A stretch of DNA of 40,045 nt from a virus. Position numbers and translations under genes: made by a program. Position 1 is the stretch's first letter. Each line of letters starts with the position of its first letter. The notes below the pieces were generated by a model. The model was not told the DNA's origin. It saw only the letters and a program-made list of their open reading frames with translations, and ran no database searches. Where the stretch lies: IMG/VR virus record IMGVR_UViG_3300038307_000034, positions 1 through 40,045 of that record; one strand, given 5' to 3'. Shown in pieces: positions 1 to 40,045 of this stretch.

Positions 1-114
1 TAACCGTGAGGAACTTATCGGTCTTATTGATAAGGCAGCACAGCCTACACCTGAGCAGCAGAAGGCTCAAGAAGAGACTCGACAAGCTGAATTAGCTTTC
101 CAAGCCTCTCAAAC
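1..114 (+). repeat. Terminal overlap block A
   Basis: Identical over 114 bases to 35614-35727, inside the portal gene. Identity stops abruptly at base 115, where the diverged portal tail begins. Confidence 0.95.
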
Positions 115-475
115 AGCAGCGCTCGGTGGGCAAGCTAAGGAATCTGAAGCTAGGGCTGTTAAGCTGGCTGAAGAAGCTAAGGCTATACCTCAGGAACTTG
201 AGACTGACCGTATTAAAGCCATCACAACCAACCTTAAAGACGGTGCGGAGGATGACCGAGAGTTTGAACGTAGACTTAAAGTAGCAGACCGTATTCTTAA
301 AGAGAAAGAAATTGATAACAAACAGGCATTAGCCTTAAAAGGAGCATTAAATGGTATCCCAGCGCGACCTCCAGCAGGTAGTGGAGCAAATCAACCAGAG
401 TTACAGCAGGCTTTTGAAGCAAATAACCAAGCTAGAGGAGCAGGTGGCTCTATTAGGCAAGGCACAGGACTCTAA
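2..475 (+). CDS. Portal protein, C-terminal fragment (left-end allele)
   Basis: The reading frame is open from base 2 to the TAA at 473-475 and has no start, because the gene is cut by the window edge. The first 38 residues are identical to the portal protein encoded at 34022-36049 (bases 1-114 equal 35614-35727). After that the two tails are recognisably homologous but diverged: both contain RIKAITTN and an (E)FERR core. This copy ends with a Gly/Ala/Gln-rich tail. The fragment is the charged, coiled-coil-like end of the portal ring subunit that sits at the unique head vertex. It is best read as the same gene from a variant phage genome, seen again because the contig wraps around, and not as a second portal gene. 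Confidence 0.85.
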   Translation, partial: NREELIGLIDKAAQPTPEQQKAQEETRQAELAFQASQTAALGGQAKESEARAVKLAEEAKAIPQELETDRIKAITTNLKDGAEDDREFERRLKVADRILKEKEIDNKQALALKGALNGIPARPPAGSGANQPELQQAFEANNQARGAGGSIRQGTGL

Positions 476-512
476 TACCACAAAAACAACCAAAAGTAAA
501 GAAAAATCTTGA
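351..512 (+). CDS. Small coiled-coil protein overlapping the portal 3' end (left allele)
   Basis: A 53-residue ORF starts at ATG 351, seven bases after GGAG. It overlaps the last 125 bases of the portal frame. The first half reads as an amphipathic helix (DLQQVVEQINQSY...LEEQVALL) and the end is Lys/Thr-rich (TTKTTKSKEKS). A clear homologue of 49 residues lies at 39610-39759 with the same start MVS-RDLQ, the same VVEQINQSY and an identical end. Conservation in two variants with different surroundings supports real coding. The TGA stop lies inside the -35 hexamer of the next promoter. The function is unknown; its place between portal and head genes suggests a head or packaging accessory role. 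Confidence 0.7.
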   Translation: MVSQRDLQQVVEQINQSYSRLLKQITKLEEQVALLGKAQDSNTTKTTKSKEKS

Positions 513-798
513 CTTTTATGTAAAATTATGTTATAATAGGTAGTATAAATGACAGATAATGAATTAGAGCTGTACTTCAGGAACATGAACGAGCTATTCC
601 GTACTAAAGGATGGTTATCATTACTTGAAGAGATGCGGCTCAATATCCCTCTCATTAACTCCGTAGAGAAAACCAAAGACGAGGCTGACCTAAACTTCCG
701 TAAGGGTCAGTTGAACATCATAGGTACTTTACTTAATCTAGAAGAGACTACACGTATTGGACAAGAGGCCTCACAAGAGACCCCTGAGGACGATTACG
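476..798 (+). repeat. Terminal overlap block B
   Basis: 323 bases that match 39723-40045 with only about five differences seen by eye. It includes the head-gene promoter and most of the gene at 549-809. Confidence 0.95.
509..537 (+). promoter_or_regulatory. Sigma70 promoter for head genes (left copy)
   Basis: TTGACT (509-514) and TATAAT (532-537) are separated by exactly 17 bases. The -35 contains the TGA stop of the preceding small gene. The same promoter with the same spacing recurs at 39756-39784. A start of transcription near 544 would leave only about five bases before ATG 549. Confidence 0.85.
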
Positions 799-809
799 TA
801 CATGTTTAA
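549..809 (+). CDS. Conserved hypothetical head-region protein, possibly leaderless
   Basis: An 86-residue acidic, helix-rich protein (MTDNELELYFRNMNELF...). It begins about 11 bases after the -10 box of a consensus promoter and has no Shine-Dalgarno in that space, so the monocistronic transcript would be nearly leaderless. The right-end copy at 39796-40045 is nearly identical. Its last eight bases overlap the start of the next gene. No family is recognised. Its position between portal and scaffold suggests a role in head assembly or in controlling head-gene expression. Confidence 0.8.
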   Translation: MTDNELELYFRNMNELFRTKGWLSLLEEMRLNIPLINSVEKTKDEADLNFRKGQLNIIGTLLNLEETTRIGQEASQETPEDDYVHV

Positions 810-1032
810 GTTCTATGATTATAAATGTGACCTAGGGCACGTTAATGAACACATGGTCAAGGGTTCCCCAGATACACAGGTGTGTAAAACCTGCGGGGCT
901 CATGCGACCAGACAACTTTCCTCTCCTCGTTCTTCTTTAGACCCACACTCTGGCGACTTTGCTGGGGCAACAATAAAGTGGGCTAAGGATCATGAACGTA
1001 AGAGAGCAAAAGCAGAGAAGGCTAACCGATGA
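802..1032 (+). CDS. FmdB-like zinc-ribbon protein
   Basis: 76 residues starting MFKFYDYKCDLGHVNEHMV. Four metal ligands are visible as C...GH near residues 9-13 and CKTCG near 28-32, followed by an ATRQLSSPRS segment typical of FmdB-type zinc ribbons found near podovirus head genes. The frame is open upstream to 757, but ATG 802 is preferred because it begins with the zinc-ribbon sequence and overlaps the previous stop by only eight bases, with GAGGA upstream. The function in phage is not established; nucleic-acid binding or a structural role is possible. Confidence 0.75.
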   Translation: MFKFYDYKCDLGHVNEHMVKGSPDTQVCKTCGAHATRQLSSPRSSLDPHSGDFAGATIKWAKDHERKRAKAEKANR

Positions 1033-1086
1033 CTCGGAGCCTTTATTTTAGTTTCACCTCCATAATACCAAGGTACGGAGTTTAGT

Positions 1087-1911
1087 ATGGCAGCAGTTAT
1101 CCTCGATGAGGACTTTAACAAAGATGAGCGTTTTGATAGTTTAGATGATCTAACTCAGAACTCCGCAACCACACAGGAACCTCCGCAAGAGGACACCCCT
1201 GAGGCTACAGCAGAGACCACTGAGGATACAATCCCAGATAAGTACAGCGGTAAATCACTTGAAGATGTAGTTCGGATGCACCAAGAGGCTGAGAAGCTCC
1301 TAGGTCGTCAAAGCTCAGAAGTAGGTGACTTACGTAAAGTAGTCGATAGCTATATCAACACACAACTCAATGATCAGGAACCCGTAACGGCAACTGACGA
1401 CACAGATGAAGAAGTAGATTTCTATTCTGATCCTGAAAAGGCTATCAGTCGAGCAATTGAGAAACACCCTAAAGTACTGGAAGCAGAGCAAACATCACGC
1501 GCTTATCGTAAGCAAACTTCGATGGCCGCTTTACAGAAGGATCACCCAGAGATACCACAGATCGTTGCAGATCCTAAGTTCGCTGAGTGGATTCAAGCCT
1601 CTAAGATTAGGACTCGTTTGTTTGTACAGGCAGACCAACACTTTGACATGGAAGCGGCTGACGAACTCTTTTCTAACTGGAAAGAACGTACAGGTGCTAT
1701 CAATCAAACACTTCAGGCTGAGAAAGAGGGAAGACAGAAGGCTGTCAAGGAAGGGTCAACAGGTTACACTCGTGGTAATCCAGACTCTAGTTCTTCCAAA
1801 AAAATCTACAGACGAGCTGATATTATTAAACTTATGAAAACAGACCCAGAGCGTTACCTTGCTCTATCAGACGATATTCAATTAGCATACGCTGAGAAAC
1901 GGGTCAAATAA
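1087..1911 (+). CDS. Scaffolding protein
   Basis: A 274-residue, strongly acidic and Gln/Glu-rich protein directly upstream of the major capsid gene, which is the usual place of the capsid assembly protein in T7- and P22-like phages. The first third is low-complexity and acidic (DEDFNKDERFDSLDDL, then repeated PE/TE stretches). The rest is predicted helical (KSLEDVVRMHQEAEKLLGRQ), with basic residues near the end (KKIYRRADIIKL). Scaffold is expected to guide procapsid assembly inside the shell and leave before DNA filling. The identification rests on position and composition, not on a sequence motif. Confidence 0.8.
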   Translation: MAAVILDEDFNKDERFDSLDDLTQNSATTQEPPQEDTPEATAETTEDTIPDKYSGKSLEDVVRMHQEAEKLLGRQSSEVGDLRKVVDSYINTQLNDQEPVTATDDTDEEVDFYSDPEKAISRAIEKHPKVLEAEQTSRAYRKQTSMAALQKDHPEIPQIVADPKFAEWIQASKIRTRLFVQADQHFDMEAADELFSNWKERTGAINQTLQAEKEGRQKAVKEGSTGYTRGNPDSSSSKKIYRRADIIKLMKTDPERYLALSDDIQLAYAEKRVK

Positions 1912-1936
1912 CCTTACATTATAGAGAGAATTAAAA

Positions 1937-2890
1937 ATGGCTACTTCAGTATATCCCGCACAAGGCGGTGCCGTAGACAACACTAGCGCAGCATCATTCA
2001 TCCCCGAAATTTGGTCCGATGAAGTTATTGCAGCTTATGAGAAATCTTTAGTCTTAGCTCCTTTGACTAAGAAGATTGCAATGCAAGGCAAGAAGGGTGA
2101 TACTATTCACATCCCTAAGCCTACTCGTGGTGTAGCTTCTGCTAAAGCAGAGAACACCGCAGTAACTATCCAGAATGCTGTTGAGTCAGAAGTTCTAGTA
2201 ACTATTGACAAGCACTTTGAATATTCACGTTTGATTGAGGATATCACCAACGTACAAGCCTTGGCTTCCCTTCGTCAGTTCTACACTGGTGATGCTGGTT
2301 ACGCCCTTGGTAAGCAGGTTGATGATGACCTATTCACACTAGGTAAGAAGTTTGGTGACGGTAATGGCACCTCTTGGGCTACCTCAGCAGCTTTCTACAA
2401 TGATGCATCTAGCGGTACTACTGCTTATGCTGCTGACACTGTAGCCGCTGGTGATGCCTTCTCCGATGCTTTCCTACGTGACATGATCCAGAAGATGGAT
2501 GACAGTGACGCACCTATGGACGGTCGTTCTCTAGTAATCCCACCTAGTCTACGTAACGCCATCATGGGTATTGATCGTTATGTGTCTTCTGACTTCGTAA
2601 ATGGCCAAGGTGTTGTTAATGGCAAGATTGGTGAGTTGTATGGTGTGGATATTTATGTATCTACCAACTGCCCTACTCTAGAATCTGCTGCTGATAACTC
2701 TGCTGGCGGTGCTGTCCGAGGTGCTCTATTGTGCCATAAGGACACCATGGTACTTGCAGAGCAGCAGGGTGTACGTTCACAGACTCAGTACAAGCAAGAG
2801 TTCTTAGGTACATTGTACACTGCTGACCGTTTGTACGGTACTCAGGTACTACGTCCAGAGACAGGTTTTGTACTGGCTGTTAACGGTTAG
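1937..2890 (+). CDS. Major capsid protein
   Basis: 317 residues, located after the scaffold gene and before a strong terminator. The N-terminal part (IPEIWSDEVIAAYEKSLVLAPL, then KGDTIHIPKPTRG, then IDKHFEYSRLIEDI) is typical of HK97-fold coat proteins in marine podoviruses, with an E-loop-like region near residues 50-70 and a later RTPHI-like PETGFVLAVNG end. It forms the icosahedral shell. It ends 20 bases before the terminator stem, so this gene closes the first head-gene transcription unit. Confidence 0.9.
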   Translation: MATSVYPAQGGAVDNTSAASFIPEIWSDEVIAAYEKSLVLAPLTKKIAMQGKKGDTIHIPKPTRGVASAKAENTAVTIQNAVESEVLVTIDKHFEYSRLIEDITNVQALASLRQFYTGDAGYALGKQVDDDLFTLGKKFGDGNGTSWATSAAFYNDASSGTTAYAADTVAAGDAFSDAFLRDMIQKMDDSDAPMDGRSLVIPPSLRNAIMGIDRYVSSDFVNGQGVVNGKIGELYGVDIYVSTNCPTLESAADNSAGGAVRGALLCHKDTMVLAEQQGVRSQTQYKQEFLGTLYTADRLYGTQVLRPETGFVLAVNG

Positions 2891-2909
2891 TCATTACTGT
2901 AAACACAAG

Positions 2910-2934
2910 AGGAGTCGAAAGGCTCCTTTTTTTT
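2910..2934 (+). terminator. Rho-independent terminator after the capsid gene
   Basis: The stem AGGAGTC (2910-2916) pairs with GGCTCCT (2921-2927) through a GAAA tetraloop, with one G-U pair, and runs into eight T residues. It lies 20 bases after the capsid stop and would reduce read-through into the tail-fibre gene. Confidence 0.9.
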
Positions 2935-2958
2935 CTTTCTAAACAGTGGTAATAACAA

Positions 2959-5844
2959 ATGGCTATATTTCGCGGTACAGGAGGTTCAGGGGATTCAACT
3001 CAGGACTCCTCTCTAAACGAAGTAACACAACAAGCGGTCAACGCAGCTAGCAGTGCCTCGGCAGCCACCCTCGCAGCATCAACATCAACGACTAAAGCAT
3101 CTGAGGCCGCAGCATCCGCAGCTACTGCTACGACTAAAGCAACTACTGCTACAACTCAAGCATCTACTGCAACTGCTAAAGCTGGTGAAGCAAGCATAAG
3201 TGCAGCCGCATCAGCCGCAGACTTACTGCTAACTAACGCTGATGTAGTATCCGCAGAGGCAGCTAAGGTATCAGCGCAAGCAGCCGAAGCAATAACACTA
3301 TCAGCAGAAGCTGATGCTCAGACCTTTGCCAGTAATGCTGCTGCCTCTGGTGCTGCGGCTATCCAGTATGCCAACCTTGCAAACGCTCAAGCACTATCCG
3401 CCACAGCGTCTGCCAGCACAGCAACCACACAAGCGAGCAATGCGGCCAGTTCTGCAAGTTCTGCGAGTGGTTCAGCAAGTACAGCGACTACTCAGGCGAG
3501 TACAGCTACCACTCAGGCGAGTACAGCAACCACAAAGGCAAGTGAAGCCGCAGCATCTGCAACAGCCGCTAATATCTCTAAGTTAGCAGCAGCCAGTTCA
3601 GCGAATGACATTAATGTTGCAGCCATAGACGCCTCAATCTCAGACACAGCCGTAGACGTTTTCATCTACGACACAAGCAAAGACAGTGACGGTGGAGCAT
3701 GGCGTAAGCGTACACAAGCAACCTCTTGGTACAACGAGACATTGAACACTAGCACAAGGGGTTCACGTAAAGAGTTCCCCAGCGTTGCTGTGATTGTCGC
3801 TGAGGGTGGCAAGGTCAAGATATACGATGGTGATGACCCGTCAATGCCTATGTGGATGGTTTTTGAGGGTGGCGGTAGTAGCTTTAGCAATCACACGATG
3901 TTAGGCCAGAATAATAATGTTGAAGCCGTAGCAATCCGTAATGGTGTTATGGGTGCAGTAAAAAATGGCGGTCAAGCCTTAGTTTTGATAGATTTTCTTA
4001 AAGAAACCTCTGAAATTCTTAGGCAGTCAAATGATGATGGTATGAGAGGTTTTCATACAACCAAAGAATTAGCAAAACGCAATATACAATCTGGGGAGCA
4101 TCACGGAACTTTACGCCAATTATGTAACAACAACGGCAACGACATAGCAATGACCGTCCTACCCAATGCCCCCATAGACTCTGCAACAGGCTTACCCATT
4201 CCAACGATTGCAGTTGCAACGGATGGTGGTGTGAGTGTGATTAAGGATGATGGGAGTGTGGTTGATATAACTAACACAAGTGGTGACGCATACGAAAAAA
4301 CCAAACTCATATCTTTTACAGAAGATAATAGGTTGCGGTTTGTTATGGATTCAACGGCTTGGCGTTTCTATAGGACACATAATATACCCACAACCGATAC
4401 GAGTATAAGCAACTGGTCTAACGTAGGGCATGGAATACAATTGAATAGTACAGGGGATTACTCTGGGTTTGCATACATCCCTAACTCCACTAGCGGCACC
4501 CAACAAGCAACTAAGGATGCTATAGGCACCAATAAAGGCGTAATTACCTTTATCGAAAACACAAGTAATTACGCAAACTCCTCAGTAGCCTACATCACCT
4601 CAGACTACTCAACAGGCTACATGGTAGGCGACATAAAACTAGCCGCACTCAGCGACACGGATGATACTGATGTGGTGGGTAGTGAGTTGGTGACTAATGG
4701 TGATATTACTAGCGGATATACAGGCTGGAGTCAAGGCAACCCTAGTTCATTATCTATAAGCGGTGGCGCTTTAGTAGTCACTGGCGTAGGCACAGGCTAC
4801 CCGTCAGCCCAGCAGCTTATTACTGTTGAAGTAGGCAAGACATACACAGTATCTGGCCAAATATCCAGATCAGGTAACTACTCTGCTAGAGTTGAGTCAA
4901 ATCAACCAGCGTGGCTTAACCATTTTAGTACCAGTAGCTCGACAATGGTTAACTTTTCCTCAACATTTACCGCTATAACTACTTCTCTTGACCTTAGATT
5001 TACAATTATGGGAACAGCTGTTAGTTCTTCTCACTCGCTATCTATAGACAACATCTCAGTACGCCTAGCCGACTCAGACCGCAGCGTCAACGGAAACGGC
5101 CTTGCAGTACACGGCACGATTACCAAAGACCCAGTGGCAACGGGTGCTGATCTTGTGGCGTACAGTTTCGGCGCTACAGGCGGTACAGCTATTGTAACAA
5201 ACGCCTTAATAGACCCAGCGTTTGTGGCTCCTACAGGTGATATGTCGTTCATGTTCTGGGCTACTTCTCGGGTATCTGACTCGGAACTATTCACTATAGG
5301 TGCTACTAATACATCAACGCCAGCTAACGGAATACACGTATGGGCTAACGCAAACCAACTTAAATGCCACTGGGCTAGCACTGGAATTTATTCAGGCACT
5401 AGTGATCTAACTACAGCCTCACAGTTTATTTGTGTTCTACGTAGGGGGTCTGTGCTGGAACTCTATATTGACGGTACGCTAAGAAACTCTTTGACCAATA
5501 GCACAGCAATCACTGAAACAGGCTTAACTATAGGTAATGGCTACTATGGTGGAGGTGGTGATGATATGGCCCTATTCCGAATCTCAGCCACAGCCCCAAC
5601 AGCAGCCCAGATCAAGACGATCTACGAAGCAGAGAAGCCTTTGTTCCAAGAGAACGCTCAAGCAACTCTCTACGGCACATCGGATGCTGTCACAGCCTTA
5701 GCACATGACTCTGATACTAACTTACTACACGTAGGCACAAGCTCAGGTCGCTCAGTGTTCCAAGGATTACGCAGAGTAGATAACACAACAACCGCAGTTG
5801 GTGCAGCTATTTCAGCGTCCAATGGCTTAATAGTGGAAGATTGA
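2959..5844 (+). CDS. Long tail fibre / adhesin with LamG-like domain
   Basis: A 961-residue fibre. Residues 25-205 are an Ala/Ser/Thr-rich heptad-like repeat region (TTQASTATTQAS...) expected to form a trimeric shaft. A mixed beta region follows. Near 573-705 is a carbohydrate-binding-module-like unit (ELVTNGDITSGYTGW ... GKTYTVSGQIS ... SLSIDNISVRL). Near 730-885 is a concanavalin/LamG-like unit (MSFMFWATS ... LELYIDGTLRNS ... DDMALFRIS). These are known glycan-binding folds, so a receptor-binding role is inferred. There is no clear T7 gp17 anchor at the N terminus, so the way it attaches to the tail is unknown. It follows the capsid terminator and no strong promoter is seen in the gap. Confidence 0.85.
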   Translation: MAIFRGTGGSGDSTQDSSLNEVTQQAVNAASSASAATLAASTSTTKASEAAASAATATTKATTATTQASTATAKAGEASISAAASAADLLLTNADVVSAEAAKVSAQAAEAITLSAEADAQTFASNAAASGAAAIQYANLANAQALSATASASTATTQASNAASSASSASGSASTATTQASTATTQASTATTKASEAAASATAANISKLAAASSANDINVAAIDASISDTAVDVFIYDTSKDSDGGAWRKRTQATSWYNETLNTSTRGSRKEFPSVAVIVAEGGKVKIYDGDDPSMPMWMVFEGGGSSFSNHTMLGQNNNVEAVAIRNGVMGAVKNGGQALVLIDFLKETSEILRQSNDDGMRGFHTTKELAKRNIQSGEHHGTLRQLCNNNGNDIAMTVLPNAPIDSATGLPIPTIAVATDGGVSVIKDDGSVVDITNTSGDAYEKTKLISFTEDNRLRFVMDSTAWRFYRTHNIPTTDTSISNWSNVGHGIQLNSTGDYSGFAYIPNSTSGTQQATKDAIGTNKGVITFIENTSNYANSSVAYITSDYSTGYMVGDIKLAALSDTDDTDVVGSELVTNGDITSGYTGWSQGNPSSLSISGGALVVTGVGTGYPSAQQLITVEVGKTYTVSGQISRSGNYSARVESNQPAWLNHFSTSSSTMVNFSSTFTAITTSLDLRFTIMGTAVSSSHSLSIDNISVRLADSDRSVNGNGLAVHGTITKDPVATGADLVAYSFGATGGTAIVTNALIDPAFVAPTGDMSFMFWATSRVSDSELFTIGATNTSTPANGIHVWANANQLKCHWASTGIYSGTSDLTTASQFICVLRRGSVLELYIDGTLRNSLTNSTAITETGLTIGNGYYGGGGDDMALFRISATAPTAAQIKTIYEAEKPLFQENAQATLYGTSDAVTALAHDSDTNLLHVGTSSGRSVFQGLRRVDNTTTAVGAAISASNGLIVED

Positions 5845-5846
5845 TT

Positions 5847-6812
5847 ATGACTGTAAAAATTACAAAAGCGGCTCTAAACCTACGCGAAGAACTAGCCGAT
5901 CTTCGCAAGCCCAGTGGTATCGCAGGGGAGGCTCTACTAAGGGCTGACTCTGTGCAGGAGCAGCGTGATCTGATTGGTGCTGGACGTAAGAACCTTATTA
6001 TTAATGGTGCAATGCAGGTTAGTCAAAGGGGCGACTATACAAGTGCTACCACAGTAAACGGTAGTTATTATCAAGACAGGTGGTCATCATTCGTTACAGT
6101 TGTCACAGCAACAACACAAACAATAACAGCAAATCAGCCTAACGGACTCAATGGAACGTCTATCAAGTACACAGCCACAAGCGCAGCCACAGGCTATATA
6201 GGTGGTCGACAACTTTTAGAGGACTACGCTAACTTACATGGGCGGCAGGTCACTGCATCGGCATGGGTTAAAAGTAATATGACAGAAGCTGGACTGTACA
6301 TATCTGATGGAACTAATGCGTTTTACTCGGGTAGGCATAGTGGCTCTGGGGCATGGGAAAAGCTGACTGTAACACTCACTGTTCCAACTGGGGGTAGTGC
6401 ATTAGGTGTATATCCTATTACCTATGATGGCTCTAATACAGCCCATGCTATTGGCGACTACATTGAGTTCACTCAAGTACAACTAGAACTAGGCTCAGTA
6501 GCCACAGACTTCGAGCATCGGAGTTACGGTGAAGAGTTGGCGTTGTGTCAGAGGTACTTTTGGAGATGGGATCATGACTCAGGTATCAGTAATGGTGTTT
6601 ATGCGTCAGCTCTTTACGATACAGGTAATCATAGGGACACGGTTACTTTTCCTGTAACCCTGAGAACTAGCCCCACGGTGACTTTCTTGAACGGAACAGG
6701 GAGTTGTATTGTTGATTATCGCTCTCCTTCCAATATTGGCTTTTATGGCACTTCCCCATTTAGGTGGGATGACACAACGGCTGGTTACATAGCAGCAGAC
6801 GCGGAGCTATAA
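5847..6812 (+). CDS. Second tail fibre / receptor-binding protein
   Basis: 321 residues from ATG 5847, three bases after the previous stop (the frame is also open from a TTG at 5841). After a short helical stretch it shows RKNLIINGAMQVSQRGDY, then YYQDRWSS, and later ITYDGSNTAHAIGDYIEFTQVQLELGSVATDFEHRSYGEEL. This is the jelly-roll fibre domain seen at the tips of many phage fibres (NLIxNGxMxVxQRG...DRW...EFTQVQLE). The C-terminal 90 residues are a separate beta domain. It likely pairs with the long fibre and the downstream accessory gene in host recognition. Confidence 0.8.
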   Translation: MTVKITKAALNLREELADLRKPSGIAGEALLRADSVQEQRDLIGAGRKNLIINGAMQVSQRGDYTSATTVNGSYYQDRWSSFVTVVTATTQTITANQPNGLNGTSIKYTATSAATGYIGGRQLLEDYANLHGRQVTASAWVKSNMTEAGLYISDGTNAFYSGRHSGSGAWEKLTVTLTVPTGGSALGVYPITYDGSNTAHAIGDYIEFTQVQLELGSVATDFEHRSYGEELALCQRYFWRWDHDSGISNGVYASALYDTGNHRDTVTFPVTLRTSPTVTFLNGTGSCIVDYRSPSNIGFYGTSPFRWDDTTAGYIAADAEL

Positions 6813-6813
6813 C

Positions 6814-7494
6814 ATGACTATTCAAACAGTAAAACTTCAAGAACACGGTTATCTCGTTAACGGCACTATGTCTGTACCTAACGACCCAGCTAACCGCCAC
6901 TACCAACTAATCCTTGATTGGATTAACGATGGCAACCTACCCGAAGGTGCTGACATTATCGAACCTGATTATGTAGCACTACGCACTGGCCCAGAGGGTT
7001 ACGCAGCGACAGGTGAGCAGTTAGGAATGATTGCAGATGGCACTCAAGCCGCACACGTAGCCGAAGTCAAAGCGAAGTTCCCTAAGACCATAACAGGTGG
7101 CGTGACCATTGGTGATGTTCCGCAGGAGCTACTAGCCGCAGCCGCAGATAAGTTATTCGCACAGCAACTAGCAGCCTATAAGCAAGCCACAGCTCGACTA
7201 GAGCAGTACGTGGTTGCCGATGGTCGCCCTGAGCTAACAGAAATGCAGCCTACGGGTGAGCAAGTCTGGAACGAGGAAACAATGGAGATGGATGACGTAA
7301 TGCACGAAGTTGTTGTGCAGAGTGCCATTGAAGCCGTTGAGCCTACTGTTGAGCAGACTGTTTACTCTGACGACATTGACGCAGAGCCTACCGTTGAGAC
7401 AGTCACTAATCCATTGATTGTGGAAGATGAAGCTGAACGAGCCGCAGCGCAAGGTGTGGTTGATGCTACGCCTAATGAAGTTAAGGGTGGCTAA
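6814..7494 (+). CDS. Fibre-associated hypothetical protein
   Basis: 226 residues (MTIQTVKLQEHGYLVNGTMSVPNDPANRHYQLILDWINDGNLPEGAD...). The opening half resembles short accessory or chaperone proteins encoded next to phage fibres, with the typical 'Y..I..W...GN.P' pattern. The second half is acidic with Glu/Val/Thr repeats (VEPTVEQTV, AEPTVETV), likely flexible. It begins one base after the fibre stop and abuts the next gene, so it is co-expressed with both. The function is inferred from position only. Confidence 0.6.
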   Translation: MTIQTVKLQEHGYLVNGTMSVPNDPANRHYQLILDWINDGNLPEGADIIEPDYVALRTGPEGYAATGEQLGMIADGTQAAHVAEVKAKFPKTITGGVTIGDVPQELLAAAADKLFAQQLAAYKQATARLEQYVVADGRPELTEMQPTGEQVWNEETMEMDDVMHEVVVQSAIEAVEPTVEQTVYSDDIDAEPTVETVTNPLIVEDEAERAAAQGVVDATPNEVKGG

Positions 7495-7929
7495 ATGTTA
7501 ATCGAGCTAGCAGCAGCCAATGCGGCCTTTTCTATCATCAAGAAAACTCTCTGTAATGGTAAAGAGTTGCTTGATGCTGGTAAGGCTGTCACCGACTACT
7601 TCGGAGCTTCCAGTGCCATTAACAAAGAGGTTGCGTCTAAGGGTAAAACTAACGCACTAGAAGCTTACCAAGCTCAACAGCAGTTAATGCGGCAAGAAGA
7701 AGAACTAAAGCAAATGCTCAACAAACAATCCATGATGGGATACCACGACTTCTTACAGTTCAAAGCGCAGTTTGCTAGAGATCAGAAAGAAGCAGTTAAG
7801 GCTAGGGCACGTAAGAAGTACCAAAGGCAACAGGCTATGGAAGAAGCATTAACTCTAGGCATAAAAGTTATGGCTGGCTTATTGGTAACAATGGCGGCAC
7901 TTTTTGGTGCAGCTATCTATCTGAGATGA
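7495..7929 (+). CDS. Membrane-anchored coiled-coil protein (lysis region)
   Basis: 144 residues: a short hydrophobic N terminus (LIELAAANAAFSIIKKTL), a long basic coiled coil (residues 55-115), then one C-terminal transmembrane segment (LGIKVMAGLLVTMAALFGAAIYLR). Its stop overlaps the next start as ATGA. Proteins of this pattern are common beside holins in marine podoviruses. It could be part of the lysis apparatus or an internal virion accessory. No catalytic motif is present. Confidence 0.6.
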   Translation: MLIELAAANAAFSIIKKTLCNGKELLDAGKAVTDYFGASSAINKEVASKGKTNALEAYQAQQQLMRQEEELKQMLNKQSMMGYHDFLQFKAQFARDQKEAVKARARKKYQRQQAMEEALTLGIKVMAGLLVTMAALFGAAIYLR

Positions 7930-8201
7930 TTATGATGGAACAGAGGTTCGACAGGCTGGAAGCTAAGCTAGATAAGTTAGCAGATGCTATGGTTAAACTA
8001 GTGGAGATTGACACAAAGATTGATGGTCTTCTTAAACACAATAACACACAGGACAGTAGGCTCAATAAACATTCAGAGACTATTGATAATCACGCTGTTA
8101 AACTGGCTACAGTATCTAAAGCGGCTGGAGGCAACGAGTGGTTCATTCGTATTCTCATAGCTGCTTTGGTTACTGGTCTAGCATTTATGCTGAGGAGTTA
8201 A
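7926..8201 (+). CDS. XhlA-like small membrane protein
   Basis: 91 residues with an N-terminal heptad coiled coil (RFDRLEAKLDKLADAMVKLVEIDTKIDGLL), a short polar linker and one C-terminal transmembrane helix (WFIRILIAALVTGLAFMLRS). This is the architecture of XhlA-type holin-accessory proteins. ATG 7926 overlaps the preceding stop; ATG 7932 is an alternative start. It sits between a second membrane protein and the 3-TM holin, which supports a lysis role. Confidence 0.6.
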   Translation: MIMMEQRFDRLEAKLDKLADAMVKLVEIDTKIDGLLKHNNTQDSRLNKHSETIDNHAVKLATVSKAAGGNEWFIRILIAALVTGLAFMLRS

Positions 8202-8205
8202 TACG

Positions 8206-8565
8206 ATGGGTATACTGAGTACAATATTCGGCAGTGGTGACGTAATCACTAAAGGTTTAGACTTGATTGATGACGCATATACCTCTGATGTAGAGATGCT
8301 TGAAGCTAAGACCAAAGCCAAGGCTGATTTAATGCTGGCTTATGCTCCATTCAAGATAGCCCAACGCTACCTAGCTTTGATGTTTGGTGGTACTTATATC
8401 AGCACTTATATAACTGTAATAGTCATGACCTTCTTAGGTAAAGATGTTACAGGCGTACAAGGTATACTGGCAGAGTTTCAAATAGATTGGATAATGTTAT
8501 CAATTGTAATGTTCTACTTTGGTGGTGGTCTAGCAGATAGCGTAATGAAGAAAGGTAACAAATGA
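8206..8565 (+). CDS. Holin, 3-TM (GTA-type) family
   Basis: 119 residues. An amphipathic N terminus (GILSTIFGSGDVITKGLDLIDDAYTS), then KAKADLMLAYAPFKIAQRYLALMFGG leads into hydrophobic segments at about 55-78 and 93-112, and the end is basic (KKGNK). The pattern fits the 3-TM holin family found in gene transfer agents and marine phages. It would permeabilise the inner membrane so that the two cytoplasmic lytic enzymes, encoded far away on the other strand, can reach the cell wall. It overlaps the next gene by four bases (ATGA). Confidence 0.75.
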   Translation: MGILSTIFGSGDVITKGLDLIDDAYTSDVEMLEAKTKAKADLMLAYAPFKIAQRYLALMFGGTYISTYITVIVMTFLGKDVTGVQGILAEFQIDWIMLSIVMFYFGGGLADSVMKKGNK

Positions 8566-9212
8566 AAACATATAAAGAAATAGTTAATAATGTATTGATA
8601 CGACTCAGGGAGCGTGAAGTTTCAACTGTCAATGAGAACAGTTACTCAAAGCTCATAGGTTTGTTCGTACATGATGCTAAAGAGATGGTTGAGAATGCTT
8701 GGAACTGGTCAGCCCTTCGGGAAACATTGACTGTGAACACACAAGCTGACGTATTCAACTACGTATTAACAGACTCAGGTAATCGTTCAGCAGTTCTTGA
8801 TGTTGTCAATAACACCAGTAATACTTTCATGCAGTATAAAGACCCTAAGTGGTTTAATAACACTTTCTTGAATAATGATCCTATTGTAGGTAGTCCCAGT
8901 TACTACGTCTTCAATGGTTTCAACACCGCTGGTGATACACAAGTAGATATATACCCTATCCCTGATGGTGCTTATCAGTTATTCTTTAACGTTATTAAAC
9001 GTAGCCATGACCTTGTGAATGATGATGATAACATCACTGTGCCTTACCTACCTATACAAGCCTTGGCCTACGCTATGGCTGTAGAGGAGCGCGGTGAAGA
9101 CGGTGGTATGTCAGCAGCCTCAGCTAAGGTACTGGCCTCTAACTACCTCTCAGACGCTATTGCACTTGATGCTAACAAGCACCCTGAGGAACTTATCTGG
9201 GAGGCACCCTAA
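8562..9212 (+). CDS. Head-tail connector / adaptor protein
   Basis: 216 residues. The N-terminal half is helical (KTYKEIVNNVLIRLREREV ... KLIGLFVHDAKEMVENAWNWSALRETLTV), as in podovirus connector proteins (T7 gp11 or P22 gp4 type), with a beta-rich middle (VDIYPIPDGAYQLFFNVIKR) and a helical end. It is expected to form the dodecameric ring below the portal. Its neighbour is the nozzle protein, as in related phages. Confidence 0.75.
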   Translation: MKTYKEIVNNVLIRLREREVSTVNENSYSKLIGLFVHDAKEMVENAWNWSALRETLTVNTQADVFNYVLTDSGNRSAVLDVVNNTSNTFMQYKDPKWFNNTFLNNDPIVGSPSYYVFNGFNTAGDTQVDIYPIPDGAYQLFFNVIKRSHDLVNDDDNITVPYLPIQALAYAMAVEERGEDGGMSAASAKVLASNYLSDAIALDANKHPEELIWEAP

Positions 9213-9214
9213 GG

Positions 9215-10771
9215 ATGGCTAAACAACTACTGGCAGCTTCCATTGCTGCACCTGCATTCTTTGGTTTAAACACCCAAGAGTCTGGTGTAACGCTACAGGA
9301 GGGCTTTGCACTACACGCAGACAACTGTGTCATTGACAAGTATGGACGCTTAGGTGCTCGTAAGGGCTGGGTGACGCGTAGTGCTTCTAAGGACACTGTG
9401 GCAGACGCTAACGTAGGTGTTGACCTTAAAGGTATCGCTGATTTCAAAGATATAAATGGTGTAAATACCCGCCTATCGTGGAATGACACTACATTCTTCA
9501 AAGGGACTTTAGACTTAACCACAATCACGCCAACTACTTCAGATACAATCACCACAGGTAATTGGCAGGCAGCAACACTGAATGATCATCACTTCTTCTA
9601 CCAAAGGGGTTATGAACCTTTAATCTACACTACTGAATCAGGCTCTTCAGAGTTTGAGTCCTACAGTAATCATTCTCACGCCACTGCTGGAATGCCTTCA
9701 GCTAATACAGTTCTAGCGGCCTATGGTCGCCTATGGGCTGCTGATACGGTAACCAATAAGACTACAGTATGGTTTACTGATGTACTTGACGGTGCTAAGT
9801 ATCAAACAGGTACGTCAGGCTCTATTGACATCTCAAGTGTCCTTACTCAAGGCATGGACGAGATTGTAGCACTAGGTGCTCATAACGGTTACTTAATTAT
9901 CTTCTGTAAGAACAACATTATCATCTATGGTGACAATGACAACTTCCAGTTAGGTATGTCCACTTCAAGCTTAACCTTAGTCGAGGTCATTGAGGGTGTC
10001 GGTTGTATTGCCAGAGACTCCGTACAGAACACTGGTGAGGATATCTTATTCCTAAGTAACACTGGTGTACGTTCATTGAACCGTACTGTACAAGAGAAGT
10101 CTCAGCCAATGCGTGATATCTCTAAGAACATTAGGGATGACATTATACAAGCTGTAACCTCTGAAGACCTATCATTGGTTAAGTCAGTCTACTCCCCTGT
10201 CAATGCGTTCTATCTACTGACGTTCCCAAGTACACAACAGACCTTCTGTTTTGATACTAGAACACCTTTACAGGACGGTTCATTCAGGGTAACCATTTGG
10301 CCCTCACTGACCCCCTCTGCTTTCCTATCCTCAGGTTCTGATCTATACTTTGCTCAACCCGATGGTATTGCAGAGTACTTTGGTTACCAAGATAATGGTC
10401 TTAAGTACGAGATGGCTTACTACAGCAACTACTTTGATCTTGAGATGCCTAACATTAACAAGATAGTGAAGAAGCTTGCAGCAACCACAGTGGGTGCCAC
10501 AGGTCAAACCTTCACACTTAAGGTAGGTTATGAGTATAGTCCTATTTATTATTCTTATACCTTTACCTTAGAAACTGGTACTGTCTTTGAGTATGGAGTG
10601 GCTGAGTACGGTATAGCTGAGTACACAGGCTCAGTACTTATCAATGATCAGAAAGCCTCTACTCAAGGAGCAGGAAACATTATACAAATAGGCTTCACCA
10701 CTGAAATCAATGGTGCTCCTATGTCACTTCAGAAATTATCAATCTATGCCAAACAAGGTAAGGTACTCTAA
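9215..10771 (+). CDS. Tail nozzle / tubular protein (P22 gp10 / T7 gp12-like)
   Basis: 518 residues, mostly beta strands. The start FFGLNTQESGVTLQEGFALHADNCVIDKYGRLGARKGW is the conserved opening of P22 gp10-type and marine podovirus nozzle proteins (the 'N...D..G.L..R.GW' pattern). Blade-like repeats follow (GMDEIVALGAHNGYLIIFCKNNIIIYG ... EDILFLSNTGVRSL). It would cap the connector and close the DNA channel. It is encoded two bases after the connector gene. Confidence 0.8.
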   Translation: MAKQLLAASIAAPAFFGLNTQESGVTLQEGFALHADNCVIDKYGRLGARKGWVTRSASKDTVADANVGVDLKGIADFKDINGVNTRLSWNDTTFFKGTLDLTTITPTTSDTITTGNWQAATLNDHHFFYQRGYEPLIYTTESGSSEFESYSNHSHATAGMPSANTVLAAYGRLWAADTVTNKTTVWFTDVLDGAKYQTGTSGSIDISSVLTQGMDEIVALGAHNGYLIIFCKNNIIIYGDNDNFQLGMSTSSLTLVEVIEGVGCIARDSVQNTGEDILFLSNTGVRSLNRTVQEKSQPMRDISKNIRDDIIQAVTSEDLSLVKSVYSPVNAFYLLTFPSTQQTFCFDTRTPLQDGSFRVTIWPSLTPSAFLSSGSDLYFAQPDGIAEYFGYQDNGLKYEMAYYSNYFDLEMPNINKIVKKLAATTVGATGQTFTLKVGYEYSPIYYSYTFTLETGTVFEYGVAEYGIAEYTGSVLINDQKASTQGAGNIIQIGFTTEINGAPMSLQKLSIYAKQGKVL

Positions 10772-10773
10772 CA

Positions 10774-11292
10774 ATGTCTAATTATATTAAAGCAACTAAC
10801 TTTGCAGCCAAGGATACCTATACAACAGGTAACCCTCTCAAGACCGTAAGTGGTGTTGAGATTGATGATGAATTTACTAGTATTCAAACATCAGTTTACT
10901 CTAAGGCTGATACAAGCTCACCAACCCTCACAGGAACCCCTACAGCGCCTACAGCGGCCTCAGGTACTAATACTACTCAAGTAGCCACTACGGCCTTTGT
11001 ACAGGCGGCTATCCCTACAGTGAGAACAGCAGGGAGAGTGGCAGCCATGAGTGGCTCAGGCACCGTTGATGGCGGTAGCGGTTGGACATACTCTTGGTCG
11101 GGTAGTGAGTGTACAGTAACTCACAACCTCTCTACATGGGATTATACCTTAATTTTGACCGTAGAAAGCGCACCATCTGGCGCTGTAACCACTGTTTCAT
11201 CACGCGGTACAACCACATTTAAAGTAAAGCCATGGAATAGTGTCGGTACTAACGTGTCTGCCTTTTTTAACTTTATTCTAATAGCAGATTAA
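10774..11292 (+). CDS. Short tail fibre / tail-attached protein with phage fibre repeat
   Basis: 172 residues. Residues 1-35 (IKATNFAAKDTYTTGNPLKTVSGVEIDDEFTSIQ) resemble the N-terminal attachment part of marine podovirus tail proteins. Residues 45-78 contain a phage tail-fibre repeat (SPTLTGTPTAPTAASGTNTTQVATTAFV). The C terminus is a small beta domain. It follows the nozzle gene by two bases. It probably decorates the tail, and part of it may serve as an anchor for longer fibres. Confidence 0.7.
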   Translation: MSNYIKATNFAAKDTYTTGNPLKTVSGVEIDDEFTSIQTSVYSKADTSSPTLTGTPTAPTAASGTNTTQVATTAFVQAAIPTVRTAGRVAAMSGSGTVDGGSGWTYSWSGSECTVTHNLSTWDYTLILTVESAPSGAVTTVSSRGTTTFKVKPWNSVGTNVSAFFNFILIAD

Positions 11293-11367
11293 TGTGGCGC
11301 TGCGGATCAACTTCACTGTAATCCGAGTTCATTCACAGTGACACAAATTTAACAAGAGATTTTTATT

Positions 11368-12534
11368 ATGCCAGAACCAGATATCTATTCCAATGTGACA
11401 GGCTCTAACGCAGAGGCTGCACGTATTGCAGATCAGTTAGAACAACAAACAATGGAATTAGCGTATGCTCAGGCGGGTGAACAATACCCCATAACACAGA
11501 GCAGTACGGGCGCTTATTATCCAAAAGGCACCGCGCCTAATACCTCCACTCCTTCTATGTTGGATTACCTAAGCATGGCTACAGGGCCTATTGGTTATGG
11601 TGTAAAACAGGTAGGCAGTGACCTTTTTAATCAATCTAAATACGGGATGAACGAAGCCGCTGCCGGTAACTACGGTGCGTTGGTAGCAGACCCTGCTAAC
11701 GCTGGTCTATCCCAAGCAGAACTAGTACAAATGGCTAGACAGCAATACAAGGACAGTGCTAACGTAGGGGGTGGTCTTACTACTTCCAACGGCTCACCTG
11801 TGACTACAGGCTCAGGAGGTGCTATAAGCACTGGAGGTGCCTCAGTACCTAGCGGCCCTGCTGATTCAGGTACTTTTAAACCTGTAACCTTTAGACCTGC
11901 TACAGATACTGAAGGTACAGGTACTGAAGGTACGTCTATAGGCTCTGACCTCATGGGTAGAGCTGAAGGTATGTTGGGTGAGCCTGATGAGTTTAATTAT
12001 AACTTTGATCCTGCACAACGTTCTCAGGAACTCTTTGACCAACGTTTAGCTTTACTGCAGCCTGCTTTTGCTCAACAACGCGCTCAGTTACAAGAGGGTA
12101 TGTTTGGCTCAGGTCGCCTAGGTCTACGTCTGGCAGGTGAAGGCGCTGGTGCTGGCTCAGGTATGGTACAACCAGATGTCTTTGGTCTTGGTCAGGCACA
12201 ATCACAAGCTCTGGCAGACTTAGCTGCTCGGTCATCTACTGATGCCTTTGGTGAGTCTATGCAACGTGCTGGTTTAGACTTATCACAATGGGGAGCTAAC
12301 CAAGGAGCACAACAGCAACTGTTTGGTAACCTTACAGGTCTTGAGGCTCTACGTCAGAACTATGAGTTGGCCTTACGTGGTGCAGACTTACAAGATAGGA
12401 CATTTGAGCGTGGTGGTGAAACAGAGAGTCCTTGGTGGGACGCAGGTACTGGTCTAGCATCAGCGTTCTTAGGTACTGACGCAGGTAGTAATTGGTTATC
12501 ACAAGGTTTTGGTAAGGGAGGTTGGTTCTCATAA
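11368..12534 (+). CDS. Putative internal virion / DNA ejection protein 1
   Basis: 388 residues, Ala/Gly/Gln-rich, with a long low-complexity Gly/Thr/Ser section (about 145-195) and a helical Gln-rich part (FAQQRAQLQEGMFGSGRLGLRLAGEGAG ... LARSSTDAFGESMQRAGLDLSQWG). It is first in a run of four large genes after the tail genes, where T7- and P22-like phages place internal core or ejection proteins. GAG/AAGAG lies upstream of the ATG. Its stop and the next start share TAATG. No enzymatic motif is visible. Confidence 0.6.
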   Translation: MPEPDIYSNVTGSNAEAARIADQLEQQTMELAYAQAGEQYPITQSSTGAYYPKGTAPNTSTPSMLDYLSMATGPIGYGVKQVGSDLFNQSKYGMNEAAAGNYGALVADPANAGLSQAELVQMARQQYKDSANVGGGLTTSNGSPVTTGSGGAISTGGASVPSGPADSGTFKPVTFRPATDTEGTGTEGTSIGSDLMGRAEGMLGEPDEFNYNFDPAQRSQELFDQRLALLQPAFAQQRAQLQEGMFGSGRLGLRLAGEGAGAGSGMVQPDVFGLGQAQSQALADLAARSSTDAFGESMQRAGLDLSQWGANQGAQQQLFGNLTGLEALRQNYELALRGADLQDRTFERGGETESPWWDAGTGLASAFLGTDAGSNWLSQGFGKGGWFS

Positions 12535-13928
12535 TGGCTACTCAACAAGCAGGATTATTTACTCAAGGGCCTTCAGTAGAAGACCTATTACAAAAACGTA
12601 ACACAAGAGCTGCTAACTTACAACAGCAGCTTATGGCTCAGGCTGCTCAAGGCTCACGTACACCAGCTAAGGCTCGTGCATTCAGCTTACTTGGTTCTTC
12701 CCTTGGCAGGGCCTTAAGTGGTGCTGTGGGCGGTGGTCAGGATCAACAGTTGGCAGAGATTAGGGCTAAACAGGCAGCACAGAAAGGTCTACAGGAACAG
12801 GCTCTTACTATAGGAGTCAATGGCACTTCAGTACAACAAGCTCAGTTATCTCAGGATCTACATAAGGCTGGTTACATGCAAGCTGCTGTAGACATGGCTA
12901 ATAAGTCTAAAGCTACTAGAGATCAAGAGGCCGCTACTCTTCAGGCAGAAAAGCAGAAGCGTGAGGATGCTTTAGCTGCTTCTGTTGAGAATGAAGACCT
13001 ACAGGAACGTGCTGGTGAGTACGGGACAGCTCTTGCTACTTGGAACCCACAGCTGGCACAACGCTTACTCTCAGGTGAGGCGAATGATGCGGAAGTATCA
13101 GAAGGTTTGAAAGAAATGACCGCTATGAACAAGTCTAAGAAAGCTTCTACTGACGGTAAGTCAACACACCACTTTAATAAAGTAGGTAACTTTGTTGATG
13201 GGCAAGGTAATATGTATGCTGTGACTAATAGCATTAATAATGTAACTGAAGAACAAGAGGCAATATATACCCCTATTGGTTCAGCACCTGAGTATGCTGA
13301 ACAAGACCTAAGCCCTGTGAATACCAGTGGTTTGACACAGGCGCAGCGGGTTGCGGCAACTGTCGCAGAGAAAGAGGCTGAATTAAAGCTTGAGACATTC
13401 TATAAGCAGAAAGGAAATGCAGCTACCAGTATCGGTAAGACAACAGATAACCTAACTGATGTTACGCGTATGATTACCATTCTAGATAAGATTAAGACAG
13501 GTGGTTTCACAGTAGAGCTGGGTAAATCAGTGAGTGATTGGTTAGGTACTACACCTTCCAACACCGCAGAATTTGCTAACTTATCTAAAACTCTGATGTT
13601 GAATAGCCTTAAAGCTATGTTAGGTGGTCAGTTATCCGACGGTGAGCGTAAGGCTGCTGAAGATGTACAAGCCTCACTTAAGAAGGGCAAGGGGGTAAAC
13701 AAGGCCATCCTGACACGCCTTCAGAGGATTTTTGAATCCAAACGGCAACGTGAACTTAAGGTTCTTGATCCCACAGCAAAGCCTAATGACTATTGGAATT
13801 ACCTAATTTCTCAGTCACAAGAACTAACTGCCGCATCTTCTGTAGCGCAAGAGCCTTCTGTCACAGAAGCACCTAAGACAATACAATGGGGCGTTGGGAT
13901 TGCACCTGCCTCTGTTAAGGATGAATAA
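12534..13928 (+). CDS. Putative internal virion / DNA ejection protein 2
   Basis: 464 residues from ATG 12534, which overlaps the previous stop in TAATG (the frame is open slightly further upstream from a TTG). The N terminus is Gln/Ala-rich and helical, then SLLGSSLGRALSGAVGGG gives a short glycine-zipper segment. The middle is coiled coil (AEKQKREDALAASVENEDLQERAGEY). The C-terminal half (MITILDKIKTGGFTVELGKSV ... LKAMLGGQLSDGERKAAEDV) is globular. Assigned by position and composition. Confidence 0.6.
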   Translation: MATQQAGLFTQGPSVEDLLQKRNTRAANLQQQLMAQAAQGSRTPAKARAFSLLGSSLGRALSGAVGGGQDQQLAEIRAKQAAQKGLQEQALTIGVNGTSVQQAQLSQDLHKAGYMQAAVDMANKSKATRDQEAATLQAEKQKREDALAASVENEDLQERAGEYGTALATWNPQLAQRLLSGEANDAEVSEGLKEMTAMNKSKKASTDGKSTHHFNKVGNFVDGQGNMYAVTNSINNVTEEQEAIYTPIGSAPEYAEQDLSPVNTSGLTQAQRVAATVAEKEAELKLETFYKQKGNAATSIGKTTDNLTDVTRMITILDKIKTGGFTVELGKSVSDWLGTTPSNTAEFANLSKTLMLNSLKAMLGGQLSDGERKAAEDVQASLKKGKGVNKAILTRLQRIFESKRQRELKVLDPTAKPNDYWNYLISQSQELTAASSVAQEPSVTEAPKTIQWGVGIAPASVKDE

Positions 13929-13930
13929 CT

Positions 13931-15877
13931 ATGACCACAACTACAACTACGCTTCCTAACGGATATGTTATTGAGGGTATACCTGACGGCACTACTAGGG
14001 AGCAAGTACGTGAGATGTCCCTTAAGCAGGGGACAGCTACAGAAGAAGAATGGGACGAGTGGGCTCCTGAACTAACACCATGGACTACTGATGTTTCTAA
14101 CTGGATGTCTGAGAACGCAGAAATCCCCGCAGGTGTAGGCGGGGCTGTTGGTCTAGGTTTGTTAGGTACTGCTGTTGCGGGGCCAGTGGGTGGGGTAGTG
14201 GGTGCCATAGTAGGTGGCATGACGGGTTCCGCAGGTGGTTCTTTGCTATCCGATCACTTAGCAGGTGAAGACCTAGATTATGGTACAGCAGCTCTTGAGG
14301 GTGCTATTTCCTTAGGTTTAGATGTAGCCACCTTAGGCGCGGGTAAGGCTATCAAGCCGCTTGTGGCCTTTATAAAGAGTAAGAAAGCTTCAGGTCTCTC
14401 ACCTCAACAAACTGCCGATGCCTTAGTGCAGCAGGCACGTACTGGCTCTGATATGGGCTCTGATGAATCTCTCAAGGCAACTCAAAAGTTTCTTACGGGT
14501 GAAGGGGCTACTTTGACTCCTTTCCAGACAGGTAACGCTACAGGTTCTCAGTTATTTAGTCAGAAGCTTGCTGAGTCGGGTATCTTATCAAGAAACACAA
14601 TGCTAGATAATGCCAACAATGTGGACAAGGCTGTAAACTCCGCTTTTGAAGAGATTGTTAGTAGGTCAGGACACGTTGACGGTTTAGACCCTTCAGCTAT
14701 AGGCCACGCTATATACGGTGTGATTGATGAAGGCAGGAAAGCGTTATCCAAATCCTATGGTGAGGGTTTAGATAGGATAACAGGAAACTTAGCGGGTAAG
14801 GTGGCTCCTGTAGCCCCTGTACGTCTTTCTCTAGAGAAGTTCATTAAGTCTTTTGATTCCGAATTAGGCTCTAGCTTAGACCCACAAGCCTCTAAGATTG
14901 CAGATGAGTTCTTATCCAACCTCAAGGAACTGAATGTAACTAACACTAAGTCTCTTATATCCTTTGAGAAGACGTTTAATAGCCGTATGTCTGCTTTGAG
15001 TGATGTTAATTCAGGACAGTATAACTCTACTGCTTCTCGACAACTAGCTCAACTTTCGGAGAGCCTCCATTCATCCGTGGAACTATCATTAAGAGCTGTT
15101 GATAAGAAAGCCGCAGATGCTTATAAAGCCCTAAATAATTCTTATCGGACAGGTATCTCAGCGTTGTTACCTAAGATCACTTCAGGGTCCATGAAATCTG
15201 CTAAGAAAGGTGACTTTACTGCGTTAGGTAGGGCTGTACTGAATGAAGGCTCCTTAGACGCTACTAGGGCCTTATATAAGAGCATTGATCAAGCCTTTGT
15301 TCAAATAGGGGGCGGTACTTTAGAGTTTGCATCAGCAGCTGAAGTGAAGGCCACTATAAGGAATGGTTTCTTAAAAGAACTTCTCCCTTCATTAGGTAGT
15401 GACTTCAGTATTGCTAGTTACAAGAATTTAGCTAAACGATTTTCTACACCTAAGCAGAAAGCTAGATTAGCTATGATTATGGGTGATAATTATAAGAGCG
15501 TTAAGCAGTTACTTAATGTCATGGAAGAGTCTGCTAAGAAGCCTTCTAGTAATATGGGTGAGTTAGCTCTACGTGCTAAAGAGTTTGCAGCAGCAGGTGC
15601 TATAGTGGGTGGCGGTATTATGGCCGATGCGACTTTGGAATCACTAGCACTAGGCTCTATGGTTTTCCTTATCCCTTCTTTCCTAGCAAAGGCGGCTGTT
15701 AATCCTAAGAACGTCAATAAGATTTTAGCTTTCCAGAAAAAAGACTTCAAAGGAAACCAGAAGGCTATGTTTCTTGCAGCCACAAATGTCATAGAAGATG
15801 TGGTGTTGGAGATGACGGAGGACGAGAGAAAGGCCCTAGGTACTGAATTAAACTCAATGCTCTTTAAGGATAAGTAA
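13931..15877 (+). CDS. Putative internal virion / ejection protein 3, membrane-inserting
   Basis: 648 residues. The opening LPNGYVIEGIPDGTTREQVREM is a pattern seen in ejection-type phage proteins. Residues 67-104 are a glycine-zipper hydrophobic stretch (AGVGGAVGLGLLGTAVAG ...), and a second hydrophobic region lies near 550-590. The centre is helical. Such segments fit a protein that leaves the capsid and forms a channel through the host envelope during DNA entry. The start of the next gene overlaps the stop by one base. Confidence 0.65.
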   Translation: MTTTTTTLPNGYVIEGIPDGTTREQVREMSLKQGTATEEEWDEWAPELTPWTTDVSNWMSENAEIPAGVGGAVGLGLLGTAVAGPVGGVVGAIVGGMTGSAGGSLLSDHLAGEDLDYGTAALEGAISLGLDVATLGAGKAIKPLVAFIKSKKASGLSPQQTADALVQQARTGSDMGSDESLKATQKFLTGEGATLTPFQTGNATGSQLFSQKLAESGILSRNTMLDNANNVDKAVNSAFEEIVSRSGHVDGLDPSAIGHAIYGVIDEGRKALSKSYGEGLDRITGNLAGKVAPVAPVRLSLEKFIKSFDSELGSSLDPQASKIADEFLSNLKELNVTNTKSLISFEKTFNSRMSALSDVNSGQYNSTASRQLAQLSESLHSSVELSLRAVDKKAADAYKALNNSYRTGISALLPKITSGSMKSAKKGDFTALGRAVLNEGSLDATRALYKSIDQAFVQIGGGTLEFASAAEVKATIRNGFLKELLPSLGSDFSIASYKNLAKRFSTPKQKARLAMIMGDNYKSVKQLLNVMEESAKKPSSNMGELALRAKEFAAAGAIVGGGIMADATLESLALGSMVFLIPSFLAKAAVNPKNVNKILAFQKKDFKGNQKAMFLAATNVIEDVVLEMTEDERKALGTELNSMLFKDK

Positions 15878-17559
15878 TGGCTTACTTTAACTGGTGGGAC
15901 GAAATAGCAGAAGAAGGTACTCAGTTATGGGACTTAGCTAAAGAATTAAACACTAAAGCTTTAGAGGATGAACAAAGGTACTCTAATGACGAGATTGGCT
16001 TAGGGCGTCTAGCTACTAGACACCTAGGTCGTGCTGGTGAGGCCGTTGGTGGTTTAATCAGTGGTGGTCTTGACTTAATTACTCCTGATGTAATCACAGA
16101 CCCTTTAGTAAAGGGGATGACATGGGGCACTGAAGAGGCTTTAGATACTGAATATGGCAAAGGAATGCTTCAGTACCTTTCTGATAACCCTAAGACAGCT
16201 AGGGATATTACAGCCGCTTTAGGTGTTGCTGAGATAGGATTGCCTAAGGCTCTATTAGCTCCAGTACAACGAGCTATAAGTGCCGCACCTAATTACATAC
16301 CTAACTATTATGCAGGTGAGATAAAGAACCTGAAGGACACCACTCCTGAGTTAGCTAAACTCACTGAGACACTTCTTAAGTATAATGTCAAAGGCGTGAC
16401 TAATTTAACTGATGCACACACATTAGCTCAGAAGTTTACAGGCTTAAAGGAATGGGCAGGTAAGGTGGCTAAGGGTGGTTTTACTTCCGTAATAAACCCA
16501 AGTGCTAGGGCCTTACAGGATAAGTATGGTATCAATAAGCATAGCCAGAAGATAGTTAAGGACGAATGGGCTAAAGCTAAGGCAGCAGAAGGGCGGGGTG
16601 ACAGCGCAACAGCATCTAGGCATAAGGAGAAAGCTGTTGCTCAGATGACCTATAATGCTTACATTGATGCTCAGACCAACACTAATAAAGCTGGCAAGGG
16701 CGTTTTAGGCGGCCATGTTGATTCTATCTCTCATGGAGGCATACAGCAGCTTAGTAAAGATAACTATATAAATGCTGCCAATGAAGCTAATGTTACTCAA
16801 CATACTCGTAGTGCTCGTGGTGTTAATAAAGAAGTAGATTTTAAAACCTCCGATGCAGACTTGTCTTATGCCTATGATTCTGTACTTAAGGCTTGGGGTA
16901 TGCCTGATTCAGGTACTAATCGTTTAGTTGTTAAACGTGTGGAGGGTATGGGCGGTGATCACTTCCAAGATGCCATTAAGAATAAAAATAAAGCACATAA
17001 TACTCTTAGGCGTATATATGCCTCTACCGACACTACTGACCCTATGGAGTTATATACTATACTTTCAAACAAGTTACCTAAGGGAGTGACTATTCTCAAT
17101 AAAAGTCTCAGGGACGTACAGCAGAATGGTTTGTGGTTATCTTCTTCACACGTAGGGTCAGCTGTAGTTGAAGGAGGTGTTAATGTATTGACAAAAGTGC
17201 TTCCCGATAAACGGGCTATGTCTTTTGTGTCAGATGAGCATGATTTCCTTGAGAAACTACCAGTATTAGGCAAGGTGCTTAAAAAGGCATTACCTAGGCG
17301 TGAAGTATCTATTACCCCTCCAATCTATGTAGACTTAGCCCCTACCGCCTTAAAGGCTAAACAGAAGCATTTAAAAGGTAAGCGAAGGACTAAGTTTTCT
17401 AGAGATACTGCTCAGAGCGGTAAGGTAACTGATAAGCAAGTGGAGGATTACATTAATGCGCGACCTACTTTAGGTGCTCTAGTATCTCAAGCTGTTAAGA
17501 TGCCTGCCGAAGCTTTCTATCTAGGTACTGCCTTGCATGATTATGAACAAGAAGAGTAA
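15877..17559 (+). CDS. Putative internal virion protein 4, last late gene
   Basis: 560 residues, hydrophilic and Lys-rich in its second half. The N terminus is acidic and helical (MAYFNWWDEIAEEGTQLWDLAKELNTKALEDEQRY), followed by GRAGEAVGGLISGGLDLITP, a short glycine-rich hydrophobic patch. No transglycosylase or peptidase motif is seen. It ends 13 bases before the bidirectional terminator and closes the rightward transcription unit. The assignment as an ejection protein is by position. Confidence 0.6.
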   Translation: MAYFNWWDEIAEEGTQLWDLAKELNTKALEDEQRYSNDEIGLGRLATRHLGRAGEAVGGLISGGLDLITPDVITDPLVKGMTWGTEEALDTEYGKGMLQYLSDNPKTARDITAALGVAEIGLPKALLAPVQRAISAAPNYIPNYYAGEIKNLKDTTPELAKLTETLLKYNVKGVTNLTDAHTLAQKFTGLKEWAGKVAKGGFTSVINPSARALQDKYGINKHSQKIVKDEWAKAKAAEGRGDSATASRHKEKAVAQMTYNAYIDAQTNTNKAGKGVLGGHVDSISHGGIQQLSKDNYINAANEANVTQHTRSARGVNKEVDFKTSDADLSYAYDSVLKAWGMPDSGTNRLVVKRVEGMGGDHFQDAIKNKNKAHNTLRRIYASTDTTDPMELYTILSNKLPKGVTILNKSLRDVQQNGLWLSSSHVGSAVVEGGVNVLTKVLPDKRAMSFVSDEHDFLEKLPVLGKVLKKALPRREVSITPPIYVDLAPTALKAKQKHLKGKRRTKFSRDTAQSGKVTDKQVEDYINARPTLGALVSQAVKMPAEAFYLGTALHDYEQEE

Positions 17560-17572
17560 ATCTTAAGCACAA

Positions 17573-17606
17573 AAAAGGCCCCTTGGTTCACACCTTGGGG
17601 CCTTTT
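17573..17606. terminator. Bidirectional intrinsic terminator between convergent units
   Basis: AAAAGGCCCC (17573-17582) pairs with GGGGCCTTTT (17597-17606) around a 14-base loop. T-rich tails follow on both strands (CCTTTTGTTT rightward, CCTTTTTT leftward). It separates the last virion gene (plus) from the ribonucleotide reductase gene (minus). Confidence 0.9.
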
Positions 17607-17615
17607 GTTTGTCTG

Positions 17616-19502
17616 CTAAATCTCGCAAGCACCTCCAGTACAAGCCAGAGTCTGTGCTCCTTCTGTCAAGTCACTTGCTTCAACAATATCCCAGTTCACC
17701 TCAGTAGGTGTAACCTTAAGCATAGCCTCATAGGTAGCCTTATCAATCTCTTCATAAGGTGCCTGTTGATACGTATGCTCACTAAATGGTAAGAAGCTCA
17801 ACCCTGAGGCTTCATCAAAGTTGTTAAATAGCCAGTTACCAATCTCAAGGAAATCATTATCCTTATAGTAAACCGTAATGGATGGTTTATGTTCGCACCA
17901 ATGACGTTGATACATATCCCAAAGGTGCAACTGTTCCATACCAGACTGTCTAGAAGCTATTGTAGAGCCCTTAGGAGCCTTTTGAGGGAAACTGAATACC
18001 TTAGTACTGCTTGAGGTCACATCGTCCTCTACAGGGACTCCTGCGGCCTCTAAGACTGTACATAGGGGATCACGACTGTCAGCACGAACCCTGCGAATAT
18101 AATAGTCAGCAAACCGACCATGGATTCCACTGGCGCTGTTGACCAATTGTGAGACTGTACCTGACGGCTTAACGCACGTAATGGCTGTAGACTGATTGAT
18201 ACCCAATCTTTTGGCCCAGTCTTTATTAACTCTAACTGCTTCATTCTTAAGTTCCTCAAGCTCTCCAGCTAACTTTGGCCCTACTGTAGCCATTCGTTTA
18301 TTATCAAGTATACCTGTAAGGCTCACACCCAACAAAGCTTCTTCTGCGGTATTATCCTGCCACTTCTTACGTAGGTAGCGGAAGTCAGTCAACGTAGCCT
18401 GTAGCGTCCCTAGGATAGATGCTAGACGTACCTTGCTCTTAAGGGTATCAAAGGTATCATCATGACGTACAACTACTTCGCTGAGATTACAAAATTGTTG
18501 TGGGCGTAATATTATCTCCGAACACGGATTCGTCCCAAAGTCGTGCTCAGCATCCCTACGTCCATTCTTAGCTGCTTGGTTTTGACTAGCTACTCGACTA
18601 AAGAACCCACGCTCACCACTACGAGATTCATACAAGCTACTCCACTCACTCATGAATGCTTCAAAGTCAGGCTTTTCAGTATAACAAGCTGAGTTATTGG
18701 CTAATCCCCTTTGTGGTTCAGTTTCCCACCAGTTACCATGCTTACTACGGCGAATACGATCATCCGTTAAGTTACTTAAGCTAATCAATGCTGATCTACG
18801 TACACCACCAACGACTACAATCTGTGCTATCTTACAACATAGGTCATGAGCCTCAATACTACTCAACTTACGGCCCTTAGCTCCCTTGAATAAGCCCACT
18901 GCAAACTTAAACAAATCAACTAAAGGCTCTGGGCCTGACGCACGACCACCAAAGGTATTCAAAGGCTCACCCGCTGCTCGTACCTTACTAACGTCCCACG
19001 TAGGTACTTGGCCTGAGTACAGCAGACTGATCAGCTCACGGAAGCTCTTAGCCCACCCAATCTTACTATCGGCTACGTGGATACAGGTGTCAGTAGGGTG
19101 CATATCTTCAGCAACCTCAGGCAACTTAGCTACGTACTGTCGTTCAACTGAGAAACCAGCGCCAGTACCACACATGAGAATATACATCATCTCGTCAAAG
19201 GCGCGGGGGTGATCAATAGCCATGTAGCTACAATTGAACCCTGCTACATTGTCACGGTCTAGAGCCTCACCAGCGGTCATTAATGCTCTCATAGAGGGCA
19301 TCACTTCTTTGTCATAGATAGCAGTGTATAGCTCGTCATATGTACTGTCATCCAGCTTACCTTGTCCTTTAAAGTAGTCTAGGTAACGGGAAACTGTCTC
19401 GCCCCATGTCTCTCTACGTTGTTCTTGAGGCAGGTATCGAGCATAACGTGATTTGTGAATGTAATCTTCATATACGCTACTAACGTTAGTTGGTGCATTC
19501 AT
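17616..19502 (-). CDS. nrdJ: Ribonucleotide reductase, class II monomeric (adenosylcobalamin-dependent)
   Basis: 628 residues from ATG 19502. This start is preferred because it overlaps the previous stop as TAATG; the frame is open ten codons further. The enzyme reduces ribonucleoside triphosphates to deoxynucleotides. Visible motifs: FNCSY (C91) as the first active-site cysteine, NPCSEI (C327, E329) as the thiyl-radical and acid/base residues, FCNLSEV (C338) as the partner cysteine, and the C-terminal redox pair CTGGAC (C621, C626). The single-chain layout and C-terminal pair fit the B12-dependent RTPR type used by cobaviruses. ThyX and a glutaredoxin are encoded upstream in the same unit. 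No host B12 synthesis genes are present here. Confidence 0.9.
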   Translation of the reverse strand: MNAPTNVSSVYEDYIHKSRYARYLPQEQRRETWGETVSRYLDYFKGQGKLDDSTYDELYTAIYDKEVMPSMRALMTAGEALDRDNVAGFNCSYMAIDHPRAFDEMMYILMCGTGAGFSVERQYVAKLPEVAEDMHPTDTCIHVADSKIGWAKSFRELISLLYSGQVPTWDVSKVRAAGEPLNTFGGRASGPEPLVDLFKFAVGLFKGAKGRKLSSIEAHDLCCKIAQIVVVGGVRRSALISLSNLTDDRIRRSKHGNWWETEPQRGLANNSACYTEKPDFEAFMSEWSSLYESRSGERGFFSRVASQNQAAKNGRRDAEHDFGTNPCSEIILRPQQFCNLSEVVVRHDDTFDTLKSKVRLASILGTLQATLTDFRYLRKKWQDNTAEEALLGVSLTGILDNKRMATVGPKLAGELEELKNEAVRVNKDWAKRLGINQSTAITCVKPSGTVSQLVNSASGIHGRFADYYIRRVRADSRDPLCTVLEAAGVPVEDDVTSSSTKVFSFPQKAPKGSTIASRQSGMEQLHLWDMYQRHWCEHKPSITVYYKDNDFLEIGNWLFNNFDEASGLSFLPFSEHTYQQAPYEEIDKATYEAMLKVTPTEVNWDIVEASDLTEGAQTLACTGGACEI

Positions 19503-19738
19503 TACAGGTCTACTCCGTTTTCCATCTTCCAATCTAAATAAGCATCCATGAACATAAGGTCTTTCATTACAACTTCAATAGAAATCAAGGTATACATTAC
19601 GTCCTGTGCCTCTTGAGCACCTAAGTACGGGTCAGCATCATGAGCCTTAAGTTCTTCTTTAAGATCATGGTGTAGTCCATCTAAGTACGTTACGGTGATC
19701 TGTTCCATTTGACAATCTTTCAATTTAAGGTTCATCAT
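19502..19738 (-). CDS. Hypothetical acidic protein upstream of the reductase
   Basis: Up to 78 residues (MMNLKLKDCQMEQITVTYLDGLHHDLKEELKAHDADPYLGAQEAQDVMYTLISIEVVMKDLM...). It is predicted helical and acidic. The start could be ATG 19738, 19735 or 19708; the last gives MEQITV. Its stop shares TAATG with the reductase start, so translation is likely coupled. No family is recognised. Confidence 0.65.
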   Translation of the reverse strand: MMNLKLKDCQMEQITVTYLDGLHHDLKEELKAHDADPYLGAQEAQDVMYTLISIEVVMKDLMFMDAYLDWKMENGVDL

Positions 19739-19886
19739 AATATGTTACTTCCTCGTTATCATTAACTAGTTTCTTAGAATGCCTGTGCATCTTGTTTCCT
19801 TTACAGTAGTCACAACTTCCGTGGTTCCTACAGTTACTTGATACTGCCTTAGCTCCTGTCTTGGCTTTTCTCTTTGTTCTGCTCAT
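19725..19886 (-). CDS. Small basic Cys-rich (zinc-knuckle-like) protein
   Basis: 53 residues starting MSRTKRKAKTGAKAVSSN, then CRNHGSCDYCKGNKMHRHSKK, and an acidic tail. Three cysteines plus histidines suggest metal binding, and the basic N terminus suggests nucleic-acid contact. ATG 19886 is chosen because GGAG lies seven bases upstream; ATG 19892 is too close to that site. It overlaps the start of the next gene by 14 bases. Similar short Cys-rich proteins occur in other podoviruses; the function is unknown. Confidence 0.65.
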   Translation of the reverse strand: MSRTKRKAKTGAKAVSSNCRNHGSCDYCKGNKMHRHSKKLVNDNEEVTYYDEP

Positions 19887-19913
19887 TTTCATTCTCCTAC
19901 ACTTTAGATCACT

Positions 19914-20552
19914 TTAAGGATTCACTAACGCCGCAAAAGATATGGGGAATAGCGGTCTAATCACCTTATCAACCACCTTGGCTAACTCCTGAATCTCTAC
20001 CTGAGCATGAGGGTCAGTACGTTGCTTGACCATACGAGCAAAGGCTGCAAGTGAGCCAGTGACGTAGTAGCTTGTGTACATCGACTGTGGTAAGACCATA
20101 CGGGCTTGTTCGGGTGCTACTCCCCTATTTAGAAGGTTGGTATAAGCGACTAAACACTCACGCATTTGGCCTTCATAATGACGTTTAATCTGTGCATTAT
20201 CTTCTTCACTAACACTACTACCGCTACCCTGCTTGACGCTACCCTCTGGCCGACTACGCCACACCTCTGGCATATAGAACTCAGGGGTATCATCAACATA
20301 CCTACGACTCACTTCGTTACGTGTGAAGCCTACGATATGTTTAAACTCCTGTCGAGCTACAAAGATAGGCACTGTATAGCGCATGGTGATCTGAGGGTGA
20401 CTAAATGGTGTCCAGTGACCATGAGATGCTAGGTACTTGATTAGTTTTGTGTCACTGTAACTAACCTCTGCGCTCTCCTTATCAAATGATACTCTTGCTG
20501 CATTCACTACAGTCAGGTCGTCACCCATATGACTTATGTATTCAGCCTTCAT
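19914..20552 (-). CDS. thyX: FAD-dependent thymidylate synthase
   Basis: 212 residues. The enzyme makes dTMP from dUMP with methylene-tetrahydrofolate, FAD and NADPH. The fold signatures are HGHWTPFSHPQITMRYTVP (residues 44-62), KHIVGFTRNEVSRRYV (71-86) and ARMVLP (150-154, with the Arg that contacts dUMP). The signature normally written RHRxxSxNxxSxRY is changed at its beginning, while N-E-x-S-x-R-Y is kept. GGGAGG lies six bases before the start. It forms one nucleotide-supply group with the reductase and glutaredoxin. Confidence 0.9.
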   Translation of the reverse strand: MKAEYISHMGDDLTVVNAARVSFDKESAEVSYSDTKLIKYLASHGHWTPFSHPQITMRYTVPIFVARQEFKHIVGFTRNEVSRRYVDDTPEFYMPEVWRSRPEGSVKQGSGSSVSEEDNAQIKRHYEGQMRECLVAYTNLLNRGVAPEQARMVLPQSMYTSYYVTGSLAAFARMVKQRTDPHAQVEIQELAKVVDKVIRPLFPISFAALVNP

Positions 20553-20630
20553 TTAGTCCTCCCAGACAGTACCGCGTTGATATAGTTGAATAGCTGTGTT
20601 AAGGTCACAGTCAAAACCCTCCATAATCAT
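20553..20630 (-). CDS. Possible micro-ORF between glutaredoxin and ThyX
   Basis: 25 codons (MIMEGFDCDLNTAIQLYQRG...VWED), or 23 if it starts at the second ATG. It fills the space between the glutaredoxin stop and the ThyX start, and its end carries the ThyX ribosome site. The composition is protein-like, but no strong ribosome site precedes it. It may only be a leader for ThyX. Confidence 0.35.
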   Translation of the reverse strand: MIMEGFDCDLNTAIQLYQRGTVWED

Positions 20631-20631
20631 T

Positions 20632-20925
20632 TTAAAGTGGTTCATGAATAACATGAGGACTCTCCCACGCGCCTTTAAAGATATCAGTGTAAGCACTATC
20701 CGCTTTAGTGGCTCCCATTAGAGCACCTACAACCTCCCCATCAATATCATAACGTACCAACAAGGGAACACCTCGGAATCCTAGCTTAATAACCTCCTCA
20801 CGATTCGCAGGTACATTAACGTTAGCCTCTTCATATTTGTAGCTACTAATACCTAGACCTTCTAAACGTCCCTTGAGTGTGACACACGCTGGACAGTTTG
20901 AACCTGTATATAATTTAACTATCAT
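20632..20925 (-). CDS. Glutaredoxin
   Basis: 97 residues from ATG 20925 (MIVKLYTGSNCPACVTLKGR). The redox motif is C-P-A-C at residues 11-14 after the first beta strand, and GVPLL carries the cis-proline. This start is chosen because the domain begins with MIVKLY and GAGGA lies nearby; the frame is open eight codons upstream inside the lysozyme gene. It overlaps the lysozyme stop by 11 bases. Likely role: reducing the C-terminal cysteines of the phage ribonucleotide reductase. Confidence 0.85.
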   Translation of the reverse strand: MIVKLYTGSNCPACVTLKGRLEGLGISSYKYEEANVNVPANREEVIKLGFRGVPLLVRYDIDGEVVGALMGATKADSAYTDIFKGAWESPHVIHEPL

Positions 20926-21355
20926 GCTTGTAATCCTCTTGGTAAACACCTGTTCTAATCATCTCAGCTAACTCAATAGCTCTACCACCTACCTGTTGAG
21001 CCCAACGGCTATCTAAGAACTCAATAGCTGCCAGTTCATAGTTATGTGTCATCAGAGCATTCAAGGCCTTTTGAAACTTAAGGAACCGTGGTAAACCTAA
21101 GTTAAAGCATATGTCAACCAAAGCATCAAAACGGTCAGGGTTTAGGTTAGAAACCCAAGGTAAGCTCTTTAGAAGCTCATTCTCTACCCTGTCAATGTCA
21201 TTATGCAGTAGGTAATCAATCTCCTTCTCAGAGAGCCCTAGGCCGTCTGCAGCGTCTATATTACGCCCTACACCTATGGTCGTCTTACCTACCGTGTCTA
21301 CATACGCATGAGTCTCAACACCCTCATGCTTCTTAAGCATCTCTATTAGCTGCAT
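20915..21355 (-). CDS. Endolysin, T4-type lysozyme (GH24)
   Basis: 146 residues that cleave the peptidoglycan glycan chain. The catalytic triad falls at the same positions as in T4 lysozyme: E11, D20 and T26 (EG...Y.D..G..TIGVGRN). No signal peptide is present, so it needs the holin at 8206-8565. Its start overlaps the DUF3310 stop as TAATG. It is unusual that the lysozyme is placed among nucleotide and DNA-metabolism genes, on the strand opposite the holin. Confidence 0.9.
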   Translation of the reverse strand: MQLIEMLKKHEGVETHAYVDTVGKTTIGVGRNIDAADGLGLSEKEIDYLLHNDIDRVENELLKSLPWVSNLNPDRFDALVDICFNLGLPRFLKFQKALNALMTHNYELAAIEFLDSRWAQQVGGRAIELAEMIRTGVYQEDYKHDS

Positions 21356-21588
21356 TATCGGTTCCCCTCGTGTAAGTCTTCAAATTCTATAAGTAGGTCA
21401 ATATAGTGTTTAGCTTTAAGTAGATCCTCTAGGCCATTCTTGCTTCGCCAGCGGGATACATACTTAATCACATTGGCCTCACAGTAAGGCATATTGTTGC
21501 TTACAATAAACTCTATAGGTTGAATGCCCAGTGTATTGTAATGCTCACCGCCTACTTGTATGTCCAAGGCATTATTCGTCATCTTCAA
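21355..21588 (-). CDS. DUF3310 family protein
   Basis: 77 residues with the family signature: QVGGEHYNTLGIQPIEFIVSNN, then YCEANVIKYVSRWRSKNGLEDLLKAKHYIDLLIE. DUF3310 occurs in many phages and forms part of T7 gp1.7, a nucleotide kinase; this protein is only the short domain, so kinase activity cannot be inferred. Start 21588 or the second ATG 21582. It overlaps both neighbours. Confidence 0.8.
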   Translation of the reverse strand: MKMTNNALDIQVGGEHYNTLGIQPIEFIVSNNMPYCEANVIKYVSRWRSKNGLEDLLKAKHYIDLLIEFEDLHEGNR

Positions 21589-21727
21589 ATAGCTCCATGT
21601 TCTTCATGAATAAATCCTCAAAGCGGTCAAGTAACTGTTCACTGTCAATCTTCATAAGCTCACACAGTAAGTCAACATCAAACTCTTTGAGTACTTTCTC
21701 TTTTAATTCTTCAAAGGTGCTAGACAT
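21572..21727 (-). CDS. Hypothetical small acidic protein
   Basis: 51 residues (MSSTFEELKEKVLKEFDVDLLCELMKIDSEQLLDRFEDLF...ELFEDDE), helical and acidic. It overlaps the endonuclease end by 25 bases and the DUF3310 start by 17 bases. The even spread of charged residues and tight packing between two recognised genes support real coding. The function is unknown; similar 'FEELK...LCELL' small proteins are found in podovirus replication regions. Confidence 0.65.
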   Translation of the reverse strand: MSSTFEELKEKVLKEFDVDLLCELMKIDSEQLLDRFEDLFMKNMELFEDDE

Positions 21728-22089
21728 TTCAAATGCTCCAGTAACTTATCTACGGTACGTAAGGTGAAGTGAGCTAAACCTTCTTTCTCACACCACTGCC
21801 CTAATGTCATCTTAGAACCTTTACGTAACTTCTTAGTTGAATCAGAGAACAGGAAGATCAATGGTCGATCAATCTCGTCCCTAATAGCTTTATACTTCTG
21901 TGTATCACCAACCCTAAAGAATCCTTTACATTCTATCATGGCACCTGTACGTTCACATATGAAGTCAGGTATGTATTTCTTATTTATAATGTAAGGTATC
22001 CTGTAAGGCTCATACTGGAATCCCGTAGTGCCTACAGCGTCACTAAAAGCACTCTCTAGGCCTGACCTAAACTTTTGCTCTTTAAGCAT
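21703..22089 (-). CDS. Endonuclease I, Holliday junction resolvase (T7 gp3-like)
   Basis: 128 residues. The motif set of phage endonuclease I is present: FRSGLE (E12), YIPDF (D42) and MIECKGFFR (E53, K55), with YEPYRIPY between, matching T7 gp3 E20, D55, E65 and K67. The enzyme resolves branched DNA before packaging and helps break down host DNA. Its start overlaps the exonuclease stop by eight bases, pairing the two nucleases. Confidence 0.88.
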   Translation of the reverse strand: MLKEQKFRSGLESAFSDAVGTTGFQYEPYRIPYIINKKYIPDFICERTGAMIECKGFFRVGDTQKYKAIRDEIDRPLIFLFSDSTKKLRKGSKMTLGQWCEKEGLAHFTLRTVDKLLEHLKCLAPLKN

Positions 22090-22834
22090 CTAAAGTATCC
22101 TCTATCGTTAGTCTCTTAAAGCCGTCCCAAGTACGCCTCATGTACAATAAGTTCCAACACACCTCAAGTCGATCATGCCAATCATCAGGGTGAGCCTTTT
22201 GCCATGCCTCCTGTACTTTAGCCAGCATATCAGCCTTAGCAACATCAGCCAGTAGCTTCTCTGCTTTCTTAGGCCCAATACCCTTAAGACCTTGTATGTT
22301 GTCCGTAGAATCACCCGTAAGCATCTGTATGCACATCCTGTACCAACCTTCCTCTGCATCAATGTAGTACAAAGTTTCTTTGGTGAAGTTATAATGCCAG
22401 CCTTCCACCATGTCAATGTCTTTGTCTATATGTGCTATGACATAGTTTACACCAGCGTCTAAAGCCTCCTGCGCCCATATAGATACTACATCGTCTGCTT
22501 CACAGTTATCACTAGCGAAGTGCCCTAGGCCATAAGCATACTCATTAAGTTCTTTACGCCTCTCTGTCAACGCAGGATTAGGGTCTTCCTCTTGTTCTTT
22601 AACTTTACGTTGGCCTTTGTAATCCTCTGCTATAGCATAGCGGAAGTTACCTACGCCCTTTAGTGCTACCTTAGTCACTGTGCTGCAGGTGTTCCACTCA
22701 ATATCCTCTATGGCTTTATCGTAGTATTCCTTGGCTGTGCTTAAGTCTATATCAGTCTTAAGTGCGATACGATATATCAAACTATCAGCATCAACAAAAC
22801 AGATGTCAAATGGCTTTCCTTTATTATGTTTCAT
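22082..22834 (-). CDS. 5'-3' exonuclease (T7 gp6 / FEN-like)
   Basis: 250 residues. Metal ligands are visible in FVDADSLI (D15, D17), CEADDVV (E112, D114, D115), HIDKDID (D137, D139) and GDSTDN (D175, D178), followed by the helix-hairpin-helix GLKGIGPKKAEKLL. This is the PIN/H3TH architecture of T7 gp6 and Pol I 5'-nucleases. It likely removes RNA primers and degrades host DNA. Its start overlaps the previous stop as ATGA. Confidence 0.9.
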   Translation of the reverse strand: MKHNKGKPFDICFVDADSLIYRIALKTDIDLSTAKEYYDKAIEDIEWNTCSTVTKVALKGVGNFRYAIAEDYKGQRKVKEQEEDPNPALTERRKELNEYAYGLGHFASDNCEADDVVSIWAQEALDAGVNYVIAHIDKDIDMVEGWHYNFTKETLYYIDAEEGWYRMCIQMLTGDSTDNIQGLKGIGPKKAEKLLADVAKADMLAKVQEAWQKAHPDDWHDRLEVCWNLLYMRRTWDGFKRLTIEDTLDA

Positions 22835-23313
22835 ATGTTACCTTCTATACAACTTACTGCTGTCTCTAAGTCTACTTTAAACCACTCATTCTTCCTGTCT
22901 TTACTTAAGACCTCAAGTGCCTTGTGCGCCTCTACCTCTGCTGTGTGTCTGTTATCCTTAGTGACACTATGATGTAACTCATAAGCTCTAAATGGGTCAC
23001 TTGTCTGGTAACTCTTAAGACGATCTGTAGCATCAACAGCTTTACCTATCTTAACCCACTCAGGCCACGCCTTGTTAGTGATAATGTACACATCACCTTT
23101 GGTTGAGGAAGCGTAATTAGTAAAGGAACTAAAGGCTGCGTCATTAAATGTCCTATAGGTTCCGGCTTTCCACATGGGATGGTTTTTAGGTACGTACTTA
23201 CCGTTGACAAACATACGTTGAGGGTTATTCCTAGGATTATTTCTTGCGTTATTCCTAGGATTATACTTTGCGTTACTGATTTGTTTTTTTGTTAATTCCA
23301 TTGCTGCATTCAT
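22831..23313 (-). CDS. GIY-YIG superfamily protein (T5orf172/MUG113-like)
   Basis: 160 residues. Residues 17-32 are a low-complexity Asn/Pro/Arg repeat (YNPRNNARNNPRNNP). The C-terminal domain GDVYIITNKAWPEWVKIGKAVDATDRLKSYQTSDPF ... AEVEAHKALEVLSKDRKNEWFKV matches the T5orf172/MUG113 type of GIY-YIG nuclease fold: VYI, KIGK, R, and a late E-H/W-F. A nuclease role is possible, including homing, since it sits between exonuclease and polymerase genes. GGGGGAG precedes the ATG. Confidence 0.75.
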   Translation of the reverse strand: MNAAMELTKKQISNAKYNPRNNARNNPRNNPQRMFVNGKYVPKNHPMWKAGTYRTFNDAAFSSFTNYASSTKGDVYIITNKAWPEWVKIGKAVDATDRLKSYQTSDPFRAYELHHSVTKDNRHTAEVEAHKALEVLSKDRKNEWFKVDLETAVSCIEGNI

Positions 23314-23321
23314 AACTCCCC

Positions 23322-25040
23322 CTAATGGGTCTCAGCCCAACTATCTCCTACGTTAAAATCACCAGCCAGTGGGCATTTAAGCTTAAAGGCAAGCCCTGCG
23401 GCCTCAATACAACTGCAGGCTAACTGTCCGAAACGTTCTGCTTGATCCGCTCGTACCTCCACCTGAAATTCATCATGGATATTACCTACAAACTTATAGT
23501 CTATACCCCATAGTATAGCATATTCATCAAGAATAATCAAGGCTTGTTTCATAACTAATGCCCCTGCTGACTGTAAAAGTGTATTTAAAGCCGAGTGCTC
23601 TGATCTAACAAATACTTTTCTTTTATCCAAGCCCCTGAGGTAACCTTTTCCTGCTGCTATTGATACATTTTCCTTAAGTATCGCCAGTGCTGGTGTACCC
23701 TTAAGGAACTTAGCCTTAAGCTTCCGTCCCATGTTCCTACCGCCACCAGCAATAGAGCCTATTTTCTCGTCACCTGCGCCATACAAATAAGCGTATATGA
23801 AAGTCTTTGCTAAATTACGATTTGCTAATCCAGCAGCTTTCTGGTTAGCCGTATGAATATCACCCTCCAGTATCTCTTTCGTGTACTCAGGATCATTCAT
23901 GAAGTGGGCTAACATTCGCAATTCTAAACCAGAAGCGTCGATACCTACAAGCTTATAATCCTCTGGTACTATCCAACACCCTCTGCACTCAGGACCATAT
24001 AGACTACTGGAGGAGGGCACCTGAGCACAATTAGGCTTACTGTGTGTCATACGTCCAGTAACCGCACCATTAGTGTTAACGTATCCGTGTACCCTCCCAG
24101 TGTCTTCGTCAACAGCCTCTAGCCAACTTCGTACCTGAGCTATGCGCTTCTGTACCAGTAGGTAGGATGCTATCAGTTCAGCCTCAGGGATACCTTTAAC
24201 GTCCTTGAGTACGTCCTCAGACACAATGGCCTGTCCTGTTTCTGTAAATACTTTAGGCTTCCACCCAAAGTGCTGTAGGTATCTCCCTATCTGCCTCCTA
24301 GAGCCTAGGTTGAACACTGGCCAATCAATACGACTGAAGGGGCCACCGACTGTTGTCCAGCGTTCACCTAGAAACTTTAAACCTACTACACTTATCGTAC
24401 CATCTTTTTTAACTTTTGGTGTAACTTCTTTGATAAATGTTGGCAACGGTATGAATACTTTTTGTACGTTTTCTTCAAGATCATATTGTTTTTCCTTTAG
24501 TTCTGCTACTAGGTCACGGGCCTTAGGTTCATCTAAGAGCCACCCGTTCCTGATTTGCTTTTGGATGATACGCTGTACTTTATGCTCAAGAAGTAAGCTT
24601 TCGCTTCCAAAATCAGCAAGCTCATATAGCAATCGTTCGTATACTTGTTCATTAACATCAACGTCTTGCTTACAGTATACCACCATCTCTGGAGTAAGCT
24701 GTGACCAATCCGAATAAGTACCTTTTGCATTCCCTAATACTCCTCCCCAGTAATCTAGGCTGTGTGCTTCTCTTTGTGGGTTGGCTAATCTGGATAGTAC
24801 CAGAGTATCTGTGACCTTACAATGGTCAAACGTAGTACCCAGTAGCCTCTCACACACTGGTATATCATAACCAATGATGTTGTGCCCTATCACCTCCTCA
24901 GCTTTGCTTATGTATTCATTAAAAGTATCAAATGGTTTATAAAAAGTCTTGACTTCTTGAGTATCAATATCCTTAGTAACGATAACCCAAACTACTGTAG
25001 GCTTAAGGCCGTCTGTTTCTATGTCGAATATCAATCTCAT
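23322..25040 (-). CDS. DNA polymerase, family A, with 3'-5' exonuclease
   Basis: 572 residues, shorter than T7 gp5 (704), so the thioredoxin-binding insert is probably missing. Exonuclease residues: FDIETDG (D6, E8), GHNIIGYD (D59) and YCKQDVD (Y122, D126). Polymerase motif A is LVGIDASGLELRML (D368), motif B is NRNLAKTFIYAYLYG (R408, K412, Y416, Y420), and motif C is NIHDEFQV (D523). The residue equivalent to E. coli Pol I 762 is tyrosine (Y416), the state associated with virulent phages. AGGAG lies nine bases before the start. Confidence 0.93.
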   Translation of the reverse strand: MRLIFDIETDGLKPTVVWVIVTKDIDTQEVKTFYKPFDTFNEYISKAEEVIGHNIIGYDIPVCERLLGTTFDHCKVTDTLVLSRLANPQREAHSLDYWGGVLGNAKGTYSDWSQLTPEMVVYCKQDVDVNEQVYERLLYELADFGSESLLLEHKVQRIIQKQIRNGWLLDEPKARDLVAELKEKQYDLEENVQKVFIPLPTFIKEVTPKVKKDGTISVVGLKFLGERWTTVGGPFSRIDWPVFNLGSRRQIGRYLQHFGWKPKVFTETGQAIVSEDVLKDVKGIPEAELIASYLLVQKRIAQVRSWLEAVDEDTGRVHGYVNTNGAVTGRMTHSKPNCAQVPSSSSLYGPECRGCWIVPEDYKLVGIDASGLELRMLAHFMNDPEYTKEILEGDIHTANQKAAGLANRNLAKTFIYAYLYGAGDEKIGSIAGGGRNMGRKLKAKFLKGTPALAILKENVSIAAGKGYLRGLDKRKVFVRSEHSALNTLLQSAGALVMKQALIILDEYAILWGIDYKFVGNIHDEFQVEVRADQAERFGQLACSCIEAAGLAFKLKCPLAGDFNVGDSWAETH

Positions 25041-25054
25041 GTTACTTGCTCCTA

Positions 25055-25468
25055 TTATCTATAAAATATATGTGTACCTATCTGTACCGTGGTCGTCATA
25101 TGGTCTGCCCAATATGGGTGTACATATGACGCATGGTAATGTGTGGCACCTTCTGTAATGTCTATTACCGTAGAGGCTAATATGTACTGGGCCAGTATGG
25201 TAGCCTCCAGCATAGCCTTACCATTTTGTGGGTTGTCAGGTTTACCGTCACAGTACCAACTATATTGACATTGGTTACGTATGGGGTTTACCTGATCCCA
25301 CCCTCGGTACTTGGCCTGATGTACTACCTCACAAACTGTATTGGGATACCTCTTGTCTCTCACACGGTTAATAACGCTCTGCCCTACTGCGTACTGGCCT
25401 GCTAAAGGCTCACCTCTGGCCTCGTGGTAGAGGTTCATAGCCATGCATAAGACCGCTGCACTTATCAT
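25055..25468 (-). CDS. SleB/CwlJ-type cell wall hydrolase
   Basis: 137 residues of the Hydrolase_2 family: AMNLYHEARGE (catalytic E16), AVGQSVINRVRD, CQYSWYCDG, and GATHYHASYVHPYWA at the end. The family cleaves peptidoglycan glycan strands. This is a second lytic enzyme besides the T4-type lysozyme. The first residues are mildly hydrophobic (ISAAVLCMAMNLY), but there is no clear signal peptide. GGGAGG lies upstream, inside the preceding micro-ORF. Confidence 0.88.
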   Translation of the reverse strand: MISAAVLCMAMNLYHEARGEPLAGQYAVGQSVINRVRDKRYPNTVCEVVHQAKYRGWDQVNPIRNQCQYSWYCDGKPDNPQNGKAMLEATILAQYILASTVIDITEGATHYHASYVHPYWADHMTTTVQIGTHIFYR

Positions 25469-25471
25469 CCC

Positions 25472-25543
25472 TTAGCTACCTCCCATGAAGTATATAATCA
25501 TTATAGCACTTAAACCTACCGTTAGCAACTCTTCTGCATACAT
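25472..25543 (-). CDS. Possible 23-residue membrane peptide next to the hydrolase
   Basis: The ORF reads MYAEELLTVGLSAIMIIYFM then GGS. It has one plausible transmembrane stretch and lies between the primase-helicase stop and the hydrolase start, with its last codons carrying the hydrolase ribosome site. A small membrane peptide beside a lytic enzyme could be a holin-like helper, but the ORF is too short for certainty. Confidence 0.4.
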   Translation of the reverse strand: MYAEELLTVGLSAIMIIYFMGGS

Positions 25544-25545
25544 AT

Positions 25546-27177
25546 TTAAAAGTCCTCTATATCATTAGCCTTCTTAATTTCAGGTGCCTGAGTAGCCACT
25601 AAACGGCTGGTGTTGTTCTCATAATAGAGCCAGCCAGCTACCCCTGTACGTCCTGTACGTCTACACTTAACTAGTTGCACCTGAGTACAGTTACGTGCGT
25701 AATCATCGTCAGACATCTTATCACGACTAAGTAGGATAGTGTTGAAGGCTATTTGGTTGATTGAACCTGAGCCCTTCAAATCATACTCACCTACGTCATG
25801 TGCATTCTTAGCATTAGGCTTACGCATATGACTAACAATGATAATACTTACTCCAGTATTCTTTGCAAGCTTTAGACATTTATCCATAAAGCCATCAATG
25901 ACACCATTGTCATTAGAAGTCACGGCTGCCTGTAGCGGATCTAAGATAATTATATCACAGTCTAAGCCTTTCACCAAGTACTGCATCTTAGCGAATAGTT
26001 CATCAGCTTCTAGAGCGCCTTGGTGATCCAAGATATGTAGTTTATCACTCTGGGCCAGCTCGTTGTACTTCTCATGGTACAGATTGTAATCCCTGTCCTT
26101 CTGTTCTATGTCGCTTATATTGGTTCCCATATAGACAGATAGAAGCTTCTCCACTGTCTCACCTACGTCAGCCTCTAAGAACACACAACCTATTTTCTTA
26201 GAGCTCTCCACGTACATACCGTGTACTAGGTTGTACACCATAGTAGACTTACCAATACTTGTCAAGGCACCAATGACTGTCACCTCTCCCGCTGCAATAC
26301 CCCCATTCATCATGGCATTTAGTGAACCAAAACTAGCAGGTAGCGGTGTTACCTCTTCTGTACCACGCTTTAGAAACTTATCCCATACTGACTCATCACC
26401 TAAACTTACCACACCCTCAGGTTTGAATGCCTTAGCATCCCACCAGCATCGGGTAAACTCTCGTACCTTATTGGCCTTGAGCATATCACCAGCGTCTTTT
26501 AGAGGCAGGGTACATACCTTAGCCTTACGAGGGCTAAAGAGCGGTAGAACAGCTTCTGAGGCCTTTATACCTGCCTCGTCTGAATCAAAACATATGATAA
26601 CATTATCAAAAGTCTCTAGGTATTCTAGCGAGGCTTTAATGTCCTTGGCTGCTGCCGCTGCTCCTGACCTGATAGACACTGCTGGCCATTTACCGTCAAA
26701 CATCTCGTTAACAGCCATGGCGTCTATCTCGCCTTCTGTTATGGTTATGTATTTACCTCCCTCCGCAAATATCTGTTGACCAAATAGACCTGCTTGTGTT
26801 AGGTCTCCCGTACTGTAGAATTGTTTATCCTTGACGCCTCGCACCTTAGTACCTACGACTTTAGTTCTATCCTCTAGACTATGGTATGGGTAGTGGTGTT
26901 TATTAATCACCCCTGAGGCGTCATATTCTACTGTTACGCCATATCGTTTACATACGTCCATGGATATACGTCTATCCTGTAGGGCTGCTATTGTGCCTGT
27001 CATTTCCAGTGGCCTCGCTCTTATGTTGGTTGCTGTTGCTGTTGTACCATCACCGTGTATATAGTGCTGGCATTTGAAACATACTGCATGGTTATCCGAA
27101 TACCTCGCTAAGGCATCACTGGAGCCGCACGAGGGGCATGGTTCATGCTTAACAAATGTACTTTCTACTTGTATCAT
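25546..27177 (-). CDS. DNA primase-helicase (T7 gp4-like)
   Basis: 543 residues. N-terminal zinc motif CPSC...CFKC (C14, C17, C33, C36). TOPRIM primase residues lie in TEGEID (E148, E150) and CFDSDEAG (D198, D200). RecA-like helicase Walker A is GALTSIGKS (303-311), Walker B is IIILDPL (D413), and ELT/HMRKPN-type motifs follow. The protein ends NDIEDF: acidic with terminal phenylalanine, as in T7 gp4, where that tail binds the polymerase. It unwinds DNA and makes lagging-strand primers. It is encoded directly downstream of the SSB gene. Confidence 0.93.
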   Translation of the reverse strand: MIQVESTFVKHEPCPSCGSSDALARYSDNHAVCFKCQHYIHGDGTTATATNIRARPLEMTGTIAALQDRRISMDVCKRYGVTVEYDASGVINKHHYPYHSLEDRTKVVGTKVRGVKDKQFYSTGDLTQAGLFGQQIFAEGGKYITITEGEIDAMAVNEMFDGKWPAVSIRSGAAAAAKDIKASLEYLETFDNVIICFDSDEAGIKASEAVLPLFSPRKAKVCTLPLKDAGDMLKANKVREFTRCWWDAKAFKPEGVVSLGDESVWDKFLKRGTEEVTPLPASFGSLNAMMNGGIAAGEVTVIGALTSIGKSTMVYNLVHGMYVESSKKIGCVFLEADVGETVEKLLSVYMGTNISDIEQKDRDYNLYHEKYNELAQSDKLHILDHQGALEADELFAKMQYLVKGLDCDIIILDPLQAAVTSNDNGVIDGFMDKCLKLAKNTGVSIIIVSHMRKPNAKNAHDVGEYDLKGSGSINQIAFNTILLSRDKMSDDDYARNCTQVQLVKCRRTGRTGVAGWLYYENNTSRLVATQAPEIKKANDIEDF

Positions 27178-27249
27178 GCTCTGTGAGCTCCTGTGGTGCG
27201 TTCTAAGGGGTTTTAAGGGCCTACCTATAGTAAGCCCTAGGGTTAGCCT

Positions 27250-27612
27250 CTAGAAGTCGTCATCAGACTGATTAGCTAGCTCAAGTACTCGGATCTTATC
27301 CAGATAAGGCGTAATACCATGCACTGGGTGCGGTTGACCTGTTGAGTACTGAATACGGATCAAAGAACCTCGAGTGAGTCGTGCCGTTTCAGGCTCCCCA
27401 TCTAAGTCTACCACATCAACAGAAAACTTACTGGCAAACTTTCGTTGCTTGTTACCTTCGTACTCGCGCAGCTTAACGCCTTGATCTTCCATCTTGGACG
27501 CCTCCGCATCGTCTAGTGTGACAACCACCGAGTATTTACCCGTTGACTGACCTTGATACATCTCATGCTCTTCTAGATTGACAAAAGCGACTTTACCTGT
27601 AATTACTGACAT
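27250..27612 (-). CDS. ssDNA-binding protein (T7 gp2.5-like)
   Basis: 120 residues, beta-rich and OB-fold-like (ITGKVAFVNLEEHEMYQG...KYSVVVTL ... GSLIRIQYS...PYLDKIRVLEL), ending NQSDDDF. The acidic tail with a final aromatic residue is the hallmark of T7 gp2.5 and contacts the helicase and polymerase. It is shorter than gp2.5 (232). AAGGA lies seven bases before the ATG, and a consensus promoter lies about 140 bases upstream. The family assignment is from tail, position and size. Confidence 0.75.
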   Translation of the reverse strand: MSVITGKVAFVNLEEHEMYQGQSTGKYSVVVTLDDAEASKMEDQGVKLREYEGNKQRKFASKFSVDVVDLDGEPETARLTRGSLIRIQYSTGQPHPVHGITPYLDKIRVLELANQSDDDF

Positions 27613-27685
27613 AAAATTATCCTTAGCCTTAAGTGGCTATAGTGGGTTTTAGTTCTAAAGGCCCTAATGGCCCTTAGTTGTACTT

Positions 27686-27741
27686 AAGACACTTTAGTAG
27701 TTACTTTTAGTTATAAACTAAGAATATACTAAAAGTGTCTT
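27686..27741. repeat. Nested inverted repeats in the SSB leader
   Basis: Outer arms AAGACACTTT (27686-27695) and AAAGTGTCTT (27732-27741) are perfectly complementary. Inside, TTAGTT (27707-27712) and AACTAA (27716-27721) form a small hairpin. A 29-base part (27687-27715) recurs at 32172-32200. The structure lies just downstream of the leftward promoter and would be transcribed as an untranslated leader. Confidence 0.7.
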
Positions 27742-27753
27742 GGTTACCTTAGT

Positions 27754-27782
27754 ATTATACCAAGGTTGCTTAATCGTGTCAA
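27754..27782 (-). promoter_or_regulatory. Consensus sigma70 promoter for the replication genes
   Basis: On the minus strand TTGACA (27782-27777) and TATAAT (27759-27754) are separated by 17 bases, a full consensus. The -10 lies in a near-perfect dyad (CCTTGGTATAATACTAAGG). The -35 contains the TGA stop of the upstream gene. Transcription would run into SSB, primase-helicase and polymerase. Confidence 0.9.
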
Positions 27783-28024
27783 GCGTTATTTGCTATCATT
27801 TCATATTTATAGTCTTCTACCTCACCTTCTAGTTTTTTCTCTAGCCACCTAGGTAGCCTCTCGTAATGCTTAAGGCCGCTCTCGGCCTCGTTGATATAAT
27901 AACAATAGTAGTCATTAATAACTACCTCTGCATCTTGGTCGATATAGTAGTCAACCTCAAAGTTAATTAGCATCTCTTCTAAAGTGCCTACGCCTATCTC
28001 TAGGTCAAAAGTTGCTTGTGCCAT
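27779..28024 (-). CDS. Hypothetical acidic protein
   Basis: 81 residues, rich in Glu, Asp and Tyr (FEVDYYIDQDAEVVINDYYCYYI ... LPRWLEKKLEGEVEDYKYEM). It overlaps the start-side neighbour by 20 bases, and its stop lies inside the -35 hexamer of the following promoter. It could act as an acidic, DNA-mimic-like early protein, but that is speculation. No family is recognised. Confidence 0.7.
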   Translation of the reverse strand: MAQATFDLEIGVGTLEEMLINFEVDYYIDQDAEVVINDYYCYYINEAESGLKHYERLPRWLEKKLEGEVEDYKYEMIANNA

Positions 28025-28196
28025 AATTAATACCCTCTTCTAAGTCAAAATCACCCGCATCAATAACGACATTATATGCCGCCTCATTACTGATTGTCAA
28101 GCATTTACCACATAAATCTAAAAATTCTTCAGTTTCCTTTTCCTTACGGCTTAACTCATAGTCGTTTAGGATCATATTACACGCTTTGCATCTCAT
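28005..28196 (-). CDS. Small zinc-ribbon protein
   Basis: 63 residues. MRCKACNMILNDYEL and LDLCGKCLT give a CxxC...CxxC zinc ribbon (C3, C6, C29, C32), followed by an acidic tail. Very similar short ribbons (MRCKACN..L.D.E...K...T.EFLDLC..C) are frequent in podovirus early regions. The function is unknown; it may bind nucleic acid or a host protein. Confidence 0.75.
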   Translation of the reverse strand: MRCKACNMILNDYELSRKEKETEEFLDLCGKCLTISNEAAYNVVIDAGDFDLEEGINYGTSNF

Positions 28197-28207
28197 TGTA
28201 TACCACC

Positions 28208-28333
28208 TTATTTAGTTAATAATGTTAATAATACTGCCACACCTGCGGCTGTTGCAGCTACTAGGCTCATAATTACCGCTGTATATACAACAGCTAAGCC
28301 TATTAGGTAAACTATATCATATAAATAGCTCAT
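28208..28333 (-). CDS. Small membrane protein
   Basis: 41 residues, nearly all hydrophobic (MSYLYDIVYLIGLAVVYTAV ... SLVAATAAGVAVLLTLLTK), with one long or two short transmembrane helices. Its ATG overlaps the previous stop as ATGA, and GGAG lies upstream, so translation is likely coupled. It could alter the host membrane, for example in superinfection exclusion. No family is recognised. Confidence 0.6.
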   Translation of the reverse strand: MSYLYDIVYLIGLAVVYTAVIMSLVAATAAGVAVLLTLLTK

Positions 28334-28620
28334 AATGCAAACCCGCTCCATTCTTCATATGTATAGTAATCTAAAGGGTAGCCATATGCTAGGCCTCTGG
28401 ACACGATAGGCGTATACGTGTGTATAATGTTGCCCATAACGTCTTCATTCCCCGCCAGTACCTTACCCTTAGTTACTAAATCACCCAATAGGGGAGCTAA
28501 TATACGCCTTGATGTACCTGTTACCTTGGCAAGGCTGCCCAGTGTAATGTATGGTTCACTATAGTTCAAATCTAACAGCACGTTATATAATTCTCTCTCT
28601 GCTTCTGTGTGATTGTGCAT
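28330..28620 (-). CDS. Putative winged-helix DNA-binding protein
   Basis: 96 residues. Residues 22-55 (YITLGSLAKVTGTSRRILAPLLGDLVTKGKVLAG) show the helix-turn-helix plus wing pattern typical of small regulators. It is the only evident candidate transcription factor among the early genes and could act on the dyad-rich intergenic region or the two sigma70 promoters. The target is unknown. Confidence 0.6.
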   Translation of the reverse strand: MHNHTEAERELYNVLLDLNYSEPYITLGSLAKVTGTSRRILAPLLGDLVTKGKVLAGNEDVMGNIIHTYTPIVSRGLAYGYPLDYYTYEEWSGFAL

Positions 28621-28623
28621 AAT

Positions 28624-28830
28624 TTATACCACCTTGGTTATAATATCGTCTTTTAGTGTTACTGTAGCAAAAAACTCACGGCCTATACCCGTAACGTGTG
28701 GCCTATTGGCCCCTACTATGGAGCCATTGCTTAAGTATTCAGGCCCGAATAGGCTAGTCTCTATAAAGTTTAAAGGCTGGCCGATATGTTCCCTTAAGTG
28801 CTTTTTGCTTTTGTAATTAAATATCATCAT
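28624..28830 (-). CDS. Conserved hypothetical phage protein
   Basis: 68 residues (MMIFNYKSKKHLREHIGQPLNFIETSLFGPEYLSNG ... GANRPHVTGIGREFFATVTLKDDII). This 'YKSKK.L...G.PL..IETS.FGPEY...G...GANRP...G..REFFA.V' pattern is a recurrent small protein of phage early regions. It starts four bases upstream of the next gene's end. The function is unknown. Confidence 0.75.
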   Translation of the reverse strand: MMIFNYKSKKHLREHIGQPLNFIETSLFGPEYLSNGSIVGANRPHVTGIGREFFATVTLKDDIITKVV

Positions 28831-28834
28831 TATC

Positions 28835-29047
28835 TTACCCTCTAGTCTTGTGATTAAATTGTTTACCTAGGTCAATGGCGTATCCTAGTAAATCCTCTTG
28901 TACGCCCATGTTTTCGGCTGCATAAGCCAGTGTCAGGTAGTCATTAAAGAAATCAAGATATAATTCCTCAAGCACTAGTATACTGGTAGTGTCGCGTTTA
29001 AGCAAGTGGTTCATGCATAGGTTTTTTAGTTTAGTATTAGTTAACAT
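28835..29047 (-). CDS. Hypothetical protein
   Basis: 70 residues from ATG 29047, which has GGAGGTGA six bases upstream; the frame is open further from a TTG, but that codon lies in the ribosome site itself. The sequence (MLTNTKLKNLCMNHLLKRDT ... LYLDFFNDYLTLAYAAENMG) is helical. No family is recognised. Confidence 0.7.
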   Translation of the reverse strand: MLTNTKLKNLCMNHLLKRDTTSILVLEELYLDFFNDYLTLAYAAENMGVQEDLLGYAIDLGKQFNHKTRG

Positions 29048-29191
29048 TATTATCACCTCCAAAAGTTTTCTCTAGTGCCTTGTTCATTTCTGTTATTTCG
29101 TCCGTAGTTATTAGCTTATAAAGCCAATGACTAAACCATACCACGTATAAAATGACTATGGCAAGTAAAGTATATCCATATATATATTCAT
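29037..29191 (-). pseudogene. Small membrane protein gene split by a TA-repeat frameshift
   Basis: ATG 29191 overlaps the previous stop as TAATG, the coupling pattern used throughout this operon, but its frame stops after 11 codons. One frame over, the sequence continues as GYTLLAIVILYVVWFSHWLY ... EITEMNKALEKTFGGDNNVN and ends at a TAA overlapping the next ATG. The change of frame lies in a run of TA dinucleotides (29180-29187). Removing one TA unit would give a single ORF of about 50 residues with one transmembrane helix. It may be a natural slip, a phase-variable site or an assembly error. Confidence 0.55.
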
Positions 29192-29568
29192 TATTCTACG
29201 CCTCCTGTGCGTTTACGTTTAACTTCACCAATGATATAAATATAGTCACTCAATGACACATTACTAGGGCTATGTGCTTTAGGTCGTGATTGACACACAT
29301 TACATAATACTATGCACCTATTCTCTTTATTCTTAAACTTAGCAAAGTAGTCTAAAGCCTCCTGATACGTGGGTAACGTATGCCAGCCACTAGCATATGT
29401 AGTCTTTTGTGTGCCATCTTTAGCGTATGGCCGTACTTGAGCCTTTACCCATTGGTCCGTCGGTATGGACCTAGAGCCCTCGTTACCATGGAATAAGGTT
29501 TTATAGTGACTAGGCGAAGGGCTTAGCTCCATGATCTTGTAAGCTATTGTTTGGTCGTGTTTATTCAT
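29191..29568 (-). CDS. Hypothetical protein
   Basis: 125 residues (MNKHDQTIAYKIMELSPSPSHYKTLFHG ... LPTYQEALDYFAKFKNKENRCIVLCNVCQSRPKAHSPSNVSLSDYIYIIGEVKRKRTGG). A beta-alpha layout with a CNVC pair near residue 90 and a basic end. Its start shares bases with the stop of the GP88-like gene, so the two are coupled. No family is recognised. Confidence 0.7.
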   Translation of the reverse strand: MNKHDQTIAYKIMELSPSPSHYKTLFHGNEGSRSIPTDQWVKAQVRPYAKDGTQKTTYASGWHTLPTYQEALDYFAKFKNKENRCIVLCNVCQSRPKAHSPSNVSLSDYIYIIGEVKRKRTGGVE

Positions 29569-30305
29569 TATGCTACTTCTTTTAGACTAATTAGATTAGA
29601 CTTAAAACGTTTAGAGCGTGAACCATGTACAGTAATAGCTATGTTTCGCTTAGTGCCATCACACAAGCCACAATCAGCGCATTGAAGGCCTTGTGCGTCT
29701 GCTAAGCATTCTAGCTCATCTTCTGCCAGTGTATCACCTTCTAAGGCCACACGAAACGTATGAGCGCCTAGCTTTTGATACTTTAATGCTTGTTTTGGTG
29801 TATCTGCCGAGACCATACAGAGGCCTAGGTAACGATTATCAAAAGCCTTGTGCGTTACTTGGTGCGTGTAGCCTGTGTGGCCTTTAGCCATGGCCGCTAT
29901 TGAAGCTAAGACCTCATAAGGTACAGCCGCTGGATCACCATAAGCGCCAAGGCGAAGCATACGACCTGCCAGCTTATCCGCTAGACCACTTAGATCATTT
30001 GAGTATCTACCACGCTTAAAAGCCTTGTATACTGCTAGTGGGGCTTGACCAATATTAACATAACACGCGCCGCCTACCGATTGCTTGTGAGGGCATGATC
30101 CACAAATACTACCATCTAGTTTAGCTTGGCTTATGGCTACTGGATTATCATCGGTGCGAATGATCCACACTTGCGCCATATTGCCCGTTTTGCGGTTACT
30201 AGTCTTTAGCGTCAAGATGGCCGCGATAGGTGCGCCGTCGAGTACTGAGGGGCCTTGGTATAGTGTATAGCCTAGCGTTGCAGGTGCTTTCTTTAATGTT
30301 TGCAT
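29568..30305 (-). CDS. GP88-like cysteine-rich protein
   Basis: 245 residues from ATG 30305, six bases after GGAG; the frame is open four codons further, but the same GGAGTACACC leader precedes the ATG of the gene at 30744. Motifs: GSICGSCPHK, GGACYVNIGQAPLAVYKAFKRGRY, LRLGAYGDPAAVPYEVL, GLCMVSAD and CADCGLCDGTKRNI. These clustered cysteines match the phage 'gene product 88' family (PF17338-like), whose role is unknown. The cysteines could bind zinc or an Fe-S cluster. Confidence 0.7.
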   Translation of the reverse strand: MQTLKKAPATLGYTLYQGPSVLDGAPIAAILTLKTSNRKTGNMAQVWIIRTDDNPVAISQAKLDGSICGSCPHKQSVGGACYVNIGQAPLAVYKAFKRGRYSNDLSGLADKLAGRMLRLGAYGDPAAVPYEVLASIAAMAKGHTGYTHQVTHKAFDNRYLGLCMVSADTPKQALKYQKLGAHTFRVALEGDTLAEDELECLADAQGLQCADCGLCDGTKRNIAITVHGSRSKRFKSNLISLKEVA

Positions 30306-30376
30306 GGTGTACTCCATTATGGTTGGTTTAACGAATGGCCTAGTAATGGGCCATTGAGTAAAACAACTACCGCCAG

Positions 30377-30526
30377 TTAAAGGTTATTATCGCGAATTTC
30401 TTTCTTTAAAGTTTTTAAATCATATATTTCATCAAAAATGTATTGAAGAGTTGACGCGTCTTTAGTTAGGTCTGCTTTAGCCTTTAAAGCGTCTATCTGC
30501 ATTTCTATTTTTTTACTATTCATCAT
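30377..30526 (-). CDS. Small coiled-coil protein
   Basis: 49 residues (MMNSKKIEMQIDALKAKADL ... LQYIFDEIYDLKTLKKEIRDNNL), highly charged with heptad spacing. GGAG lies nine bases before the first ATG. It fills the gap between the GP88-like gene and the next small gene. No family is recognised. Confidence 0.6.
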   Translation of the reverse strand: MMNSKKIEMQIDALKAKADLTKDASTLQYIFDEIYDLKTLKKEIRDNNL

Positions 30527-30591
30527 GGGAAACTCCAGTTAGTTACTTGGTTTACTCTAGAGCCCTAGGGTATCTAAGGCTCTATGGTCAA

Positions 30592-30744
30592 TCAATAATC
30601 TTCGTTAACTAAGTATTGATCATCACTATGTTTAGTTACAAACCCACGCTTAAGGGCCTCGGCTAGCAATTGTTCCTCATCTAGCTCAAAGTTAAAGGCC
30701 GGTGCAAAAGCTTGCCATAGTTGTGCTTTAGTTAATAGCTGCAT
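30592..30744 (-). CDS. Small acidic hypothetical protein
   Basis: 50 residues (MQLLTKAQLWQAFAPAFNFELDEEQLLAEALKRGFV...). GGAG lies six bases before the ATG within a 15-base leader (GGAGTACACCATGCA) that is identical to that of the GP88-like gene (30301-30315). It is probably an early protein. No family is recognised. Confidence 0.65.
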   Translation of the reverse strand: MQLLTKAQLWQAFAPAFNFELDEEQLLAEALKRGFVTKHSDDQYLVNEDY

Positions 30745-30790
30745 GGTGTACTCCTATGGGCCCGTGGGCCCTTTGTTGTTAGTGGTTAGA

Positions 30791-30997
30791 TTATAAGGCA
30801 AACTCGGCTAGTAATTCTGACATGTCATAAGCCATTTCCTCTTTGAAATCATCATAGCGAGATTGTAACCAGTCAGCACCATGTTCGTTGCCTGTGCGCT
30901 CAAACTCGGCCTCAAGCTTGCTAATCTGTGCCTGTGTCGCCATAACTAGGTCGCTAGACTCGTTAAACCATGCTTGCTTTACTTGTGAATATGTCAT
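30791..30997 (-). CDS. First leftward gene, small acidic protein
   Basis: 68 residues from ATG 30997 (MTYSQVKQAWFNESSDLVMATQAQISKLEAEFERTGNEHG...). AGGAG lies nine bases upstream; the frame is open further, but without a ribosome site. It is helical and acidic (SRYDDFKEEMAYDMSELLAEFAL). It is the gene nearest the putative origin and so probably the earliest transcribed leftward. No clear promoter is visible for it. Confidence 0.65.
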   Translation of the reverse strand: MTYSQVKQAWFNESSDLVMATQAQISKLEAEFERTGNEHGADWLQSRYDDFKEEMAYDMSELLAEFAL

Positions 30998-31077
30998 GCT
31001 ATGTGCTCCTGTGGCCTGTGGCCTGTTGTATTGGTGACACAAGTATTAATGCAATACCTGTGCCAACAATGGCAAAC

Positions 31078-31203
31078 CTAGGCGTAGCAAGGCCTGTGGA
31101 CGATATGGGCACATTACAGGCATAAGGCTTATGCACCAGTATAGTGCACAAATATGACGTTATATTGACACAATTAACTGATAGCTAGGCGTAGCAAGGC
31201 CTG
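31078..31203. repeat. Pair of 19-base direct repeats
   Basis: CTAGGCGTAGCAAGGCCTG occurs at 31078-31096 and again at 31185-31203, 107 bases apart. The shorter core CGTAGCAAG recurs near 31285. Confidence 0.8.
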
Positions 31204-31247
31204 CAGACGTGCACCAATATAGTGCTAGGGTGCACCAATGTAGTGCA
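31132..31247. repeat. Three iteron-like dyads TGCACCARTRTAGTGC
   Basis: Copies lie at 31132-31148, 31210-31225 and 31231-31247. Each is an imperfect palindrome with TGCAC and GTGCA arms. The last two start 21 bases apart, two helical turns. On the minus strand each contains a TATACT/TATATT/TACATT element, so a promoter-operator role for the leftward genes is also possible. Confidence 0.75.
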
Positions 31248-31434
31248 CAGTATATGACACTAGATGCTATAAAGGAACGCACGCACGTAGCAAGTATTAT
31301 GCCAATTATTTACCTATTTACATATGCAATACTTGTGCCAATATCACAGAATCAACGTAAATACTTTGGGCATATGACGGCCTAGGTTTTACACTGGCAT
31401 ACGTTAGACGAGCTTATAGACAGCTTAAGGAGCC

Positions 31435-31792
31435 TGTGGATAACTTATGTGACTTATGTACAGGTTATCCACAGGTTCTGGTGTGTCCTAGGGCACCCAC
31501 CTAGGCATTCACTTGTCAACTTATGAAACAAATGAGCCTTGAGTAGTCACGCTTGCTTAAGTGTCTCGAGTATGCTCAAGTCCTTAGGTGTCAATAGTTT
31601 GACAGTAGGACTTAGGTGTCAATAGTTTGACACATGATAAGTTATCCACAGGCTACCTAAGGACTTGTGGATAACCTGTGGACACTTCGGTAGCCTGTGG
31701 ATAACCTGTGGATAACTTAAGGACTTGAGTTATCCACAGGGCCTTGAGGACTTGTGGATAACCTGTGGACACTTCCGTGTGCCTGTGGATAA
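31435..31792. promoter_or_regulatory. Cluster of nine perfect DnaA boxes
   Basis: TTATCCACA on the plus strand at 31465-31473, 31642-31650 and 31730-31738. Its complement TGTGGATAA lies at 31435-31443, 31666-31674, 31696-31704, 31707-31715, 31753-31761 and 31784-31792. Seven fall within 151 bases. A 9-mer on either strand is expected about 0.003 times in 358 bases of random sequence. This is the binding consensus of the bacterial initiator DnaA. Confidence 0.9.
31583..31632. repeat. Tandem 22-base repeat containing the dyad TGTCAATAGTTTGACA
   Basis: Two identical 22-base units, 31583-31604 and 31611-31632, with a period of 28. Each holds a dyad with arms TGTCAA and TTGACA (31589-31604 and 31617-31632). 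It resembles a dimeric repressor or initiator operator and sits between the DnaA boxes. Confidence 0.8.
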
Positions 31793-31841
31793 CTTAATGG
31801 GGAGGGGCCGTGGAGTATTCTTGGGATAACTGTGGTAGGCA

Positions 31842-31909
31842 CCTAAGTTTACAAAAGAGTGATTCTGCTTCTGAAGAAAACCTAAGTTTACAAAAGAGTG
31901 ATTCTGCTT
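31842..31909. repeat. Two 29-base direct repeats beside the DnaA boxes
   Basis: Units 31842-31870 and 31881-31909 are identical, with a period of 39. They begin CCTAAGTTTACAAAAG. They lie in AT-rich DNA immediately after the last DnaA boxes, where the unwinding element of an origin would be expected. Confidence 0.75.
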
Positions 31910-32056
31910 TAGTAAGTAACAAAAGATTACTGTAGGTTACATAAGATAACCCTATGATATACATGGGAATGATAATAGTTCTCATTAACATCACAAGGGT
32001 ATTCATGGGGCTTATGGACATGACCTTAAGTATACTGAAGAAACTGTAGAAACTAC

Positions 32057-32085
32057 TTGACTTTCAGGCTCAGATGTGGTATAAT
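32057..32085 (+). promoter_or_regulatory. Sigma70 promoter for terminase and late genes
   Basis: TTGACT (32057-32062) and TATAAT (32080-32085) with a 17-base spacer. The -10 lies in a perfect 13-base palindrome, GGTATAATATACC (32078-32090). It would give a leader of about 235 bases before the small terminase gene. Confidence 0.88.
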
Positions 32086-32134
32086 ATACCTATAGTATGC
32101 TTTAGCAGCTTAACGCGGCCCTAAGGCACTTACA

Positions 32135-32214
32135 GTTTATTCTTTTAGTATAAACATAAAGTAACTACTTTAGACACTTTAGTAGTTACTTTTAGTTATA
32201 ATTAAAGAATAAAC
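32135..32214. repeat. Nested inverted repeats upstream of the terminase
   Basis: Outer arms GTTTATTCTTT (32135-32145) and AAAGAATAAAC (32204-32214). Inner arms AAAGTAACTACT (32158-32169) and AGTAGTTACTTT (32181-32192) around an 11-base loop. All are perfect. The segment 32172-32200 repeats 27687-27715. Confidence 0.8.
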
Positions 32215-32223
32215 ATAAAGACA

Positions 32224-32239
32224 CTTAAGTATACTTAAG
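32224..32239. repeat. Perfect 16-base palindrome CTTAAGTATACTTAAG
   Basis: It is fully self-complementary. A copy with one mismatch lies at 32025-32040, so the two flank the late promoter. An operator role is plausible. Confidence 0.75.
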
Positions 32240-32328
32240 GCGACACCTATGTCTCTTAACAGAGATTGTCAGTCTTAAGTAACCCCACCCCCCCGTAGCA
32301 ATCTCAACACAGAGGCAATTGCATAGAT

Positions 32329-32751
32329 ATGTCAGAACAAGAAGAACCTAAAGAACCTAAGCTTACCAAGTCAGGCAGGGTTGACCGTAGAACAGTACCT
32401 AAGAAGCGTACAGGTAGGCCACCTAAGGCGGCTCTTAAGAAGCCTAAGGGTATTATTGGTCGTCCTAAAGGTGATGCTGCTATCATCAACGAGTACAAAG
32501 CTAGGATGCTTGCGTCCCCTAAGTCAGCCAAAGTACTTGAGGCTATCTTTAATGCTGCCTTGAACGATGATCATAAGAACCAAGCATCAGCATGGAAACT
32601 TGTCATGGACCGTGTAGCCCCTGTAGCAGCCTTTGAGAAGGATATCACCAAAGGTAGTGCTAAGTCAGCTATACAGATTAATATCACTGGTGTAGGTCAG
32701 ACAGAGGTCTCCAATGAAGACATAAGTGATGCGGAGTACACTGTCGTATGA
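32329..32751 (+). CDS. Putative small terminase subunit
   Basis: 140 residues directly upstream of, and overlapping by four bases, the large terminase gene. The N-terminal third is basic and carries two AT-hook-like motifs (GRPPK near 32 and GRPKG near 46). The middle is helical (IINEYKARMLASPKSAKVLEAIFNAALNDDHKNQASAWKLVMDRVAPVAAFEK). It probably recognises the packaging site. The identification rests on position, size and DNA-binding features. Confidence 0.75.
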   Translation: MSEQEEPKEPKLTKSGRVDRRTVPKKRTGRPPKAALKKPKGIIGRPKGDAAIINEYKARMLASPKSAKVLEAIFNAALNDDHKNQASAWKLVMDRVAPVAAFEKDITKGSAKSAIQINITGVGQTEVSNEDISDAEYTVV

Positions 32752-34019
32752 GTGATCTACAGATTGAACTTCTGGATTGGCAAAAGAAAGTATGGGCAGA
32801 CCCTACACGCTTCAGGGTAGTGGCTGCAGGAAGACGTTGTGGTAAGTCACGACTAGCTGCATGGCTTCTAATTGTCAATGCCCTTCAAGCTGATAAACCA
32901 AACTCCCATGTATTCTATGTTGCACCTACCCAAGGGCAGGCCAGAGACATCATGTGGGGCCTATTGATAGAATTAGGTCACCCAGTAATACGCAGCTCCC
33001 ATATCAACAACATGCAAATCACCCTGATCAATGGTGCAACTATCTCACTTAAAGGTGCTGATAGACCCGATACGATGCGTGGTGTTAGCCTTAAGTTTCT
33101 ATGTCTAGACGAATATGCAGATATGAAACCAGAGGTATTTGAGGAGATCCTACGACCAGCCCTAGCTGACCAAAAGGGTTCCTGTCTCTTCATAGGTACA
33201 CCCAAGGGACGTAATCACTTCTATGACTTATACAAGTATGCAGAGCTATCTGAGGATGACCCTACGTTCTCTGCATGGCATTTCACCTCCTACGACAATG
33301 AAACCTTAGATCCTGAAGAGATCAACATTGCTAAAAAGAGTATGTCAACCCACGCCTTCCAACAAGAGTTCATGGCTTCTTTCAAGAACCAAGGCTCTGA
33401 GATGTTTAAAGAAGAGTGGTTACAGACGGGCACAAAACCTACTGGTGATGGTGATTATTATATTGCTATTGACCTCGCTGGTTTCCAAGATGTTTCTAAG
33501 AAGAAAGGAAACACAAGCCGACTAGACAACACCTCTATGGCTGTAGTTTATGTCAATGAAGATGGCTGGTTTGTTGAGAATATCATATATGGGCGTTGGA
33601 CTCTTGACGAGACAGCACGTAAGATATTCCAAGCTGTAAAGGATTACAGACCACTCTCTGTAGGTATAGAGAAAGGTATTGCCAAACAAGCTGTAATGTC
33701 ACCCCTCATGGACATGATGAAACGTCAGTCCTTCTTCTTCAGGGTGGAGGAACTTACACACGGTAACCAGAAGAAGACTGATAGGATAATGTGGGCACTT
33801 CAAGGACGCTTTGAGCATGGTCTAATAACCATCAACAAGAAGTCTAAAGAATGGCACTCACGCTTCTGTGATGAATTATTCCAGTTCCCAGACCCCTTAA
33901 CACATGATGACTTAATAGACTCGCTGGCTTATATAGACCAGTTAGCCAAGGTAGCCTATATAGGTAACTTTGAAGAACATGACGAATTTGAAACCATAGA
34001 CTTAATCAGTGGATACTAA
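32748..34019 (+). CDS. terL: Large terminase subunit
   Basis: 423 residues. ATPase: Walker A AAGRRCGKS (26-34), Walker B FLCLDEYAD (D121, E122) and coupling motif FIGTPKGRNHF. Nuclease: IAIDLAGF (D242), GIEKG (E308) and THDDLIDSLAY (D387, D391). The enzyme pumps DNA into the procapsid and cuts the concatemer. It is shorter than T7 gp19 (586) but has all domains. The portal gene follows two bases later. Confidence 0.93.
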   Translation: MSDLQIELLDWQKKVWADPTRFRVVAAGRRCGKSRLAAWLLIVNALQADKPNSHVFYVAPTQGQARDIMWGLLIELGHPVIRSSHINNMQITLINGATISLKGADRPDTMRGVSLKFLCLDEYADMKPEVFEEILRPALADQKGSCLFIGTPKGRNHFYDLYKYAELSEDDPTFSAWHFTSYDNETLDPEEINIAKKSMSTHAFQQEFMASFKNQGSEMFKEEWLQTGTKPTGDGDYYIAIDLAGFQDVSKKKGNTSRLDNTSMAVVYVNEDGWFVENIIYGRWTLDETARKIFQAVKDYRPLSVGIEKGIAKQAVMSPLMDMMKRQSFFFRVEELTHGNQKKTDRIMWALQGRFEHGLITINKKSKEWHSRFCDELFQFPDPLTHDDLIDSLAYIDQLAKVAYIGNFEEHDEFETIDLISGY

Positions 34020-34021
34020 AC

Positions 34022-36049
34022 ATGCAACTAAATGACCATAACGAGAGTACAGACCCTATTATTATCGAACAGTCCCTCATAGACTTCGTTATGACCAAGG
34101 TGAACGATTGGGGTGATTACTACGAGAATAACTATGCCAAGAAGCATGAAGAGTATTATCGCCTCTGGCGGGGTATTTGGAATGCCTCAGATGCTACACG
34201 TAAGGCAGAGAGATCACAGATCATTGCCCCTGCCCTTCAGCAAGCCGTAGAGTCTAACGTAGCTGAGATTGAAGAGGCTACCTTTGGTCGTGGTAAGTAC
34301 TTTGACATTAAAGACAATCTAGGTGACTCAGAGACTGAGGACATTCAGTTCCTACGTAACAAGCTACATGAGGACTTTGAACGTACACGTATCCGCAGGG
34401 ACATGAGTGAGTGCTTGATCAACGCAGCGGTCTACGGTAATGGTATTGCTGAGGTAGTTTTAGAAGAGATCAACGAGATGAAGCCTGCGACCGAGAAGGT
34501 CATGGGTGGTGCTATGGAGGCTGTGGGTGTTAATATCTCCAAGCGTACCGTGGTTCGCCTACGTCCCATCCTGCCTCAGAACTTCCGTATCGACCCAGTG
34601 GCCACCAATGTAGAAGAAGCTTTGGGCGTAGCTGTAGACGAGTTTGTGTCAGCCCATACGGTAGAGATCCTACAAGAACAAGGTGTTTATAAAGACGCTT
34701 ACCTAGGCAATGCCTCAGAAGATTTCAACCTAGAGCCTGATAGTGAGCTCACAGTTACTCAAGATGATAAGGTACGGCTTACCAAGTATTATGGTCTAGT
34801 CCCTACACATCTCCTTGAACAAGAACTTGATTATGATCTTGATGAAGACGAGAAGGAAGGTTACTACACAGAAGCTGTAGTTATCATTGGTAACGAAGGT
34901 ATCATGCTTAAAGCTGAACCTAGTCCTTACATGATGAAAGACCGTCCTATCGTAGCGTTCCCATGGGACGTTGTACCCAGCCGCTTCTATGGTCGTGGTG
35001 TATGTGAGAAGGGATACAACAGCCAGAAGGCTCTAGATGCAGAGCTACGCGCACGTATAGACGCTCTGGCCCTTACAGTACACCCAATGCTTGCTATGGA
35101 CGCTACACGCATCCCTAGAGGCACTAAGCCAGAGATTCGTGCTGGTAAGTTATTATTGACTAACGGTGATCCTAAAGAGATCATTAACCCATTCAACTTT
35201 GGTAATGTTAGTCAGATTACGTTTGCTCAGGCTCAGGCACTACAGTCCATGGTTCAACAGTCTACAGGGGCTGTGGACTCTTCTGGTGTTGGTGGTCAAA
35301 TTAACGGTGAAGCCACTGCTGCTGGCATTTCGATGTCTCTGGGCGCTATTATCAAGCGACATAAGCGCACTTTGATTAACTTCCAAGAAGCCTTCCTCAT
35401 TCCATTCGTATCGAAGGCAGCTTGGCGTTATATGCAGTATGAGCCTGAGCTCTACCCAGTATCTGACTATAACTTCTTAGCTACTAGCTCTCTGGGTATT
35501 ATTGCTCGTGAGTACGAAGTATCTCAGTTGGTACAGTTATTGCAGACCATGGGCAAGGATACACCTTATTATCCTATCATGCTCAAGTCTATCGTAGACA
35601 ACATGAACGTGTCTAACCGTGAGGAACTTATCGGTCTTATTGATAAGGCAGCACAGCCTACACCTGAGCAGCAGAAGGCTCAAGAAGAGACTCGACAAGC
35701 TGAATTAGCTTTCCAAGCCTCTCAAACTTCCGCACTTAACTCACAAGCTGAAGAATCCAACATGAGGGCACATAAGTTACATGAGGAAGCTCTAGCAGTA
35801 CCTAAAGAGACTGAAATAGCACGTATTAAGGCTATTACAACGAATATACAAGCAGGTGATAAGGACGATAAAGAGTTTGAACGCCGTATGCGGATATCGG
35901 AAAGCGTACTGAAGGAGCGTGAGGTGATTCTTAAGGAACGCAAAGAAGAACGTGACTCTAAACCTAACGAAGCTGAAAACGCCTTAATACAGCGCCTACA
36001 GGCTCCTGTACAGGGTGTACCTGTGGAGTCCACTACTCAGGAGCTATAA
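34022..36049 (+). CDS. Portal protein (right-end allele, complete)
   Basis: 675 residues directly after the terminase gene. Typical podovirus portal parts are visible: an N-terminal ring region (YYRLWRGIWNASDATRKAERSQIIAPALQQAVESNVAEIEEATFGRGKYFDI), a clip and stem region (DRPIVAFPWDVVPSRFYGRGVCEKGYNSQKALDAEL), and the long C-terminal charged helix (about 555-675), the barrel. It forms the dodecamer through which DNA enters and leaves. The last 108 residues differ from the partial copy at 2-475. Confidence 0.9.
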   Translation: MQLNDHNESTDPIIIEQSLIDFVMTKVNDWGDYYENNYAKKHEEYYRLWRGIWNASDATRKAERSQIIAPALQQAVESNVAEIEEATFGRGKYFDIKDNLGDSETEDIQFLRNKLHEDFERTRIRRDMSECLINAAVYGNGIAEVVLEEINEMKPATEKVMGGAMEAVGVNISKRTVVRLRPILPQNFRIDPVATNVEEALGVAVDEFVSAHTVEILQEQGVYKDAYLGNASEDFNLEPDSELTVTQDDKVRLTKYYGLVPTHLLEQELDYDLDEDEKEGYYTEAVVIIGNEGIMLKAEPSPYMMKDRPIVAFPWDVVPSRFYGRGVCEKGYNSQKALDAELRARIDALALTVHPMLAMDATRIPRGTKPEIRAGKLLLTNGDPKEIINPFNFGNVSQITFAQAQALQSMVQQSTGAVDSSGVGGQINGEATAAGISMSLGAIIKRHKRTLINFQEAFLIPFVSKAAWRYMQYEPELYPVSDYNFLATSSLGIIAREYEVSQLVQLLQTMGKDTPYYPIMLKSIVDNMNVSNREELIGLIDKAAQPTPEQQKAQEETRQAELAFQASQTSALNSQAEESNMRAHKLHEEALAVPKETEIARIKAITTNIQAGDKDDKEFERRMRISESVLKEREVILKERKEERDSKPNEAENALIQRLQAPVQGVPVESTTQEL

Positions 36050-36052
36050 GAG

Positions 36053-36598
36053 ATGATAAGTTCTGATGTTAAATTAGTTGCCATCTTTGATAATCTTGAA
36101 GCTCAGATAAAAGCCTTACGTCTTAAACATGGCAAAGATGGTGCTAGAGGCGCTGATGGTATAAGTATCAAAGGTGAGCAAGGTGATAGAGGACTTGATG
36201 GTGTAGGCCATAAAGGTGACAAAGGTGACAGGGGGTACTCAGGTACTGATGGCATCGACGGAGCTGATGGTATCTCAATCGTTGATGCTACTGTTGACTT
36301 TGATAATCATTTAGTCATTAAGTTTTCTGATGGTAATGAAGTAGATGCTGGAGAGATCCAAGGTGGCTCAGGTGGTGACCAATACTTCCGAAGTGGTAGT
36401 AAGGTTAATATAACTAATGGCGCTTCCTCTGAACATCTTCTCTACAAAAGTGAAACTATTAGTGTTGATAAAGTCTTAGATGATAATACCCTATATCTTA
36501 CTGGTTCAGACTTTATTATTGAGGATGGTATTACATTAACTATACCTCAGAGCAGTGAGCTTACAGTAGAAACTTGGGCCGCACAAAGGCAATTATAG
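36053..36598 (+). CDS. Collagen-like tail/adhesin protein 1
   Basis: 181 residues. The N terminus is helical, then a collagen-type Gly-X-Y region spans about 26-75 (GKDGARGADG ... GEQGDRGLDG ... GDKGDRGYSG), then a C-terminal beta domain. The Gly-X-Y part is expected to trimerise into a rod. It begins four bases after the portal stop, an unusual site for fibre genes, and is absent from the variant at the left end of the window. Confidence 0.75.
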   Translation: MISSDVKLVAIFDNLEAQIKALRLKHGKDGARGADGISIKGEQGDRGLDGVGHKGDKGDRGYSGTDGIDGADGISIVDATVDFDNHLVIKFSDGNEVDAGEIQGGSGGDQYFRSGSKVNITNGASSEHLLYKSETISVDKVLDDNTLYLTGSDFIIEDGITLTIPQSSELTVETWAAQRQL

Positions 36599-36607
36599 GA
36601 ATTAAAC

Positions 36608-37816
36608 ATGAGTATAAAACTAAAGAGCACTAGCGGCTCGATCACTTTATCACCTGAAGATGGCTCAGGTGACATTTCCCTTACTATACCTAGGGCTGGC
36701 TTTGCGGCAGGTAATGCTGGCCCTGCAGGAGCTGATGGGGCCGATGGAGCTACAGGAGCTGCAGGAGCTACAGGAGCTACAGGAGCCGATGGAGCCGATG
36801 GAGCTACAGGAGCTACAGGAGCTACAGGAGCTGCAGGAGCCGATGGAGCCGATGGAGCTACAGGAGCTGCAGGAGCCGATGGAGCCGATGGAGCTACAGG
36901 AGCTACAGGAGCTGCAGGAGCCGATGGAGCCGATGGAGCTACAGGAGCTGCAGGAGCCGATGGAGCTACAGGAGCTACAGGAGCTACAGGAGCTACAGGA
37001 GCTACAGGAGCTGCAGGAGCCGATGGAGCCGATGGAACCAACGGAACACCCTTACCCACGCAAACTGGCAATTCAGGTAAATACTTAACTACAAACGGTT
37101 CCACCGCTTCATGGGGAACAGTGGCCAGTGGTGGCGTTAACATCACCTCAAATGCTACAGCACCCTCAAGCCCAGCAGTGGGGGATCAGTGGTATGACAC
37201 AGCAAACGGTGTGCTTTATGTGCGTGTAACCGACGGCACAGACGCCGCTTGGTTAGACATATCTAGTGCGAATGGTACGGCGGCAGCGGCAGCGGCTGGA
37301 GGTGGTGGAGCTTGGGAAGTGATTTCAAGCACCACTGTTAGTAGTTCAGTCACTAGCATGTCTATGACGCTATCAGGGTATGACGATTACATTATTTCGT
37401 TCACAAATGTTGAGGGGAACCAGAGTTCTTACGATCTTAGTCGCTTATATTTTTCAACTGATAATGGTGCAACCTTTTCATCTAATATCCGCTATGTCTA
37501 CAAGCGCAATTATTCCATGAATACAAATACCCATGTGGCAAGTAGTCTCTCGGCAGGTTATGTACTGATGGGCGAGCACTATGCAAGTGGTGTTACCACT
37601 GGCTTTATCACACTCCGAAATACTGCGGCAATGAACCCTAAAACCGGTACGTTTAATAATGTAAGTTCAAGCTCTACCACAGATTATTGGTTTCAAGGTG
37701 CATTCGTTATACAAGAGTCATCTGTAATAGATGTAGTTAAGTTCGCTTTAGAAGGAAATAATAATGCCTCAATTACAGGCGGCACTTTCACCCTCTACGG
37801 CATTAAGAACTCATAG
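36608..37816 (+). CDS. Collagen-like tail fibre protein 2
   Basis: 402 residues. Residues 36-144 are about 36 uninterrupted Gly-X-Y triplets, nearly all GAT, GAD or GAA. A glycine-rich hinge follows ([13 protein letters not shown]), then a C-terminal domain ([22 protein letters not shown] ... [12 protein letters not shown]) that recurs in the next two genes. Likely a trimeric fibre with a receptor-binding tip. AGGA precedes the ATG. Confidence 0.8.
36725..37036 (+). repeat. Collagen-encoding DNA repeat array
   Basis: Tandem near-identical 9-base and 18-base units (GGAGCTACA, GGAGCCGAT, GGAGCTGCA in different orders). Such an array can gain or lose units by recombination or slippage, so fibre length probably varies. 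The codon choice is far more uniform than in neighbouring genes. Confidence 0.9.
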
Positions 37817-37825
37817 GAGAAACAC

Positions 37826-38719
37826 ATGGCAATTTATGATTACAGTTCAGGTGGTTTTCCAGCAAGTCCAGCCACCGATGACACGTTAGCAATGAAGGGC
37901 ACGACCTACAAATACAATGGGTCAGCGTGGGAAGTTCAAACAGGTGGCACAACGAGTTACACCTACACAGCCACAAGTGGTCAGACCGCGTTTACAGGAG
38001 CCGATACGGGCAGCAAAACCTTGGCGTACACCGCAGCATCTATCCACGTATTTCTTAACGGAGTGCTATTAGACGCGGCTGATTACACGGCAACCGATGG
38101 CACAACAGTTACGCTAGGCACAGGCGCTAGCACAGGCGACACGTTACAGGTTGTGGCTTATGGTGTGCTTGTTAGTTCTGGTGGTGGTGGTGGAACGTGG
38201 GAGGTCATACAAAGTCAAACCGTTAGTAGTTCAGTGACCAGCGTTGTATTTAACACAGGCATAACGGGTTACACACATTACAAACTACTGTTCACTTGTT
38301 ATTACTCAGGACACACGTCAGCGACAGCTATATGGGTTTCATCTGATGGAGGCTCTACTTATGAAGGTAATAGCTGGAAAGTAGCACAGACTACCGTGAA
38401 ATCTGATGGTATTGCAGCAAATAACACTGGTTGGGCCAGTAGTGGTGGTAAGCTGGGAATTAATAGATATAACCACCAATTTGCAACAACTCAGTATCTT
38501 TCCGCAGAGGTGATGTTTACGGGCTTAACAGAAGGTGTCTGGACACACGCGAATTCAGATTGCATAAACTACGTTTCAAGCACTACGGCCTCGGCTGCAT
38601 CTACCTTCGCAATCATGCCTACAACTACAGCTTATAACGCCATAAAGATTAGTGAAAGCAATTCCACTGCAACTATTGATAGTGGAACATTCACTTTATA
38701 CGGCATTAAAAATTCATAG
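37826..38719 (+). CDS. Tail fibre / adhesin paralogue 3
   Basis: 297 residues. The N-terminal domain (TTSYTYTATSGQTAFTGADTGSKTLAYTAASIHVFLNGVLLDAADYTAT) is a small beta domain frequent in marine phage fibres. A Gly-rich hinge and a C-terminal domain ([20 protein letters not shown] ... [11 protein letters not shown]) follow, related to those of both neighbours. The flanking DNA (TACGGCATTAAGAACTCATAGGAG and similar) is also repeated, which indicates gene duplication. Confidence 0.8.
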   Translation: MAIYDYSSGGFPASPATDDTLAMKGTTYKYNGSAWEVQTGGTTSYTYTATSGQTAFTGADTGSKTLAYTAASIHVFLNGVLLDAADYTATDGTTVTLGTGASTGDTLQVVAYGVLVSSGGGGGTWEVIQSQTVSSSVTSVVFNTGITGYTHYKLLFTCYYSGHTSATAIWVSSDGGSTYEGNSWKVAQTTVKSDGIAANNTGWASSGGKLGINRYNHQFATTQYLSAEVMFTGLTEGVWTHANSDCINYVSSTTASAASTFAIMPTTTAYNAIKISESNSTATIDSGTFTLYGIKNS

Positions 38720-38728
38720 GAGAAAACA

Positions 38729-39337
38729 ATGAGCAAATCAAGAGACTTAGCAGCACTCCTAGATACCAGCGGTGACGTTGTAGCAGGAGCTTTGGATAAC
38801 GCTGGAGGCGGTGGCGGTGCTTGGACTGAGATTTCATCGAGTACAGTGTCATCTGCTGTATCAGAAGTGGAGTTTACGCTATCGGGCTATTCCGTCTATA
38901 AAGTAATATTTTGGGACTTGAATTGGGGGTCAAATGAAAATGGCATAACTGTTCAATTCACAGTCGGCTCAACAGGAACATACAGCGAATCCGTAGTGTA
39001 TATGAACCATCGAAACGGTGGAATGAACGGTTCAAGTAACCATAGTGGTTACGGAAATTCTAGCACAAGGTGGACGACTTGGGGCGGCTACAAGGCCGCA
39101 TCAACTAACGGCACTGGGTCAGGCGAACTGACCATATATAATGCCGTAGGTATGCCTAATCTCCGGATGGAGAGTGCCCATTTAGATGATTCAGGCTCAG
39201 TGGGTATAGGCACTAGTTCTGGGTGGGCTAGGCTAGAATCCCCATCTTCTACCGCCACCATCGGAAAAGTAAAATTCTCAGGTGATCAGTCTGACAATTT
39301 TGCATCGGGTACCTTTACCCTCTTAGGCTTAAATTAA
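38729..39337 (+). CDS. Tail fibre / adhesin paralogue 4
   Basis: 202 residues: a short N terminus (MSKSRDLAALLDTSGDVVAGALDNA), a Gly hinge (GGGGGAW) and a C-terminal domain (SSTVSSAVSEVEFTLSGYSVY ... FASGTFTLLGLN) in the same family as the two genes before. It lacks a shaft and may be an interchangeable tip or a cap. A related ribosome site (AGGAGAAAAC) precedes the ATG. Confidence 0.75.
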   Translation: MSKSRDLAALLDTSGDVVAGALDNAGGGGGAWTEISSSTVSSAVSEVEFTLSGYSVYKVIFWDLNWGSNENGITVQFTVGSTGTYSESVVYMNHRNGGMNGSSNHSGYGNSSTRWTTWGGYKAASTNGTGSGELTIYNAVGMPNLRMESAHLDDSGSVGIGTSSGWARLESPSSTATIGKVKFSGDQSDNFASGTFTLLGLN

Positions 39338-39354
39338 AACTGGAGCAACACAAA

Positions 39355-39600
39355 ATGAGTACAAATATTTTTAAATTAGTCAATGGTGAGCGCATCGAAT
39401 TGACGGAAGAAGAAAACAACCAGCGCCTAGCAGACGGTGCAGCAGCACAGGCAGAGCTTGAAGCAAGGGCGTGGCTTGATGGTCGTCTAAGCGAGTACCC
39501 TGCAATAGCAGAGCAGCTTGATAACATTTACCATAATGGCATTGTCGCGTGGGCAGCGGATATTAAGGTTATTAAAGATAAATACCCAAAGCCTAGTTAA
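39355..39600 (+). CDS. Fibre-associated XkdW-like protein
   Basis: 81 residues: MSTNIFKLVNGERIELTEEENNQR then LSEYPAIAEQLDNIYHNGIVAWAADIKVIKDKYPKPS. The end 'YP.I..QLD.IYH.G...W...I..IK.KYPKP' is a common small domain encoded after phage fibre genes, thought to help fibre assembly or attachment. GGAG lies upstream of the ATG. Confidence 0.75.
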   Translation: MSTNIFKLVNGERIELTEEENNQRLADGAAAQAELEARAWLDGRLSEYPAIAEQLDNIYHNGIVAWAADIKVIKDKYPKPS

Positions 39601-39609
39601 GGAGATATA

Positions 39610-39759
39610 ATGGTATCCCACAGAGACTTACAGAATGTAGTTGAGCAGATTAATCAGAGCTATGCTACCTTATTACAGAAGGTGGAAGTATTGGAGGCTC
39701 AAGTATTGAGTTTATCAGTACCTACCACAAAAACAACCAAAAGTAAAGAAAAATCTTGA
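39610..39759 (+). CDS. Small coiled-coil protein (right allele)
   Basis: 49 residues starting MVSHRDLQNVVEQINQSYAT and ending TTKTTKSKEKS, homologous to 351-512. GGAG is upstream. Here it follows the adhesin cassette and does not overlap the portal gene. The TGA stop again lies in the next -35 hexamer. Confidence 0.75.
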   Translation: MVSHRDLQNVVEQINQSYATLLQKVEVLEAQVLSLSVPTTKTTKSKEKS

Positions 39760-39784
39760 CTTTTATGTGAAATTATGTTATAAT
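39756..39784 (+). promoter_or_regulatory. Sigma70 promoter for head genes (right copy)
   Basis: TTGACT (39756-39761) and TATAAT (39779-39784), 17-base spacer, the same as 509-537 apart from one spacer base. Confidence 0.85.
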
Positions 39785-39795
39785 AGGTAGTATAT

Positions 39796-40045
39796 ATGAC
39801 AGACAATGAATTAGAACTGTACTTCAGGAACATGAACGAGCTATTCCGTACTAAAGGATGGTTATCATTACTTGAAGAGATGCGGCTCAATATCCCTCTC
39901 ATTAACTCCGTAGAGAAGACCAAAGACGAGGCTGACCTAAACTTCCGTAAGGGTCAGTTGAACATCATAGGTACTTTACTTAATCTAGAAGAGACTACAC
40001 GTATTGGACAAGAGGCCTCACAAGAGACCCCTGAGGACGATTACG
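39796..40045 (+). CDS. Head-region protein, truncated by window end (right copy)
   Basis: The first 83 codons of the same gene as 549-809. It differs from that copy at only a few bases, and the coding sequence is cut by the end of the window. It marks the wrap-around of the contig. Confidence 0.85.
   Translation, partial: MTDNELELYFRNMNELFRTKGWLSLLEEMRLNIPLINSVEKTKDEADLNFRKGQLNIIGTLLNLEETTRIGQEASQETPEDDY

Follow-up and report, generated by a model that had tools for sequence, protein, structure and literature searches.

Consensus DnaA-box arrays replaced by other repeats at a G-rich tract in near-identical phages with a T7-type replisome

Why would a phage that encodes its own T7-type replisome carry a cluster of perfect sites for the bacterial initiator DnaA? 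The question is raised by the genome of a marine phage belonging to an uncultured podovirus family, a complete IMG/VR record of 40,045 bp, which was analysed over its whole length and is referred to here as the window. To our knowledge, the way in which DNA synthesis starts in T7-supergroup phages without an RNA polymerase of their own is unsettled.

Gene layout and elements of the divergent region

The stretch from 31043 to 32328 separates a leftward replication module from a rightward terminase-portal module. It contains no credible gene, as an earlier note on this DNA had described; the ORF listed at 31794-32021 was rejected, since it is interrupted by a stop in a relative (L113), has no family match and is not conserved. 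The T7-like replisome recognised in the same note is borne out by matches for five components of the leftward module, comprising an exonuclease and an endonuclease (family matches) and the first three proteins listed below.

23322-25040, minus strand: PolA-type DNA polymerase (family match)
25546-27177, minus strand: T7-type primase-helicase (family match)
27250-27612, minus strand: candidate gp2.5-like ssDNA-binding protein (weak match)
28330-28620, minus strand: 96-aa winged-helix protein, conserved in boxed and box-free members of the close clade alike
32329-32751, plus strand: probable small terminase subunit (TerS), assigned by position; opens the rightward module
32748-34019, plus strand: large terminase subunit (TerL; family match)

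No large ORF gave an RNA polymerase family match in Pfam or PHROGs, in agreement with the earlier note, and the phage RNA polymerase that would act with its promoter at a T7-type transcription-primed origin is thus absent from the family matches of the ORFs scanned. A genome search with PF00940 also returned no match, but its positive controls gave none either. The largest ORF without assignment (2959-5844) is missing or divergent in relatives having the same core genes, and appears to behave unlike a polymerase. Two other minus-strand products are a 63-aa zinc-ribbon-like protein with four invariant cysteines (28005-28196), present in 52 relatives, and a strongly conserved cysteine-rich protein (29568-30317; phrog_2554, weak DUF7227), which adjoins the divergent region and is missing from some relatives.

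A second record (G010), 98-99% identical to the window over most of the aligned length and carrying the same nine boxes, starts at 36.86 kb of the window and runs across its ends, so that both assemblies are circularly permuted. Internal repeats near the record ends (1-270, 492-790 and 39739-40018 of the window) probably explain why assemblies break there. The GC skew reaches its minimum near 30 kb, where gene direction changes, and was rejected as independent evidence for an origin because the two are confounded. A host search via the terminase among genome contigs produced no usable assignment, its matches being confined to small MAG contigs and distant sequences.

Exact copies of TTATCCACA occur nine times in the divergent region and nowhere else in the 40,045 bp, against an expectation of 0.30 +/- 0.52 and a maximum of 2 in 40 kb from dinucleotide shuffles; the nine exact sites, seven of them in 151 bases, that the earlier note had counted are therefore real. 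The looser motif TTWTNCACA adds just three scattered sites. The dyads, iterons and AT-rich repeats that had been reported alongside correspond to 22-bp copies, a 39-bp tandem repeat and 19-bp TGCACC..GTGCA dyads, and the region is organised as follows.

31435-31443, minus strand: outlying exact DnaA box
31465-31473, plus strand: outlying exact DnaA box
31525-31550, no strand: family dyad GTGACT-N14-AGTCAC in decayed form, its right arm AGTCAC (31545-31550) intact and its left arm degenerate
31583-31632, no strand: two 22-bp copies with the dyad GTGTCAATAGTTTGACA
31642-31792 (151 bp), both strands: main array of seven exact TTATCCACA, at 31642 (plus), 31666 (minus), 31696 (minus), 31707 (minus), 31730 (plus), 31753 (minus) and 31784 (minus)
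31799-31813, plus strand: G-rich tract GGGGAGGGGCCGTGG, a constant joint at which homology of boxed and box-free near-identical phages starts
31841-31918, plus strand: AT-rich 39-bp tandem direct repeat
31938-32237, no strand: least stable 300 bp genome-wide, a candidate unwinding element
32057-32085, plus strand: sigma-70 promoter with extended -10 (TTGACT-17-TATAAT, 11/12), directed toward TerS/TerL and conserved in aligned close relatives
32224-32239, no strand: palindrome CTTAAGTATACTTAAG (near copy at 32025-32040), conserved in aligned close relatives

The candidate unwinding element includes the 100 bp of lowest stability in the genome (32137-32236). The region accordingly combines a cluster of high-affinity DnaA boxes, found as arrays in relatives as well, with an adjoining GC-rich joint and AT-rich unwinding element, both of which are features of bacterial oriC regions.

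Architecture of the arrays and their exchange at the G-rich tract

The earlier note had counted absence of the cluster from close relatives among the findings that would refute its proposal; in fact, arrays of 4-11 exact boxes occupy the same divergent position in relatives, amounting to 33 distinct arrays, and the leftmost box of the window (31435-31443) is retained in most close relatives. When the terminase-family loci that extend 1.5 kb or more upstream of TerL (96 in total) are compared, 34 display at least four exact boxes in 400 bp and 47 display none, counts which are not a frequency because the set includes loci found by their box pattern.

Box spacing in the 33 non-redundant arrays peaks at 11 and 22 bp with a helical phasing of 10.5-11 bp (Rayleigh z 59 for a 10.5-bp period and 50 for 11 bp, against 24 for 10 bp and 2-8 for 11.5-15 bp), and the boxes are mostly arranged head-to-tail, the two strands bearing 162 and 43 of them; since related arrays share descent, these phasing and strand figures are non-independent draws. 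Adjacent boxes on the same strand are spaced by 11 (43 cases), 12 (10) or 22 bp (19), placing head-to-tail boxes with gaps of about 2 bp on one face of the helix. This spacing matches that of DnaA-oligomerising regions, which are laid out head-to-tail with 2-bp gaps (PMC10316083). Conservation reaches past the 9-mer, with G before and GG after, and the resulting flank consensus GTTATCCACAGG is that of the E. coli oriC box R1, whose sequence was confirmed in 5389 E. coli genomes.

Of the 33 arrays, 28 are followed, no more than 40 nt past the final box, by a 15-mer with a GC content of 80% or higher, as against 2.6% of background windows; in most arrays the stability of the whole locus (100-bp segments) is lowest within 450 bp on the far side of this tract. 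The definition of a basal unwinding system (BUS) requires three or more DnaA-trios no further than 16 nt from a box (PMC8287927); no DnaA-trios were found beside exact boxes on either strand of the six related arrays scanned (L113, L122, L014, L028, L054 and L023), none of which thus qualifies as a BUS. Read toward the AT-rich DNA, the final box in the window and in most relatives is TGTGGATAA, an orientation opposite to that of E. coli R1, although box directions vary between origins (PMC10316083). The lack of trios in these arrays and a nearest box that points away from the AT-rich DNA both argue against a plain copy of oriC.

The array can be replaced as a unit. Locus L090 has no box, yet it is 97.8% identical to the window from 31880 to 36804, encodes a 100% identical primase-helicase, and becomes homologous to the window at the G-tract (98.6% over 31799-31870), its slot being filled by GTGACT-N14-AGTCAC dyads instead of boxes. 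Two further pairs behave in the same way: L046 (seven boxes) and L048 (none) are 96.9% identical from the G-tract rightward, and L028 (ten boxes) and L027 (none) 93.0%; directly left of the tract, the members of each pair are unrelated in sequence. The swap of a DnaA array against an unrelated repeat array therefore recurs in three independent pairs of phages, all known from metagenomic assemblies, that are 93-98% identical downstream. Locus L009 has an array shortened relative to the window, in which three boxes are exact and a fourth is a near match. On a TerL tree limited to loci that were not chosen for their boxes (L192 and up were omitted, having been found through the box pattern and being biased toward boxes), the box state requires at least 12 changes, all forced by well-supported branches.

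The G-tract is kept in 31 of 40 box-free relatives, often together with the stability minimum, and several of these relatives hold other repeat families in the slot, of the AACTCAAG, GTCTAACTGTTG and GTGCCAAC types. As judged from these alignments, the core is constant and the array is an exchangeable cassette. That phages so nearly identical have repeatedly traded a DnaA array for other arrays at a single joint is the novel element of this locus, and no publication on such an exchange was found in searches of open-licence papers.

The 26-bp dyad GTGACT-N14-AGTCAC has a fixed spacing and a variable centre and is located about 0.8-1.5 kb upstream of TerL. One to three copies are present in most phages of the close clade (L090, L098, L015, L017, L101, L123 and boxed relatives), with box-free members tending toward more.

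The binder of the boxes and possible roles of the region

No phage-encoded DnaA was found by a search that detected its positive controls, and among the loci compared, several of them partial, no gene is present in all boxed relatives and absent from all box-free ones; a cognate initiator gene that follows its sites, as in iteron/Rep plasmids, was likewise not found in these loci. These results point to host DnaA, by which the boxes are probably bound. Window ORFs 30791-31042, 29191-29568 and 28624-28830 were rejected as box-tracking genes because their distribution does not follow the boxes. The winged-helix protein at 28330-28620 (AlphaFold mean pLDDT 94.7; best PDB matches mostly winged-helix regulators, none below E 0.001) is a candidate regulator or initiator, and a candidate binder of the GTGACT dyad, not of the boxes.

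The constant core, consisting of the G-rich tract, the least stable DNA of the locus and, in the close clade, the sigma-70 promoter, would most likely serve as a replication start and module switch, with an exchangeable protein-binding cassette abutting the G-tract that here consists of helically phased consensus DnaA boxes. Host DnaA may oligomerise on this array and, together with host transcription from 32057-32085, help to open the AT-rich DNA, on which the phage primase-helicase and polymerase would load; the transcription may supply either the primer or the opening. We give a little less than even credence to the core being a replication start at which a host DnaA oligomer assists opening in this manner.

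The earlier note had proposed that host DnaA opens the phage origin. The form of the array, which is compatible with DnaA molecules binding cooperatively next to readily melting DNA, speaks for that proposal, but the array is dispensable: near-identical phages with the same replisome (L090, L048 and L027) lack boxes, so DnaA is not obligatory. On the best reading, host DnaA is one among several interchangeable opening or regulatory factors, and the comparisons suggest that the host initiator serves the phage as a replaceable component of its start region. That virulent phages with the same T7-type replisome possess a start region with exchangeable initiator cassettes, which recombine at a fixed G-rich joint and alternate between host DnaA and other site-specific factors, is possible, though rather doubtful in this full form. 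Because the matched phage pairs differ mainly in the cassette, the role of host DnaA could be tested by allele comparison. Should DnaA act as an initiator or regulator that can be interchanged, phage replication would be tied to the cell-cycle state of the host, and the modular evolution of a phage start region would be demonstrated.

The cassette could instead be a transcription switch, at which host DnaA or the binder of an alternative array regulates divergent early and late promoters while replication starts elsewhere. It is located between divergent modules, with a strong sigma-70 promoter about 270 bp to its right, and TTGACA directly follows the G-tract in L027 and L048; the exchange of operator-like arrays over a kept core is a usual route by which regulatory regions diversify, and DnaA is a known transcription factor (PMC8203912). 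However, 4 to 11 phased boxes of top affinity are many for a regulator, a conserved leftward promoter was not identified at the array, and the genome-wide stability minimum is left unexplained, so that we consider a switch unlikely, if still a serious competitor.

A DnaA sponge, which would titrate DnaA and stop the host from re-initiating, was the second proposal of the earlier note. Its boxes are consensus sites whose copy number grows with phage replication, the array can be absent or reduced (three exact boxes in L009), and plasmid-borne boxes are known to titrate DnaA in E. coli (PMC5835720). The E. coli chromosome, however, contains 307 consensus DnaA boxes (PMC5835720), against which nine sites per phage genome would have little effect until many copies exist. 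Moreover, titration would not require the array to be joined to a G-tract at a fixed point, and the exonuclease and endonuclease homologues may destroy the host DNA anyway. The G-tract and the AT-rich minimum beside the array are more easily reconciled with an origin or a regulatory element than with a sponge, which we regard as improbable. Both features are nevertheless present in most box-free relatives too, so that an action of the array on them does not follow from their closeness.

A signal for DNA entry or packaging, at which DnaA bound to the DNA would halt its entry for a time or mark an end, on the model put forward for the T5 injection stop signal, is highly improbable. The T5 signal is described as containing repeats and DnaA boxes (PMC13250531), and arrays of the T7-like phages P483, A7 and phiEap-1 lie in a gene-free stretch beside packaging or earliest genes; but the T5-like phage AKFV33 has only three exact boxes, and the different break points of the window and its 98-99% identical record make a fixed entering end not evident. 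Finally, a site of a phage-encoded protein that merely resembles a DnaA box would fit the conservation beyond the 9-mer, but with the same flanks at E. coli R1 and no phage gene tracking the boxes in the loci compared, its chance is very slim.

Comparison with known DnaA-box systems

Bacterial origins (the B. subtilis BUS, E. coli and T. maritima) resemble the phage arrays in their clusters of consensus boxes, mostly in one direction with 2-bp gaps, and in the GC-rich joint and unstable AT-rich DNA adjoining them. They differ in that no DnaA-trios were found in the phage arrays scanned, in that the nearest box of the phage array faces away from the AT-rich side, and in that the phage replisome is T7-type and the phage array exchangeable. 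In the DnaA-box plus iteron origins of plasmids and P1, repeated sites and DnaA boxes adjoin an AT-rich element, as they do here, but no Rep gene was recognised in the phage, and DnaA boxes are here for the most part alternatives to the other arrays. A plasmid search with the array gave one weak match. The datA and DARS loci of E. coli resemble the phage arrays as clustered DnaA boxes that could alter DnaA availability; unlike the phage arrays, they are host-chromosomal, with few boxes, an IHF site and no unwinding element.

The earlier note had called both of its explanations unusual; DnaA boxes do have a precedent in a lytic phage, the T5 injection stop signal (PMC13250531). This signal likewise combines DnaA boxes and repeats in a gene-free region, but it is tied to two-step entry at a fixed end, whereas the array of the window is located between divergent modules in permuted records. 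The enterobacterial T7-like Studiervirinae P483 (L311), A7 (L318) and phiEap-1 (L319) have arrays of four or five exact, phased, one-directional boxes in a gene-free stretch. Unlike the window phage, their group has its own RNA polymerase (annotated in phiEap-1), and the array is near packaging or earliest genes. Vibrio phage BD1 has four boxes and an annotated RNA polymerase. Since T7-like phages that encode an RNA polymerase, and that presumably replicate like T7, carry arrays, and since relatives without the polymerase lack them, the missing polymerase does not account for the boxes as the earlier note had supposed.

The precedents of T5, P483 and phiEap-1 suggest that DnaA-box arrays are more widespread in lytic phages than usually noted. 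Pseudomonas phage PseuGes_254 has a predicted origin that is related in kind (PMC11512268). Litunavirus DL64, Photobacterium TEMp-D1 and Lactococcus WRP3, with one or two exact boxes each, were rejected as array carriers, and the cultured polymerase relatives CRP-403, HTVC104P, HTVC031P and Slicky01 displayed no box clusters in the stretches examined. Five or six exact boxes in 500 bp were present on seven IMG/VR contigs (L214, L223, L245, L246, L259, L265 and L266), whose examined stretch has no match to the terminase of the window.
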